A stretch of DNA of 64,000 bases from Pyropia yezoensis (Eukaryota; Rhodophyta; Bangiophyceae; Bangiales; Bangiaceae). Location of the stretch: positions 7,580,545 through 7,644,544 of the forward strand of contig CM020620.1 of NCBI GenBank assembly GCA_009829735.1, read 5' to 3'. The notes beneath the pieces were generated by a model. The model did not search any database, was not told the origin of the DNA, and worked only from the letters and a program-made list of their open reading frames with translations. A program made the translations under genes and the position numbers. This document shows positions 1 to 64,000 of the stretch, piece by piece (position 1 is the first letter of the stretch; each line of letters begins with the position of its first letter).

Positions 1-1683
1 CTCGTTGACCTGGAACTGGGTCCCAGCCGGGGCGATGTACGCTACCGTACCATGCTCATCAATCACCGGCGTCGCCGGTAGCAACAGGTGGCCCTGTTGG
101 TCGACTAGAGGTTCATCCTCACCGGTAGGGGTATGTTCGGTCGCCACCAGTACTGGTGCGGCCTTACGTTCCACCTTCTCTTGCCTCGGTACCGGGGTAA
201 GACTGGGCTTGCCTCCCTCACCCTTGGGCTTCGGGGCCAAGGCGCATTCCGGGTGTAGCACCCGGTAGGCGTCCCCTAGGGACTTGCACATATGCATTAG
301 TCGACTGAAGTTCGTCCGGGCCGTATTGGCTCCCCGTGCGGATATCCGCACGTAGTTGGGTACTCCTGCGAACAGGATGGCCCGTAGTTCCCCTTCACCG
401 TGGGGCTTCCCCAGCTCGTAGTCGAGCTCTTGGATCCGGCGTCCAAACATCTCCTCATCCTCCCAGGACTGGGCGGTGGCAGTGCGAAGGGCCCGATAGT
501 GGTCTTCGCACTTGTCCTCACTGAGGTAGCTGCTAAGCAACTCCTTCAATATACCACGGTAATCCATGGGGGTGGCTGCAACCCTCATTCCCGGCATCGG
601 GGATGCCTGGCGGAGGATGCCTCGAACCCGCTCGTCAACAAAGAACGGGAGGATCTCCAGCGCCAGCCCCTCGCTGACGAGTACCTTGTCTGCGGCTGCC
701 TTGAAGCTAGTCAAGAAGCCGATGACTGCCAACGGGCGTCCGTTGGGGCCCCCGAACATAAGGACTCCCTTCATAAGGGTCTGCATGGAGCGAATCGCTC
801 GGTGCGAGGTCGTACGCATCGATTCCGATACGGCAGTGGATCGGTCCTCCAAACGATAACGTTCGGGAGTCAGTACCGACCTGAAGACTTCGTTGACAAT
901 CTCCGTGTCCGCGTCCTGGATATCCAGTCGCTTCGCCAGTTGATGAGTGAACTCATCGGACTCCAACCGTTTCAGTAAGCTCGCAGTAACCTGCGCTGTC
1001 ATCGCTTGCATCAGTGACGCTGGAACTTCCGGCGTCGGCGCCTTGGGTACCCGAGTTGCCTGGCTTCCGTCGTCGAGGGGGTAATGGGAGACGGTACCGT
1101 CTCCCCCCCTCGCCGACTCTGCTCCGGCGTAAGTGTCCGCCGGACCGTGTCCGCGGAGCTTGCTCTGGGTGCTCCGAGCGTAGCGCTCCGTATGGCTACG
1201 TTCCAACTCACCCGACGAGTCGGATCCATAACCCGCCGTGTCCGGGGGTTGTCCAGGAGTAGCAACACCGGGGTTGACCCTGGTGGCCTCCGAAAGTAGT
1301 CCGGCCGGTTCGAACCGTACCGGTGTGGGGGGGACCCGACGGGGTACCGTCGAATGGCGTGCTGACGTCAGCACCGCCATTGCGTCCTCCGTACGCTCTT
1401 GTCGGGCGTCGAGCCCGGTGAACCGGGCTTCGATGCGAGCCAATGATGCCATCAGGGAGTCTCCTGGTGAAGGTGGCGGCGGCGTGAGGTCGGCAGAGGA
1501 CAGTTGCGGCGGTCCGCCGCCCCCGGCCGTCCGTGCCGTACCAAACGTCGATCCGGCACCGGAGAGCATCGGCGTCTCAATGTTGTCGATCGGGTTACCG
1601 ATCCCGGTTCCCAGGTTCAGCTCCGGGGTCGGCGTCGACGCCGATCCGTCATCTTGAACGTTCCTCGTATCTTGGGTAGACAT
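1..1683 (-). CDS. gag-like polyprotein of the left-edge Ty3 element, partial
   Basis: From an ATG at 1683 the minus frame stays open for 561 codons to the window edge without a stop. The first ~190 residues are low-complexity (Pro/Thr/Gly/Ser), as in many Ty3 gag N-termini. A predicted helical capsid-like region follows (about residues 235-480), rich in Leu, Glu and Arg. I see no zinc knuckle in the visible part; it would lie further left. Identification as gag rests on position (just downstream of LTR and primer-binding site), length and this two-part composition, not on a recognised motif. There are no internal stops, so this copy looks less decayed than the one at the right edge. Confidence 0.65.
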   Translation of the reverse strand, partial: MSTQDTRNVQDDGSASTPTPELNLGTGIGNPIDNIETPMLSGAGSTFGTARTAGGGGPPQLSSADLTPPPPSPGDSLMASLARIEARFTGLDARQERTEDAMAVLTSARHSTVPRRVPPTPVRFEPAGLLSEATRVNPGVATPGQPPDTAGYGSDSSGELERSHTERYARSTQSKLRGHGPADTYAGAESARGGDGTVSHYPLDDGSQATRVPKAPTPEVPASLMQAMTAQVTASLLKRLESDEFTHQLAKRLDIQDADTEIVNEVFRSVLTPERYRLEDRSTAVSESMRTTSHRAIRSMQTLMKGVLMFGGPNGRPLAVIGFLTSFKAAADKVLVSEGLALEILPFFVDERVRGILRQASPMPGMRVAATPMDYRGILKELLSSYLSEDKCEDHYRALRTATAQSWEDEEMFGRRIQELDYELGKPHGEGELRAILFAGVPNYVRISARGANTARTNFSRLMHMCKSLGDAYRVLHPECALAPKPKGEGGKPSLTPVPRQEKVERKAAPVLVATEHTPTGEDEPLVDQQGHLLLPATPVIDEHGTVAYIAPAGTQFQVNE

Positions 1684-1889
1684 AGTCACAATCAGTCAAC
1701 CTCCGAAACAGTCACCACGAATAGGAGAGCGAGGGGGTAGTTGGGGGAGAGTAACCGTACATCGCAGTCAAACGCAACCACTCAAAACAATCAATAGATC
1801 GCAGCACCACGAGTACAAGAAAAGGACTGGATCCTTATCCGTGTGCCAGGGCCGAAGACGGCGTCACCACAAGGGTTACGGAGACTTGT

Positions 1890-1906
1890 CCCCTGCTGCT
1901 CCACCA
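1890..1906 (-). promoter_or_regulatory. Primer-binding site of the left-edge Ty3 element
   Basis: The minus strand reads TGGTGGAGCAGCAGGGG one base after the LTR end. The plus strand, CCCCTGCTGCTCCACCA, has the form of a tRNA 3' end including CCA. The same 17-mer adjoins the LTRs at 13360 and 58989. Confidence 0.85.
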
Positions 1907-1907
1907 A

Positions 1908-2271
1908 TGTAGCACAATAGGGTATCCGCTGCACGTCCACTCTCAGGGAACACTCACCAGGGGGGATCGGCACCAACGTCACCGGGAGGACAAGGTTGCT
2001 GTCCTTGGAGCGCAAGCCACGGGACCAAGATGGGAGCGCAAATGGGAGGGGTTTGTTGTTCTACCTTGGCCGGCGGTGGATTCGCCGCCGGCCCCCTCGT
2101 TATAAACCCTCGGAGACACTACTAACTACCCTCCACCCCAAGATGCAAGTCCCGCTGGTCATACGTAACTTATAGATACCGTAACCAGTACGGACTCCCA
2201 AATTGAAAGTTAAGGGTTAGAAGTAGCCCCCCTAATATTAGGATCACAATACGGACAACCATATTGCTACA
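1908..2271 (-). repeat. 5' LTR (364 bp) of the left-edge Ty3 element
   Basis: It is bounded by the perfect 7-bp inverted ends TGTAGCA...TGCTACA. A near-identical copy lies at 18239-18600. Inside are a 9-bp-stem hairpin (2068-2076 with 2085-2093), present in both copies, a TTATAAA-type AT stretch at about 2099-2106, and a 12-bp palindrome CCTAATATTAGG at 2231-2242 that the other copy has lost. Confidence 0.92.
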
Positions 2272-2750
2272 CCGCCCCTGCTGCCCTAGGCTGCTGCAAA
2301 AGCGGCTGTGCACTGCCGCTGCCGCGGTTCGGCGCTGCCGTCGGTGCCGCTGGGCGCTGCTGCTGCCGCGGCTCAGCGCCGGCGCCGCTACGGTTGAGCG
2401 CTGCCGCTGCTGCGGCTGGGCGCTGCTGCCGCCGCCGGCTGGTGCCCGTGCTGCGGGGGGCTGCCAGTGCCCCGTCTGGGCGTTGCTAGCGCCGTGGCTG
2501 GGTGCTGCCGCAAAAGCGGTTGGGCCCTGCCGCCCCTGCGACGGCTGCCGCCGCCGGCCGCCGCCCCACCGCCTTTCCGCCCCACCCACTGCCGCCCCCG
2601 CTAGTCACTGCCGTCCCCATCTGCTGGCGTGCCGGTTTGCGCTGCGCCCCGCCGGCCAGCTGCTTACGCCGTCGCCGCTGGGCGCTGCAGCTGCTGCTGC
2701 CGCCGGCTGCGGCCCCATGAGCCCTGACGCCCTCGATAGGCACCACTGAT
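2272..2750. other. GC-rich triplet-like low-complexity DNA, no gene seen
   Basis: The stretch is dominated by imperfect GCTGCCGCTGCTGCGG-like units with a 3-base rhythm. Several frames stay open only because of this composition and give Ala/Arg/Pro/Gly-rich translations without domain structure. No coding call is justified. Confidence 0.6.
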
Positions 2751-2756
2751 GCTGCC

Positions 2757-3180
2757 GGCTTGTCGGCCGCGCCGGACACGACGGCATCGCGTCATCGCTT
2801 CGCCCACCCCCTTCCCCCTCTTATGCCGTGCTTTCTCCCACCCCATCTCGTACAGCTGGCGTCGAGGACCGCAGATGCTGAGAGCGTGCCGGCCGCGCCG
2901 GCCATGACGGCCGCGCGTGATCCCTTCCCACCCACCGCTCCCTCTCTTCGTACCGCGCTTCCCCTTACCCCATGTTCAGCTAGTGTCGGGCGCTGCTGAT
3001 GCTAAGGGTGCGCCGGCCGCGGCGGCCATGACGACCGCGCATCGTCGCTACTCCCACCCCCTTCCCCCGACTTCGCCTCGCTTCCCCCCACCGCATCTCT
3101 TACAGCTGGCGTCAAGCGTAGCTGCTGCCGAGGATACGCCGCCAGCGTGCGCGGCGGCCGCGGCGGCGGCCATCGCGGCC
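2757..3180. repeat. Tandem repeat, ~125-bp unit, about 3.4 copies
   Basis: Each unit runs from a GCCGGCCGC-rich block through a pyrimidine-rich centre (CCCACCCCCTTCCCCC-like) to a CAGCTGGCGTC-like block. The last block recurs at about 2853, 2977 and 3103, giving spacings of 124 and 126 bases. The units have diverged considerably. The period is not a multiple of three and frames change between units, so a repeat protein is unlikely. Confidence 0.75.
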
Positions 3181-3507
3181 GCCACCTTTACTATCCGCCT
3201 GTTGAGAGCTCTCAGCAGCGCTGCCTTACGGCGGCGCCGCCTGGTCAGGTAGAGAGTGAAGAGGGGGGGTGGATGAGTGTGGCTGGTTGACCAACTCCCC
3301 CCCCTCGTCTTGTCACGGACCGGCGCCCCATCGACCGCCCGTACTTCGCGCGTGCCTGCGGTCGGGTGGTCGATGGGCATCCGCGACGAGTGCATGACTG
3401 TGGCGGATGCCATGTAAGAGCTGGTTTCTTCCCCCCCCGCCGGCCCCTCCCCGCTGCGCGGGAAGGGGAAAGCACCCGCCTGCTCGCCTTGGGCGTGCTA
3501 CGCCTAC

Positions 3508-3624
3508 CTTCATGACGGCGTCGTCGACGAACATCGGCGACGCGGCAACACCTCCCTTCGCCGTGTACGCGACGCCCTTGACCCCCCTCGCTGTGTTCTT
3601 GTTCTTGTAGTGCCAGAGGCTCAT
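3508..3624 (-). CDS. Possible first exon of a small unrecognised gene
   Basis: An ATG at 3624 opens a short minus frame of normal, non-low-complexity composition (begins MSLWHYKNKN, includes GVAASPMFVDDAVMK). It reaches a consensus-like donor, AAG|GTAGGC, at 3507/3508, beyond which the translation turns into Arg/Gly/Pro-rich noise. The contrast on the two sides of the GT is the only evidence for an exon. I could not choose an acceptor and do not recognise the peptide. Confidence 0.2.
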
Positions 3625-3789
3625 GCCGCGCTTCTTTCTTTTGTGAGCCTGGAGCACAAAAGCTGAACCCGCGCTGTCGTGAGACAAAAAAGCAAGGCAG
3701 TGGGAGAGAAGGAAGAAACAGATAAACATACGCGCAGAGAATGCACGCCGAACAGTACGAAGACCGAGCAGATGAAATCGTCAAGCCTA

Positions 3790-4125
3790 TCAATTCTCTT
3801 GGAATGCTGGCGCACCCACGCACTCGGCACGGACCATCCCCTGAATGGCGGCAGCGACGCTGGGAAGCAGTGATGATAGTTCCTCAATGGGGATATCACA
3901 ACACAGCCAGTCCGCCACCTGTGCGGCGCAAAGCGAGCCGGACATCAATGCAAACCCACGCACATGGTGACGGGCCGCACCACATACAAAAAAAGCTGTC
4001 AAGCGGGGATCAGCGTCGCTCACGTCGGTCACACAAAACAATGCCCTTGACACGCGGTGCGCGATCTGCTCAGGCGTCATGCGAGAAAACGTCGCACTGG
4101 AAAAAGAGGGAAGCAGCACTGTCAT
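3790..4125 (-). CDS. Hypothetical protein, 111 aa (alternative to the plus-strand ORF at 4079-4387)
   Basis: ATG at 4125 gives an ordinary-looking 111-aa product with Cys-rich spots (ALFCVTDVSD, FFVCGAARHH, DWLCCDIP). It has no motif I recognise. The frame is open much further upstream, through 4740, but that part crosses the retrotransposon LTR end at 4454 and so cannot belong to the original gene. Its third codon positions coincide with those of the overlapping plus-strand frame, so GC3 cannot decide which strand is real. Confidence 0.3.
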   Translation of the reverse strand: MTVLLPSFSSATFSRMTPEQIAHRVSRALFCVTDVSDADPRLTAFFVCGAARHHVRGFALMSGSLCAAQVADWLCCDIPIEELSSLLPSVAAAIQGMVRAECVGAPAFQEN

Positions 4126-4387
4126 TGGCGCCCGTGATCCCGCCGGCCAAGACGACACAGACTCCCCCGAGCCCGAGCCCGAGTCGGCCGGCGGCTCGCG
4201 ACCCGCCACCAATCCCCCCGCACGTGCCCCACGCGTCCTCGACTTCCGCGAGCTCACTGCGCCGGGTGTCCGCGACCCGACCCGCGGCGACCTCGTCGCC
4301 GCCAAAACCGCCTTCCTCAAGGCTGCCGAGGCTGCCCTCGAGAGGCTGCCGTTAGCCGTGCTCTGCTGGGCGATTGCGCGGGTGTAG
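4079..4387 (+). CDS. Hypothetical protein, 102 aa (alternative to the minus-strand ORF)
   Basis: ATG at 4079, stop at 4387. An acidic, Pro/Glu-rich first half is followed by a helix-prone C-terminus (RVLDFRELTAPGVRD, then AAKTAFLKAAEAALERL). Codon use is very GC3-rich, as in the confident genes here. It ends 66 bases before the retrotransposon insertion at 4454. It overlaps the minus-strand candidate by 47 bases; at most one is likely to be real. Function unknown. Confidence 0.3.
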   Translation: MRENVALEKEGSSTVIGARDPAGQDDTDSPEPEPESAGGSRPATNPPARAPRVLDFRELTAPGVRDPTRGDLVAAKTAFLKAAEAALERLPLAVLCWAIARV

Positions 4388-4453
4388 GCGGACCGGTAGT
4401 TACCACCCGCTGATGGAACTCCGTCGACGCCCGCAACAACTCGGGACACGACG

Positions 4454-4922
4454 TGTGGCAAAAAACACTTACACACAAGGCACTCAAGTTGGGGCGGTGT
4501 ACAAGGGCTGCCTCCCGTGTCGGGGGAACCGGAAGAAGTGCAAGTCGCACACACTCTGTCCCTGTTGTGGGGCAAACCCCCCACGGACAAACAAGAGGAT
4601 GGTGTGTGGTCCAACAGTTTCTTGGTCGGGACGGGGACGCAGGGCCAAGCCCCGCTGTCCCTCCCCGTATCCCCCCAGAGTCCCCTCAGAATCTCGCCAC
4701 TCAGAATCTCCCACCCCAGCACCTGCCCACCGGGCCACACGAAAATTCAAGACGATAAATGCAGAAAACCCTCAAATCCAAGTTGGATTTACTACTAAGC
4801 TAAAAATCCCAAACTTAGGGAATACGCACCCAAATGCAGGGGGAGGAACGGATCAGGCTAGTGGCCTGCCGCCCCTCGCATGGCACGTGTTGCCCCCGTA
4901 CCTGGGGGTCAATACTGCCACA
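4454..4922 (-). repeat. 3' LTR of the 9.4-kb chromovirus
   Basis: 469 bp, ending in perfect inverted heptamers TGTGGCA/TGCCACA. It matches the LTR at 13360-13828 and the solo LTR at 43143-43611. Confidence 0.95.
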
Positions 4923-4934
4923 CTCCCCTCTCCT
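4923..4934 (-). promoter_or_regulatory. Polypurine tract
   Basis: The minus strand reads AGGAGAGGGGAG directly before the 3' LTR. This is the expected plus-strand priming site and confirms minus orientation of the element. Confidence 0.8.
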
Positions 4935-5259
4935 CAGCTCCGACCGACCCGGTCGGCCCTGTGAGGGGGTGCGTAAGCGCACGCCTCGGCGTCGGGGGCG
5001 CGACTTGCGGTCCCCCCTTGAGTACGTAACGCGGATGTGGAGGCGGTCACGTTGACCGCCCCTCTCCTCAAGCTTGCCCACTCGGCAGCTTGCTCTCCCC
5101 GGTTCTCACTTCACCATCCCACCACCTCCCCTTCGCCTTCCACTGGGCCGCTCCACGCTGGGGAGGCCACCCGTCTACCCACGATCCGAGTCCCCCTCAA
5201 CTCGAGGCGGGTCTCGTGCCGCTGTAGCCAGGGCGTCTCTCCCCAACTTGGGGAGAGCC

Positions 5260-7203
5260 ATGGCGACCCCGGGGGTGGAGACGGACTCTCTCGACGAACG
5301 TATGGAGGACACCTCCTACGGTGCAGCGCCCGCCGGGACTTCCGGCGGGGGCTCCGCGATCGCTCCGGGGGATGGGACTCCCGCGTCACCCGGCTTTGGG
5401 TTCACGGCGGGATCTCCCCCGGAGGCGGGACAAGTTGTCCCGCGTGAGACCTTGGGGCGGTGGTTTTACCCGGCTTGGCCCCTATATGAGGAGGGGTTGA
5501 CTGTTCTTCGCTGTGGCCGACTTGGCGCAGCGATGGGTCGGGTATGGGACCGCCTACGGGAGAAGCTTCCCCGTAGGGTCGGGTTCCCTGTCGGCTTCAG
5601 GACGGACCAGTTTGCCTTCCTGCACGACGAGGAGGTCGAAGACGTACAGCGGGCCAAGGCCATGGTGGACCGCGCGGGAACTATCCTGGGTCCCGGCGAC
5701 TTGCCGACCTTTACGTGGGACGCGGTGGCAACTCGCCCCCCGTACCTTCACGAGGCCGATCCGCACACTCATCACTTTGATGTGCGGATGGAGAAGGACT
5801 TCCGGCGAGGTCCCTACTTGGTGACCTCGGCTCAACTTGAGTTTCCTCAGCAGTCTGCTGCCAGTAAGGAGCAGTACTATCCGAAGAAGCCCGAGTGGTG
5901 GCCTCAAGTTGAGGTCCCCTATGGGCTCCCGGCGTTGCTGCCACGGTTGCTTAACCACTTCGGATCCGATATGTTGATGGCTGGCCCTGATCACCTGGTG
6001 TGGGCCATGTTGGCCACCCAGTGGCTCCTCGAGGTCATGTCGACCTGGGTGTCTTGTGTTCAGCAGCGGGGGATGCTCTGGCATCTCCCCCTCCGGCTTA
6101 TCCAAGGTTTGGAACGGCTCACCCCTCAGCTAGTTGCTGAGGGGTGCTCATCAGGACAACTCACTCTACTTGAGGAGATGCTCAGCCTCCACAAGTTTAT
6201 CGAGTGGGAGAGCATCGAGCACAAGTTGCGCCGCCCCACTCGTGGGCCCAAGGACGATGGCGCACTTCGCCAGTTCTTATGGGCCGCTCGTGAACTTCAC
6301 GACGGCCGTGTGGTCCTACGAGAGGGGTTGGGCATCGGGGACTACCCGTATTCCCCGGGGGTGGATCGCCACACTGCGCCACCCCCGGACAAGGCCATAG
6401 TTATGGCCGTGCCCTCACATGATGACCATATGACTCAACCCACTGCGGGGGGCCCAAGTCGGGGTCGCAGTTACACCCGGGTCCCGCCACCTCGGCGTGC
6501 CCCTCCGCTTCCTCCTGTCCCCTACCAGCCGCACGGGGACATCCCGAATAGCGTGGCCGTTGCGTCGTCCACCCCGGTGTCCCCCAACTTGGGGGCCACC
6601 CTCCTGACGGTATACCCCAAGTTGGTGTTACCGCCCACGCCTCTAACCTCAGAGATGATGATCACCACGATGGTGCGCACCATTTCCTGGTTGGCCGCGT
6701 CGACCGCAACCCTTCAAGCTTCCGAGACTCCTCAACTTGAGGAGCGCGTTCGTAATGCAGTGGCGACCGCGAGTTGCGAGTCGGTGGCGGAGTTTATGAC
6801 GGCCGAGTTGGCTCGCATTGGGGCTATTATGCCCCAGCCAGCCCCACTTGGGCGTGGCAAACGTCGTGCGAGCCGGGCATACTCGCCTCCTCGCCGTCGT
6901 CGCCGACGCTCGCGGCGCTCTCCCTCCGTGTCGGAAGACGAGTTGTCTGACTCCGTCTCGGAGTCCTCGACTCAGTCAGAGTCGAAGTCGGTCCGGCGTC
7001 TGCGTCGCCAACTTGCGCGCAAGACTAAGCAGAAGAGCAGCCGCGGTCGTCGCCACTTGCGCGACCATGAGGGGCGCGACGGGTCCGACTTGGAGCCGCC
7101 GGCTCCTCCGACTGGTGGGGAGCGTTATCGCCGGGGGTCTCGCCGCTCGCCTCCTCGTGAGGGCGAGGGCCGTGGGGTTGGAGAGTCTAGCATGCATGCC
7201 TAG
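5260..7203 (+). CDS. Antisense accessory ORF of the chromovirus, 647 aa, unrecognised
   Basis: It lies inside the element but on the strand opposite to gag and pol, convergent with pol (111 bases between the stop codons). The frame is open from 5074, but 5260 is the first ATG and has a good context (GCCATGG). I see three parts. An N-terminal ~80 residues are low-complexity. A folded-looking core (about 80-380) is rich in Trp, Tyr, His and Leu. A linker leads to a strongly basic, SR/RS-rich tail (about 531-647) with a run of six Arg, an acidic Ser-rich patch (SEDELSDSVSE) and another basic stretch. The tail suggests nucleic-acid binding or nuclear location; that is inference. I recognise no family. 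It is uninterrupted while gag and pol are damaged, and it carries the same CAASTTG palindromes as the rest of the element. Antisense ORFs at this place are known in some plant Ty3 elements, but I cannot say this one is homologous to them. Confidence 0.75.
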   Translation: MATPGVETDSLDERMEDTSYGAAPAGTSGGGSAIAPGDGTPASPGFGFTAGSPPEAGQVVPRETLGRWFYPAWPLYEEGLTVLRCGRLGAAMGRVWDRLREKLPRRVGFPVGFRTDQFAFLHDEEVEDVQRAKAMVDRAGTILGPGDLPTFTWDAVATRPPYLHEADPHTHHFDVRMEKDFRRGPYLVTSAQLEFPQQSAASKEQYYPKKPEWWPQVEVPYGLPALLPRLLNHFGSDMLMAGPDHLVWAMLATQWLLEVMSTWVSCVQQRGMLWHLPLRLIQGLERLTPQLVAEGCSSGQLTLLEEMLSLHKFIEWESIEHKLRRPTRGPKDDGALRQFLWAARELHDGRVVLREGLGIGDYPYSPGVDRHTAPPPDKAIVMAVPSHDDHMTQPTAGGPSRGRSYTRVPPPRRAPPLPPVPYQPHGDIPNSVAVASSTPVSPNLGATLLTVYPKLVLPPTPLTSEMMITTMVRTISWLAASTATLQASETPQLEERVRNAVATASCESVAEFMTAELARIGAIMPQPAPLGRGKRRASRAYSPPRRRRRRSRRSPSVSEDELSDSVSESSTQSESKSVRRLRRQLARKTKQKSSRGRRHLRDHEGRDGSDLEPPAPPTGGERYRRGSRRSPPREGEGRGVGESSMHA

Positions 7204-7314
7204 TTGGCAGCTGCCTTTGTTGTGAGAGGGTGAGGGTTAGGGCTGTAGTTAAAAGCTACTCTGCGTACCACTTCGACTTGAAGCACTCTCTTGGCACTGT
7301 TACTCAGCCTTCCC

Positions 7315-9009
7315 TCACGATGAGGGAGGGCTGTTAGGGTCTATCTCATTCCGGGCACAGTATGCCCGGACCTTCTCAGCGGAAAGGTCCTCCACATACT
7401 CCCACGTATCATCCTTGGCTTTGTAGCCAAACCAACGCACCCTCAACATGAGGCGGTCAATGTCCTCATCCCAGCCGTGGTCGATGAACTTATCGAACAC
7501 GTACTCCTGCGGGCCCTGTTTGGCCGCAGGCAGTGAGGGGAGGCGCCACGCTTTCAACGCACGCGCCCAAGCTGGGTCGCCTGCAGGCGGTGGTGCAACT
7601 TTGACCACGTCCTGTCCGTTCACTGTGCGGACCCCATCGTCACTTTCGAAGGTGAAGCGCCGCCCATCAGTACGAAGGACCTGGTACGGCCCCTTCGTCT
7701 GGAATACCAACTTACCCCCAGTTGGGGTGTGTGAGTGGACCAATACCCAGTCACCCTGTTCGGGGACATGCTTGGCGTTGCGCACCCTTTTGTCAAAGGT
7801 ACGCTTGTAGCGCTTTTGTGCTTTGTCCATCTCAGCCCTGACTTTAGGGATGAGGTTTTCAAGCCTAGCAGCGAACTCCGCCTTACTCTCAGTAGGAGTA
7901 GGCGTCCTGCCACCATCCTCCCTAGTTGGCAGCGACCGCCGCACAGCAATAGACCGCACGCGACGGGGGGTCATAAAAGCGAGGGGTACTTCCCCGGTAG
8001 ATGAGTGAACCTGCGAATTGTAGGCAGTCGTAAGAATAGAAATGTATTGGTCCCACGTTTTCACGTGCTCACTCACATAGTGGCGCAGCTGCCTAACAAT
8101 AGTTCTGTTGAAGCGCTCCACCTGCCCATTGGTTTGTGGGTGGTAGGGGGTGGCATAGTTTGCCCGCACCCCCAACATATCCAGCACTCCCTGAAACAGT
8201 ACAGACGCAAATTGCGGTCCATTGTCCGATAGTGTACTATCCGGAATGCCATACGCGGCAACCCAGTGATCTAGGAAGGCTGACACGACCGACATGGCCG
8301 TGATCTCTGCCAGTGGGATCGCTCGCGTAAGTTTCGTGAAGCGGTCACAGATAACCAGGAGGTACTGGTTGCCCTCCTCGGTCACTGGCAGCGGCCCAAG
8401 GATGTCCATCGCCAACGCGGCAAAGGGCTCCTTGGCCGGGAACAATAGCATAGCCGTAGTAGGCCGCCGTTCCATCAGACGTTTCTGTGCACAACTTGTG
8501 CAGGCAGCCACCCAACTGTAGATGTCCACCACCATGGACGGCCAGTAGTACCAGGTCCTGAGGGTCTGGTGCAGTTTACTAGACCCCGGGTGTCCACCTG
8601 TGGGAGCGTTCTGCTCCCTCTCAAGGATACTGTCCTTGAGGGATGCGGGGACGACAAGTTCTTCGGTCCCCTGGAATACCCCCCTCCTCATGAGGAGGCC
8701 ATCGTCTCCCAGAAAGAACCGCGTCTCCGCCACTGTGTCCAGTGTATCCCTGTGCGACTTGCAGAAGGGATCCTCGGCCTGGGCCTTCACCACCTCGTCC
8801 AGGGACAGGGGCAAGTACTTCTTGTTCCCTGGCGCCTCGGGGTTCAACGCCTGACCCGAGCGCGTGACTACCCCCACGATGGGGATGTCCTCATCGACTG
8901 GGTTAGTGTCCAGCCCCTCGGTAGGTACCCGAGAGAGGCCGTCGGCAAGGGCATGTTGCCTGCCAGGTCGGTACTCAATATCAAAGTTGAAGGGTGCCAG
9001 TCGCACCCT
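7315..9009 (-). CDS. pol, second part: integrase with chromodomain (after an in-frame amber codon)
   Basis: This continues the same frame as the RT part, separated by a single TAG at 9010-9012. It opens with the end of RNase H and the LAPFNFDIEYRPG motif typical of Ty3 elements. Next come an HHCC zinc-binding region (GHPGSSKLHQ then CTSCAQKR) and the integrase catalytic triad (D in LAMDILGP, D in DNGPQFAS, E in HPQTNGQVERF). The basic C-terminal part ends in a chromodomain (YVFDKFIDHGWDEDID, LRVRWFGYKAKDDTWEYVEDL). Integrase inserts the cDNA; chromodomains of this class are thought to steer it to methylated histone H3. The codon before the chromodomain and the stop at 7315 look normal. Confidence 0.9.
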   Translation of the reverse strand, partial: RVRLAPFNFDIEYRPGRQHALADGLSRVPTEGLDTNPVDEDIPIVGVVTRSGQALNPEAPGNKKYLPLSLDEVVKAQAEDPFCKSHRDTLDTVAETRFFLGDDGLLMRRGVFQGTEELVVPASLKDSILEREQNAPTGGHPGSSKLHQTLRTWYYWPSMVVDIYSWVAACTSCAQKRLMERRPTTAMLLFPAKEPFAALAMDILGPLPVTEEGNQYLLVICDRFTKLTRAIPLAEITAMSVVSAFLDHWVAAYGIPDSTLSDNGPQFASVLFQGVLDMLGVRANYATPYHPQTNGQVERFNRTIVRQLRHYVSEHVKTWDQYISILTTAYNSQVHSSTGEVPLAFMTPRRVRSIAVRRSLPTREDGGRTPTPTESKAEFAARLENLIPKVRAEMDKAQKRYKRTFDKRVRNAKHVPEQGDWVLVHSHTPTGGKLVFQTKGPYQVLRTDGRRFTFESDDGVRTVNGQDVVKVAPPPAGDPAWARALKAWRLPSLPAAKQGPQEYVFDKFIDHGWDEDIDRLMLRVRWFGYKAKDDTWEYVEDLSAEKVRAYCARNEIDPNSPPSS

Positions 9010-11298
9010 CTACCGGTTGAGACGAGTGTTCGTACAGTCCGTCTTGAAGATGAACTGCAACGCGCGGTGGTCACAGCGGATGAGGAACTTCTCACCCTCT
9101 AGGTAGTGACGAAGTGACGTCACCGCCCACAACACTGCGAGTCCTTCCAACTCGGTGACTCCGTAGTTCTTCTCGGCCCAGTTCAGCCCCTTGCTGAAGT
9201 ATCCCACCGGCAAGTACTCCTTGTCCGGCTGCTGCTGAAGCAACACACAACCAAGTTGGTCGTAGCTAGCGTCCACATCCAGGATGTAGTGGCCTCCCAA
9301 CCTGGGAATAGCCAGGATAAGGGGCTTCAGCTGAAGGTCCCGGAGAGTCTCAAAGGATTCCTGCTCCACCCGACTTGGGGGAGGCAGGTTCTTCGGTAGC
9401 GTTGAGCTCACGAACTCATTCAACGGTTTCGCCACCTTGGCGAAGCCCTTGGTGAAACGTCGGTACACGTTACACATCCCGAGGAAGCTCCTCATCTGGG
9501 TCTGGGTCCGGGGGTACTGAGCCTTACGGATGGCCCTCAAGTTTTTCTCGTTGACACTGAGACGCCCTGGACGGACAACATGTCCCAAGTATTCCACCTC
9601 GTGAGTGAAGAGGTGGCAGTTACTCGCCTTCAGTGACACACCGGCGTCAGCAAGTAGCTTGAACACCTGGCCAAGATGGCCAATGTGTTCCTCCGGACTT
9701 CGGGAGAGCACAATGATATCGTCTAGGTGCACGAGACAGATCTGCCACCGTACTCCGGCCAGAATCATGTTCATAGCGCGCTGGAAAGTTGCCGGCGCGC
9801 TACACAGGCCAAACGGTAGAAGCTTGCACTGGTAGGTACCACAGTGACAGGTCACGGTAGTTTTATGCCTGTCCTCCGGGGCAATGGGAATTTGCCAGTA
9901 CCCCGCGTTACAGTCCAGGGTAGAGAACACGTTCGCCTCCCCCAGGGAGTCCAGACAGTCGTCCATCCTAGGTAGGGGATAACTGTCCCTCACCGTGCTC
10001 TCGTTGAGCGTACGGTAGTTGATACAGAACCGGGGGGTCCCATCAACTTTGGGGACGATAACCACCGGACTCGCCCCCTCGGCGTTACTGGCCTCGATCA
10101 CATCGACGGCCTCCATGCGAGCAACTTGCTCCTTAACGAGGGCCCTTGAACGGGATCCTCCCCTATACGGTTGTTGGCGTATAGGGGGTGCACCGGGCTT
10201 CAACTCGATCCGGTGTAGGGTGGCTCTCATGAGTCCCAATTGACCATCCCACAACTTGTGATATTGGTCCAAGAGGCGTTCAACTTGAACCCTCAACCTG
10301 GGTGGGACACCCTCCATGTTCACATGGGGCCGAGGAGAGGCGGCCGACTTGGCTTGATGCTTCTCCTTTCCGGACTTCGGGTCGCTACTTGCGCCCGCGT
10401 TGAGGGTGACCGCTACTACCGGTCCCTCGTGTTGGTCGATATAGCCGAACTTGGCTCCCGACTTGAAGTACTTGGGCGACGAGCTCAGGTTCATAACCTG
10501 GATCCTCCACAGGACTCCGGCTTTGGAGTCCATCGTGCCAAGGGCAACATGCACTTGGTGCTTGCGAGCATGACGGGGGTGAGGGTGCACCAACCCGTTC
10601 CCCGTATGATCAGTTACAACGTCAACGTGCGCCACCGAGTTGGGGGGCAACGTGACTTTACGGGCTAAACGCAGGGTAGCAGTAAACCCTTCTCTCACAG
10701 AGCAAACAGGCTTCGACTGTGAGACTGTCACAGGAGCCACAGACCTTCCCTTACCAAGGATGGGGATAGTTTCCCCATTCATCAACTTGACCCAATACTC
10801 AGGGCTACAAATCAAAGGCACTTGTGTAACAACATAAGGGGTACCCAGAAGCAGCGGTACCGATATATTCTCAACTACTCCATAGGTCATGTCGACCTCA
10901 TGGGTCCCCAACCTAGTTGGTAGGGTCACGGCACCAACGATGGGAAGTACCCCACCTTTGATATCGATCAGATGGTCAGCTTTAGACCTCCAGCGTTGGA
11001 GCTTCACCTCCTTTGGTAATAGCGACTTGCGTATCAAGGAGGCTCCTGACCCGGTACCAAGTACGATACGGGCACAGCAGGCACGGCCGGGGGCAAGTTG
11101 CACCCGTCCAGCCACCTGGAAGTTCTCACCCGTCAGCACCGGGATGACCCGACGTGGGTTTAAGTTCTTGGGGAGTCCTACCCGAGGTGGGCGGACTCCT
11201 TTAGGTCGCCGCAGTATCCGGCACGGTTGGTTCGTCCTCTTGACCCACTTGGCCGAGGCTGCCGTTGTGAGCTTCGGACGGCCAGCTCCAACGGTCAT
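9010..11298 (-). CDS. pol, first part: protease, reverse transcriptase, RNase H
   Basis: ATG at 11298 overlaps the gag stop as ATGA. Domain order: retropepsin-like (about residues 60-180), RT (about 350-560) and RNase H (about 650-760). RT shows the expected blocks (PRFCINYRTLN, YPLPRMDD, FSTLDCNAGYWQI, LLPFGLCSAPATFQ) and a catalytic HLDD box where YLDD/YVDD is usual. RNase H shows ILDVDAS, the Glu in VTELEGLAV and RCDHRAL. The protease site reads LGTGSGAS: the catalytic Asp of D-T/S-G is Gly (codon 11056-11058). The frame ends at TAG 9010-9012, at a site where related elements have Trp (RLxRW), so this is probably a nonsense change. It would make gag processing and integrase expression fail from this copy. 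Confidence 0.92.
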   Translation of the reverse strand: MTVGAGRPKLTTAASAKWVKRTNQPCRILRRPKGVRPPRVGLPKNLNPRRVIPVLTGENFQVAGRVQLAPGRACCARIVLGTGSGASLIRKSLLPKEVKLQRWRSKADHLIDIKGGVLPIVGAVTLPTRLGTHEVDMTYGVVENISVPLLLGTPYVVTQVPLICSPEYWVKLMNGETIPILGKGRSVAPVTVSQSKPVCSVREGFTATLRLARKVTLPPNSVAHVDVVTDHTGNGLVHPHPRHARKHQVHVALGTMDSKAGVLWRIQVMNLSSSPKYFKSGAKFGYIDQHEGPVVAVTLNAGASSDPKSGKEKHQAKSAASPRPHVNMEGVPPRLRVQVERLLDQYHKLWDGQLGLMRATLHRIELKPGAPPIRQQPYRGGSRSRALVKEQVARMEAVDVIEASNAEGASPVVIVPKVDGTPRFCINYRTLNESTVRDSYPLPRMDDCLDSLGEANVFSTLDCNAGYWQIPIAPEDRHKTTVTCHCGTYQCKLLPFGLCSAPATFQRAMNMILAGVRWQICLVHLDDIIVLSRSPEEHIGHLGQVFKLLADAGVSLKASNCHLFTHEVEYLGHVVRPGRLSVNEKNLRAIRKAQYPRTQTQMRSFLGMCNVYRRFTKGFAKVAKPLNEFVSSTLPKNLPPPSRVEQESFETLRDLQLKPLILAIPRLGGHYILDVDASYDQLGCVLLQQQPDKEYLPVGYFSKGLNWAEKNYGVTELEGLAVLWAVTSLRHYLEGEKFLIRCDHRALQFIFKTDCTNTRLNR

Positions 11299-13264
11299 TC
11301 GTTTCCCGCCGACTTGGCGTCCGAATCTGAGGACGAAGGGGAAGACGACGAGTCCGAGGACGACGTGTCCGCCCCCTCCGCCGAGGGTGTGGCGACCGCC
11401 ACCACCGGTCGAGACCCACCCTCGCGGCGTGAACGTACTTCGTTCGTAGCCGACTTCTTACTCGCATTCCTAACAAGTTGTTGGATGCGTTTACTCAACT
11501 TGGGGCAATCATATGCCCAGTGTCCATCGGAGTTGCAGTTCCAACACCGATTATCAGTTCCCGGAGGGGTCTTCCCAACTGGGGAAGGCGAAGAGATACC
11601 CTGGGAAGTTCCCACGGCAGCTACCACCTTCTCCTTGCGGATTCGGCGTGCCTCTCTCAACTCTCTGGCCTGGCGCGCCTCCTCCCGTTCCTTGGCCAAC
11701 TCGGCTTGACGCTCCTGGCGTTGTTCCTCCCGCAACTTGCGGTAGGCCTCGCCTCTGCGGTAGGCGAACCTAGCCAACTCGGCCAGGGTCGCCCGGGCAG
11801 TGTTATGCTCCCGGGTCTCCATCCGGACTGACCACTGGAGTCCCTCCACAAACCAACTCTTCACCACAGCTTGTGGATGAAGAAACCCACAAAGAATGTT
11901 GAGCTTACGGACTCGCTCCGCAAAGGACAACTCGTCCTCCGCCTCTTCCTGATGGGCTTGCGTACACTCCTCGACTCGAGAAGCCAACGCCGCTTCATCA
12001 ACCATGGCCCTCAACAACCAGTTGACGAGCTCCGAATAGGACGTCACCTCCCCAGCGCCTCCACTTGAGGAGCTGGGCATGACGGACATAAGTTCTGTCC
12101 GCAGGTCTCCCTTCGTAAACTCCTGTAGCATGTAAAAAGCCATGCGTTCACTTATGGCATTGTCGTCACAGGCTTTTGTGAAACGACGTAGGAACTCAAA
12201 GACACGGAGGGGGGGAGTTCCATCCCACTCCGCTTTGTGCCCAAAAGAGTGAAATGCATTCTTCTTGGCACGGCCCATGGCTCGGGCCTGGTCAGGACCA
12301 TACGCCACCGACTTGTTGTGGAGGGCGTAGGTCTCACAATGAAAGATCCTCTGGTAGACCGGGTTGGCTACCTGGATCTTGGGCGGCACCTCACGTTGAG
12401 GTAACAGCCGCTGTGGCACTGGGGCAAGTTGACCCTCAGTGCCCATAGTCTGGCGCGGCGCGCTTGGTGTAGCCGCCGGCGTTTCCGAGGGGAACTCCCC
12501 CGTGAAGGGCGTACGCCCCACCGAGAATGGTGCGGCTCCCACGTTGGGAGTCACAGGGGTCGCCCCCTGTTCGGGGCGACCCGGAATAGGCGTCAGGGGA
12601 GATTCCCCCTGCGCCTGCGGGCTCGAAAGCCCCAATCCGGTCTGGACATTAAGGCCATCTGGCAAACTCGCCACAATCTGATTCAGAATAGTATTCGTCA
12701 TAGTGACCACCAGGTCCGGCAAAGTCTGCCGCAACACATTGGTCGCCTCCCGACGGACAGTTTCCGCGAGGAGTGGATTGACGACTCCAGTTGAGTCTCG
12801 GTCCGCCTCCGGGAGTCCACCTGAGGGGTAACCACGTTCCTCAGGGGTCTCAATCGGGGCATGGGCGCGAGCCCATCGCCGACCAACGGAGGTCCGCCGT
12901 CCTCCGAAAGCCTAGTTGGCGACGGCTCCAAGCCAAAGTTGGCTCCAACCCGAGTGGAACCCGCGGGGACAGTCCTCACCCCTTGGGACGTTCCCGTTGA
13001 GTGTACCACACGGTGGCCAGACTTCGGCCCACCCACATCAGAAGTGTCACCCGAGTGAACTCCCGACTGAGTCGGGGTGGCCTGTTGCCCGCCCGCACTT
13101 CCAGTCCTGCTAGCTTGTGGGACCTCTAGTCCCTCTGCGACCCCAGGTAAACCCACCTGTGTCTTACCAGTATTCAAAGGCACTGAAGTACGTGCGTCAC
13201 CCGTGTACTCCCCGGACGACGGGGGGTCCGAACTAGCCACGTTGGCTGACGATCCGTATGACAC
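11295..13264 (-). pseudogene. gag of the chromovirus, frameshifted
   Basis: The 3' part (12737 to 11295) encodes a capsid-like segment (FHSFGHKAEWDGTPPLRVFE onward), a long charged coiled-coil-like stretch (about 11640-11760) and a CX2CX4HX4C zinc knuckle (CWNCNSDGHWAYDC). The N-terminal Pro/Thr/Gly-rich part is in another frame from 13264. The two read smoothly into each other if one base is gained or lost near 12855; the 3' frame has a TAG upstream and no ATG of its own. The N-terminal frame begins with GTG in a context (ACCGTGTC) that suggests a lost ATG. So this gag is probably non-functional, or needs recoding. It is followed by pol with a 4-base ATGA overlap. Confidence 0.75.
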
Positions 13265-13340
13265 GGTCCAAGCCCACCGTTCCTCTGAGACAGAGGGCCC
13301 CCTACACCCGGGTGCACCCGGAGGTAAAGTTTACCTCTGT

Positions 13341-13357
13341 CCCCTGCTGCTCCACCA
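13341..13357 (-). promoter_or_regulatory. Primer-binding site of the chromovirus
   Basis: The minus strand reads TGGTGGAGCAGCAGGGG two bases after the 5' LTR end; it is identical to the sites at 1890-1906 and 58992-59008. Confidence 0.9.
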
Positions 13358-13359
13358 AA

Positions 13360-13828
13360 TGTGGCAAAAACCACTTACACACACGACACCCAAGTTGGGG
13401 CGGTGTACAAGGGCTGCCTCCCGTGTCGGGGGAACCGGAAGAAGTGCAAGTCGCACACACTCTGTCCCTGTTGTGGGGCAAACCCCCCACTGACAAACAA
13501 GAGGATGGTGTGTGGTCCAACAGTTTCTTGGTCGGGACGGGGACGCAGGGCCAAGCCCCGCTGTCCCTCCCCTTATCCCCCCAGGGTCCCCTCAGAATCT
13601 CGCCACTCAGAATTTCCCACCCCAGCACCTGCCCACCGGGCCACACGAAAATTCAAGACGATAAATGCAGAAAACTCTCAAATCCAAGTTGGATTTACTA
13701 CTAAGCTAACTATCCCAAACTTAGGGAATACGGACCCAAATGCAGGGGGAGGAACGGATCAGGCTAGTGGCCTGCCGCCCCTTGCATGGCACGTGTTGCC
13801 CCCGTACCTGGGGGTCAATACTGCCACA
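13360..13828 (-). repeat. 5' LTR of the chromovirus
   Basis: 469 bp with TGTGGCA/TGCCACA ends, about 97% identical by eye to the 4454-4922 copy, and followed by the second target-duplication copy CGACG. Confidence 0.95.
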
Positions 13829-13842
13829 CGACGGATGGCCCC

Positions 13843-14436
13843 TCATCTCCCAATCCAGCTTGGTCTTCGACGGCCGCCGCGGCATGAAGATTGGCCGCGA
13901 CGGCTCCCTCGTGGAATCCGGCTCGCCAACGCGTCAAAAGCCGCGCGGTTGGGCTCGTCCAGCACCGCCGCATTGCTCCCGGCGCCTTCCAGGACCACAA
14001 CCACATCGCCAATACTCAACAGCCCCGACTCCTTAGCGTTTTGACGAAGCCGTTCAGCGGCGGCCGCCTTGGCGATCTTGTTCGACATCTCCGTTGCCGC
14101 CGTCGATTTGGCACCAGCGATTAACGACGCAATCAGCTCCTCCGTCGTCTGCTCGCAGGCGAAGTCTTGCCTCTCAACGCCGCGACGAGGGGTCTTGCGA
14201 ACAATGGAACCGGCGTCGTTGAATCGCCAGCGGTCTTCAACAAATGACTGCGTCTGAGCCTGATGCCCAATCTTGTAGCATGTCGTGCACCGCTTCTTGC
14301 ACACGCAATTGAGCGTCATGCAAGGCGGTGCGAGGAATAACCGGTGCGTCTCGTCCAGCGAGTGGCGACACAGCCGCTCGTTCAGTGTGCATCGTCGCGC
14401 GTCATGGCCCTCAGAGGCGCAGATACTACAGGTCAT
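13843..14436 (-). CDS. Zinc-knuckle protein of unknown function, 197 aa
   Basis: ATG at 14436. Residues 3-16 form a CX2CX4HX4C knuckle (CSICASEGHDARRC), followed by more Cys/His (LCRHSLDETHRL, CVCKKRCTTCYKIGH) that may form a second metal site. The rest is helix-prone and charged. The stop at 13843 lies only 14 bases from the chromovirus insertion, which may have removed 3' sequence; the frame does not continue into the sequence left of the element. It resembles the small zinc-knuckle proteins left by retroelements or DNA transposons. A host nucleic-acid-binding protein is equally possible. Confidence 0.5.
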   Translation of the reverse strand: MTCSICASEGHDARRCTLNERLCRHSLDETHRLFLAPPCMTLNCVCKKRCTTCYKIGHQAQTQSFVEDRWRFNDAGSIVRKTPRRGVERQDFACEQTTEELIASLIAGAKSTAATEMSNKIAKAAAAERLRQNAKESGLLSIGDVVVVLEGAGSNAAVLDEPNRAAFDALASRIPRGSRRGQSSCRGGRRRPSWIGR

Positions 14437-17239
14437 GGTCGCTCAGGGGCGGGAGCGGGGCGTCGGCGAGCGCGGTGTTTGGGGATGCGTCTCTGCCGGA
14501 GGGCTGGGGTGGTGGATGGGGGGGTGGAGGGTGCTTCGTCGCCAACGCGCTGTGAAACTGGGCCGTGGCCTCGCGGCTCACCTCTCTGGCTTTCAATCGT
14601 GCGGCTCTCAGTGATTTGACATGCGGATGGCGGGTGTTCTTCTTGGGGTGGCGTTGATCACTGCAGAATGCCGAAAGTTTAGCAGTTCTCGATGCGGAGA
14701 GTCAGATCGTAAGCTGCAGGAAAGCAGTCAAGCTTCTCAGCCCTCTACCCTCCGCTGCCGGTAGGAGCACCTTCATGCACCTAAGATGCGCCCCCTCCCA
14801 CTCCGCTCAACCAAGGGGTGGGTCGCAGACGCCGCGGCTGCCGAGTGTCGAGTATCCACGCCAGCACCATTGCCGCGGCGTGAGAGGGGCGAGAGGAGGG
14901 GGTCGTGGCCGCCTCAGTGGCTGCGCGGGCGCGTCAAAGCTACGGTGGCGGCGTAAGACAGGCAAGGGATGGGGGGGTTGAGGCAGTCGCCTGGGAGGAG
15001 TGCCAGAGCGACCGCCCAGGCCATGAAACAGGGAAAGTGGGTTGGTCGCGGCCGCCACTGAGGACGTCGCTATTGCTTTGTCTGTCCAGCTCCCCCCTCA
15101 TCAGCACGTCAGCCAGCAGCCGTAGGCGTTTGTCTACCAAGAAGCGCAGCTCACGGAAGCAGGCGGCACCCCCCCTCCAGCGCCTCCCTCTCCCCCTCTT
15201 TGGGCGAATCATTTCTTTACACGCCTTGTCAGCCCCACCCTGCTCCCTGACCCTCACCCCTTCCGCGCTCGACCCTCCCCCGCGCGCCGCAAACTCCGCG
15301 CGGCCCTACTACCCGTCTCAGGGCCCCTGCAATGCCACATGTGGGCACCACCCAGGCGGCGTTGGCGTCACCGCGGGTGGTTGGCGGCACTGGGGGCGGG
15401 CTGATACAGGCCCTCTGCCATCAAACCGCCGTCGGCTGCGCCGGCTGCGGAGGCGGAAGCGAAAACTGCGATGACGCGGAGGATGGGGTGGCAGCGGTGC
15501 AGGGTCGTGTGCGACAGGTGACGCAGGTGTTCAGTCTCCCCCGGTGAGTCGGCGGCCCATTTTCATCCTTTTATGCGCTCTGGGTCAAAGTTTGCCAGGT
15601 GGCCCGACCTCCCAGTCTTCCTTGGCGCCAACCCTAGATAACGAAGCAGCTCGTGCGCCCTAGAGAAGGCGCCAGGTATCTGAGACGCTGGTCACGGAAG
15701 TGCCTGTGCTGCCCAAGGGATGGCGAAGCATTTGCATCAGAGACAGGAGGCGTGACAGGATAATGCGCTGGGGAGGCATGCGACGCGGAGACTTCCAGTG
15801 GCATGGGGTCGGATTGCGGTGCCATCGGTGAGGGGACGCGGAGTGAGTGTGGTGGCATCGGTCCGCTGCTATGAACGAAGGTGGAATTTTACACCGTAGA
15901 AAAAACTGCTTCGCTTCTGTGCTCCTGTGCGGGGTGTAGGCACAGTGTGGCTCGGGTGGCAGGGCCGGTTGATCGCTCAGAGGCATCTCTGTGCAAGAGA
16001 CGGTCACAGCTACGACGGCCGTCAAGAAGTAAGGTCTCCGAGTAAAGCAGTTAGTAGTGCACAGGCAAACAATTACGCAACAACGCTTGTGAAAGTGGGG
16101 ATTCAAACGATATGATTGGCCAGTGCCACCCATGCCGGGAACCACGGTACAGTTCATTGAGACTTACATTTTGAAGTATCACGGACCATGCGGCCTGCAC
16201 AGAGCGGTGCGCGACCAGATACTGGCCGGAAGTGGACGCCACAAGCCGGGCACCCGAGCTGTCGATTTCAAATCAGCCGGATTGCCTGAAAGGTCTTCGA
16301 ACGCTCACGCGCGACTCTCGCGAGAGGGACAGCGCTCAGGCTTTTCATTGGAGGAAGGAAATAGCCGTCGCAATCGAGTTTGGTGGTCCACCCCGGACAT
16401 GGGAAACGTCGCAGCGAGGCGTCTGGGCATTTTATGGATAAGCACGATAGTTATGTGTCTCTAGTGCACGTCTCGGATTTTTTTTTTAATGGAAGAATAA
16501 AAAGCCACACAGGCAGCTTCTGACAAAAGGGCAGAGCATGAGAACAGGTTCCAGTCCTCGTACAATACATGTGGCGGCTTACTATAGAACTCCCATTCTC
16601 CTTGAGGTCGGTCGAACGGAGATAGAGGCGCCTGAAGATTGCGTCCTCTAAAGTACTCCATGCGCAAAGTAGCCGACCACAGCACCCCTGTACAGTTGTC
16701 CGCGCGCGCTTGTTGGACTGTTTGCCGTCTGGAACGCCTTCCCATTGGCTCGGAGGCGCGAAACAGGTGCAAATCGAGCCAGTTCCGAGAAGGTAGCCGG
16801 CCTTGCTCCTAAAGTATATGACATTCTCCGACCGTCCGTTGGAAGATACGTGACATTATGTCCGAGAGAGAACGAGGCGTACGACACAGAGACAAGCGGA
16901 GAAGAGAGATAACGAAAAGCACGAGAAGAGAGAGCTCGACGAGCAGCATCGACTAATGCCCTCAAGCGACAAACTTCAAGTGCCTCAAGTCATGAGAAGC
17001 CTAAAAAAAATCCGCCACACATGGCGTTCGGCAGAGAAGGAAAGAACTGCCAGATCGCAGCAGGGAGGGGGCAGCGGGCGACAAGGGCATCCACGTGGAA
17101 AATGGTCAGATGTACGGCAAGAGAGGCCCCCGGGTGTGGGGTCTGTTCAAGCCACAGACCAGCCTCAGAGGGAGATGGACACCCTCCCAAGGGCCCCAGT
17201 CCCACGCCTGCTCGCGGGGGGGGAGACGGCCGGGGGAGG
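14437..17239. other. Gene-poor stretch
   Basis: No frame shows a recognisable domain. 14450-15560 is GC-rich with Arg/Pro/Gly-rich shadow frames; 15560-16960 is less GC-rich and broken by stops on both strands, with a T9 run near 16480. I see no gene, RNA or clear repeat here. Confidence 0.5.
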
Positions 17240-18890
17240 AGTTTTGCCTCCGCAGGGGGGGGGGGCACGCCCAGTTAAGGGGCCGTTTTTTGTGCATCCT
17301 GGGTTTCACGGGCTCCCTCGTCTCCTCATTGGCCGACAAAGATCGATTCGATCGCTACGAGAGACAATTCTTTCACCGCATTGGCTCAAGAGCCAGGTGT
17401 CAGGTCTTTTTCTTCCTTTGGGCCACAGGAAGTTGAAGAATGTACACGTGTTCACCTGCACCCGGTGTCGCGGCCGTGTGAGGCACGTGAGAGCTAAAAA
17501 GAATGAAAAAGAACGCTGAGCAAAGAGTCAACCGTTCCTCAAAGAACGGATGCTGGAGCCACGCACCGCACCATCAAGCCCACCCTCCCCTCCTCATCCA
17601 CTCTCACAGCGCCCAAAGCCCTTGACTCTCATCCGGCGCACCCTCAAATGGCTCAATACCCGTCACACCCGGGGTTGGCGAGGTCAAACAGGGGTGAGCC
17701 CGGCGCAGGGGGCGTCTCTTCACGTCTCGGGGGGGGTGCAGTTCCCCCATGACTGTGACTCTACCACCTGTGGCGGATGTACGGTCCTCTGCATCTCGGA
17801 GGCTTTTAGAAAACCCCCCCCCCGCCGGGGTCTGAAGGAGACAGCCCTTCCCCCATCAATAACTCCATTCCTGTCGCTGTTACCCCGGGCTTTCTCAGAC
17901 ATCTCTGAGACTCCCCGGGGAAGCGTCCGCAGGCGTACTATGAGGGACGAAAGGCCTCCGAGATGCAGAGGACCGTACATCCGCCACAGGTGGTAGAGTC
18001 ACAGTCATGGGGGGACTGCACCCCCCCCGAGACGTGAAGAGACGCCCCCTGCGCCGGGCTCACCCCTGTTTGACCTCGCCAACCCCGGGTGTGACGGGTA
18101 TTGAGCCATTTGAGGGTGCGCCGGACGAGAGTCAAGGGCTTTGGGCGCTGTGCGAGGGGATGAGGTGGGGTGGGTGGCACTTCACCAAGGTGTGGTGTTT
18201 CGGTCCGGCAGCCGTTCTTCAAGGAGCGGTTGACTTTCTGTAGCACAATAGGGATCCGCTGCACGTCCACTTTCAGGGAGCACTTACCAAGGGGGATCGG
18301 CACCAATGTCACCGGGAGGCCAAGGTTGCTGTCCTTGGAGCGCAAGCCACGGGACCAAGATGGGAGCCCAAATGGGAGGGGTTTGTTGTTCTACCATGGC
18401 CGGCGGTCGATTCGCCGCCGGCCCCCTCTTTATAAACCCTCGGAGACACTACTAACTACCCTCCACCCCAAGATGCAAGTCCCGCTGGTCATACGTAACT
18501 TATAGAAACCGTGACCAATACGGACTCCCGAATTGAAAGTTAAGGGTTAGAAGTAGTCCCCCTATAGTAGGGTCACAATACGGTCATCCATATTGCTACA
18601 CTCTCCACTATGCATTCTTTTCTAATCTGTTCTATTCTCACCTGCCCCAGACGGCCGCGACAACGGGTGCAGGTGAACACGTGTACATTCTTCAACTTCC
18701 TGTGGCCCAAAGGAAGAAAAAGACCTGACACCTCGCTCTTGAGCCAATGCGGTGACAGAATTGCTTCTCACAGCGATCACATTGATCTTTGTCAGCCAAT
18801 GAGGAGACAAGGGTGCCCGTGACACCCAGGCTGCACAAGAAACGCCCTCTTGACTAGGCGTGCCTCCGGGGGGGACGAGGCTCCTTGAAC
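17240..18890. mobile_element. Long foldback (inverted-repeat) element split by a solo LTR
   Basis: The left arm (~17240-17806) and the right arm (~17950-18890, minus the LTR at 18239-18600) are reverse complements. They flank a 143-bp centre that contains an 11-base C run. The inner arms (about 17635-17806 with 17950-18120) match almost perfectly; the outer arms (about 17285-17516 with 18604-18840) only at roughly 85% by eye. No transposase is present and open frames across the arms are shadows. It looks like a non-autonomous foldback or long-TIR DNA transposon; the outer ends are approximate and I found no convincing target duplication. Confidence 0.75.
18239..18600 (-). repeat. Solo LTR of the left-edge Ty3 family
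   Basis: 362 bp, bounded by TGTAGCA...TGCTACA and highly similar to 1908-2271, with the same internal hairpin. The flanks CTTTC (18234-18238) and CTCTC (18601-18605) look like a target duplication that has since changed at one base. It sits within the right arm of the foldback element; the left arm lacks it. Confidence 0.9.
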
Positions 18891-20874
18891 TGGGCATACG
18901 CGCGCGGCCCATGTACCATGCACGACCAACGATGCCGGATAAATCTAGTAACCCAAGTATCTCGCTGGGTATCCTTGTCGGGCCCCGCCCACTACAGGCG
19001 GCTGCTGGCCTGTCGCTGGTGACCGCCTCTAACAACAGGCCAGGAGCCGCCCATCTCTTGCCAATGGATTGAGGTGCTTTGCACGCACCGGGGCGGGTGC
19101 CACGTCGTTTGAGAGCTTTGGTACGTGTCAACGGGTTTGTCCAGCCGGTTTGTTGTCTTTTACAACTGTGGAGATGCACTTGATGGCCTTAAGCATCCGA
19201 TGTTGTAATTGCCGTGAGCAACTCGGGAGGCATCACACAATTGTAGACACACCTGTCCCCTACTCTCTCGCCACCAACAGTCGACCCTTGTCACCTACTG
19301 TCCCCTACTCTGTCGCCACCGACGTGACCCATGCCGCCCACCGACGCGGCGCTGCTGTAGTTTGTTTGTGTTCCGTTCCGGATCGGCCAGAATTGAGCAC
19401 TCAGCAATACGTGCCACGAAAAGCCTCTCCGCACTCTGCCCCACGCACGGCACCCGCCGAATTATTGTTCCATGTGGATTTGTCAAATATCCTGGCCAAT
19501 AAATAGTGGTGACTCGTCCGGCAGACAATGTCAATGTATGTAGATAGGCACATACATACCAGGAGTTGTCAAGCGTATCTGGCTCAAGCGTGTACGCGCG
19601 TACTTTTCAAGCGTAGTGACGGTACTCGTGCCATTTTCGCTCAGCATCCCGAATACTCACTTGTTTCATGAACGTGCATCCACCATACGCTTGCATGGAA
19701 ATCGACCGAGTATTGGCGGCTAGTGCTCATGGGATCTTTTCTCGGCCCGTAATACGCGGAGTTCGAAAACTCAAGCGTAGCACGACCCTGTCGACTCGGA
19801 TTCTGATGTATTTTCGCTCCTCGAACCGACGCCTCCCAGGCGCACCCGCCTCAACAGCCCTGGATGCGTCGCCGAGGTCCCTCGGGCCCTCGGGGCGGTC
19901 CCCAGGGTGGGGTGGGTGAGGGGCTGACAAACTTCTTTGCAGCCTGCTGATGCGATGGAAGGTCAGGCAGTGCTCTCGACCAAGCCGAAGCCAATGACAT
20001 CCACTCTTGCCAGCGCCCGTGCACCACCTGGCTCTGGAATGTCCCGAGGAGTCGTGACAACAGACAGGCGCAGCGCAGGATCCCGTGCTCCCTTCGCTTG
20101 ATACGCATGCAGAAGAGCCATCACAGAAGGGAATCCCGTCACACGGATTGTAAAGTGCAGTACATTTTCGTAAATTGACCAGTTTTTCATGCGCTGGAAA
20201 CTCTTGCATACTGTTGCCGAAATACTACTGGCCAGCACGCTTGTGAATAATCATGACTCCGATCACGGGCGCCACTACGCTTGGCGAGAGTCGGCTGGCT
20301 GACAGTAGATACTCGTGCCCCAGCCATGACTCCCAATACCATACGCTGGACCAAAACTGGTACGTTTGACAACCCCTGGTACATACCTCATCATCCACGG
20401 TTCTCCCGTAGGGCCTCTGACCAAGACAAGAGCAACAGAGGCGCGTCGTGGTCAGCTGTTTTGGCACTGACCGCCAAGACCATTCCTGCCTCACAACCAG
20501 CACTGCTTCCTACTAGACCCACTTTTCGTAGTCTGTGTCTTGCCGTGACGGTCCACTCGACGCGAGACGGAACGCGAGTGGTCCCTCTTGGAGCTGTGCC
20601 ATTGTGGCGCAAGACGGCGAGTGTCGGCGGCCCCACGCGGGTCTCGGAAGAGCGCACGAGACCCCTGCGTCAAGCACGGCAGACCGCCTTTGGTTGGTGA
20701 CGGACCGCCCCACGCGGCAGGCACAGCCGGCGTGGCGTCACGCCGGGGGGATACACGGGAGGACGGTCAGGAGTCGCGAGGTCGCCACAAGAAAGAAAAC
20801 ATGATAAAGAACAAGAGAGGCGGAGTGTACGAACAAACAGGTGGTCAAACACCGTGGGCGGGGTGGCAGCATCG
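18891..20874. other. Gene-poor stretch upstream of the PARN 3' end
   Basis: No supportable gene. A 23-base near-repeat (TCCCCTACTCTCTCGCCACC type) occurs twice at about 19256 and 19302, and AAGCGTA-like words recur between 19570 and 19790. Otherwise nothing is visible. Confidence 0.5.
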
Positions 20875-23273
20875 TCACACGCCCGCCGCGTCTGGTGAGG
20901 CGGTCAGTGCCACAACAACGCCCAAGTCCTCCTCCTCGGGTTCCGGTGCCGCCGCCGCAACGGCAGCCACAAGGGCGACCGGCGGTGCCACACTGGTGGC
21001 CACCGCCCGCCCCACCACCCCGCCCGCGCCTTTTCCCTCGTCTGCTGATGGCAACGATGGCCCGTCGGCGACGTCGTCGAGCTTGGCCCGCTTGGCAGGC
21101 GGGCCACTGTCAGTGTCCCCAGCACTGGCGGGCACCCCCTCCGCCCCCTCCGCCGCAGGACGGGACGCCTCCCGCGGGCGCTTGGCCGGCAGCCCACCCC
21201 CGCCACCCGCGGCAGAGTCCCCCCCCAGCGCGGCCGCGTCGGCCGCCCGAACGCGGGACAAGTACACTCCGTACGTCTCCACCACCCACCCTCGGCGGGC
21301 CGCCGCGGTGGCCACCGCCGCGGCGGTCGCCGGGTCGGTACGGGCGGCGGGGTCGGCCGCGGCGGCCACGAGCAGCAGCGTCCCGGGGGGGGCCAGCCAC
21401 CACAAGCCGGGCCGCTCGGTGCTGAACGGGAGCGCGCCGGCGAGGGCGGAAAGGACTGCCTCCTGCGACAGCCGTCGAGGGGGGAGAGGCGGACCCGGCT
21501 GTGAGGAAAAGGCGGTGATCCCGTCGCCATGGGCGGCAACCGCAGGGGCGGCCGCACAAGCACCTGCCGTATCGGCGGGCGGGAAAACACCGGAGAGGTG
21601 CAGCACGTCCGTGCGGTCTTCCCACCCATTGACCTCGTCCGCGCCAGACGCGTCACCAAAGTCCACATACTCGTACCCGCCGCAGCGGGGGAGAGGCACC
21701 CGGTTGACCAGAGACGGCAACAGGCCCTCTGCGTCCCCGTCAAAGGCCGCGTCGTCGTCGGCAGATGCACCATCTGCCGCAACACCGCTCCTTGCCTCTG
21801 GCAAGCTGATCGAGGGCGGAGGCCCGCCCAAGCGGGGCGCCGACAACTCCCGGATGCGGCCGTCGAGGCGACTTCCCCCCATACCCGTCGTCGCAGCAGC
21901 GAGATTGAGGAACAGCCGCCCCGTCTCGAAGGCGTCATACGCCGCGTCGTGGTACTGGCTGGCCGCCTCGGACCCCGCCGGGATCTCGTACCGCCGAAAG
22001 CCCGGTGCAAAGGTAGTGCTCTCGAGTGTCACCCTCCTCACCCCTGCTTCACCGTCCACCCCTTCCTTCGCTCCCTTTCCGCCGTCCAACTCGGCGGCCG
22101 CGGTTGCAAGCGCCCGTGCCGCCTCCTCCAAGCCCGTCCCCGACGCGGCGAGCGCCGCGCGGAGCCCCCGCGGGGTGGCCGCCGAGCGGCTGACGATGGA
22201 GGCAAGATGCTTGGTGTCGACCAGGTGTGGCGTCAGCCCAGAGCGTACGAGGGCCTTGAAGGCTGGCAAACTCGGCGGCGGAGCCGCCACAAAAGCAGAA
22301 ACGCACTTGATGAGGTCCAACCAGCAATTATGACCGACTAGCAGAACCCGTTTGGAGGCAATCAGGTCAACGACACGACGAAAGCCGACCGCTTCCCCCA
22401 GCGCCTTGTCCACACCACCCCCGTCGCGGCTCGCGCGAGAGGCGGCATAGGCCACCTGCTGCTCGGCACACATGACGGTGAGGGTGAGTTTGCTCTTGTC
22501 CGCCGACACACGCGGCTCCAGCGTCGGGAACTCCCGCTCGAGGAGATCGTACACCAATTTGCGCCGAAACGCCGATGGGGAGGCATCGAGCTCCAACCGC
22601 TGGGACTTGCGGGCGGTGTCCCCCAGCCAGTGCCTGATGAGAGTGGCGGTGGTGGCGAGGAATGCCGTCTCGGGGGGGCGGAGGGAACGCAGCGACACCG
22701 CATCGCGAGTCTTGGCCGCGTGAGCCGTCAGGGCGAGCCGAGCAGCCGCCTCCTCATCAGGTCGCAGCCAGCTGCTGCCCTTTGCAAAGGTACGCGAAAA
22801 GTCAAAACCGACGCCCGACAGGAATCCGACCGTCGAGGCGGAAAGGGAAAAGGATGTGTCGATGAGCGGGAAACGGCCACCCCGTGGAGGATACAATGGC
22901 CGCCGCACCAGCGGAAAGCTGTACGGCCGGACTTGCCAGCCGCCGCCAGCGGGGTCGTGCCGAAAGATCGCCAGGCCAAACTGACATGGTGGAAACTGCT
23001 CCGCGTGACTCTTGGTCGTCGGGGGAGAGGGGAGGGGCCGGGGGGAAATTAGGCCCTCACCAGCAGCGGGGGTCGCACCTTCTGTACTGGAACGTGGGGG
23101 GGGGGGGGTGGTCCGACACAGGCCGTGTAGCGAGACTGGGGGGTATCCCCAGGGAGGGGTGTGACGGGCGGCAGGCCCGTGAATTCCAGGTCAAACGCCG
23201 CAAAAGAGCAGCAAGACAGGTCCGCAGAAAGGTCAGAGAGGATAGCAGGGAGGTTCGAAGCAGTCACCTCCAT
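20875..23273 (-). CDS. PARN: Poly(A)-specific ribonuclease PARN, two exons, 772 aa
   Basis: PARN is a DEDD-family 3' exonuclease that removes poly(A) tails and trims some small RNAs. Exon 1 (23273-23061) starts at ATG 23273 and carries the first DEDD motif, FDLEF (Asp28, Glu30). Exon 2 (22980-20875) holds GHNCWLDLIK with the third acidic residue and YHDAAYDAFETG with the catalytic His and last Asp, so all DEDDh residues are present. I place an 80-bp intron at 22981-23060 (CTG|GTGAGG...TGTCAG|TTT); it keeps the frame and joins the two conserved blocks. A 13-base G run (23096-23108) just inside exon 1 encodes a Pro stretch not usual for the family, so a second tiny intron there is possible. The C-terminal ~300 residues are Ala/Gly/Pro-rich and poorly conserved. 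It is divergent from the fibrillin-like gene. Confidence 0.9.
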
Positions 23274-23645
23274 GGTTGAATGAGCATGAGGGGCCCCCAA
23301 AGGTGATGAAGGGGCGGGGTGAGGTAGGTAGGTGCGGAAGAGAACAGCAGCGCAGACTGGCATGCGAATTCGCGCTGGCAGGGCGATGTCAATAGCGTCC
23401 ACGACGTATCTACCCGGGCCATGGATCAACCAAATTCCTTGTACACACGCGTCCAACTTAACATATGAATTGTACCCTCTCGATAGTATTTGAGGTCAAG
23501 CTCAGAACAGGCAACGATAAGTATCATGTTAGGTTTTTACGTATATCTATAGCGGCGAGATCTCCGTCGCACTGTCCCTGGCTGGTGCTTCTTCTCACCT
23601 CGCACCAGCCTGTTGCCGTTTCTCTGTTTTTTCTTTCTTGCCACT
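23274..23645. promoter_or_regulatory. Shared divergent promoter region of PARN and the fibrillin-like gene
   Basis: 372 bp separate the two ATGs. The stretch 23455-23560 is distinctly AT-rich against its surroundings, with a TATATCTATA-like word near 23543. No other element is evident. Bidirectional use is inferred from spacing only. Confidence 0.4.
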
Positions 23646-24704
23646 ATGCCGCTCTCTGCTGCAGCCTTCGGGTCCCCCGCTTTCTTCCCTTCGCTCCCCA
23701 TCCTCATGCGCCGCGCGTGCTCGGTTTCCACCCTTGCATGCCGTCACTTCCGGCCGGCGGTGGTGGCCGCAGCCGCCTCCCCGTCCCCTGCGAATGGTGG
23801 TCCTTCTCCCCCTCCCTCCGGACAATCGTCCCCTTATGGGGGCTTTGGTGCGACTGGAGGGGTGGACGGCACCTTTCGCACAGCCCTGCCCCTAATGTCC
23901 CAGGAGGACCTGCTTGCTGCGGGCCGTAAGCGGCTGGCTGAGCTGGCCACTTCTCCGATGCGGCCTGCCCCCAACGACAGTGCCCGCGATGTGGTGGAGG
24001 CGCTTGTCACCTCCCTGCAGCGGCAGGGTCAGCGCCCGCTGACGGACATGTTTGCGGACCTGGCTCTGGCGGGCGAGTGGGCTCTGATTTACTCACCGAC
24101 TGCCCACGGCGGGTCTCCACCACCTGCGGCCGACGGGAGCGGGCCGCCTCCTCCGGACGCGGATGGGTCGGTGAAGATGGAAGATGGCGGCTTGCTGTCT
24201 TTTGGTCGCATTGGTCAGACGGTTGTGCCTGACAAGCGTCTGTTTGTCAACTACACTGAGTGGACATTGACGGCCCTCGACGGCGCCGTTTACACGGGCG
24301 TGATGTTCATTGTGTGTGGCTATCGCTATGGCCCGTCGGGGTGGGAGGTGCAGCTTCTTGAGCACCAGCTGCGTCCTGGGCGGGACGAAGTGCCCGGGTC
24401 GACCACCCCCTCCTTCCCGGCGGATGTGGAGGGGCTGGTGCGCGTTTTGACGCGCGCCTTGCCGCGCGAGTTTTTTGATCCGGATGGGGCGCAAGTGGGG
24501 CTCGCATATGTGGACCCGACAATGCGGCTTGACTTGTACGGAGATACCCGCTATGGCGGGGTGCGCAACGTGTACGTGCGGCGGACGTTGGGCGAGGATT
24601 CCGACGGGTGGCGAACGGGGGAGATGGTGGGGGAGATCGTCGAGCGCCGCGATGTGTACGTGTACCGCCCAGAAGCTGAGCAGACGGAGGAGTCAAGCGA
24701 GTGA
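23646..24704 (+). CDS. Plastid-lipid-associated (PAP/fibrillin-like) protein, 352 aa
   Basis: ATG at 23646 gives an N-terminus rich in Ala, Ser, Arg and Pro without acidic residues over ~50 positions, as in plastid transit peptides. The mature part has features of the PAP/fibrillin fold: LALAGEWALIYSP near its start, a central beta-rich segment (LFVNYTEWTLTALDG, VYTGVMFIVCGYRYG) and a late MRLDLYGDTRYGGVRNVYVRR that corresponds to the usual "ylde.lRi.rg..g..fVl.r" ending. Fibrillins bind lipids in plastoglobules and thylakoids. An Asp/Gly/Pro-rich insert (about 165-190) is unusual. No introns. It is convergent with the helicase gene, 309 bases between the stops. The family call rests on motif pattern, not on alignment. 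Confidence 0.65.
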   Translation: MPLSAAAFGSPAFFPSLPILMRRACSVSTLACRHFRPAVVAAAASPSPANGGPSPPPSGQSSPYGGFGATGGVDGTFRTALPLMSQEDLLAAGRKRLAELATSPMRPAPNDSARDVVEALVTSLQRQGQRPLTDMFADLALAGEWALIYSPTAHGGSPPPAADGSGPPPPDADGSVKMEDGGLLSFGRIGQTVVPDKRLFVNYTEWTLTALDGAVYTGVMFIVCGYRYGPSGWEVQLLEHQLRPGRDEVPGSTTPSFPADVEGLVRVLTRALPREFFDPDGAQVGLAYVDPTMRLDLYGDTRYGGVRNVYVRRTLGEDSDGWRTGEMVGEIVERRDVYVYRPEAEQTEESSE

Positions 24705-25013
24705 AGAGCTGCCGAGCGAGAGTCATGGAAGTCAGCGCCACCGCAAGGTGCAATCTCTAAGCGACTGAGCGCGCTCGCCACACTGGCTCACCGCGCCAAC
24801 ACCGAGGCAGCAGCGACCACATTGTGAAGATATTCGCACCATACCGAAAAAATGAGGGTCGAAGAGGGAACAACAATGCTGAGAAGAGCAAAAGGGAAGA
24901 GAGACCGAACACAAACGAAAACAAAATACAGACACGACACCTGGTGGAGACAGGACAGAGACAAATATTCATGATCCCTCCTCTGCCCACCACTGGGTCT
25001 CCTTGCAGGATTC

Positions 25014-26741
25014 CTACATTGTCTTGATCTTTTCCTCAAGCTCCTCTGCATCAGCCACCTCCGTCATCTTGTGCTGATACGCCGTCTCGATATCCTGCAG
25101 TACCTTCCGCGACGCGGCGTCGTGCACCAAGTTGATGGCAATGCCTTTACGTCCAAAGCGGCCGGTCCGGCCTACGCGGTGGATGTATGTCTCGGGGTCA
25201 GCCCGGCGGGTCGTCCCCTCCAGCGGCATGTCGTAATTGATCACCACCGTGACACCCGCCACGTCCACCCCCCGAGAGAGGACATTGGTGGTGACGAGTA
25301 CTCGAGTCGTGCCCGTCCGGAACTCGTCGAGCACCCGGTCCCGCTCCTGTGGCGTCATGTCCCCTCCGTAGAGAAGAGACACGGTATGGCCCGCATCGCG
25401 AAGTTGGGTGGCGAGAGCGCCCGCCCCGCGACGCGAGTTGACGAAAATGACCGACTGGGAGAGCGTGAGGAGCTCGTAGATCTCTGACAGGACGTCAAAG
25501 CGGGCTGCCGCCGAGTCGCAGACCAGGTAAAACTGGGCAACACGCGTCAGCGACAGGTCCTCCCGGTCCACAAAAATCTGGTTGGCCTCGGGCGCGATCT
25601 TGAGTGCCAGCGACCGCACTTCATCGCGGTACGTCGCGGAGAAGAGAAGCGTCTGGACAGAGCGGGGCAGGGTCCGCTTGATCCGCAGCGTCTGGTCCCC
25701 CATCCCCTGTGTGTCCACCATCTGGTCCGCCTCGTCCAGCACAAAGATTCGGACGCCGGTTGTGTTGAGAGAGCGGGTCTTGATCAGGTCTAGGATCTTG
25801 CCGGGGGTGCCAACCACAAGGTGGTCCGTGACAGGCACATTGCGAGCGGTAGGGCGCCGCCCACCGCGACGGTCCGGTTCGTTTTGCTTGACCGCCAGGT
25901 GTACTGTCGTGTCCGTGTACTTGCCGAGCATGCGGATGACGTCAACAATCTGACGCGCCAGCTCCCGGGTTGGCACCACACAGAGCGCTTGTGTAGACCG
26001 CTCCGAGTCGTCCACGCGAGAAAGCATGCCAAGGACAAAGCAGGCGGTCTTGCCAGACCCGTTGTGTGCCTGGCCGACCAGATTCCGTGGTGGTCCCGCC
26101 TCCCCCGATGCGGACACGCCCAGGATCATGGGGAGGGAGGAGGCCTGAATTTTAGACGGCTTGTTAAACTTGGCGTGGTAAACGCCCTTGAGCAGCCGCG
26201 GTGCCAGGCCCAGCTCCTCAAACGTTGACACGGAGTGGTAAGGGGTGGACGCATCGGCTTGCAGCACCCGTACGGTGGCCTCATGGTCGCCCGGGTCAAT
26301 GCCCCCATCCTCAGCGGCAGGCTCAGCAGGCGTGTCCGCCACGTCATCTGCAGCTTCATCAGCGCCGTCGGCACTGTCGGCGTCGTCGGGCGCGGCGGGA
26401 TCCTGCTGGACTGGCTCCTCCCCGTTAGCCTCTTCAGCCACGACCGGCTCTGCTGCTACGGCAGCTTCAGTGGCGTCGTCTTTAGCGTCCGCAACTATGT
26501 CCACGTCTTCAGCGTCTGCAGCCTTGTCCACGTCTTCTGCTTCCGGAGCTTTGTCCCCGCCATCTGCGTCGGCACCCGTATCCGCGCCGTCTCCTGCGCC
26601 GTCGGTCGATGGCGACGCGGGCGAGCCCGCCGCAGCCTCGGTATCTGGTACGGGGGGCGTTGAGGCGGGCGACCCAGGCGCATCTTGCGTGGGGGTCTCC
26701 TCGGGCCTGGGAGCCGCGCCTGCGTCCGCTTCAGACGCCAT
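25014..26741 (-). CDS. DBP5: DEAD-box RNA helicase of the DBP5/DDX19/LOS4 type, 575 aa
   Basis: ATG at 26741. Residues 1-165 are an acidic Ala/Asp/Glu-rich extension. The helicase core follows with all motifs: a Q-motif region with FNKPSKIQASSLPMIL (~192-207), AHNGSGKT (motif I, 225-232), PTRELA, GTPGK, DEAD (336-339), SAT (368-370), VIFVNSRR, TTNVLSRGVDV and HRVGRTGRFGRKG. The wording QAHNGSGKT-CFVLGMLSRVD is characteristic of the DBP5/LOS4 group, which remodels mRNPs at the nuclear pore during mRNA export. No intron is needed. The acidic extension is longer than in typical family members. The assignment to this subgroup is strong; the role in export is from the family. Confidence 0.93.
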   Translation of the reverse strand: MASEADAGAAPRPEETPTQDAPGSPASTPPVPDTEAAAGSPASPSTDGAGDGADTGADADGGDKAPEAEDVDKAADAEDVDIVADAKDDATEAAVAAEPVVAEEANGEEPVQQDPAAPDDADSADGADEAADDVADTPAEPAAEDGGIDPGDHEATVRVLQADASTPYHSVSTFEELGLAPRLLKGVYHAKFNKPSKIQASSLPMILGVSASGEAGPPRNLVGQAHNGSGKTACFVLGMLSRVDDSERSTQALCVVPTRELARQIVDVIRMLGKYTDTTVHLAVKQNEPDRRGGRRPTARNVPVTDHLVVGTPGKILDLIKTRSLNTTGVRIFVLDEADQMVDTQGMGDQTLRIKRTLPRSVQTLLFSATYRDEVRSLALKIAPEANQIFVDREDLSLTRVAQFYLVCDSAAARFDVLSEIYELLTLSQSVIFVNSRRGAGALATQLRDAGHTVSLLYGGDMTPQERDRVLDEFRTGTTRVLVTTNVLSRGVDVAGVTVVINYDMPLEGTTRRADPETYIHRVGRTGRFGRKGIAINLVHDAASRKVLQDIETAYQHKMTEVADAEELEEKIKTM

Positions 26742-27662
26742 CGTCGTGATGGCAGGTTCAAACGCCACTGGCAACGGCAGAGAGATGCGATGATGCGCGA
26801 AGGGCCTGCACGCTCGAGAACTGTCCGCGCGGGCACATCCATCCAGCGCGTGCACTGCTTGCGTCCATAGCTGGATTTAAGTTCCACAATTGATACGAAA
26901 CACGGACAAATTCGATTGGAAGGCACGAGCGCCGATATCCTTCACGAACACACCACAGCGCTGATCGGTGGTCGGCCTGTGGTATGTACCGAGGCCGGGG
27001 GCACGACAATAGGGGGGGCACGACGGGCGTGGGGAGAGCGAACGCACGCTACATACTGGTTCCGCCACCACCAGACGCTCGGTCCTCAGAGCATCAGACT
27101 TTGCCCCACTCAAGGGCGCGCTGCTCGTTGACGTGGGGGAGCTCACGCAGCGGCTGCACCCGCGAGCAAGCGCTTAGCGTGGGAGCGGGCAGTCGTCACC
27201 GGCAGTTTCTCACGTCAAGAGTTGCTGCCGTTTGTGTTTCTCTTCTACTTTCTTTTGTGCGCGTTCTGTCCGCTGGGACCATGGATAGGGGTTGCTTATC
27301 CGTGTGCCAGCAGCCGGTCCCGTAGCGCCATTGACGATGGGGTTAATACGGAAAAAAACAACCAACCGTTGGTATCAACGCCGCAGCCCACTTGGCCACA
27401 CCGGCGCCTCGAAACGAAAAACTCCATGTCAAGAGACAACATCCACCCAGTTACCGTCTTCCCTCCACTTCCACCGCTGCTTGTGGGCTGGTGCCGCGTC
27501 CCCCCGCTACGAGCAGTGCTTGACCCCCACCGCTGCTCGTGGCCTGGTGCCGCGTCCGCCCGCTACGGGCAGCGCGGCAATGTCGTCAGAAACCCCGCGC
27601 CGTTCGCTGCTGGTTTGCCCCAACCCCCGTCGCCCTGCGCTTGGCGGGCGCTGTACAGCTGC
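26742..27662. other. Intergenic region between helicase and Cys-rich gene
   Basis: It holds the helicase upstream region on its left and the 3' flank of the Cys-rich gene on its right. A short near-duplicate (GGTGCCGCGTCCCCCCGCTACGAGCAG / GGTGCCGCGTCCGCCCGCTACGGGCAG) occurs around 27490 and 27547, a ~57-base spacing. No gene is seen. Confidence 0.5.
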
Positions 27663-28181
27663 TTAGTAGAACCCGTAGAGCTTCTTGAAGTACCCCGCCG
27701 GGTCCCCGTGGACGGCGCTCTCAGAGACGCCCGAGCCAACCACACCGTCAGACGGCTTGGAGCCGCTGACGCTCGGGTGGGAGCACGCCTCCTTGTAGCA
27801 GATCTTGGCGAAGTACTGGAGGACGACGATATCTTTGTAGCACGTCTTGGACACCGTCACGTGCTGCTGCGCGTAGCACTTGCGCACGTAGTGCGGCGCC
27901 ACGTACGTGCGGTGAGAGATGATGTGGATGCCGCCACCACCACCACCATAGTGGCACGGCACCTCCACCTTCTTGATCACCTTTTGGCTGCAGTCCACCG
28001 CCGTCTTGGACACGGACTTCTTGATGACCACCCCGCACAAGAACGGGGTGTAGCAGCACTTCGTCGTCGTCGTCACACACACCGCGCTGCTGTACGACGA
28101 GGCCGCCGCGCTGGGCACCGACGCTGCAACGGCGGCGACGGCGAGCAGGGCAGCAGCCACGACGGCACGCACAGAGACCAT
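27663..28181 (-). CDS. Small secreted Cys-rich protein, 172 aa
   Basis: ATG at 28181. Residues 1-25 form a clear signal peptide (a basic start, then a long Ala/Val/Leu core ending in Ala-Ser-Ala-type residues). The mature part has evenly spread cysteines (VCVTTTTKCCYTPFLCG, VDCSQK, VPCHY, RKCYAQQ, KTCYKD, KICYKEACSH), alternating Val/Ile/Lys stretches that suggest beta strands, a Gly6 run, and a C-terminus rich in Tyr and Phe (YFKKLYGFY). I recognise no family; an extracellular-matrix or cell-wall protein is a fair guess. A TATA box about 190 bases upstream supports the start and suggests strong or regulated transcription. Single exon. Confidence 0.75.
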   Translation of the reverse strand: MVSVRAVVAAALLAVAAVAASVPSAAASSYSSAVCVTTTTKCCYTPFLCGVVIKKSVSKTAVDCSQKVIKKVEVPCHYGGGGGGIHIISHRTYVAPHYVRKCYAQQHVTVSKTCYKDIVVLQYFAKICYKEACSHPSVSGSKPSDGVVGSGVSESAVHGDPAGYFKKLYGFY

Positions 28182-31100
28182 GGTGGCGGGTGAGTGATGA
28201 AGGTCCGCAGAGAAGTGCGCGGGCGACGGGATGGGGAGAGATGAAGAGCGGCGGGTGGTGCGCGGGGGCTGAGTAGGGAAGACCGCTGGGGCGTGGGGAG
28301 CGCGGCCGGGTGGGGCTGCTGTGCTGCGGATGTTGGGCTGGGCACCCACCCACCCCGCCGCCCCGGGCGCCCCTTTATATACCATCTGCGCACTGGGAGA
28401 GTCGGAACCGCGGGCTGGCGCGCAGGCAGCTCCCGCCCCCCCCACCTCGACGGACGCCTGGCCCCGTCAGCCGCCCCCGCGGCCACAGACGCTTGGCCGC
28501 CGCGGTACCACCCCCCCCTGTCCCGTCACGCCCCCAGCCGACGGGCGGGCACGAGCACGAGCAGCGACCGCCGCGACAGCCGCACCACCTCCCCCCCACC
28601 GGCGCCCTGAGGAGAGGGCTGGGGACGCCTTCCCCCCCCCCCCCCCCCCCCCCCGATCCCCCCCTCCTCCCGCGGCCGTCCTCCTGGCCGTCCTCCCCGC
28701 CGTCCCCCCAGCCGTCCTCCCGGCAGGGGGACGCCAGTGTGCCGTCGATGCTGCGGCCAGCTGTTGTGGCCGCCGCGTCGGCGGGGGGAGGGGGGGGCCG
28801 GGGGGGGAGGCGCAGCGGCGGCCATACAGTGACAGGGAGCGCGGCGTCAGAGGAACAGCCGGGGGGGGCGAGGGCGGGGGGGGGGCGGGGGGGGGAGTCG
28901 GTGGATGGGAGGGGGGGGTGGGGGAGGGAGGTGTGGAGGGGAAACGTGAGCTGCGACAGCAGCAGCCAGGCAGAGGCCGCCGCCCCACGAGGTGGCGGCC
29001 CGCCGCGGCACACACACAGAGGTTGCGCCTCTGTCTTTCACACGACCAGCCCCTCTGTGGCGCGCCACCCATCCCTCCCCCCCCACCCCCTCCCCCGTGC
29101 CCCCCGCCCCGCCCCCCACGCCACACGCGACGCGCGTGACCGACATCGTTCTGCTATGGACTTTCTTCCCCGGGGGGCCGGCCGGTGGTCGCGGCAGCCT
29201 CCCGCCAGCGCCACCGACCACGCCTTCCCACCCCCAGCCGCAACCACAGGGCCTTGCGTGCCACGGCCTTGACGGCGTGGCCGCCGCGCCCCCTCCCCCC
29301 CCCCCCCCCCCCCCTTGAGCGCGCCCAACGCGTACCCCCCACAATGACCAACGTGAAGAGGTGTCGCCGCGCCCATGCCACGGGCGCGTCGACGACACCC
29401 CCCCTTCCCCCCCACCCCCCACACCACGCCCGTCTCCCCCTGTTTTCCCTGCCTTGCCCTTGCCCAAAGTCCCCCCATGACCCCCCGGAAGCCCCCTGCA
29501 CTCCCGCGCCCGCGCTTCCTCCGCAGCATCCTCGCACACTCCCAGCCTCTTCCCCCCCCCCACCCCCCCCGCGCTTCCCCGCATCCACAACCCCGAGACG
29601 CCACAACCCCGAGACGCGGGTGGACGGCGTCGTCGTGGCCCGCCGGCCGGCCGGCCAGCAGTCCCGCGACGCGCTCCCGCGTTGCTGGCTGCGCAGCGGG
29701 GGCGTGCGGCTGTGGCCCGGAAAGAGGCGTGGCAGTGTCGTCAACAAAAAAAAAGAGCGCCAGACTGCTGTGTCTCTTACCACACCTTGTGTGTGGGGGG
29801 AGGTTTGCGCGCCCCCACCGCCCACCGACACCCTGACCCTGCCGACGCTCCCGACCCCCCACACCACCTCCCCAACCCCGCAAGGCCCCCCCCCACCCCC
29901 CCACCCCCCCAGACGCGGCGTTGCGGAAACGGGTGCGCCAGCCGCAGGTGCGCCGGGGGGGGAAGCGCGCTCTGGAAGGAGCTGGGGGAAGGGGCGGGCG
30001 TCCTGTCCTGCTAGTGTACGGCCATCAGCGACACCACCACCATGTCCCCCCCCGCCCCCCCCGTCGATCTCTCTCGCTGGCCGGCGGCCATCGCGGGATG
30101 GCGAGGCGGGGGCGGGGGGGGAGCGGCGGAGCGGGAGGATAGATGTGCACGACCGCCTGCCCCTTCAGCCTGCATGCCGGCCACTCCGCCCCCCCTTCCC
30201 CCCTCCCCTCGGCGCCCCACCTTGACAAGTCACCCCCTCTCCCCTTGCGGAGAGGGCCCCGGCCGAGTTCCCGACGGCCGACTGGCGCGACGCTGCGCCA
30301 CACCCCGTCCCCAGCGTGGCGCGGGCAGCAGCCTCCCCGCCCGTTCCCCGCTCCCCCCCCGCGACCGCGCCCGTGCGGGGTTGGCCGCCCCAATTGCCAC
30401 GTCGGCGCTGTGTCTCCCGCCTCTGACAGGGGTGCGCGCGACGCCAACACAGGAGGGGCCGGCACACGACCCTCGCCCCCCCCCCACCCCCCATCCCCCC
30501 AACCGATGAAAGCAGGAGAGCGCGGCGGCAGCGGCGGCAGCGGCGGCAGCAGCGGCGGCGGCGGGGACGGCGGACGGCCCGCCGCCCACCCGCTCCCCCC
30601 ACCTCCTTTTACTTTGCGGTTCCCGCGCCCCCCTGCCGCCATCCGCTCCACCCATGTACGTGAGGTAGAGGCCCGCCCGCCACCAGATTTACGCCCCGCT
30701 CGCGAGGCCACGGGGAGTTGACCAGGGCGGGGGTGGTTGAACAGGACGCGCTGGTCTGCTTACCGCTCGCGGAGCACCCTCCCCCCCCCGGCCCCGCCGT
30801 TCATCTGCCCTCTCGGCGGCGGGGCCCCAACGGGGCGGCAAACCGTGACCGCGACCATGACCATGACCAAGACCGCTACCGTGACCGTGACCGCGACCGC
30901 CAGCGCGGCGGCCGCCGCCAACGGCTGGGCGCGCCACCGCAGCACAAGGTAGGCCTTGTCGAGAGCCCCCGCGAGGGGGGTGGTGCGGTCGCCCCTGCGA
31001 CACGCCCCGCCAGCGTGGAGGGCAGGCACACGGTGTCGCCGCGCGATACGGGGGACCTCGTCAGCCTGCAGTGGGCGAAGGAGGGGCGGGGGGGGGGGAC

Positions 31101-31400
31101 GCCGACGACGAGGCACGGCGGCTAGAGGCTACAGATTCTGTAATCTGTGCTTGAATCGTGTCGACGACTGGCGGAGTTGTCAACCGCTCTCACAGCGGTC
31201 GTGAGAGGGCATCCGGCCTCCCAGAGCCAACTCTTGACCTTCCTAAATTTAGCCGCTGCTTGAGTGTCCTTCACCCAATCCCAACATCACTGCCCGGTCT
31301 GGTACTTTCTCCTTTCGTCAAGTTCCGTCATGCTTCGGTGGCTTCTCTCTCTGTGGAGCAGAAGCTGGGGTGTGAGCCATGCAACACAACCGTGTTTACA
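28182..31400. other. Gene desert of C/G tracts and polypyrimidine DNA
   Basis: Apart from the promoter of the Cys-rich gene this is extremely GC-rich and homopolymer-rich: C23 at 28632-28654, C20 at 29295-29314, and many runs of 6-12 C or G. Long open frames occur on both strands in several phases at once because stop codons are rare in such sequence; their translations are Pro/Gly/Arg/Ala filler. A 7-bp-stem palindrome ACAGATT-CTGT-AATCTGT lies at 31131-31148. No gene can be supported. Confidence 0.65.
28373..28381 (-). promoter_or_regulatory. TATA box of the Cys-rich secreted protein gene
   Basis: The minus strand reads TATATAAAG in otherwise very GC-rich sequence, ~190 bases before the ATG at 28181. 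Confidence 0.7.
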
Positions 31401-31402
31401 TA

Positions 31403-31864
31403 TTGTTGTTCTCCCAATTTTGGCCGATCCGGACAAGAACAACACTGCATGAACAACTGTGTGAGCCAATCGCGTGCTGGCACGTGAGGGCGAGCCAATC
31501 GTGTGCTCTAGGGGCCCGATCATCTTGAGCAGATGATTGGCTGCAGCCACAGTGGGCCTCTTACCCATCGCTGATTGGTCGAAACACTGTTGTTCTCTCG
31601 ACTGAGATCGCCGAAGATTCCCCCCACATCGGCTCGTTCCTCTCCGGAACTGTTGTCCAGCTTGTCTTGGTGTCTGTTCCACTCGGGTTCTCCCCTCCAT
31701 GTGCTCGGAGTCCCGGGAAAGTTGCAGATCTTACTGTTTGCACAACAATGGAGGCTGATTCGGAGCTCTCACTGGTCAGAGAGGCATCCTGTGAGGCATG
31801 TCATTGGTCAGTGCACTGTTGTTCTTGTTCTTGTCCGGGTCGGCCAAAATTGGGAGAACTGCAA
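31403..31864. mobile_element. MITE-like element, 462 bp, TA-flanked
   Basis: The ends TTGTTGTTCTCCCAATTTTG and the reverse complement TTGCAGTTCTCCCAATTTTG form an imperfect ~45-bp terminal inverted repeat flanked by TA on both sides (31401-31402, 31865-31866). The interior has no ORF of note but contains at least five CCAAT/ATTGG words. A copy with high similarity lies at about 54585-55046. TA duplication with such short length suits a Tc1/mariner-type MITE, though the superfamily is inferred. Confidence 0.75.
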
Positions 31865-31866
31865 TA

Positions 31867-32506
31867 CAATTTATTTATTCTCGTCCTTCTCGTGTGTTTC
31901 TTTCTTTAGATGGAGGACAATCCCCTTCCAGACCTGGTCGACCTCCGTCGTAGAACCCAGAGTCCAGGCCCAATGATCCGTTGGCAGCCCGCCACGTCAT
32001 GGATCCGAGACACTACTTCACGGAATGCACGACTGTACTCAGATAGCCCCTTGGCTGAACATGGAGCAATAATAGTCGTATTCCAAATCCTGGGGGGACC
32101 GCCCAATTCGTGGGGGGACCGGGGGGGCCCCCCCTAGAGACGCAATCCTGGGGGGTCGCGGTCCCCCCAGGCCGAATGAGGGTTGATTATCTAGGCATAT
32201 TATTAACATAACGCCGTTGTAACGCGCTCTGGGCTGCGAAGGAAGCCATGCCTCGCCTTAGCAGTGGTCCATTCAACTCCATACTTGTTACTCATGCTGC
32301 TATGAATTGGCCATCACAAGCTCTACCAGAATCATGACCGCGATGCCAACGCGGCGTCCAACGAGTGCAACGGCCCGGGCACCGTCCACGCATTCTTTCT
32401 GGCCTTCCGAGTGCACAGTCACTATGGACCCCCCCTCCTTCCTTCACTTCGGTCAGTTCGTAACCTCGTTAGCTGGTGACGTCCACTGCCACAGTGGTGT
32501 TCTGTT
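31867..32506. other. Intergenic, with a G/C-block hairpin region
   Basis: Around 32090-32182, GGGGGGACC and GGTCCCCCC blocks lie in inverted arrangement (CCTGGGGGG near 32091 with CCCCCCAGG near 32163), enough for a stable hairpin. It could be a transposon end, since a Harbinger fragment follows, but I could not match a partner end. Confidence 0.4.
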
Positions 32507-32720
32507 GACACCATACGCACCTACTCCCAAACGACGTTCGACGACATATACGCCTCCTACGGGCGGCACTTCGATCGCGCTATGCGTATGCCGCCTGCCG
32601 CCTTCCATGAGCTGGTGGGCATTCTAGGGCCGCAGCTCCCCCGCCGTGGCGTGCCTGCTGAGGTGCGTGAACTTGACCGCGAGAAGAGGCGTGTCACCCG
32701 GATGTTGCTCGTCACGGCGT
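32507..32720 (+). pseudogene. PIF/Harbinger transposase N-terminal fragment
   Basis: In the frame of ATG 32582, extended upstream, the product contains FDDIYASYGRHFDRAMRMPP, then AAFHELVGILGPQL and REKRRVTRM. These match in pattern the N-terminal region of Harbinger transposases (compare FSAARKRYGTGFIRAIRMSE...EKLKPLL in the intact copy at 40883). The similarity stops near 32715, followed by unrelated AT-richer DNA; no DDE core remains. It is a truncated relic. Confidence 0.55.
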
Positions 32721-33849
32721 GCGGATCGTTGGTCTTCATTCGTTCGGCAGCACGCATGCATTTCTGTATATACATTAAACTGTTTCTAGACTACTCAGAC
32801 CAGGCTGGGCTGTGGACGGCGTTATAAAGTTATGACGTATTTATGCGAGCCGCTCACGTATGTCATGATGTTACACTACGACGCCCGTATAACGCGCTCG
32901 ACCAATCAGAGCGGCGATATGTCCATACGAAGCATCTGCGAACGGGTCTCATTTGGCGCAGCCTGTGGTCAACAACAAGATCATCTTGAGCCAGACGAAC
33001 AGATGCACAGAAGAACACGCAGTCACATCCTTTTCCCTTCCTCCTCCTCTGCCCTTGCCAATGGCGGCGCTACCTTTGAAGCAACGAAGATGACTGATCG
33101 TCGTTACTGAAAGCGGATATCTAGCGTTAGAGCACTAGATATGTAGCCGTTCATGGCCTCGTCGCTGTAGTTACGGCCGCGCCCGACCGCACCTCCCGCC
33201 GTCCCCGGTCCGCGGCGCCCGCGGCCGATCTGTCATCGCCACCCCACCCCGGAAGGAAGTGCCCGCGGGCCGGGCCGACGGGCTTCCCCCCCCCAATCCA
33301 GCCTCTTCGTCCATTGCAAAGCCATCCAACCATCCCCCCCTCTTCCCGCCCTCTCCACCCCCCCTCTTGGCCAACGCAAAGCGGGGTGTCAACATGCAAT
33401 GAAGCGCAGCTGCTCACCCCCCGACCCTTCCCGAAGGCCGCCGCAAGCCCTCTTGCGCTGTCCCGTTCCCGTCTGACAGTGCACGACACGCGGGCGGGGG
33501 CTGGGCGGCCCGCCCCCTCCGCCTGCTTTGCCGCGCACGCGCATCACAGCGGCGGTGACCCCCAGCCCGCCCGGCGGTCGACCGGCTGGTGCCGGGGACA
33601 CGCCCGCGCGGGGGACGACGGTGCCAGCGCAGTGGCGTCAGACCCGGGATCCATGACAAACCTGTTTTTGGGGCCAAACGGCTTGTACGGGGCTTGTCAA
33701 GCAGGCCCACCCGGCTGAAACGACGGGTGAAACGAAATCGAATCTTGGTTACGAAGCCGACTTAAACCAGGAGTAAGTGCGACAAAGTGCGTCTTGTTAA
33801 GCTAACGCATCGCTAATAATGGAGAAGCAGTACCGATTAAGTTCCTGGA
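32721..33849. other. Gene-poor stretch
   Basis: 32760-33140 is AT-richer than average, 33150-33720 GC-rich with shadow frames. No gene, RNA or clear repeat is seen. Confidence 0.45.
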
Positions 33850-34680
33850 AATGCTAGCGGCAGGCCACCGCCCAAGGCATCAGCGGCTGGCCATCGCCGC
33901 AGGCCACCGCCGCAGTCCAAAGCGGCAGGACATCCCCACTGGCCAACCCCGTCAGCTCCACCCGCCGGCCCCCGCCGATGGCAACGCCAGCCAGCTGCCC
34001 GACCCCGCCGGCAACGCCAGCCATCCACCCCCGCCGGCCACCCCCACCGGTGCACCCCCGCCAGCAACCCCCGCCGGCCACCCGACCCCGCCGGCCAAAC
34101 CCGCCGGCAACCCGCCCGCCGGCAACCCCCGCCGGCGAACGCCGCAGCCGCCGGCAAACCCCGCAGGACTCCGCTGCATGCCCCAGCGGCAGGCCACCGC
34201 CGCACGTCTTCGCCGCCCGTCACGGCCGCCGGCCACCGCCGCAGGCCACCGCCGCCGGCCACCGCCGCCGGCCAGTCCCGTAGGCCCCAGCGGCAGCCCA
34301 CCGCGCAAGGCCACCGAGGCAAGCTGTCGCCACAGGCCACCGTCGCAGGCCACAGTGTCAGGCCATCGCCGCTGACAAAGACAGGCAGCCATCCCCGCGG
34401 GCTACCCGACCCCGCCGGCAACGTCAGCGAGCCATCCCCGCCGGCTACCCGACCCCGCCGGCAACGTCAGCCAGCCACCCACGCCTGCCACCGTCGCCGG
34501 CCACCGCCGACGGCCACCCCCGCCGGCCACCCGACCCCGCCGGCCAACCCCGCCCACGAACGCTGCAGCCGCCGGCAAACCCCGCAGGTCACCGCCACAG
34601 GACAACCCATCAGCTCCCCCCGCCGGCCATCGTCGCCGGCCACCGTCGCCAGCCAACCCCGCGAGCCACCCCGGCCACAT
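33850..34680. repeat. Minisatellite of ~12-18-bp GC-rich units
   Basis: Degenerate head-to-tail copies of GGCCACCGCCGCA-like and CCCGCCGGCAACCCC-like units span ~830 bp. Higher-order duplications are visible (CCCCGCCGGCAACGTCAGC twice at about 34412 and 34457). All frames on both strands give repetitive translations, so a gene cannot be inferred. Confidence 0.8.
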
Positions 34681-37520
34681 CGTAGGTCGCATAGGCGAGG
34701 GGAGGAGGGGAGGGAACTGGGGGTTGAGGGAGGTGGAGCATGGCTGGGGGACGATGCGTCGTCAGGGAGGAGGCGCAGGCAGTACGTCCGGTTTGTTGCG
34801 GGGGGACACCAACGCCTGTCCAGCGTGGTGCCCATGAGCCCAGCACTTCGTAGCGATGTGGCGATTGCAGAGGGAGCACGAAGCCCAACACTCACTTGTG
34901 GAGTGTCTGTTCGTTTACTGGTAATGACTCGGTCAGTTGCCTGTGTCAATCCATCCCGACTCCATTTTGGAGGGTTTGGGTCGGCTAACGAGGCCTTTCG
35001 CAAGTCTCATCAGATTAAAGTGTGCTTTGCAGTCCCAACAATACCAGGCCAGATGCCAGTCGGGCCTCCTTCTCCAGCGGTACTTCCTCTTAGTTCGGGC
35101 CGTAACAGAGGTAGAGCAGGAGTGACGCCGCATAGCCATTGACAGTGTTTTAATCTTTGGGTTGCGGCAAACAAGAAAAAGAAACAACAAAGGATACAAA
35201 CGCGTGTCCGTGGAGAAAAGCACGGACACTCCAACAGCCCGTGTGGGAATCGGGGAACGGGGAGCGGGGGACGGGGGAAGGGGGGGGGGTGCGAGCGGGG
35301 CGGGCGCGTCGGGAGCCCAGCCGATGGTCGTACGGAGCCAATAGCGACAGGCTTGTGGGCAGGGGCCGCAGCCGCCTCACCCCTCGCGGTTCACCCGCGG
35401 CCCCGGCCGCACGCGAGGCGCGGCCGCGCACCCCTGGAAGGCACCCGCCCAGCTGGTCGGCCGCAGACGCGGCGCGAGACTAGCGGGGCTGGCCGCGGCG
35501 GGGGTGAATGAGGGGGGGCCGCGGGGGCGGAGCGCTGCTCCTCACCCTCCTCTGGCAGCCGCGCGCTGCTCCCTTGCCTACGTGGGCCACGGCGCCGGTC
35601 CCCATTGGCCACGGCCTGCACCCGCCCCTCCCCTGTTGGCCACTTTCCCCCCCCGGCGGCTCCTCTTCGAAGCACAGCAAGGACGTCAGTGGGGGGGATG
35701 TCGCATTGGGGGACCTCGGTGTTTCACCCGCCTTTCACCCCCCCTCTCTCCCTTCGTCGCAGCAGCACTGCCGTCTGCGCGGGTCGTGTCCGTGTCGCAG
35801 GGGCCAGCTGGCCTGCAGGCACCCCCGCGGTGGATGACAAGGTCGTATTACCGGGTGCGTGACGGGGATGCAATGACCCTGCCTGCCTGGGACTGTCCCC
35901 ACCGCGTCACGAGGTCGGGCAATGGGCGAAGGCACTTGTGATTCGGGGAAGCGGGGGGGGGCAAAGGCGGGGTGTCAGAATGGTCGCGGGGGGGGGGGGG
36001 GGGGGGGTATTTCAGGCTGGAGGGAGGACAGGGATGTCAGGCCCGAAGGATCCGGGGAGAGAGAGGTGTTGGCAACAGGGGCGAGGAGAGGGGCCTGAGT
36101 CAGTGAGGGGAAAAGGTTGCTCAGCCGTGGGGGAAGAGATGGCCGCTTGACCGCGGGAGAGAGAGAGGAGTAACGGAAAGGGGTGGGAGGGGGATGTCAG
36201 AACGGGTAGAAAAGGGCGCGGAGGCGTCGTCGCGGGTGGGAGGGGGATGTCAGGACGCGTAGGACACAGCGCAGAGGCGTACACGGTGGGGAGAGGGTGT
36301 GAGGGGTGTCAGACCTGGAGAAGTCGACGGAGCTCAGGAAGAAGAGCCGGGGAGGAGGCAACGGTTGATGATGGGTGCAAGGACGACCTGTTGACGCAGG
36401 CAGCCCCGGCCGAGGATGGGCAGCGAGGCAGAGCGCACGCGCCAGACGGGGCGTATGACCAACCCCGACGCGAGGCCCTCTGACCAGCTGGTCGCCATCT
36501 GCACCCGCGTCGGGGGCGCCCCCGCAAACGCGGTGACCGACCTCAACGCCCCGCGGGGTCGTGCACACCCACCTGCGTGCCGGTGCCCGTGTTCCAGTTC
36601 AGGCCCGAGAACAAAGGCGCCCATGCCCTGCTGCCCGCGTACATTGGCCGGGGTGAATGGGGGGGCCATCTCAGAGCCCCCAGTGGCCGCCCCCACACCC
36701 TCCGACGAGCAAACCTTGTGGATGGCACCGTCCCTTGGACGCAGCCGACGGCAGCAGCGGCAATGGCGGCAACGGCGGTGGTGCATCGCTGCCGCCGGCG
36801 GCGAGCCACAACGTGGGCGGTGGCCTCTGGCGCCCGCCCTCGTGCTGCACGAGCGGGCGCCACACAGGCGGGCCAGCGCCACCGCCTGATCGTTGTGGCG
36901 ATGAGGGCAGCAGCGGGGACGACCACAGATGCCCCATGAGGCTGATGCATCAGCCGCCAGTGCAGGTAAACGAGAGAAGAGGCGCGCGGGCGGCTTCCGA
37001 TTAAGTCACATACGAGCACGTCTAACGAAGTCGCCCCAGAGCTCTGAAACGGCCATTTCAGGATGCCACGTAGGACAACGTGGCCGCCTGCGGTTGGCGG
37101 ACGGGGTCGAGCCATCCGTGAGCCATACGCAATGACAGCGACGAATGTACTTGATGCTGGGACAGGGGCTACATGCTCCAAACAGGTCCATCTGGACATA
37201 TTGGTGGTCGGTTTTGGCGGTCGCGTGTGTTCTCGCGGCCGCGACGGCCGCTGCCGCTCGTCGTCCACAGTCCCACCGTTGAACCACGGACAGCGCCGAA
37301 GTACCCCAAACTATGCCCAAAGGTACGTGGTTTCGTCTAGAATGCTGCGATACTACCCACATCCGTTAAATGTTTTGTATATTGTGCAGACACGTTGCAA
37401 GATTACGATGGGCTACGCAGTGAACTATGGATTCGGGGTGCCACGTGACAGAAACGTGGCGGGCAATCACGCGCAGTACAATTGGCGACAGGATGTGCTC
37501 GTCCCTGGAGAGGGATGCCT
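34681..37520. other. Gene-poor stretch with one small Cys/Trp-containing frame and a G20 run
   Basis: A minus frame at 34933-35150 gives an ordinary-looking peptide (RRRPDWHLAWYCWDCKAHFN, then RLAKGLVSRPKPSK) that might be part of a zinc-binding domain, but it has no clear limits and I do not call it. G20 lies at 35988-36007. 36170-36320 contains repeated GGTGGGAGGGGGATGTCAG words. 36400-36960 is GC-rich with several open frames and no domain. Confidence 0.4.
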
Positions 37521-38169
37521 GCGCAGCACTGCTTATCCCCTGTCAAGATACAAGCCCGATTTTGGCCAGATCTCTTGCTTCGTTGTGCAAATTCTTGCCC
37601 TGCTCGAGCACGAAAATGAACGGCTCGAGCAGAATTATGCTTTTCTGATCGAGGGGCTGGGCTGAGGCCAAAGAATCTCCCCAAGGATGACCGACACGAC
37701 GGCCGCTGTCGGTGTTCTGTCAACCAATGACAACAGCGGTGGCGCTGCTGTTTGCTGGACGGAGCGTTCCATTGGTCAGAATTCACGTTGTAGATGTTGA
37801 GCAAGGCGGAGAGTTTTTTCCGTGCAGACCCTCGAAAGCTGTCGTCGCGCAGGTTTTTGCTTAACCAGTGCGAGAGATTGCGCGGTTTTTAAACGCGTTT
37901 GTATAAACATTGCTCCGAAGCGTAGCGATGGTCGGTCGCTTCTTTGCGCTTCACGAGAGTGCTCTCCTGCCCCGTGCGCTTCCGGTCATACCTAGGGAGG
38001 TGGCGACTACCGATCGCCCGAGCTGTCATGCGCAGAAAGAAAGAAGCGGGGGTAAAAGCGGTGTCTATGATGCCTTGAGGGGGGGTCGATGCAGGTTTTA
38101 TGCAGGCTTTTGCTCGAGAATTTCCCAAAAAAGCAAGAAAATTTTGACTGGCGATAAGCAGTGCTGCGC
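37521..38169. mobile_element. Candidate MITE / foldback element, 649 bp
   Basis: The outer ends GCGCAGCACTGCTTATC (37521-37537) and GATAAGCAGTGCTGCGC (38153-38169) are exact reverse complements, 17 bp. Further inward, weaker matches around GCTCGAG (37580-37650 with 38086-38121) suggest ~110-bp arms. There is no ORF. I found no target duplication, so mobility is inferred. Confidence 0.45.
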
Positions 38170-39317
38170 TGGAAGCTTGTGCGGTCATCCGCCGCCCACA
38201 GACCGATTGCTCGCTGGCGCAGGCGCACACGTCACCGGGTTCGACAAGTGCGTGGCTCTGGCGCCTCCGTGCAGGAGCGCCTCGGGTGGTCGCCGCTCGT
38301 GATTTCGAAATGTGCAGCCACGCAGCATCAGTATTATTTGGGTCGGGGGCCCTTTGGAGGGCCCTTGGAGGACCTCGGCACAGCCTGAGAAGCAATCTGC
38401 CATAGAGAATACTTTGCCCAGTACATCACGGCAAGGTTTGCGGTGACTAGCGCTCGTGTAGTCACCCACGCTTACCGCAAATATGAAGTTCTCTCGCCCG
38501 GGCGGCTTCGACACGAAGCCCCGTATAGGGAACGAGTGGTGAGCAGCGCCCCGCCGTGTGCAACCGCCGTGTGCAACGGTCCACCTGGGCGTTCCTCGTG
38601 AAACGCTCACTGAACGGAGACACTGTCACGCACGCTAGCATCGCCTCGCGCCGTGTGCACGGCCCCCCACCGTTGGTGTGCCTGCATGAGCACACTGAGG
38701 GCCCCTCGAGGCTCGTCCTCGAGCTCAGAATCGTATGGACCGGGCTGTGCGGAGAGACACGTCCTTGGTCTCGTGCGAGAGAGTACCCAATAAGATTTCG
38801 CGGCAGGTGGGGGCGGCGGAGCACGTGGTACTGTCGAGGCGGGGCAGCGAATCCCACAGCAGTCGTTGCTGTCCATCCCCGAGGGTGATGATGCACGGAA
38901 GAGATAGGCAAAAAGGCTACGCCGAATGAGCACGATGCAGGTGGACAGCACCCTCGGCAACGACTGTGACGTATGGCCCATCGAGCGGCAGATGCTACCA
39001 TTCTTGCCCGGAGATTTTGTGATGGGCATAAAGAAAAAAGAAAAGAAAAGAGACCGACCCCTCTTGGGGGGTCGTTTTCCAAGTGTCGGGCTCCTCCACG
39101 GCAATATCTGGTGGCAAGCGGGGCGGTACACGAGCCCACTCTGGGGGGGAAGCCGGGGATGGGGGAGGAGCGGCGGCGACCTCAGGGGCTCCTTACGCGC
39201 CCTTGATAGCCCTTGCGCAGGGCACCCACGAGTCGCCGCCAAGTGGACGCCCCACTGCGTCTGCCAACATCTGGGGCGCAGATGCCATGGGGAGAGGGGG
39301 GGTCTCGGTGAGATGCA
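38170..39317. other. Gene-poor stretch
   Basis: No supported gene. Short hairpins occur (GGGCCCTTTGGAGGGCCC at 38347-38364; GACCGACCCCTCTTGGGGGG around 39053). Otherwise nothing recognisable. Confidence 0.45.
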
Positions 39318-39775
39318 AGCATGGGGGGGGAAAAGGCGACTGATTCGTCGTGGGCCCCGCTTGAGGGCCCCTCGCCGTCCACCCACATCGCAGGAGCGCG
39401 CGTATCGGGGAGAAAGCGGGTGGGAATGGGCAACTGTGCGAGCTGTTTCGCGTTGAGCCCCGCGTGCCGGCTTCACGCCGTCCACCGTCCTCGCGGGGGC
39501 GTGCGCGGTGTTGGGGAGAAAGGAGAGAGGAGGGGGGGGCGGTTGGGCGTGGGCGACTGTCTCGCGTTGAGGGCCGTGTACCGGCCCCACGCCGTCCACC
39601 GTCGTCGCGGGGGCGCGCGCGGTGTGGGGTGGAATGGAGAGAGGAGGGGGGGGCGCGTGGGCGTGGGCGACTATCACGCATTGGGCGTCGCGTGCGGGCC
39701 CCACGCCGTCCTCCGACGCAAAGGGGGCGTGCGTAGTGCGGGGGGGAATGGGAGAGAGAAGGGGAGGGGGCTGGG
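39318..39775. repeat. Tandem repeat, ~115-bp unit, about 3 full and 1 degraded copy
   Basis: Units begin near 39419, 39538 and 39651, with a degraded one from about 39330. Each contains GGGCGACTGT..CGCGTTGAG, a CACGCCGTCCACCG block and a GGAGAGAGGAGGGGGG tail. The minus frame through it repeats a VAHAHAPPPPLS...DGV pattern, but the plus strand and another minus frame are equally open, so I treat it as a repeat, not a gene. Confidence 0.75.
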
Positions 39776-40882
39776 GAGGACGGCGGCTCTCTCATGGGCT
39801 CCCCAGGCGCTCTGTGGAGCTCACGTGCAAGTCGCACAAGAGGCGTGGCCAATTGGCTGCCTCTTTTCGGGGCTCCGCGGGGTGGCTAGGCGGAGTTGCC
39901 TGGCCCGGGGCCCCGTTGTGAGGAAGCACCTACACTTGGGCAACCCTCAACGTACTCGTGATGGTGTCAGCGACCCGTGCCAGTCAATAGGGCGACAGGG
40001 TGCGGGGAAGAGGATGGAAATGGTGACGGTGGTGGGTCTGGGGAAGAAGACGGCGCGACGTCGGTGGTGATCGAGGGGGGCTCAAAGGGTTAAGGTCGTC
40101 TTTCGTCTGTGTCTGTGGTTGCCCGTCCGGTCTCCCCCGGTGGTGCCGACACCCACGCACTATATACTCGCGTCGGGGCACCGGAGGTGCCCCAAAGCAT
40201 GCGTTTCCCCGTCGCGCCGCCGGTAGGCACAAAACGGCCCAAAAACAAAGCATGGCTCTCAGAACAAAGCCTGGGCGGGCGTGCGCACTAAAGGAGTGCA
40301 GCCCCAGTTTGCCCCAAACGAAGGGTACTGGCGTGCAGCGAGAAGTGCGCCGTCTCAGCCGGCCCCAGACGCCAGTCGGTCGGAAGGTCCGAGAGGCGTG
40401 TAAGCACGGTTCGATCGAGTCGATCGAATCTGCCAGCCGGCTAGCCAGTCACATCGCTGCAATGCTGCTGCGAGGCCATTCTAACGGACTCGCCAGCTGT
40501 GGCAGATGTGGCTCGTCATGGGTGCTGACGCTGGCGCCTTTCGACAGGCCATGATGGGTTGTCGATGGCTGCTGTCGTGCGGCCAGCAGACACCGTGAGA
40601 CAGCGGCTGACTCATCTTGACCCCCGGTCTAAGACATGCCACAACCGTGTGACGCTGGGAGCGTGGCGCCGCGGTACCCTCGCCACATCCGAAAAAGCTG
40701 TCTAAGAAATGTGGCGAAGTGGCACTGGACTTCATGACAGTTTCATATTTGACAGACTGGGATTCTTTTGAATGGCTGGGCTGTTCTCGACAGAGTGACG
40801 ACAGCGCGCGTGGCCACTGCCGCCATCTCCTGCCGTCCCCAGGCCGTTCTGCGAGGTGCGCGACTCCGCGTGCCACTCTACC
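39776..40882. other. Upstream region of the Harbinger transposase
   Basis: Contains a TATATA word at 40160-40166 within CGCACTATATACTCGCG and a palindromic GGGGCACCGGAGGTGCCCC at 40176-40194. It may hold the element's left end, but I could not identify terminal inverted repeats. No host gene is seen. Confidence 0.45.
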
Positions 40883-42064
40883 ATGGCTACCGCTGGCGAC
40901 TCTGACGATGAGGTGTTCATGGTTAACGTGCACCTGGCCGCCGGAATGTTCTTTGCGAGTGGCGCTGGGGAGCTCTGCGAGGAGAGTAAGCGCAAGGGGC
41001 CTTTTGAGACCTTTTCTGCCGCACGAAAGCGATACGGTACGGGTTTCATTCGCGCCATACGCATGTCCGAGCCGTGTTTTTGGCGGTTGGTTGAGAAGCT
41101 TAAACCTCTGCTCCCCTCCCACGGATTGTCCGCCAGTACGCGCGTGTGCTTGGCGTTGCGATTCTTCTCGGGGGCAATGTACGTCGACGTTGTTGGGACA
41201 CATCTTGTTTCAAAAGCTACCTTTTTTAACTCGGTCTGGGATGTTACGGACGCGTTGCTGAAGGCGCCGGAACTGCAGATGCGGATGCCCCTTTGGGACG
41301 CGGCGTGGCGGAGGCGCGCAGCTGCCGGTTTCCAAGCGCGCGGCAACAGCCCACTGTCCAACATCATCGGGGCTATGGACGGCATTTCCATCCGGCAGGA
41401 GCGACCTTCTGCGACGGAGGTGACGTGCACCAAGGACTACTGGAACCGGAAGGGGTTTTTCGCCTTGAACGTCCAGGCGGTATGCGACGCAAACTACGTT
41501 TTCACGTGGATGAGCAGTCGCACTCCGGGCTCAACCCACGACTCTACGGCGCTGGCTGTAAGTGACCTTGGCCGCCTTCTATCCGACCGCCGCAACCCCC
41601 TGACGATGACCTTGATTGCGGAGGGGTTGTGCATCGCAGCGGATGCGGCCTATGCGGATAGCGAGGTGCTCGCTGTTCCGTGGCCAGGGGGGGGGGGCGG
41701 GGATATGTGGCGGGACGGGTACAACTTCTACCAGTCCTCGGCCAGAATCCATATTGAGCAGGCTTTTGGTCAACTTGTGTGGAGGTGGGGCATTTTGTGG
41801 CGACCGCTTCGTATGCCTTTTGCGAAAAGGCCGCTGGTTATCAAGGCGGCCTTTCTGCTTCATAACTTTTGCCGCGAGAATGATGCCGTGCCGCTGGCAG
41901 CTCTTGCTGACGCGGCCGACGACCGAGCAAGGATGGAACTCAACGACAGCAGTGGGCCAGATGCCCCACGGACGCGGGCCGGGCAGGCGGGGTCGCGCCT
42001 GCGGCGCCGCATGACGGCTGCTGTTGAGAGCGCCGGCCGAGTGCGCCCCCCGGTGCACCGGTAG
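40883..42064 (+). CDS. PIF/Harbinger-type DDE transposase, 393 aa
   Basis: ATG at 40883 (CCATGG context). The protein matches Harbinger transposases in length and order. An N-terminal helix-turn-helix-like region (FSAARKRYGTGFIRAIRMSE, SASTRVCLALRFFSGAMY) precedes the DDE core: Asp166 in GAMDGISI, Asp254 in IAADAAYADSEVLAVPWPG, and Glu292 in RIHIEQAFGQLVWRWGIL. The typical KGFFALNVQAVCD and TPGSTHDSTAL segments lie in between, and the LLHNFC motif near the end. All three catalytic residues and an intact frame suggest recent or current activity. A 12-base G run (about 41689-41700) encodes a Gly stretch between Asp254 and Glu292 and is a likely site for frameshifts. A SAP-domain ORF lies convergently 257 bases downstream. 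Confidence 0.9.
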   Translation: MATAGDSDDEVFMVNVHLAAGMFFASGAGELCEESKRKGPFETFSAARKRYGTGFIRAIRMSEPCFWRLVEKLKPLLPSHGLSASTRVCLALRFFSGAMYVDVVGTHLVSKATFFNSVWDVTDALLKAPELQMRMPLWDAAWRRRAAAGFQARGNSPLSNIIGAMDGISIRQERPSATEVTCTKDYWNRKGFFALNVQAVCDANYVFTWMSSRTPGSTHDSTALAVSDLGRLLSDRRNPLTMTLIAEGLCIAADAAYADSEVLAVPWPGGGGGDMWRDGYNFYQSSARIHIEQAFGQLVWRWGILWRPLRMPFAKRPLVIKAAFLLHNFCRENDAVPLAALADAADDRARMELNDSSGPDAPRTRAGQAGSRLRRRMTAAVESAGRVRPPVHR

Positions 42065-42321
42065 TAAGAGAGCGCTTGTGGCGACCAGGAGTGGGGGGAC
42101 GTGGGGTGTTAACCGTGGGAGGAGACGTCGTACGTTGGGCTTTGAGCGGCGGGAGAGGTGGAGGGATGGGGGAGGAATGCTCGCCGACGAGTGGGTTGTT
42201 GGTAAGGTGCGAGAGGGGTCGCTCTACTGCAAGAGGCAGCAGATCGACAATGTAGCGCACTCTAAAATTTCTACGTCCTCCTCATGCCTTGCTCTCATGT
42301 CCTCACCAGGGCAAGGAGTAC

Positions 42322-44208
42322 CTAACCCTGCTCATTGACGTCACTGTCACCCTCGCGCTCGCCCTCTGCCTCGCTATCCTCAGTCCGCTTGCGCTTGGGG
42401 CTGCATTCCTTAATGGCCTCGACTAGCTGGGCCTCCAGAGCCCTCGCGACTGCGTCCGAGCTACCCGCCGCACGGTTCGCTTCCAGGGCGCTGGTGAGCT
42501 CCTTCACCATCAGCACAGCCGTGCGACGATCGGAAGAGTCGGCCATCGCTGCCGACGAGCGCGCAATGGACGCAAACGTGTTAGCGTTTGCTCGACTGGT
42601 GCGCTTGGCTGCCGTGTTGCTGCGCGTTGCAGTAGAGGGCGCCGGCAGCTGCTCGCCGTTGCCCGTGTTGCCCCCGCCCACTTCACCGCCAGGACGAGCA
42701 AACGACCCGCTCTCCGCCCCAGCCCCTCCATCAAGCTCCTTGTTGACCAGCGTCAGGAGCATGTCACTGTCTTGGATCATGAAGTGCATGTAGTTCAGTA
42801 CGAAATCTTCCTTGCTGTACTCGTTGAAGTCGGCACCGTTCTGCCCAGACTTGCAGTAGTTCTTGTTAACAAGGTGCATTCTCGTCGCAATCTGCGATGT
42901 AAAGGACAGAGAAGCCAATCGTACAACCACGCAACCAACGAGCAGAGCAGGGCAGCCAATCAGAAGGCACAGCTTGACAGAAGAATATCGTAGTTCGTTC
43001 CTGCTCAAATGAGTTGTCCACCAGGAGCCTCCAGAACCACCCGTGACATCAATAGAGTTGCCCCGTGACTTCACCAACAAACGTACTTCTCGATACTTCG
43101 TCTGGAGCTTCGCACCGTAGCGGACGTTAGGGTGGTTGTTGGTGTGGCAGTATTGACCCCCAGGTAGGGGGGGAAACACGTGCCATGCAAGGGGCGGCAG
43201 GCCACTAGCCTGACCCGTTCCTCCCAATGCATTTGGGTCCATATTCCCTAAGTTGGGATAGTTAGCTTAGTAGTAAATCCAACTGGGATTTGAGGGTTTT
43301 CTGCATTTATCGTCTTGAATTTTCGTGTGGCCCGGTGGGCAGGTGCTGGGGTGGAAGATTCTGAGTGGCGAGATTCTGAGGGGACCCTGGGGGGATAAGG
43401 GGAGGGACAGCGGGGCTTGGCCTTGCTTCCCCGTCCCGACGAAGAAACTGTTGGCCCACACACCATGTTCTTGTTTGTCAGTGGGGGGATTGCCCCACAA
43501 CAGGGATAGAGTGTGTGCGACTTGCACTTCTTCCGGTTACCCCGACACGGGAGGCAGCCCTTGCGCACCGCCCCAACTTGGGTGCCGTGTGTGTGAGTGG
43601 TTTTTGCCACAGTTGGGATCCAGGGTGAAGTTCTTGCAGCTGTCTGGCACAGTAAAAACCTTATCAGAGTTAAATGCCTTGGCTACCTCCGACTCCCACA
43701 CATCCACCTTGTCCTCTCGCGCGCCCTTCTGCTGGCGCGTGAGGGAGCCTCGGCTGGCGGCAAAGGCCTCCGCCAGGGTCGGCAGGGCCATCACATAGAA
43801 GAGTCGCCCGAACTCATGCTTGTTGAACGGAGGTGCCTGCGCGCGGGCCGGGCTCGGCGCAGGGGTGGAGGAGATGGAGTCAGGGGCTCGAAAGTGGTCG
43901 CTCAGCCGCTGCAGCAGCACAGCCTTCACACCATTGGACGACAGACGCGTCGACTTGCACGCGTCGCGTAGCCCTCGGACGGTAGTGGGCAACGTGGTTG
44001 CCTCCGCACCTCCCTCTAGGGGCGACCGGGCGGCCGCAGGCTGCGCCGTGGGAGCGACAGCCAAAGGGGGAGGTTGGGGGAGTGGGGCAGAAGCAGCTGC
44101 CGGAGGGAGAGGTGGGAAGGGCGTGGCAGGAGAGAGCGGAGCAGTGTCGGCGGTGGGGCGGCTCGGGAGGGAGGGGGGCGGGGAAGAGGGTGGAGTGATA
44201 GAATCCAT
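42322..44208 (-). pseudogene. SAP-domain protein, possibly the Harbinger accessory ORF, broken by a solo LTR
   Basis: ATG at 44208. After a Pro/Ala-rich ~75 residues comes a SAP-like helix-extended-helix DNA-binding motif (LRDACKSTRLSSNGVKAVLLQRLSDHF), then a region with WESEVAKAF and NFTLDPN. There a 469-bp LTR (43143-43611) is inserted with 5-bp duplication GTTGG. Beyond it the same frame resumes (VRYGAKLQTKYREVRLLVKSRGN, NGADFNEYSKEDFVLNYMHF) and ends with a basic KRKR motif and acidic tail at 42322. A short stretch (about 42895-43040) with membrane-like translation may be an intron. Harbinger elements usually pair the transposase with a Myb/SANT-type DNA-binding protein; that this SAP protein plays that part is inference from position. 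Confidence 0.6.
43143..43611 (+). repeat. Solo LTR of the 9.4-kb chromovirus family
   Basis: 469 bp, reverse complement of the 4454-4922 and 13360-13828 LTRs with scattered differences, flanked by perfect GTTGG duplications (43138-43142 and 43612-43616). It arose by insertion followed by LTR-LTR recombination. Confidence 0.95.
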
Positions 44209-45388
44209 AGGTGTGGCTGCAGGGAAGGCGCTTCGTGAGGGTACACGCGCGGGCCGGATGATGAGGCGTCGATGGGGATAGGCGGTGTGAAAGTAACTAG
44301 GAAGCGCTCTGGCACAGAAAGAGCTATGCACGCGGAAGAGAAGCGAATGAGGGTTGACGCCACAGAGAGCGGCTTATGTATCCAGATGGAACAACTTGCG
44401 GCACCCGGCGGCGCCCGCCGCTGCGCGCTCACGACCCGGGCCGAGTCAACCCTGGCCTCTCCCCAACACGTCCAGCCCCGCCCCTCGCCCTCGCCCTACC
44501 CCACGCCCGTTCGCCCCACTGATACCTCAACAAACCATCAGGCGTGAGCTCCCGCTCTCCCTCGAACGGACCTCCCGCCAGTAGGCCCCACCCCCACACA
44601 ATTCACCTCCCCACGCCTGGATTGTCGTCGCGTTCCTGATGGCAGGGATAAACAAACACAGACGCAGAGCAGGGAAAAAGAGAAAAGCGCAACCCATCCG
44701 GTGGGGTGTCAGACAGCGATCACACCCCTCCTCCATCCCACCAGTCGCCCCCACCACCCCCCCCCCACACTCATCGCCGCCCAGCTCCACCCTCTCGCGC
44801 CCCCTTCCCCCATAGGCTGGCGTGAACACGTGCTGCAACACGTACAAATCTGCGCGTCGGAGGTCGCGGGAGCGATCGGCAGGCAGCACGCCGAAGCTGC
44901 CCGAGCGAGGGGTGAGAAGCGGCCGCAGACCGAAGCGTCGAGGTGCGACGCAGCAGCGCGCCCGCGCTCGCGGTCGGCGGTCGGACGAGAAGGTTCAAAC
45001 CAAGGCAGTCCCGGAGGCCAACGCAGTTCCCATACAAAGTCAAGAGTGTGATATCCATAAGTGATGTGGCGCTGTGTGTGAGGTGGAACGCCACATGGCT
45101 TTGGCTCGAGCCATGTGGCGGTACCGTCCGACACTGCAAGCACAAACACGTGGCCTCTGCAGCCAATGAGGGCATGCCACGGCGTACCACAAACTCGGCG
45201 CCATATCGTGTACCATGTCTTAGACCGCCCGTGAGTCTGGAAGGTACACCGCGTCATGCCCCACAATACAAAGAATTGATCCATGTTGCCAGGAGTTGGT
45301 TCGGCAGGATCTGTAAGGAGAAGTCCCAGATATTATCCCTTAGGTATGAGGCATGGGATTAGGGGTGAAATCCTTCCACCTCCCCCCC
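44209..45388. other. Upstream region of the SAP ORF, no further gene
   Basis: May contain the right end of the Harbinger element; no terminal repeat was identified. A palindromic word occurs at 45096-45117 (GCCACATGGCTTTGGCTCGAGCCATGTGGC pattern, two halves of 10 bases). Confidence 0.4.
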
Positions 45389-45990
45389 TTAGGACGTGCG
45401 TCGAAGGAAAGCTTCGAGAACCTCAGGTGCGTTATCGAGGTCTTGGTTGGTTAGCCAGGTGTTCTCAGTGACATCGCAGCCTGGCCACTTGAACAGGTAC
45501 TGCAGTTGTCCACGGCGTTTTCGTGACCGTATAATGGAGTCCACTTCGTACCCAACCGAACCGTCCGGAAATGTTACCGGAGGTGGAGCGGGAGGAAGTC
45601 GACCATACGGATCAGCGCTGTACGGCTTCAGTAGACTGGCGTGAAAGGCGTTGTGCACCATTCGATCAAGGACTGCTTGAGGAAGATCCAGACGGAACGT
45701 AACATCGTTGATGCTTTCAGTGACTCGGTATGGTCCCGAAAACTTGGGCATCAGCTTGCGAGCGCCTTGGAGGGCGTCCGGCATGAGATTCTTGGTGCTC
45801 AGGAGCACGAGATGGTCGACAGCGATCGTACATGGTCGGCGTCGGCGGTTAGCGTACGCCGAGCTTGTCTCAACTCAGCGTCGCCACCAATGTTTTCAGG
45901 CCCTCCGAGCTGTTCCATGCCTGCTTTCATGGGGATGGTGGGCAAGTGGGGAAGAGGGAACGGACAGGGGGAGCACAACACAAATACTAT
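45389..45990 (-). pseudogene. Decayed chromovirus fragment: integrase C-terminus plus chromodomain
   Basis: The minus frame ending at 45389 has KFSGPYRVTESIND, MVHNAFHASLLKPY and a chromodomain (GYEVDSIIRSRKRRGQLQYLFKWPG, then NTWLTNQDLDNAPEVLEAF), the standard end of a Ty3 chromovirus pol. Upstream, residues resembling ELRQARRTLTADADHVRSL sit in a shifted frame (to about 45990), so at least one frameshift has occurred, and the rest of the element is absent. Its chromodomain is clearly different from that of the 9.4-kb element, so it is a separate lineage. Confidence 0.8.
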
Positions 45991-48817
45991 CGAAAGCAGA
46001 ACATGAAAACGCACTGTCCCGTGTGGCTCGCATGTCAGTCCACCGCGTCCACGGCGCTACAGTCCTCCCCCGACCATCCCACGACCTCCAATCCCTCGCA
46101 ATGTACAGCCACACCACCCCCGACACAGTGGGAACAACATACCAGATGTGGCGTGCGGGCGTGACCCAGAGCGCCCTCCCCAACAGGCGCACTTGGTCAA
46201 TGCCGCGGCGCTTGCCAGCGCGCCGCGGACGTCGACAAAGTGGACGTTGGCGTGAATGCGCGTCTCAAGAAGAATTGGACAACATTACTGGACACGGGAG
46301 GATGCAGAAGGTGGGGCGGGAGGGGAGGGCGAAACACATCAAGAAGCACCATGGGGCAAAGAATAACAACGAAGCAGAGAGTCCACGCGAAAAAGAACAG
46401 AGCGTCAGAGGCCACACCGTCTCGAACACAGTGCACACACGCGGACGCCCATGCGGGCGCGCGCAGGATCGCGTGACTGCCGCACGCATGGAGAGGGGCG
46501 AGCGGGCGGCGACGGAGATGACGGCAGCGACAGTGGCGACGGTGGTAGCGGTGACGACGACGACGGAAGCGACGACGCACAGCATTGCCGCGCTCCCCTG
46601 CAACCCCCCCTCCACACTGAACGTACAGCACGTCTGATTTGAAGGTGCAGCTGACGACTGCGGTGTGCCGGTGTGGCCGTGTCCGACATATCCCCCGTCA
46701 CTCCAGGGTCCCGGTTGGGCCCCCAAATGAAGGCGCGCAGCGATCCTGGCCGCCGTCCTCCTCCCCGCGCAGGCCCTCTCGACCCCGGTCCCCGAATGGG
46801 AGGCGTTCTCCGCGCCCCCCCCCCCGCACCCCCCGCCCCAGCCACCGGGCGCGCATTGGGCCTCGCGCGCACCCCTCCCCCCCCCCCCCACCGCACCGCC
46901 CCGCTGCCTGGCCGGTCGGATGGAGGGCCGGCGCAGATGCGCAGGACACGTGCCCAGTATGGTCGGGGCTCGCCCCTATCCCACCCTTCTCTCGAACACG
47001 CCGGATCGTGCTGCGGTTGGACAGCCCACACTCGCGCGCCAAATTGCTCCTCCCGAGCGGCGCCACGTGCCACCCGTCGCTCTTCCCTTCAGGTGAAGCA
47101 GCATCGTTTCGTGGGTCAATGTCGGCGCACACATCTAGCGGATCTGCAACCCCAAGTTAGGGAGAATATTCAAGCAAGCACATCTCTTGCCACCGAAGGG
47201 ATTTTGACGGTGCAGCGAAAACCCTGTGCCACGATGGCGTACAACGTGGGACGCGCACAGCCAATCATCTGGCAGGGCTCTGGCACCCTGGTATGGCTCG
47301 AGCCATGCGGCGAGCCAAACCCACTGAGATTGGTCGACGGTATGGCACAAGCCATTGCAAAGGCCCCTTTATCCGCCAATACTCGTCTTTATCCGTCTTT
47401 TATCCGCCGTATTGATTCGTAATTCTATTGCCCAAATCAGAGACGATGAGGCCCGTTTCAGCCCGTTTGGCTCCCGTGACGTTGCTGCGGTGACCCTTCT
47501 GCAGCCATCCGGCCCCCGATCTGCAACGTGGCACGAATATGGGCGAATACTCTCGTCGTTAGACGTGCTCTAAGTACTACTCTGATTCATGTTCTGTTGT
47601 CGTCAAAGTGAACTATGAGTATGGCCATGCTGTGAAACACTCGAGGGAACTCAGACACTCTGTCGACTAAGTTTTTTTTTTCCACCTCAGCGTTATCGGG
47701 GGAGGGGAGCAGTGGCAGGTCAGGGGGGTCGAAAGCTGCTGGTTGCGAGTACGTAGATGAGTTTGCCGTTCTTGGAACGGCAATGTACTCTACGCACGCT
47801 CCTGGGTCCAGGGTCCAGACGCTGTCGCCTGGAGGTTCAGACGCTGTCGCCTGGAGGACGGCCGGTGGTGTGGGATGACGACCGCGGAGCTTTCGACAGC
47901 ATGCGGCAAGGTGATGGGAAACGATCTACAGGATGGGCTCCGCGTGAGGGATCGATGGGTAGCGAGAGCCGCGCATGTCGGCTGGCTGTTTAGTTTGATC
48001 ATACGAGGTCCTTCTACCTATTTTCCCTCTCAGTCCCGCGCAACATCGTTCTGCGACCGCCGAGGAGCGCTCTTCGAGGAGCTTCGCCTAAATGAAGTTT
48101 CACCACTCCCACGTTCAGCAGCGATGCGATGCCGCGGCGAGTTTCTACCTTGACGGGATTTTGAGGCTCTCGCAAGCGACTCGTTGATTTCTGCTGGGCA
48201 GCCCTGTCTGGATGGAGTCGTAGGCCGGCCAGATTAGGGGCTTAATGCGTCGGATAGGTACATACATACGGTACTTTCAATTACTGAAAGATCGTAACAT
48301 ATTCGTATCAACTAAAATGTTCTCCATTTAGAATGCTGTAGGTCAGGTTCGCCGCGGCGCCTCGCGAGGCATGCACGCAGACCATCCAAGTTGCTAAAAC
48401 CCTCTGTGCATCATGCGTCGAGGTCTCGCGGTGCCGTGACCATGTTAGAACAGTCACTTCGTCAGCTATATTTAGTCTTCCGGAGCCTGGAGAGGAAGTT
48501 GTACGGGTTGGGGACAGGGGAAGGGGGGGGTGAGGGGGGTCGGGGTGAGCGCGCTGGGAAAGAAGTGTCGGTACGCTTGGCGAGGAGGACGCTTGGTGAA
48601 AAGTGGTATTTTACGCCTGACAACCCTGGACGGAAACCCCATCCTCAATAGGCCTAGAGGCGCAACGTGCATGCCGCGACCGCAGCAGGCAAGCGGCAGG
48701 AGTACACCAGGGAAGAGAGAAAAGAGCGCACAAGAGAGACGGCATGAGACCCAGACCCAGAGCGAGAGAAGTAAGAAAACAAAGGAGATAAAAAAAGACG
48801 AACCAGAGAAGCGGGCA
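45991..48817. other. Gene-poor stretch
   Basis: 46200-47150 is GC-rich with shadow frames; 47400-48480 is less GC-rich. A 20-bp direct repeat, CAGACGCTGTCGCCTGGAGG, occurs at 47816-47835 and 47838-47857. No gene is supported. Confidence 0.45.
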
Positions 48818-50677
48818 TCAGCAAAAGGACAGGTCCTCCCCCGTGCCGCCCGACTCGAACAGCTGCCGGTCAAACGCCTCTATTTGGTGGAAGTACTTGA
48901 GCTGGTCGCGCAGCTCAGCGGGAAGCTCGGGTAGCAACCGCCGCGGGATGAGGAGCGTCGACAGGTTGGCGATATCACTGAACACCTTGTTGTTGTCAAC
49001 CGTCGCGCGGAGGTAGCCGTGGCCGAGCGTGCCACCCGTTCCCACCTTGATGCCAATCATCCGGTGCACCATCTGCGAGTGCCGGTACCGCCACTGGTTG
49101 AGCTGTTCGTCGACATCCACGAGCACGTGGAGCAGGCGGGCGGGAAGCTGAAGCATAGGCTCGTCCTGGTAGAGCATTATCATGAGCGACGAGTGGGTGG
49201 CTCGGAAGCCCAGCCGCCGTGCGCCCGTCGAAATCATCTTTTCGTGCACGTCCCGCCGGTAGACCGACTCAAAGGTGCCACGGGTGCGCTCTAGGTCGTT
49301 CAGAGAGCGGGCCAGGTCGTCGCCGCTCAGCTGGCGCTCCAGGTTCGCCCGGTCCAGTGTGAACATGCGGTCCACAGCGGTCTCATAGGCCGACGGGAAG
49401 CTATAGCCGCGAAAGTCACGGAAGGGGATGTGGCGGAGCCAGCGCTCGACATAGTCAAATAGGGAGGGCTCGCCCTGGACCTTGCGCAGCAGCGCCTGAT
49501 GCTCGGGGGAAACGTTCTTGATCCACTTCCCGTTGAGCCGCTGCTCTGGCCGCACCCCCAGCTTGATTTCAATCAACCGGAACTGGAAGGATTGGAAGCC
49601 CGACGCGGGGAAGAGGTAGTCGCGAAAGTCGAGGAACTCTTGTGGGGTCATCGTCTCGAGGACGCTAATCTGGTCCACAAGGATCTTTTGGATGGCACGG
49701 ATACGGCTCAGCCGGTGAAGCGCCAGGGAGATCTTCTTCTCCCCCATCGACAGCTCGGCAAAGATGCGGCGCACCGAGTCCAACTCAAAGATGATTTGCT
49801 TAAACCACAGCTCGTACGTCTGGTGAATGGTGATGAACAGCATTTCGTCGTGGTGGGGGTCGCCTGCGGCAAACGACAGCGGCCGCTGACAGGATAACAG
49901 CTCGTCCAGCGCCAAGTAGTCGGGGTAGTAGGGCGTCTTCTTGGCAGCCGGCTCCCCCGACCCACCCGCCTCTGCCAAGCCGCCGCCGGCCCCAGCGCCA
50001 GTGGCCACCGTCGCAGCGGCACGCGTCTCGGCTGCCACGGCGGGCCCCAGGTGTGCCGCCTCCAGCCCCGCTGACATCTGTTCCACCTCGCCATCCGTGG
50101 AGGTCGCTGCCGCCGCCCCCGCGGGTCGGGTGGGACACCGCGGGGACGCCACGCCACCGCCGCGGCCGACGGGCACCCCCGCCGTGCCGCCCTTGGCCAC
50201 CCCCTTCATCCCCTGATAGGCAGCCACGCCGGCGTGCCCGTTGGGGACCATCAGCCCCCCACCCGACGGGGGAGACATGGCCGACAGAGGCGGGGTTCCG
50301 CCATACATACACCGCGTACTGTCACTGCCGTCGCCACCAGTCCGCGACTGGGGGCCCGCCGCCGCAATGGATATGGGCCCAGAGGCGGAGCCATTGGGCG
50401 CGTGAGGGGACCCCCCATCCGCGCAGCTGCTCCCGTCGCCGATGCCACAGCCATTCCCAGAGGCAGAAGCACTTCCAGCACTCCCGCCGCCACCACACCC
50501 GCCAGCACCACCGCCGCCGCCGTCGCCGCCGCCGTCGCCACCACTGACACCAGCAGCAGCATCACCAGCAGCAGCACCGACACCCCTGCCGCCACCCCCC
50601 CCAGCCGCCCGCTCAGCCAGGCGCTCCATGGCGCCAATACCGCTGAGGACGCTGGTGCCTGCAAACGGGCACGCCAT
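48818..50677 (-). CDS. TDO: Tryptophan 2,3-dioxygenase with a long low-complexity N-terminus, 619 aa
   Basis: TDO is a haem enzyme that opens the indole ring of tryptophan to N-formylkynurenine, the first step of the kynurenine route. The last 372 residues match the family over its whole length: HDEMLFITIHQTYELWFKQ (distal pocket), SGFQSFQFRLIEIKLG, and YRHSQMVHRMIG followed by KVGTGGTLGHGYLR, the segment with the proximal haem histidine and substrate-binding loop. The first ATG of the open frame is at 50677; it leaves a 247-residue Gly/Ala/Ser-rich extension in which conserved order is absent, so a later start or an unseen intron is possible. No intron is needed in the core. The gene is divergent from the RING-H2 gene and on the same strand as PAH. 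Confidence 0.9.
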   Translation of the reverse strand: MACPFAGTSVLSGIGAMERLAERAAGGGGGRGVGAAAGDAAAGVSGGDGGGDGGGGGAGGCGGGGSAGSASASGNGCGIGDGSSCADGGSPHAPNGSASGPISIAAAGPQSRTGGDGSDSTRCMYGGTPPLSAMSPPSGGGLMVPNGHAGVAAYQGMKGVAKGGTAGVPVGRGGGVASPRCPTRPAGAAAATSTDGEVEQMSAGLEAAHLGPAVAAETRAAATVATGAGAGGGLAEAGGSGEPAAKKTPYYPDYLALDELLSCQRPLSFAAGDPHHDEMLFITIHQTYELWFKQIIFELDSVRRIFAELSMGEKKISLALHRLSRIRAIQKILVDQISVLETMTPQEFLDFRDYLFPASGFQSFQFRLIEIKLGVRPEQRLNGKWIKNVSPEHQALLRKVQGEPSLFDYVERWLRHIPFRDFRGYSFPSAYETAVDRMFTLDRANLERQLSGDDLARSLNDLERTRGTFESVYRRDVHEKMISTGARRLGFRATHSSLMIMLYQDEPMLQLPARLLHVLVDVDEQLNQWRYRHSQMVHRMIGIKVGTGGTLGHGYLRATVDNNKVFSDIANLSTLLIPRRLLPELPAELRDQLKYFHQIEAFDRQLFESGGTGEDLSFC

Positions 50678-51544
50678 GCCGCTCACGGCCGAGACCGTCG
50701 CCGCCGCGCCCACAACCGCCACTCTGGTCGCTGCCCCGTGCCGGTTACCGCCTATCGCCCACTGCGGGCCCGCAGCAGCAGCCAGCTGGCTGGCTCGGAT
50801 GCACCGGACCCAAGCCCACCACGCGCGCGGCCGGGAGGTCGGTGTCGTTCCGCCAGTCCCCTGGGCAACGGCTGGGCAACCACCTACGCAAGGCCCCGAC
50901 CACCGACCGCCGCACGACCCAAAACGGGTGTGTGACGACGAAGTGTGTCCTCGGGGCACCCGTGCGGCCGCCGCCGTGGATTGCGTTTGGCGGGGCTGGA
51001 GAGGGATGGGCTCCACCGCTCGAGGACTAATGTACGAGACGGGTGGTGGGAGATGCTTGACTGCTATTCGAGGCGGCCGTTCATTGGTTGCCGCTGCTCG
51101 GAAGTGGTACACGGTATTCCGAAAAACGTATGGAAGAATGTACTACAATACTAACTAAATGTACTCGATAATGTACTTTCGCGTTCCCAGCCTTGGAGTT
51201 GAATCCGCAGACCGCTGTCGGGTGCGTGGCACCCGTAGACGCCGCATCCGTGATGCCGCAATCGTCTCGCTGCTCGCCCACACTGCACGCTGTCCAAGCT
51301 GCCTATGGCTCGAGTGGCGAGATGAGTGCAGTGGGTCTACCGTTTCCGCTCACGCACACTCCTTTGCGTCCTTCCCTTTTCCGCTCCCCTCTGTGACCAG
51401 CTGCTGGTGAACGGCGTTGCCTTCCGAAGAAGCCTGTTCCGTGGTGAGCCTCGTCTTCGCCACGTCCCCGTCTGCCGTACGTGCCAGTTTCCCTCCGTCC
51501 CCTCCCCCGCCATCCCCGTTTCACCTGCCTGATCTGTCACCGCG
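50678..51544. promoter_or_regulatory. Intergenic region between TDO and the RING-H2 gene (divergent)
   Basis: 867 bp. 51120-51185 is AT-rich with repeated TGTACT words (AATGTACTACAATACT, AATGTACTCGATAATGTACT), the only candidate core-promoter stretch I see. Confidence 0.35.
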
Positions 51545-52096
51545 ATGGACCTTTACGGGGTGGACCACGACGTGCAGCCGTCCCGCCACCGGCACCCCGG
51601 TGGCGGTGCGGTCCCCCCCCCCCCGCTCTCTGCATCCTCGGCCCTACTCCTGAGCGTCGCGCGGCGGCTGTCGTCGGCGTCCCTCCCCCCCGACGCGACC
51701 GCGGCCGACGTGGCAGCGGGCTTGGCTGGGGACCCCGAGTTAACCGCCCTGATGGCCCGCCTCGCCGACGAAGAGCCGGCGACGGTCCGTGCCGACACTG
51801 CTGCCGTCGCCGCGCTCCCCACCGTCTACGCCGAGCCGGTGGGCCGGCCCGGGCGGGAAGAAATGCCGTCCTGTCCAGTGTGTGCAGAAGAGCTGGAGGA
51901 GCTGGAGCCGGTACGCCGTATGCCGTGTGGCCACTATTTCCACGGTGACTGCCTTCTACCGTGGTTAGCACGCGCCCACACGTGCCCGGCTTGCCGGTTT
52001 GAGCTGAAAAAGGACGGGGCGGCGGTGGCGGAGCTGCGGCGGTCAGCGGCGCGGGAAGAGGCGAGCCGCGAACTGGCTCGGGGGATGTACAACTGA
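51545..52096 (+). CDS. RING-H2 finger protein, probable E3 ubiquitin ligase, 183 aa
   Basis: ATG at 51545. The C-terminal half carries a complete C3H2C3 RING-H2: CPVCAEEL, then CGHYFHGDC and CPAC (about residues 110-150), preceded by a LPTVYAEPVG segment reminiscent of RNF115/126-type proteins. The N-terminal half is Pro/Ala-rich and acidic without other domains; there is no membrane segment. Such proteins transfer ubiquitin from an E2 to substrates. Substrates cannot be inferred. Single exon, high GC3. It is convergent with PAH, 317 bases between the stops. Confidence 0.85.
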   Translation: MDLYGVDHDVQPSRHRHPGGGAVPPPPLSASSALLLSVARRLSSASLPPDATAADVAAGLAGDPELTALMARLADEEPATVRADTAAVAALPTVYAEPVGRPGREEMPSCPVCAEELEELEPVRRMPCGHYFHGDCLLPWLARAHTCPACRFELKKDGAAVAELRRSAAREEASRELARGMYN

Positions 52097-52413
52097 CGAG
52101 GACGCACGGGTGCATGAGCATAGGTGGAGGGGGGACGGAGGGCGCTGACGCGTCGCGCACCTGGTGGGTCTTGTTCTCTCTTACGTACAGGTGCTTCCTT
52201 TTTTTGGCGAGGCGTGGAGCAAGGCCTTGCAGGGGCGGCCTCTCGGTGCCTCCCCCCAACCATTTGATTCTTTGTGTCCGTCATGGTGCGGGCGTTACCG
52301 AACCTGATTTTTGTCTCCTGTGATGGTTCTCCCCTACTCCACAGCCCAGGAGTGCCCTCCCCCCCCCCCCCCCGCGAACGGCCGTCTGCAAAGCCGCTCG
52401 CCACGCCCAACGT

Positions 52414-53408
52414 TCACTCTGCCTGTACCTGCCGCGCATAGGCGGCGACCACGTCCGCGGCGCCCTCGAGGCCCTGCGCGACATAGTAGACGCGCTGGAA
52501 GGAGGTGACGGGGTAGGACGAGGCGACCACCTCGGCCACCGCCTCCAGCGTAAGTGGCCGGCGGTCGGGCTCGGGGTTTGCTGGGGGCGACGCCCCCTCG
52601 CGCACGTCCTCGCCCTCCGCGGTGGGCGGCGCGGGGAGCCCTACCGCCCGCGCCAGTTCCCCAGGCGACGACAGCAGCCCGGCGCCATAGGCGCGGTACG
52701 GGGCGCCGCCCGCGGCAGCGTCTCCCCACAGGAGCCCAAACTCGACGGTGAACCAGTACAGGCGGGCCAGCCGCTCAATGGCGTCGTCTCTGGCGCCGCG
52801 GGAGGCAATGCCAATCGTCTCGTTGAGGCCCGCGAAGGCGGGGATGGACAACAGCGGCACGTGTCCGAGGAGCTCATGAATCACGTCGGGCTCGGGGGTG
52901 TAGCCAGGGACGGACGGGTGGCGAATGTACCTGGCCGGCGGGAGGGGTGCGAGACCATCCACATGGGAGAGAGCACCACGAAAAGAAGGAACAGCGACAG
53001 AGGCAAGGGTGGCAGGGACAGGGAGTCAGTCAGCGTCTGGTGTTTCGGGATGGGCCGGGTTGCCACCCGGCTCGCGGTGCCAACATCTGGTCGCCCCGAT
53101 TGGACAAGCCTTGCACGCGCCCCAAAACAGCGCAAGTACTCTCCCCCGACTTGCCTCCCCCCTCCCCCCCCCCCCCCCCCCGCCCTCCCACTGCAAAACG
53201 CACTGGGTGGCATGGAAAACTTTGGCGCCGAGGCCGTTCAAGAAGTCCCGCGGCGACAGCAGCCCCCCAACCGGTCGCACCCGCCAGCCGGTGCGGTCGT
53301 GGAGCCAGGCGTCGACCCCCCCCAGCTGCGGGATGGCGTCCCCGCTCAGCACCCCCTCCGCCACCGCCCCCTCCACCGCCGCCGCGTACTCGGGAGCCAC
53401 CACCCGCC

Positions 53409-53445
<37 letters not shown>

Positions 53446-53916
53446 TCCCCCCATGGCGGCGGCGGCGGCGCCGCCGCCACTACCGCCACCCCCAACCGCA
53501 CGCAGCGCCGCCAGCTGTGCCCACACTGCCGTCCACGTAGCCGTCTCGGCGGGCGCGTACGCCACCACCGGCAGGGGGTCCCCCCACCGGTATCGCGCGG
53601 CGGCGGCGGTGATGGCCGCCCGGCGGGAGCGGTAGGCGGCGTCGGCAAAGCCCGGGTGGTCGCTGGACAGGTCGTCGCCCGCCTGCAGCGTCCGCGCGGC
53701 AACGGTGTCGAGGTCCGCGGGGGTGGTGGGGTACCACCGCCGCCGTCGGGGGGGGGGGGGGGGGGGGGCAGCCGCCGGCGCTGGCGCTGGCGCCGCCACC
53801 CCACCGCTGGCGGCAGAGGCAGCTAGATGATGACGGGCACCCGGCGGCAGGGGCGACGGCACAGCTGCCCAGCGGGAGAGGCCCCGGCGGACAGCCGTTG
53901 CTAGGAGGGCACTCAT
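52414..53916 (-). CDS. PAH: Phenylalanine 4-hydroxylase (aromatic amino acid hydroxylase), two exons, 409 aa
   Basis: PAH is a pterin- and non-haem-iron-dependent enzyme converting phenylalanine to tyrosine. Exon 1 (53916-53204) gives a transit-like N-terminus (MSALLATAVRRGLSRW), a Pro run, and the family start WYPTTPADLD, then DLSSDHPGF, YRWGDPLP and LSPRDFLNGLGAKVFHATQ. Exon 2 (52930-52414) resumes at YIRHPSVPGYTPEPD with the iron ligands in HELLGHVPL (both His) and the Glu in TVEFGL. The 273-bp intron 52931-53203 (CCA|GTGCGT...GCCAG|GTAC) restores the family reading TQYIRH exactly, so I am confident of it. There is no ACT regulatory domain, as in bacterial and many algal forms. The N-terminus suggests an organelle. 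A poly-G run lies inside exon 1. Confidence 0.9.
53748..53768. repeat. G21 homopolymer inside PAH exon 1
   Basis: 21 G on the plus strand, coding for seven Pro codons on the minus strand between the transit-like peptide and the catalytic domain. Confidence 0.85.
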
Positions 53917-54499
53917 GATGGAGCTTTTGCACAGGGGGCAGGGGGAGGGACGGAGGAGGGGGGGTGGGGGGGGACAAGCGTCGGTAGGTCCGTCGGGCAG
54001 CGGCAGCATGCACGTCGGTGGCGGGTCGGCGCAGCGACGGGGGCGGCGGCCGCGACGCGAGGCGGCGTGAGCGGGGGGGCGACGCGGCTGCAGGATGAGG
54101 AGCAGCAGCGGGGGTGGTCCAGAGAGGGGTGGAAGGAGTGGCACGGGAGGGGGCAGCGACGGCGCGGCGGAGCGCGCCTAGGGCACAGCGGGCATCATTC
54201 CGTCAGGCGAAGCAGGGGGTTGGGCTGGGGGGGGGGGGTGAGGTGAGGCGTGGGGGACGCGGATGGAGGGAGGCGTGGGGCCGTTGCTAGATGGACTCAT
54301 GCGCTGCCACATCGAGCGGAGGGGCGGGCGGCAGCTCGCCAGTGCAGCGCGAGTGGAAGCTGCCGTTGTGCGGTGTCCCCTGCTCCAGCAACGTGCGTTT
54401 TGCCCATTCCATGTCCATGTCTGATCCTTTGTTTTTGTTTTCTTCCTTGGAATCCCTCCGATCATCAGTAAAGTGCGCCACACCATTGAGGCCCCCATC
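53917..54499. other. PAH upstream region
   Basis: GC-rich with polypyrimidine runs. A minus frame ending at 54287 contains an ordinary-looking peptide (GVAHFTDDRRDSKEENKNKG, MEWAKRTLLEQGTPHNGSFH) next to the MITE-like end at 54502; too short and unbounded to call a gene. Confidence 0.4.
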
Positions 54500-54501
54500 T
54501 A

Positions 54502-55407
54502 TTGCAGTTTTCCGAATTTTATCCCATGTGGACAAGAGCAAGAGCAAGTGTACAAGAGCAAGGGCCAATCGCATGCTGGCAGCAGAGCTGCTCTCCCAAT
54601 TTTAGCTGATCCAGAAAAGAACAACACTGCATGAACAACTGTGTGAGCCAATCGCGTGCTGGCAGGTGAGGGCGAGCCAATCGCGTGCTCTAGGGGCCCG
54701 ATCGCCCTGAGCAGATGATTGGCTGCAGCCACAGTGGGCCTCTTACCAATCGCTGATTGGTCGAAACACTGTTGTTCTCTCGGCTGAGATCGCCGAAGAT
54801 TCCCCCCACATCGGCTCGTTCCTCTCCGGAACAGTTGTCCAGATTGTCTTTGTGTCTGTTCCACTCGGGTTCTCCCCTCCATGTGCTCAAAGTCCCGGGA
54901 AATTTGCAGATCTTACTGTTTGCCCAACAATGGAGGCTGATTCGGAGCTATCATTGGTCAGAGAGGCATCCTGTGAGGCATGTCATTGGTCAGTGGACTG
55001 TTGATCTTGTTCTTGTCCCGATCGGCCAAAATTGGGAGAACTGCAATACCAATGGCGTGCTGCAACACGTCTGTCGGAAGAACCTAATGATTGGCTATGG
55101 CCACAACTGCTCTCGCAACGAACGCTGGTCGGTCAAAACTCTCTTGTTTTTTCATCGGATCTCGCCCGTTGGCCCTCTATCTCAGGTCATCTCTGTCCAG
55201 AACAGTGCGAAGCGCTCAGCCGGTGCTTGTTCTGCCCTCGAAGTGGTCAGAAATCCCGAGGGAATCCCCGATCACACTGTTCGTACAACAGCGGACCCTC
55301 ATGCAGAGCAGTCATTGGCCAGAGAGGCAGCATCTGAGTCTTATCATTGGTCAAACACAGTTTGCTCTTGCTCTTGTCCACATGGGACAAAATTGGAAGA
55401 ACTGCAA
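54502..55407. mobile_element. Composite MITE-like element with a nested copy of the 31.4-kb MITE
   Basis: The outer ends TTGCAGTTTTCCGAATTTTA and the reverse complement TTGCAGTTCTTCCAATTTTG, followed by CCCATGTGGACAAGAGCAAG on both arms, form a ~50-bp terminal inverted repeat flanked by TA (54500-54501, 55408-55409). Inside, about 54585-55046 is a copy of the 31403-31864 element at high identity. Many CCAAT/ATTGG words occur throughout. No transposase. Confidence 0.7.
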
Positions 55408-56608
55408 TAACGGAACCATTATGACGCATGCCTTTAGAGCACCTCTATCGGTCCGCCAAATTCTGCACCCATTCGCCATTCTTTATGGCGAATGCGGCAA
55501 ATCATCTCTATCGCTTGACCGCAATGCGATATGTAGAATCACATTTTGTTTGAGATGCTCTCTAAGTTCATGTGGCTTGGCCTCTCCAACTCCTTGCAGC
55601 GCTGGCTCGCGGGCAGGCCGGCGCCCCCACGGCCAACCGTTCCCGTGCTGCTTGTGCTGACCCAGCTCCCGCGTGACGCTCTGTACTAGGCGCACCCCCT
55701 CCCCTCGTTCCGCGATGGCACATCCTGTGGATCTTCGTTCCCCCCCTCCCGCTCGCGAAGAAAAGAAGACAAATTGAGCCATGAGAAGCGAAACGTGCCG
55801 GCCAGCGCTAACGTGACGGTAGAGAGACGAGTCGGTTTCCGTGCGGTAGAGGGGCTTTTAGCTGCCACGGGCGACCCGGCGCGCAGCGCGGCGGGCCGCC
55901 GTGGTGCAAGGACAACACAATACAACAATCTCCAGGAATGCCAGTGCACGGAGGCTCTGTCAAGTGCCGAGCGCTTTACACCTGTGGTGAACAGTGCCCG
56001 AATGGCCTTCGCTCATTGGCCAGACGATAAGCAGATAGAAATGGCGGCCGCCATTTCCATCGTCATATCGCCCAAGAATGGCGATGCAGACGGCGAATGG
56101 GGGTGAGATTTGGCAGTTTGCTTGTCCGATAGTCATGCCCTGCGCCCTTTAAGTGGCGACTGGCGCACCGATAGAGGTGCTCATATGGGATCCCTTGGTC
56201 CCATTACGAGGGGTGCCCTAATGGTGCCCTGAGGGCGTACCCACCAACGTGACTATCCGACAATGGATATATTGTAACGTTACTGAGGGAAATCGCGTAT
56301 TCTTGTCACGAAGCGACAGCCAATCAGAAGAAGCCGAGGGACAGCTCCGTTGGTCCGTGAAGAATGCCACGTGGGCATCATATTGGCAATTTCGTGGCGG
56401 CGCCCCATCGTTGTGATGTGATGGAACGTGATGGGCCAATCGCACGGCTCCATCACATTTCATCAGCCCCGCTGGCACATCCCGGCTGCGCTGGCGAGTG
56501 ACACTGAATCCTGGCGCTGCGTTGTGTGCTTGTTTTGTGTTGTGTGCCTTGCAATCCGTGTGGGGTGTGGAGTGCCGCGTGCGTGCGTGGTGCGAGCGGC
56601 TCCGAGCC

Positions 56609-56616
56609 TATATATA
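56609..56616 (+). promoter_or_regulatory. TATA box, probably of the gag-bearing element
   Basis: CCTATATATACGC in GC-rich surroundings, ~725 bases before the gag ATG at 57334. Confidence 0.5.
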
Positions 56617-56834
56617 CGCTCCCTCGCATCGAGTAGCGAAGAGGGAGTCGGAAGGAGAAGACAAGTGGAACTCTCTGGATACACTCGTGCTTAGGTGCGC
56701 TCGGAAGACGGCCACCTTCTGTGCGATTGCACGGTCGGTTTAAAGGCCGTGGCTCCCGCTTCATCTTCCTTATATTAGACTCTATACCACTCGAACCACA
56801 TTCGCAAATTACGCTGGAGGTGACCCTGTACGAA

Positions 56835-56904
56835 ACGTGCGCCGGACAGTGCCGGCGCGCGGGAACAAGACGTGCGCCGGACGGGGACGGCGTGCGGGAA
56901 CAAG
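56835..56904. repeat. 35-bp tandem duplication
   Basis: ACGTGCGCCGGAC...GGGAACAAG occurs twice head to tail (56835-56869, 56870-56904) with a few differences, in the presumed LTR/leader. Confidence 0.8.
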
Positions 56905-57333
56905 TCTCCCGCGGTGACGGTCGGCGCTGTGCAGCTGTGTGCGGGCGGGGCATCTGTGCGCGGTGGGCGCGCGGCTGTTGATAGCACTCTGCGTGGGAGC
57001 CAAGGCGTGGTACACTGCTAGGGCACTTGAACCAACAGGGGGACTGAGCGTTCGTGCGCCTGGTGCCTGGGGCGACGGTCGTTGGGACGGAGCCTGTCTA
57101 GAATTCTTGGCGCGCGTGCGTGTCGACGTTCCATAAGGTTTACGTACGACCTCCTTCGGGTAACCCCGGTGCGCCGACAGATTGGGGGAAGGGCGCCCGC
57201 AACGTGAACGGGGTATGTCAGCCTGTGTGCTGCGTCGCGGTATCTGCGTACGTGGTTTTGACACCGTGCGCCTCTGCTGCCCAAGTGTTCCGTCTCACCA
57301 CCTGTGCTGCGCGCGATCTCTACATATTCAACG

Positions 57334-58415
57334 ATGGCGGACGCGTCTACCTCGACCCAAGGGGTTCTGCAAACCTTCATGGCTGCTGCTGATGACAAGA
57401 TGCTGAACGAGGAACAGAAGGGCTTAGTGACGTCCATTCGCATGCTGTAGGCCGAGACAGCCGCCACGTCTATGTCGGGAGAGCAGGTCAAGGCCACTGT
57501 TGAGGAGCTGCTTCCTCCTGCTGTGCTCTTTATTACAAGCTTGGTGGCACTTCCTTATCAACGGGACCTGCGCAACTGGCTGAACGCGCGTGATGCCAAC
57601 CTGGAGCAACACAGCTCTCACCGAATTAAGCTGACGCTGGCGATGGTGCTGTATCCAGAGGCGGAGTAACGGACCGTGTCTACCGAGATGGCGTCGGAGG
57701 TGGAGGCGTCTGGTCGTCACCTCCCTACCGCTGGAGCTCCGCAGGAGAGCTCGTCGTCGTCGGCTGCCACTACGATGTCGCATTGTGCTGGTGTGGATCT
57801 CTCTGCTCATAACGTGGCCATGCATTTCCGCGATCCGGCTGAAAAGCCCAGCGGCAACGTGGGCGAGAGCTGGTGCGAGTATGTCGTCGAGTACCAGCAG
57901 GTGGTGCGGGACTACGAGCTCACGGCGTCGCAGATGCTGCAGTACCTGCACAACCTGCTGCGCGGCGACACAAAGCGCTTCCTTCATGACAGAGTGAACG
58001 GTACGGCTGCTAGCTTTGCGCAGGCCGTGGACATGGTCAGCGCTGGGTACAACTACAACCTCCGTCAAGAGCGCGTGAAGAACTATCTGAGCAGCCTACG
58101 GCTGAGCTCCTTCGTCAAGAACGAGACGGACGTGACCGCTGCGCTGGAGAAGACGTACAAGACAATCAGAAAGCTGGCGCCGCAAGTGCCTCGCTCCCAC
58201 CATTGCGAGTCGTACGAGGTCGAGTTCCTTGGCAACGCAATTGTCAGCAGCACCTGGGCTACCGTGCCACTTAGTCTCATTGAGACTCATCGACTGACCT
58301 TTCAGCAGCAGTACGGCGAGCTCGAGGCTGTTATCCATTTGAGCAACGAAGCCCGCCTGGACGTGATGCGAGACGAGGTTGCCAACGGGCCCCGGATGCC
58401 GGAGGACAAGTTATC
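57334..58415 (+). pseudogene. gag-like gene with two in-frame stops, truncated by a downstream LTR
   Basis: From ATG 57334 one frame runs to ~58415, broken by TAG at 57448-57450 and TAA at 57667-57669. After the second stop a helical capsid-like domain is evident (ESWCEYVVEYQQVVRDYELT, LRGDTKRFLHDRVNGTAASF, SLRLSSFVKNETDVTAALEK), with the pattern of retrotransposon gag capsids. It is unlike the gag of either Ty3 element in the window. The frame stops resembling a protein near 58410, where a candidate LTR begins. No zinc knuckle or pol remains. Class (copia or Ty3) is undecided. Confidence 0.65.
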
Positions 58416-58989
58416 TGTAGCGTCCCTGGCCCTGACTTGGCGCCGACCCGGGATGGCAACCAGGGGACACCAGGTGCCAGGACACGCCCGCCGTGTGGGG
58501 ATGGTTCGCGGCCGTGCCCCGTGCCCGGCACTGGAAAGCGATGGACTACGCTACCCACACGTGAGAGAGGGACTTCTGATGGGTTTTTGCACATTTGTGG
58601 GGGACTTGATTTGAGAGAATTTGAGTGTGAGATTAGTTTGGGAGAGCAGAACTAGTAGTGATAGTGGCCCCCGATTTGACGAGGTTAGACTCTGGTCGGG
58701 GCCACTCGGGGGTAGGGGGGGGGCTACCTGGCCAACGTGCCGAGGCTCCCCCAGATGCACGCTCAGAGGGACAGGGAGGCGCCCATGGCCCGCGCTCCCA
58801 GGGAAGAAGACAACTGCGCGTTTGTTTCCTCTTCCCCGTGTGCACTACCGTGCGTATCTGTTGGCTCTGCCAGCAGGCATGTGAGGCAACGGGCGTACCA
58901 CTCTCGTAGTTCCCCTTTCTGTGCTACCTGTCCTTTTCCCCCGAGGGATACTGACACGTGTCTGAGAGGATCGAGTTTAATACCACACA
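58416..58989 (+). repeat. Candidate 5' LTR, ~574 bp
   Basis: It ends in ACCACACA immediately before the primer-binding site, which fixes the right boundary. The left boundary is inferred from a TGTAGCG where gag homology of the older element stops. Without a second copy the left end is uncertain. Confidence 0.55.
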
Positions 58990-58991
58990 TT

Positions 58992-59008
58992 TGGTGGAGC
59001 AGCAGGGG
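58992..59008 (+). promoter_or_regulatory. Primer-binding site
   Basis: TGGTGGAGCAGCAGGGG, identical to the sites of the other two Ty3 elements in the window. Confidence 0.9.
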
Positions 59009-59196
59009 ATTGTAGTGTTTGAAAAGAGACATTGGGGAGCAGCGGTTGGGTATTTCCTGTGCTGTCCTCTTCTGTGATTTGGGAATCATTTGCACTCGTT
59101 CACGGGAATCCCATTCCTGGCTCCCCAACCCCTGTCTTGTGGTCTGGCGACCTTTGGACACGCAGGCACCTGGACTGCGGCTGTCAAGAGACCAAC

Positions 59197-61065
59197 ATGG
59201 CTACCCTCCCTGGCACGACGGTGCCCGAAGGGGTACACCCCGTGTCCCTTGACGCATCCCTGGTCACCGCGGGGGACGGTGTCCAACCCGGCGTTGTCCC
59301 TACGGGCGAAGCAGACCTGGGCACGACACCCGGTAGCGGGCTGGAGTCTACAGGCGGCGAAGTACCTCCTGCTCCCGTTCCTCCGGCTGTCACTCCTGTG
59401 GGAGTCACCCCGGGGTCAGCGGCCTTCGAGTCCGCTCGAAGCAGACAACTCCCTCCTGTCGGTTCTACTCTTGAACTTCCAGGGATACCCCCTGTTGTGT
59501 TTACTCCTGGACCTAAACATGGCAGCTGGGTGTATACACCTCTTCCTGTGGGCGCTAGCAGTGCCAGAGGCACCGCTGTGACTGGTTCTACGGGTCCTCC
59601 TGAGGCCTCGACTCCTGGAACCGGTCAAGCTTTTCCTCCCCTGGCGTCCTATTGGGAGGGGAGCTCCAAGACCCGTAACCGGAGCAGCAGGGGGCGGCGG
59701 CGTCGTCGTCGTCACTCTAGCACCAGCGAGACCAGTTCCCCCAGCTCTGAGCTGGAATACGACTGGGTCGCGACCCCTGGTCCCACCCGGCGCAGGCTTG
59801 TCGAGTTTGACTTTCTTGCCCAGCAAGTGGGGGACGCCTCCCTGAACAAGGTCACGTATTGGGGCAACTAACGGCTGGAGAACCAGGACCAAGGTTACAC
59901 CCGGAAGATGGCCAAGAAGATGGCATCCCTGAACCGGCGTATGCAGCCGAGTTTTGGGGGACATCCTAAGTTTTCAGGGAAGAAGCCGGCGCTTATCTTT
60001 GCCTTCCTGCGCCGGTTCGTCAAGGCATGTAACGACAAGGATGTGTCGGAGGGCAAGGCACTCTACCTTCTAGTCAACTTCATGACCAGAGAAGCGGAAC
60101 AGCGGTTCGCACAAGATCTTCCAGACTCAGCCGGACAAATCGTCGGGCGTACCGTTGGGAGCCATCCGGAAGCGGTCAACTGGCTCCTGTCCAACTACGC
60201 GGACGCGGTCTCCCTGCGCAGGGCAGTGGGAAAGTTGAACCGGGCCACCATGGAGCGACAAGAGACTCCAGAGGCCTTCGCCCGCCGTGTCCGGCAGATG
60301 CGCGAGGCTTGTGGCAGCCTGTACCCTGAGGACAGGCTTAAGATGTTCTTCTCGGAAGGGCTTCCATCCATCTCCAAGTGGATGCTTAGAACTACAACCA
60401 GGAACACCAAGAGCATACCTTTCTGCAGCTGATGGCCTACACTCAGGGCGCGTACCGGAAAGCCAAGGCCCTCCAATCTCCCATAATGTCGACTACCAAG
60501 CCGTTGTCGCGAGTTCGTCCCGGACCCGACAAGTATAAGGGAGGTGATAACCCAGTACCGGTACGAGCTGTTTACGAGACCTCTCCCGTGGCGTCAGGTG
60601 ACAAGTGGGGTGGCTTCGTCTCTACGGAACCCTTCCTTGGTAGCCCCTCAGCAAGTCAAGAACCAGCGCTTCCGGTTTTGTTGGGTGTGCCAAAATGAGG
60701 ACCATATGTCTTACCAGTGCCCGACCATCCCAAAGGATCCCCAGGAGAAGCTCAAGCGTAAAGGACTAGTGTTCGCTACGGCAGAGAACTCGACTGACCG
60801 GCGAGCGTCTACCAAGACGGACAAGGCACAGCTACATGCGGTCCGAGTGGTAACTTTGCAGAGCATCACCGAGGCTCTGACCAAGGAAGCTCCTACGGAC
60901 TTTGACGTGGAGACCGAGACCTCCAAGGAATCTTCGGACTCGGGAAGCGAGTACGGCAGGCGCTCTCCCCAAGTGTATTCCCGAATATCCGACGGCAGGG
61001 TACTTCTACATGTTCTCCCTTTGCGTGCCGGGAGAAAGGACGGCAGTTACCTGCTCAACTGGTAG
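59197..61065 (+). pseudogene. gag of the right-edge Ty3 element, one stop and two frameshifts
   Basis: ATG at 59197. A Pro/Thr/Gly-rich N-terminus with an Arg/Ser-rich block (SSRGRRRRRRHSS) runs to TAA 59869-59871. The same frame continues into a capsid-like part (GKKPALIFAFLRRFVKAC, LNRATMERQETPEAFARRVR). A shift near 60400 moves to another frame (QGAYRKAKALQ), and a second near 60640 returns to the first. This then shows a CX2CX4HX4C zinc knuckle (CWVCQNEDHMSYQC) and ends at 61065. The shifts compensate each other. Compared with the 9.4-kb element, the layout is the same. Confidence 0.75.
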
Positions 61066-61082
61066 CCGCCAAAACACCCTGT

Positions 61083-64000
61083 TTGTTCAAGGGGACCTTG
61101 CTAGTCTTGCGTAAGGACAACCTGAAGATTAATGCTCATATGCGTGTGGGGGATAGCCTCCCCCAAGCTGCTACTCCGGTGGTTGACACGGGAGCCGGAC
61201 CAAGCGTAATCACTGAGAACCTGCTACCTCTGGGCTGGCGTCGACCAGCTTGGAGAGCCCCTACCAAGACCCGGATTGTAGACGCCTCGGGTCAAACTTT
61301 ACGACGGCTTGGCCGCCTTCCTGTCGCCATCTTTGTCAACAATGAACCAATGCTTTTTCCATTTCTCGTAGTCAAGACCCCCTCAGTCCCCCTCATCCTA
61401 GGCTGGGACTTCCAGAAGCAGCATGTCAAGAGTATCCTGCCAGGAGAATGAAAGGTGCAGTTCAACCATGGGTTTATGTCGCCGGTGCTGGAGCATCTGG
61501 ACGCCAAGGTTCGTGTAGTCAAGAGCAAGAAGGACCGTATCCCACCCTCTACCTTGACACTCCTCAACCCAGTGCTCATTCCTCCTCGTTCGGAGACTAA
61601 GGTTCAAGTGACCACCCGGACATCGGGTCAATGCCTGATCTAAGGACGCAAGGAGTTTCTGGCGAAACATTGGCTGAACTTGGCCCTTGGGCATCACAAG
61701 AAGGTGGAAAGGCACACCCCGTTCTCTGTGCTAATCGTCAACGTGAGCCGGAAGCCAATCACTCTCGGCAAGGGTACTCGAGTTGGAACGGCAGAACCTT
61801 TCCGAGGGTCTGCCCGTGCCCTGAGAAAGGAGGATCTCTTGAACCTGCAACAAGAACTGGCATCAAACCTAAACGCCGTAGGCGCACCTCCGGAACAAGC
61901 ACAGGCTGTCGGCGTTGCCCCAACGCCCGATCAAGAACCACCCAGGATGCCGAGTGTCAACCAAGAAAATGCTCCTCCTGACCTGAAGGAGGCCCTGGAG
62001 AAGATTCTCCAGGAATATCGGCACCTGTGATCTGGAGAGCTGGGCAAGATGAACGCCACCCTACACCGGAGTCAACTCAAGCCGGATGCCAACCCAGTAC
62101 ACCTGCAACCATATCGGGCTGGGCCACATCGCCGGGACGAGATTGACAAGCAGGTCAACAAGATGCTCAAGATGGATGTTATCGAGCCCCCCGATGGCGA
62201 GTGGGCCTTCCCGGTGGTTTTCGTCCCGAAACCTGGGGGTCACTTCCGGTTCTGCGTCGACTACAGGCGCCTGAACGAGATGACGATCGAGGATGTATAC
62301 CTGATACCCCGGATGGATGATTGCATCGACTTACTCGGTGATGACAACCTTTTTTCAACGCTGGATTGTAATGCCGGTTATTGGCAGATCCCTCTGGCTG
62401 ACGAGGACAAGTACAAAACCACCTTCACGCGCCATACGGGGCTTTTCCGGTGCAAGCGTCTTCCTGTTGGCCTCATAAATGCTCCGGCTACCTTTCAGAC
62501 AACCACTGACATGATCCTGTCACGACTAAGATGGAGGACATGTCTGGTTTACTTGGACGATATTATCGTCTTCTCCAAGACCCCGGCGGAACGCCTAGAG
62601 CTTCTCCGAGGGGTCCTGGCTCTCCTGGCCAAGGCTAGAGTTACCCTGCAGGCAGACAAGTGCCACCTGCTTGAGACTGAAGTGGAGTACCTGGGGCACG
62701 TGCTGAGTCTGGGAAAGCTTCGGGTCAACGAGAAGAATATCAGGGCCCTTCGGCAAGCCCGGTAACCTAAGACCCAGACGGAACGCAAGAGCTTTCTGGG
62801 TGTGTGCAACGTCTACCGCCGGTTTGTACGGGATGATTCCCTGAATGCCAGGCTGTTGACCAAGCTCACTAGCAAGAAGCTCCCCGCACAACTCCCGATG
62901 TTCGACGAGAAGCAGACAGCCGCCTTCGAGGAGCTCAAGAGGCGCCTGAGCACGACTCCAGTTCTGGCGCTACCCAAGCGGGAGGGCCAGTTTGTTCTAG
63001 AGACTGACGCCTGTGGCGTCCACGTGGGGTGCTCCCTACTCCAGCAACAATCTCATAAGCACTTCCTCCCGGTGGGCTACTACAGTCGTGTCTTGACTCG
63101 AGCTGAGACGATTTTTTCCACGATGGCGCGCGAGTGCTTGGCGGTCGTCTGGGCCTGTTTCCTGTTACGCCTCTATCTAGAAAGACAAGAGTTTCTCATC
63201 CAGACGGACCACGCCATCCTAAGGAGGCTGCTATGCATGGACAGCAGCCAAGGAAGGGCCGCCCGGTGGCGCCTACGCTTCTCGGATTTCAAATACAAGG
63301 TGTGCACCAGAGTAGGGAGGGAGCACAGCTGCGCCGACACTATGTCCCGGTTGGAGACTCGTGCAGCCGACACGGGCCCTATCCCAGAGGAAATACCCTG
63401 TTTCATCCTCCCGAATGTCGGACGTGGCTGGCACGCTCCCTTGTACGAGTCGCCTGAAGCCTATCAGCCGATAACCATTCACCGGATGCTGGAGGCACAG
63501 CTCAAGGACCCTCAGTGCTTCGAGCTCCGCCACCAGATGAACCTGAACCGGAATAGTCGCTGCTCCGAGTCCACGGATGAACTCTGGATACGGGTATCAC
63601 CCTTTGATGGGGCAACTCAAGTCAATGTACCCCGAAACCTACGAGCTGAAATCCTCCGCCTGGAACACTCGTCTCCCCAGGCCGGACACCCTGGCATCAA
63701 CCGGATGTCTGCCTTGATGCGGACTTCAAGTACAATAGGTGCAATTAGAGCAGGGAGGGAACACCACTGCGCCGACATTCTGTCCCGGTTGGGAACTCCT
63801 GCAGCCGACACGGGCCATATCCTGGAGGAAGCTCCCTGCTTCATCCACTAGAGTGTCGGACGTGGCTGGCATGCTCCCCTGTACAAGACGCCTGACGCCA
63901 ACCAGCCGGTGACCATTCACCGGAGGCTGAAAGCGCAGCTCAAGAGCCCTCATTGTTTAGAGCTCCGCCACCAGATGGACCTTAACCGGAATAGTCGCTT
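61083..64000 (+). pseudogene. pol of the right-edge Ty3 element: protease, RT, RNase H, start of integrase
   Basis: A single frame from 61083 with stops at 61449 (TGA), 61641 (TAA), 62028 (TGA), 62763 (TAA) and 63849 (TAG). The retropepsin has an intact active site (VVDTGAGPSVI), unlike the 9.4-kb copy. RT (62049-62765) has FRFCVDYRRLN, FSTLDCNAGYWQI, a catalytic YLDD and VEYLGHVLS. RNase H (62802-63300) has LETDACGVHVG, the Glu in MARECLAVVWA and QTDHAIL. GHPGINRM near 63690 is the start of the integrase zinc-binding region, followed by a duplicated segment. The stop at 62763 sits where the 9.4-kb element has Tyr in KAQYPRTQT. Confidence 0.88.
63283..64000 (+). repeat. 438-bp in-frame duplication within pol, second copy cut by the window edge
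   Basis: The segment from CGGATTTCAAATACAAGG (63283) through NRNSRC codons (~63570) recurs from 63720 onward, offset by 438 bases, with many substitutions (roughly 85% identity by eye). It covers the end of RNase H (REHSCADTMSRL / REHHCADILSRL) and the spacer up to the integrase zinc region. Confidence 0.85.

What the first reader, a model, noticed from the sequence alone, without database searches (positions are those of the whole stretch)
5260..7203. A 647-codon antisense ORF inside a Ty3 chromovirus, between pol and the 3' LTR
Seen: the ORF lies within the LTRs and target duplications, on the opposite strand to gag/pol, ends 111 bases from the pol stop, and is unbroken although gag, protease and pol are damaged. 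It has a folded-looking Trp/Tyr/His-rich core and an SR/Arg-rich tail. Known: some plant Ty3 elements (e.g. RIRE2/Grande-type) carry antisense ORFs here, of unknown function. Inference: an element-encoded, nucleic-acid-binding accessory protein with its own promoter, possibly regulating the element or countering host silencing. The core matches nothing I know.
Basis: partly seen in the sequence, partly recalled or inferred. Interest (0 to 1): 0.85.

Follow-up and report, generated by a model that had tools for sequence, protein, structure and literature searches.

The report
Conserved antisense gene in nori retrotransposons
A jumping gene of the edible seaweed nori carries an extra protein gene written backwards between its enzyme gene and its end repeat; related versions sit in the same place in two other, very different element families and are kept under selection, so it is a real gene, though what it does is still a guess.

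Summary
The 647-codon antisense ORF (5260-7203, +) is real. It lies inside a Ty3/gypsy element on the minus strand (LTRs 4454-4922 and 13360-13828, TSD CGACG), between the pol stop and the 3' LTR. The host is Pyropia (Neopyropia) yezoensis, judged by scaffold sizes. A 27-base word of its core occurs 1,146 times in the genome. Variants shared among 39 copies give pN/pS 0.27 in this frame (singletons 0.75; Fisher 2.5e-8), much like pol. Two further Ty3 families at the window's edges (B, C; pol about 40% identical) carry antisense ORFs of about 700-790 codons at the same place. Their cores are homologous to A's (A-B z 12.7, A-C z 9.8, 0 of 500 shuffles each; B-C alone not significant). B's core has dN/dS 0.20. 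So this is an old, selected, element-encoded protein; Pfam, PDB and TRP28 searches found no relative. The SR tail was seen only in family A. The function is inferred: most likely a nuclear trans-acting regulator of its element. Also noticed: family A holds 24 CAA[C/G]TTG palindromes (1.2-3.3 expected), and family C many palindromes of another geometry. Verdict: new variant of a known kind.

The parts
5260..7203 (+). antisense accessory ORF of family A, 647 codons: disordered N-terminus (1-60), Trp-rich core (about 61-320), Pro-rich linker, short C-terminal stretch, RS/Arg-rich tail (531-647)
   Evidence: selection; homology of the core to families B and C
4454..4922 (-). 3' LTR of the family A element
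   Evidence: 97.2% identical to the other LTR
4923..4937 (-). purine-rich tract next to the 3' LTR (probable PPT)
   Evidence: read from the sequence
4924..5259 (+). leader between the 3' LTR and the ORF start; a promoter would be expected here or in the LTR, none was shown
7315..11298 (-). pol: protease-like region, RT and RNase H (9010-11298), integrase and chromo-like domain (7315-9006); one in-frame stop at 9010
11295..12737 (-). gag ORF with CCHC zinc knuckle
13360..13828 (-). 5' LTR of the family A element
13348..13359 (-). primer-binding-site-like stretch; GCTGCTCCACCAA (+) stands beside the 5' LTR in both A and C
58417..64000 (+). family B element (5' LTR about 58417-58987, gag, pol) running out of the window; its degraded antisense ORF lies outside, in L048 about 2657-4900 (-), before the 3' LTR L048:4978-5549
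1..2271 (-). family C element (5' LTR 1908-2271, gag at 247-903) running out of the window to the left; its antisense ORF lies outside, in L061 about 2278-4751 (+), in two frames in this copy

Best explanation
Shown: the ORF is a genuine protein-coding accessory gene of the retrotransposon. It lies antisense between pol and the 3' LTR, is present in a family of over a thousand copies, is under purifying selection, and is homologous in its core to proteins encoded at the same place by two other Ty3 families of the same genome. Inferred: it is transcribed from a promoter in the 3' LTR or the 336-bp leader as a separate mRNA and acts in trans in the nucleus as a regulator of its own element (transcription or escape from silencing). 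The fast-evolving ends, including the RS/Arg-rich tail of family A, would be the adaptable, family-specific part, and the helical Trp-rich core the common interaction domain. I put the protein-coding and conservation part at about 0.95 and the nuclear regulatory role at about 0.4; the number below is for the whole statement.
For: Copies: 1,146 occurrences of a 27-base core word with up to 3 mismatches, against 0 for the reversed control. Of 39 copies nearest by DNA, 39 keep the ATG and 20 keep the full ORF without stop or indel; 16 of 39 keep the whole integrase part of pol. Selection: shared variants 93 synonymous and 73 non-synonymous (pN/pS 0.27) against singletons 162 and 351 (0.75), Fisher 2.5e-8; integrase part of pol Fisher 9e-6; the other five frames give 0.38 to 1.97, 0.38 being the opposite frame that shares third positions. 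Family B, L054 against L057: core dS 0.49, dN 0.10, ratio 0.205. Homology of cores: A-B score 157 (shuffles 52.6, sd 8.2), A-C 139 (53.5, sd 8.8, maximum 122), 0 of 500 each. The same place and antisense orientation in B and C. Codon usage of this frame correlates best with gag-pol (r 0.735; other frames 0.21-0.61). Parallel: maize Grande's antisense protein is nuclear and has its own promoter, as reviewed in PMC7264820.
Against: No expression, localisation or binding data. B against C alone is not significant (z 0.4, 142 of 500); A links them. hhalign of A with B gives E 5e-4 but only 31% probability, with almost no sequence diversity on either side. One of 300 BLOSUM62 shuffles reached the A-L054 score. 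The regions after the core do not align significantly between families (z -0.02 to 1.95). The RS tail was not seen in B or C. The leader shows no extra conservation (0.116 shared variants per site against 0.090 in the ORF). The fold is unknown: a single-sequence AlphaFold model had mean pLDDT 39. The window copy's private changes (3 synonymous, 19 not) show no constraint, as expected of a dead copy.
Confidence: 0.5

Rival explanations
1. Cytoplasmic or particle-associated accessory protein: it helps assemble particles, package RNA or carry the preintegration complex, as some retroviral accessory proteins do, rather than regulating transcription.
For: Conserved together with pol across three families; the RS/Arg tail of family A could bind RNA; families A and C, though not B, are rich in short hairpins that could be packaging marks.
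Against: Antisense production is uncoupled from gag-pol translation, unusual for a particle part. The tail is not shared. Hairpins are absent from B, and hairpin arms in A's ORF vary as much as the rest (0.0306 against 0.0319).
Confidence: 0.25
2. The antisense transcript, not the protein, is what matters: it makes double-stranded RNA or represses the sense RNA (copy-number control), and the ORF is a passenger.
For: An antisense transcript would overlap the 3' part of the element's genomic RNA; PMC7264820 discusses this for plant elements.
Against: Selection is frame-specific: own frame 0.27; four of the other five frames at or above 1; the fifth shares third positions. Amino-acid homology survives between families with about 40% pol identity.
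Confidence: 0.07
3. Self-recognition anti-silencing system: the protein binds a motif scattered through its own element and opens it, as VANC proteins do for Arabidopsis VANDAL elements.
For: Family A holds 24 CAA[C/G]TTG palindromes in 9.4 kb against 1.2-3.3 expected, and 5 in the other 54.6 kb of the window, one of these in a solo A LTR. Both orientations occur 12 times each, as fits recognition of double-stranded DNA. VANC21 binds a nine-base motif dense in its own family (PMC5735166, passages).
Against: No word of similar strength was found in B or C, although they carry the homologous core. Sites lie also in coding regions, unlike VANC motifs. The arms extend as perfect palindromes of differing sequence, which suggests structure rather than base reading. 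No binding test.
Confidence: 0.12
4. A recently captured host gene or a chance ORF in GC-rich DNA.
For: GC-rich DNA gives many ORFs of 150 aa or more (106 in the window).
Against: Three families, 1,146, 469 and 831 core-word copies, frame-specific selection, 11-23 stops in the other frames.
Confidence: 0.02

Closest known systems
Antisense additional ORFs between pol and 3' LTR of plant Ty3 elements (maize Grande gene23, rice RIRE2, Silene Retand ORF4)
   Same: Same place, same antisense orientation, kept in most copies, no clear database relative; Grande's protein is nuclear with its own promoter (PMC7264820, parts 1-2 of 3 read)
   Different: Retand and relatives are non-chromovirus and carry TRP28 (PF04195); PF04195 found nothing in this genome. 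Host is a red alga and the core is unrelated by Pfam
Boty of Botrytis cinerea (fungal Ty3 element with an antisense ORF)
   Same: Antisense ORF in a fungal LTR element, as cited in PMC7264820
   Different: Sequence not compared here; relation unknown
VANC anti-silencing proteins of Arabidopsis VANDAL elements
   Same: Possible functional analogue: element-encoded protein, and a short motif dense in its own family (PMC5735166, passages)
   Different: VANDALs are Mutator-like DNA transposons; their motifs lie in non-coding tandem repeats; no binding is shown here and families B and C lack a comparable word
Antisense genes of deltaretroviruses (HTLV-1 HBZ)
   Same: Antisense-coded accessory protein near the 3' end of a reverse-transcribing element (as described in PMC11963269, passages and Discussion)
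   Different: No sequence relation tested

Membership tests
plant-type antisense aORF (aORF-3R) | ORF between pol and 3' LTR, antisense to gag-pol | tested here: met
   A; B; C
plant-type antisense aORF (aORF-3R) | present in most copies and conserved like gag-pol | tested here: met
   39 of 39 DNA-nearest copies carry it, 20 unbroken; shared pN/pS 0.26 against 0.25 for the integrase part. The 39 were chosen by similarity to the ORF itself, so elements lacking it could not appear
plant-type antisense aORF (aORF-3R) | own antisense promoter, nuclear protein (shown for Grande) | not testable with these tools
   no transcript or localisation data
Retand / TRP28 (PF04195) aORF | TRP28 domain in the antisense ORF | tested here: not met
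   PF04195: 0 matches at E up to 10 in the whole genome; no Pfam match for A, B or C proteins
chromovirus (Ty3/gypsy with chromodomain) | RT, RNase H and integrase of Ty3 type with integrase last | tested here: met
chromovirus (Ty3/gypsy with chromodomain) | chromodomain at the integrase C-terminus | tested here: inconclusive
   Pfam Chromo at the right place but below the curated 25.1 bits: A 19.4 bits, B 19.5 and 14.2, C 14.4
Env-like aORF | sense orientation and a transmembrane segment | tested here: not met
   antisense; highest 19-residue hydropathy 1.23 (A), 1.54 (B), 1.37 (C), under the usual 1.6 (recalled)
SR splicing factors | RNA-recognition motif plus RS domain | tested here: not met
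   RS-rich tail in A only; no Pfam domain
VANC-type anti-silencing factor | binds a motif enriched in its own family | tested here: inconclusive
   motif enriched in A, none comparable in B or C; binding not testable

The most novel reading that the evidence does not exclude
Ty3 elements of a red alga carry a private two-part system: an antisense-coded protein with a fast-changing specificity tail and a common core, and a family-specific set of palindromes spread through LTRs, gag, pol and the antisense gene (odd-centred CAA[C/G]TTG in A, two-base-centred palindromes in C), by which each family marks its own DNA or RNA for expression, escape from silencing or packaging. It would be the first such self-recognition system in LTR retrotransposons that I know of (recalled, not searched beyond the listed papers).
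Probability: 0.1. Interest if true: 0.88.

Novelty: new variant of a known kind. Interest (0 to 1): 0.6.

Why it matters
Antisense accessory ORFs were described mainly from flowering plants, with functions unknown. Here the same arrangement appears in a red alga with an unrelated protein, in three Ty3 families about 40% identical in pol, and with measurable purifying selection. That argues that such a gene is useful to LTR elements in general and arose or was kept more than once. About 2,400 core-word copies in one 107-Mb genome and an available transcriptome make its expression directly testable.

Tried and rejected
Relatives elsewhere: IMG/VR with P0001 and with the three-family core alignment, GTDB genome contigs with P0001: patterns matched but no relative was confirmed. 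These collections hold few or no eukaryotes, so absence from other algae is not shown. PDB by profile: 0 sequences at E up to 10. Fold: single-sequence AlphaFold2 of residues 61-367 gave mean pLDDT 39, too poor for a fold search, so none was run; adding genome copies to the alignment was not tried because the tool's list of allowed sources does not name these loci.

Chance or host capture: rejected. Env-like protein: rejected. TRP28 relation: not met. Promoter by conservation of the leader: no signal. Compensatory changes in hairpins: copies too similar to tell; A 1 or 2 double changes, C 0-4 per comparison, of which 0-2 keep the pair. Palindrome null is imperfect: one ordinary stretch (31-41 kb) also exceeds it, 54 against 29, but not in the one- or two-base-centre classes. 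One search's comparison of L061 with L062 and L063 (0.50, 0.57) is inflated because the L061 stretch starts in another frame before its frameshift; only L062 against L063 (0.33) is used.

Papers: PMC7264820 parts 1-2 of 3; PMC11963269 passages and Discussion; PMC7423979 and PMC5735166 passages only; all others only search listings. Searches for a red-algal antisense ORF in an LTR element listed no paper that describes one; only listings were seen, and the library is open-access only. Gomez-Orte 2013 and Zhao 2011 are known here only through PMC7264820.

Full report
What is there. The window lies in an assembly of 107.48 Mb whose three large contigs are 43.6, 34.3 and 29.4 Mb. The Pyropia yezoensis paper (PMC7423979, passages) gives scaffolds of 29.4, 34.3 and 43.6 Mbp, so the host is nori. 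At 4454-13828 sits a Ty3/gypsy element on the minus strand with LTRs 97.2% identical, TSD CGACG, gag with a zinc knuckle, and pol with RT, RNase H, integrase and a sub-threshold chromodomain. Pol has one in-frame stop. Between the pol stop (7315) and the 3' LTR lies the antisense ORF 5260-7203, 647 codons.

The ORF is in the family, not just in this copy. A DNA search scored 40 places, all full length at 96-100% identity, out of 1,523 candidates. A protein search with residues 61-367 scored 129 of 3,253 candidates, all full length and without stops; this list is ranked by protein score and so favours intact copies. A 27-base word of the core with up to 3 mismatches occurs 1,146 times, against 0 for the reversed control. 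Among the 39 copies nearest by DNA (window copy excluded) 39 keep the ATG, 20 have no stop or indel, 16 have one or two stops, and 3 have only small indels; for the integrase part of pol 16 of 39 are complete and unbroken.

It is under selection. Variants found in two or more copies mark the lines that transposed; singletons mostly arose after insertion. In the ORF's frame shared variants are 93 synonymous and 73 non-synonymous (pN/pS 0.27), singletons 162 and 351 (0.75), Fisher 2.5e-8. The integrase part gives 73 and 58 against 148 and 292, Fisher 9e-6. Reading the same DNA in the other five frames gives 1.18, 1.67, 1.04, 1.97 and, for the opposite frame sharing third positions, 0.38. By part of the protein the shared ratio is 0.18 in the core, 0.22 in the RS tail, and 0.40-0.42 elsewhere. 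The window copy's own private changes are 3 synonymous and 19 not, as for a dead copy.

Two more families have it. The window's right edge (58417 on) holds a second Ty3 element on the plus strand, 40% identical in RT. Its extension L048 shows, antisense between the end of pol and the 3' LTR (L048:4978-5549), a degraded coding stretch. Copies of this family B elsewhere have open frames of 702-810 codons (L054, L056-L058); 129 of 1,780 candidates were scored, 123 without and 6 with one stop in the 306-residue query. The window's left edge holds a third element, C, with 5' LTR 1908-2271 and 3' LTR L061:1459-1822, 98% identical, TSD CCGCC. Antisense between its pol and 3' LTR lies a reading frame, frameshifted in this copy and open for 825-827 codons in L062 and L063; 131 of 2,435 candidates were scored, 125 without and 6 with one stop. 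Core words of B and C occur 469 and 831 times.

The cores are homologous. Local alignment (BLOSUM45) against 500 shuffles gives A-B 157 (mean 52.6, sd 8.2, z 12.7) and A-C 139 (mean 53.5, sd 8.8, maximum 122, z 9.8); B-C is not significant (z 0.4), so A is the link. An earlier run gave A-L054 z 13.5. hhalign A-B gives E 5e-4 with 31% probability. Shared landmarks include A 'RGMLWHLP', B 'SNRLWFLP', C 'QGRLFHLP', and A 'YYPKKPEWW' with B 'YYPKV'. Core identity is 23-26%, while pol is about 40% identical between A and B, A and C, and B and C, so the core evolves faster than pol. N- and C-terminal parts do not align between families. Within B, L054 against L057 has core dS 0.49, dN 0.10, ratio 0.205; linker and C-terminus 0.29; N-terminus about 1. 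L062 against L063 of C gives 0.33.

What it is not. No Pfam match for A, B or C proteins, no PDB sequence match, no TRP28 (PF04195) anywhere in the genome, no clear transmembrane segment. The RS/Arg tail was seen only in family A.

How it most likely works. The arrangement matches the antisense accessory ORFs of Grande, RIRE2 and Retand (PMC7264820, PMC11963269). For Grande the review reports an own promoter and a nuclear protein. By analogy I infer a separate antisense mRNA and a nuclear, trans-acting regulator of the element. Shown here: coding, selection, position, homology. Not shown: transcription, location, partner, effect.

Something beside it. Family A carries 24 CAA[C/G]TTG sites in 9.4 kb, expected 1.2 (first-order) to 3.3 (second-order), the strongest 7-letter word of the element (Poisson tail about 1e-12.7), while the other 54.6 kb of the window have 5 where 6.2 are expected. 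Flanks extend the palindrome: summed arm length 54 over 22 sites, against 7.7 on average and 29 at most in 100,000 simulations. Palindromes with arms of 6 or more and a one-base centre number 19 in A (3.5 expected); with a two-base centre 15, 11, 10 and 9 in four C stretches (0.7-1.2 expected); B is at background. They lie in LTRs, gag, pol and the ORF. In the 39 A copies each of the eight sites in the ORF is kept in 30-38, but arms vary as much as other positions. I cannot explain them; they may be recognition sites, packaging hairpins or products of template switching during reverse transcription.

Noticed in passing
window 4454-13829 (examples 5244, 5431, 6585, 6733, 8492, 10122, 10281, 11733): 24 CAA[C/G]TTG palindromes, 12 in each orientation, many with extended complementary arms of differing sequence; 1.2-3.3 expected; one more in the solo A LTR at 43574.
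   Followed up: partly
L061:1459-5601, L055:102-3797, L062, L063: Family C is rich in perfect palindromes with a two-base centre and arms of 6-9 (15, 11, 10, 9 against 0.7-1.2 expected), about one short hairpin per 100 bases; family B is not.
   Followed up: partly
L055:592-3797 and 3797-7003 (G000:C3, left of the window): A 3.2-kb stretch of element C's protease-RT-integrase region stands twice in tandem at 99.84% identity: recent duplication or assembly artefact.
   Followed up: no
window 43142-43616: Solo LTR of family A in inverted orientation, 93-95% identical to the element's LTRs.
   Followed up: no
window 31407-31870 and 54589-55053: 465-bp direct repeat, 94% identical, 23 kb apart; unidentified, perhaps two solo LTRs of one family.
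   Followed up: no
window 17261-18867: Nested inverted repeats (arms 268 nt at 86% and 228 nt at 97%) holding a second copy of the C LTR sequence at 18239-18601.
   Followed up: no
window 20875-22908, 25014-26855, 40856-42064, 48818-51112, 53026-54144: Host or transposon genes by Pfam: CAF1 ribonuclease, DEAD-box helicase, DDE_Tnp_4 transposase, tryptophan 2,3-dioxygenase, biopterin-dependent aromatic amino acid hydroxylase; the last two are neighbours.
   Followed up: no
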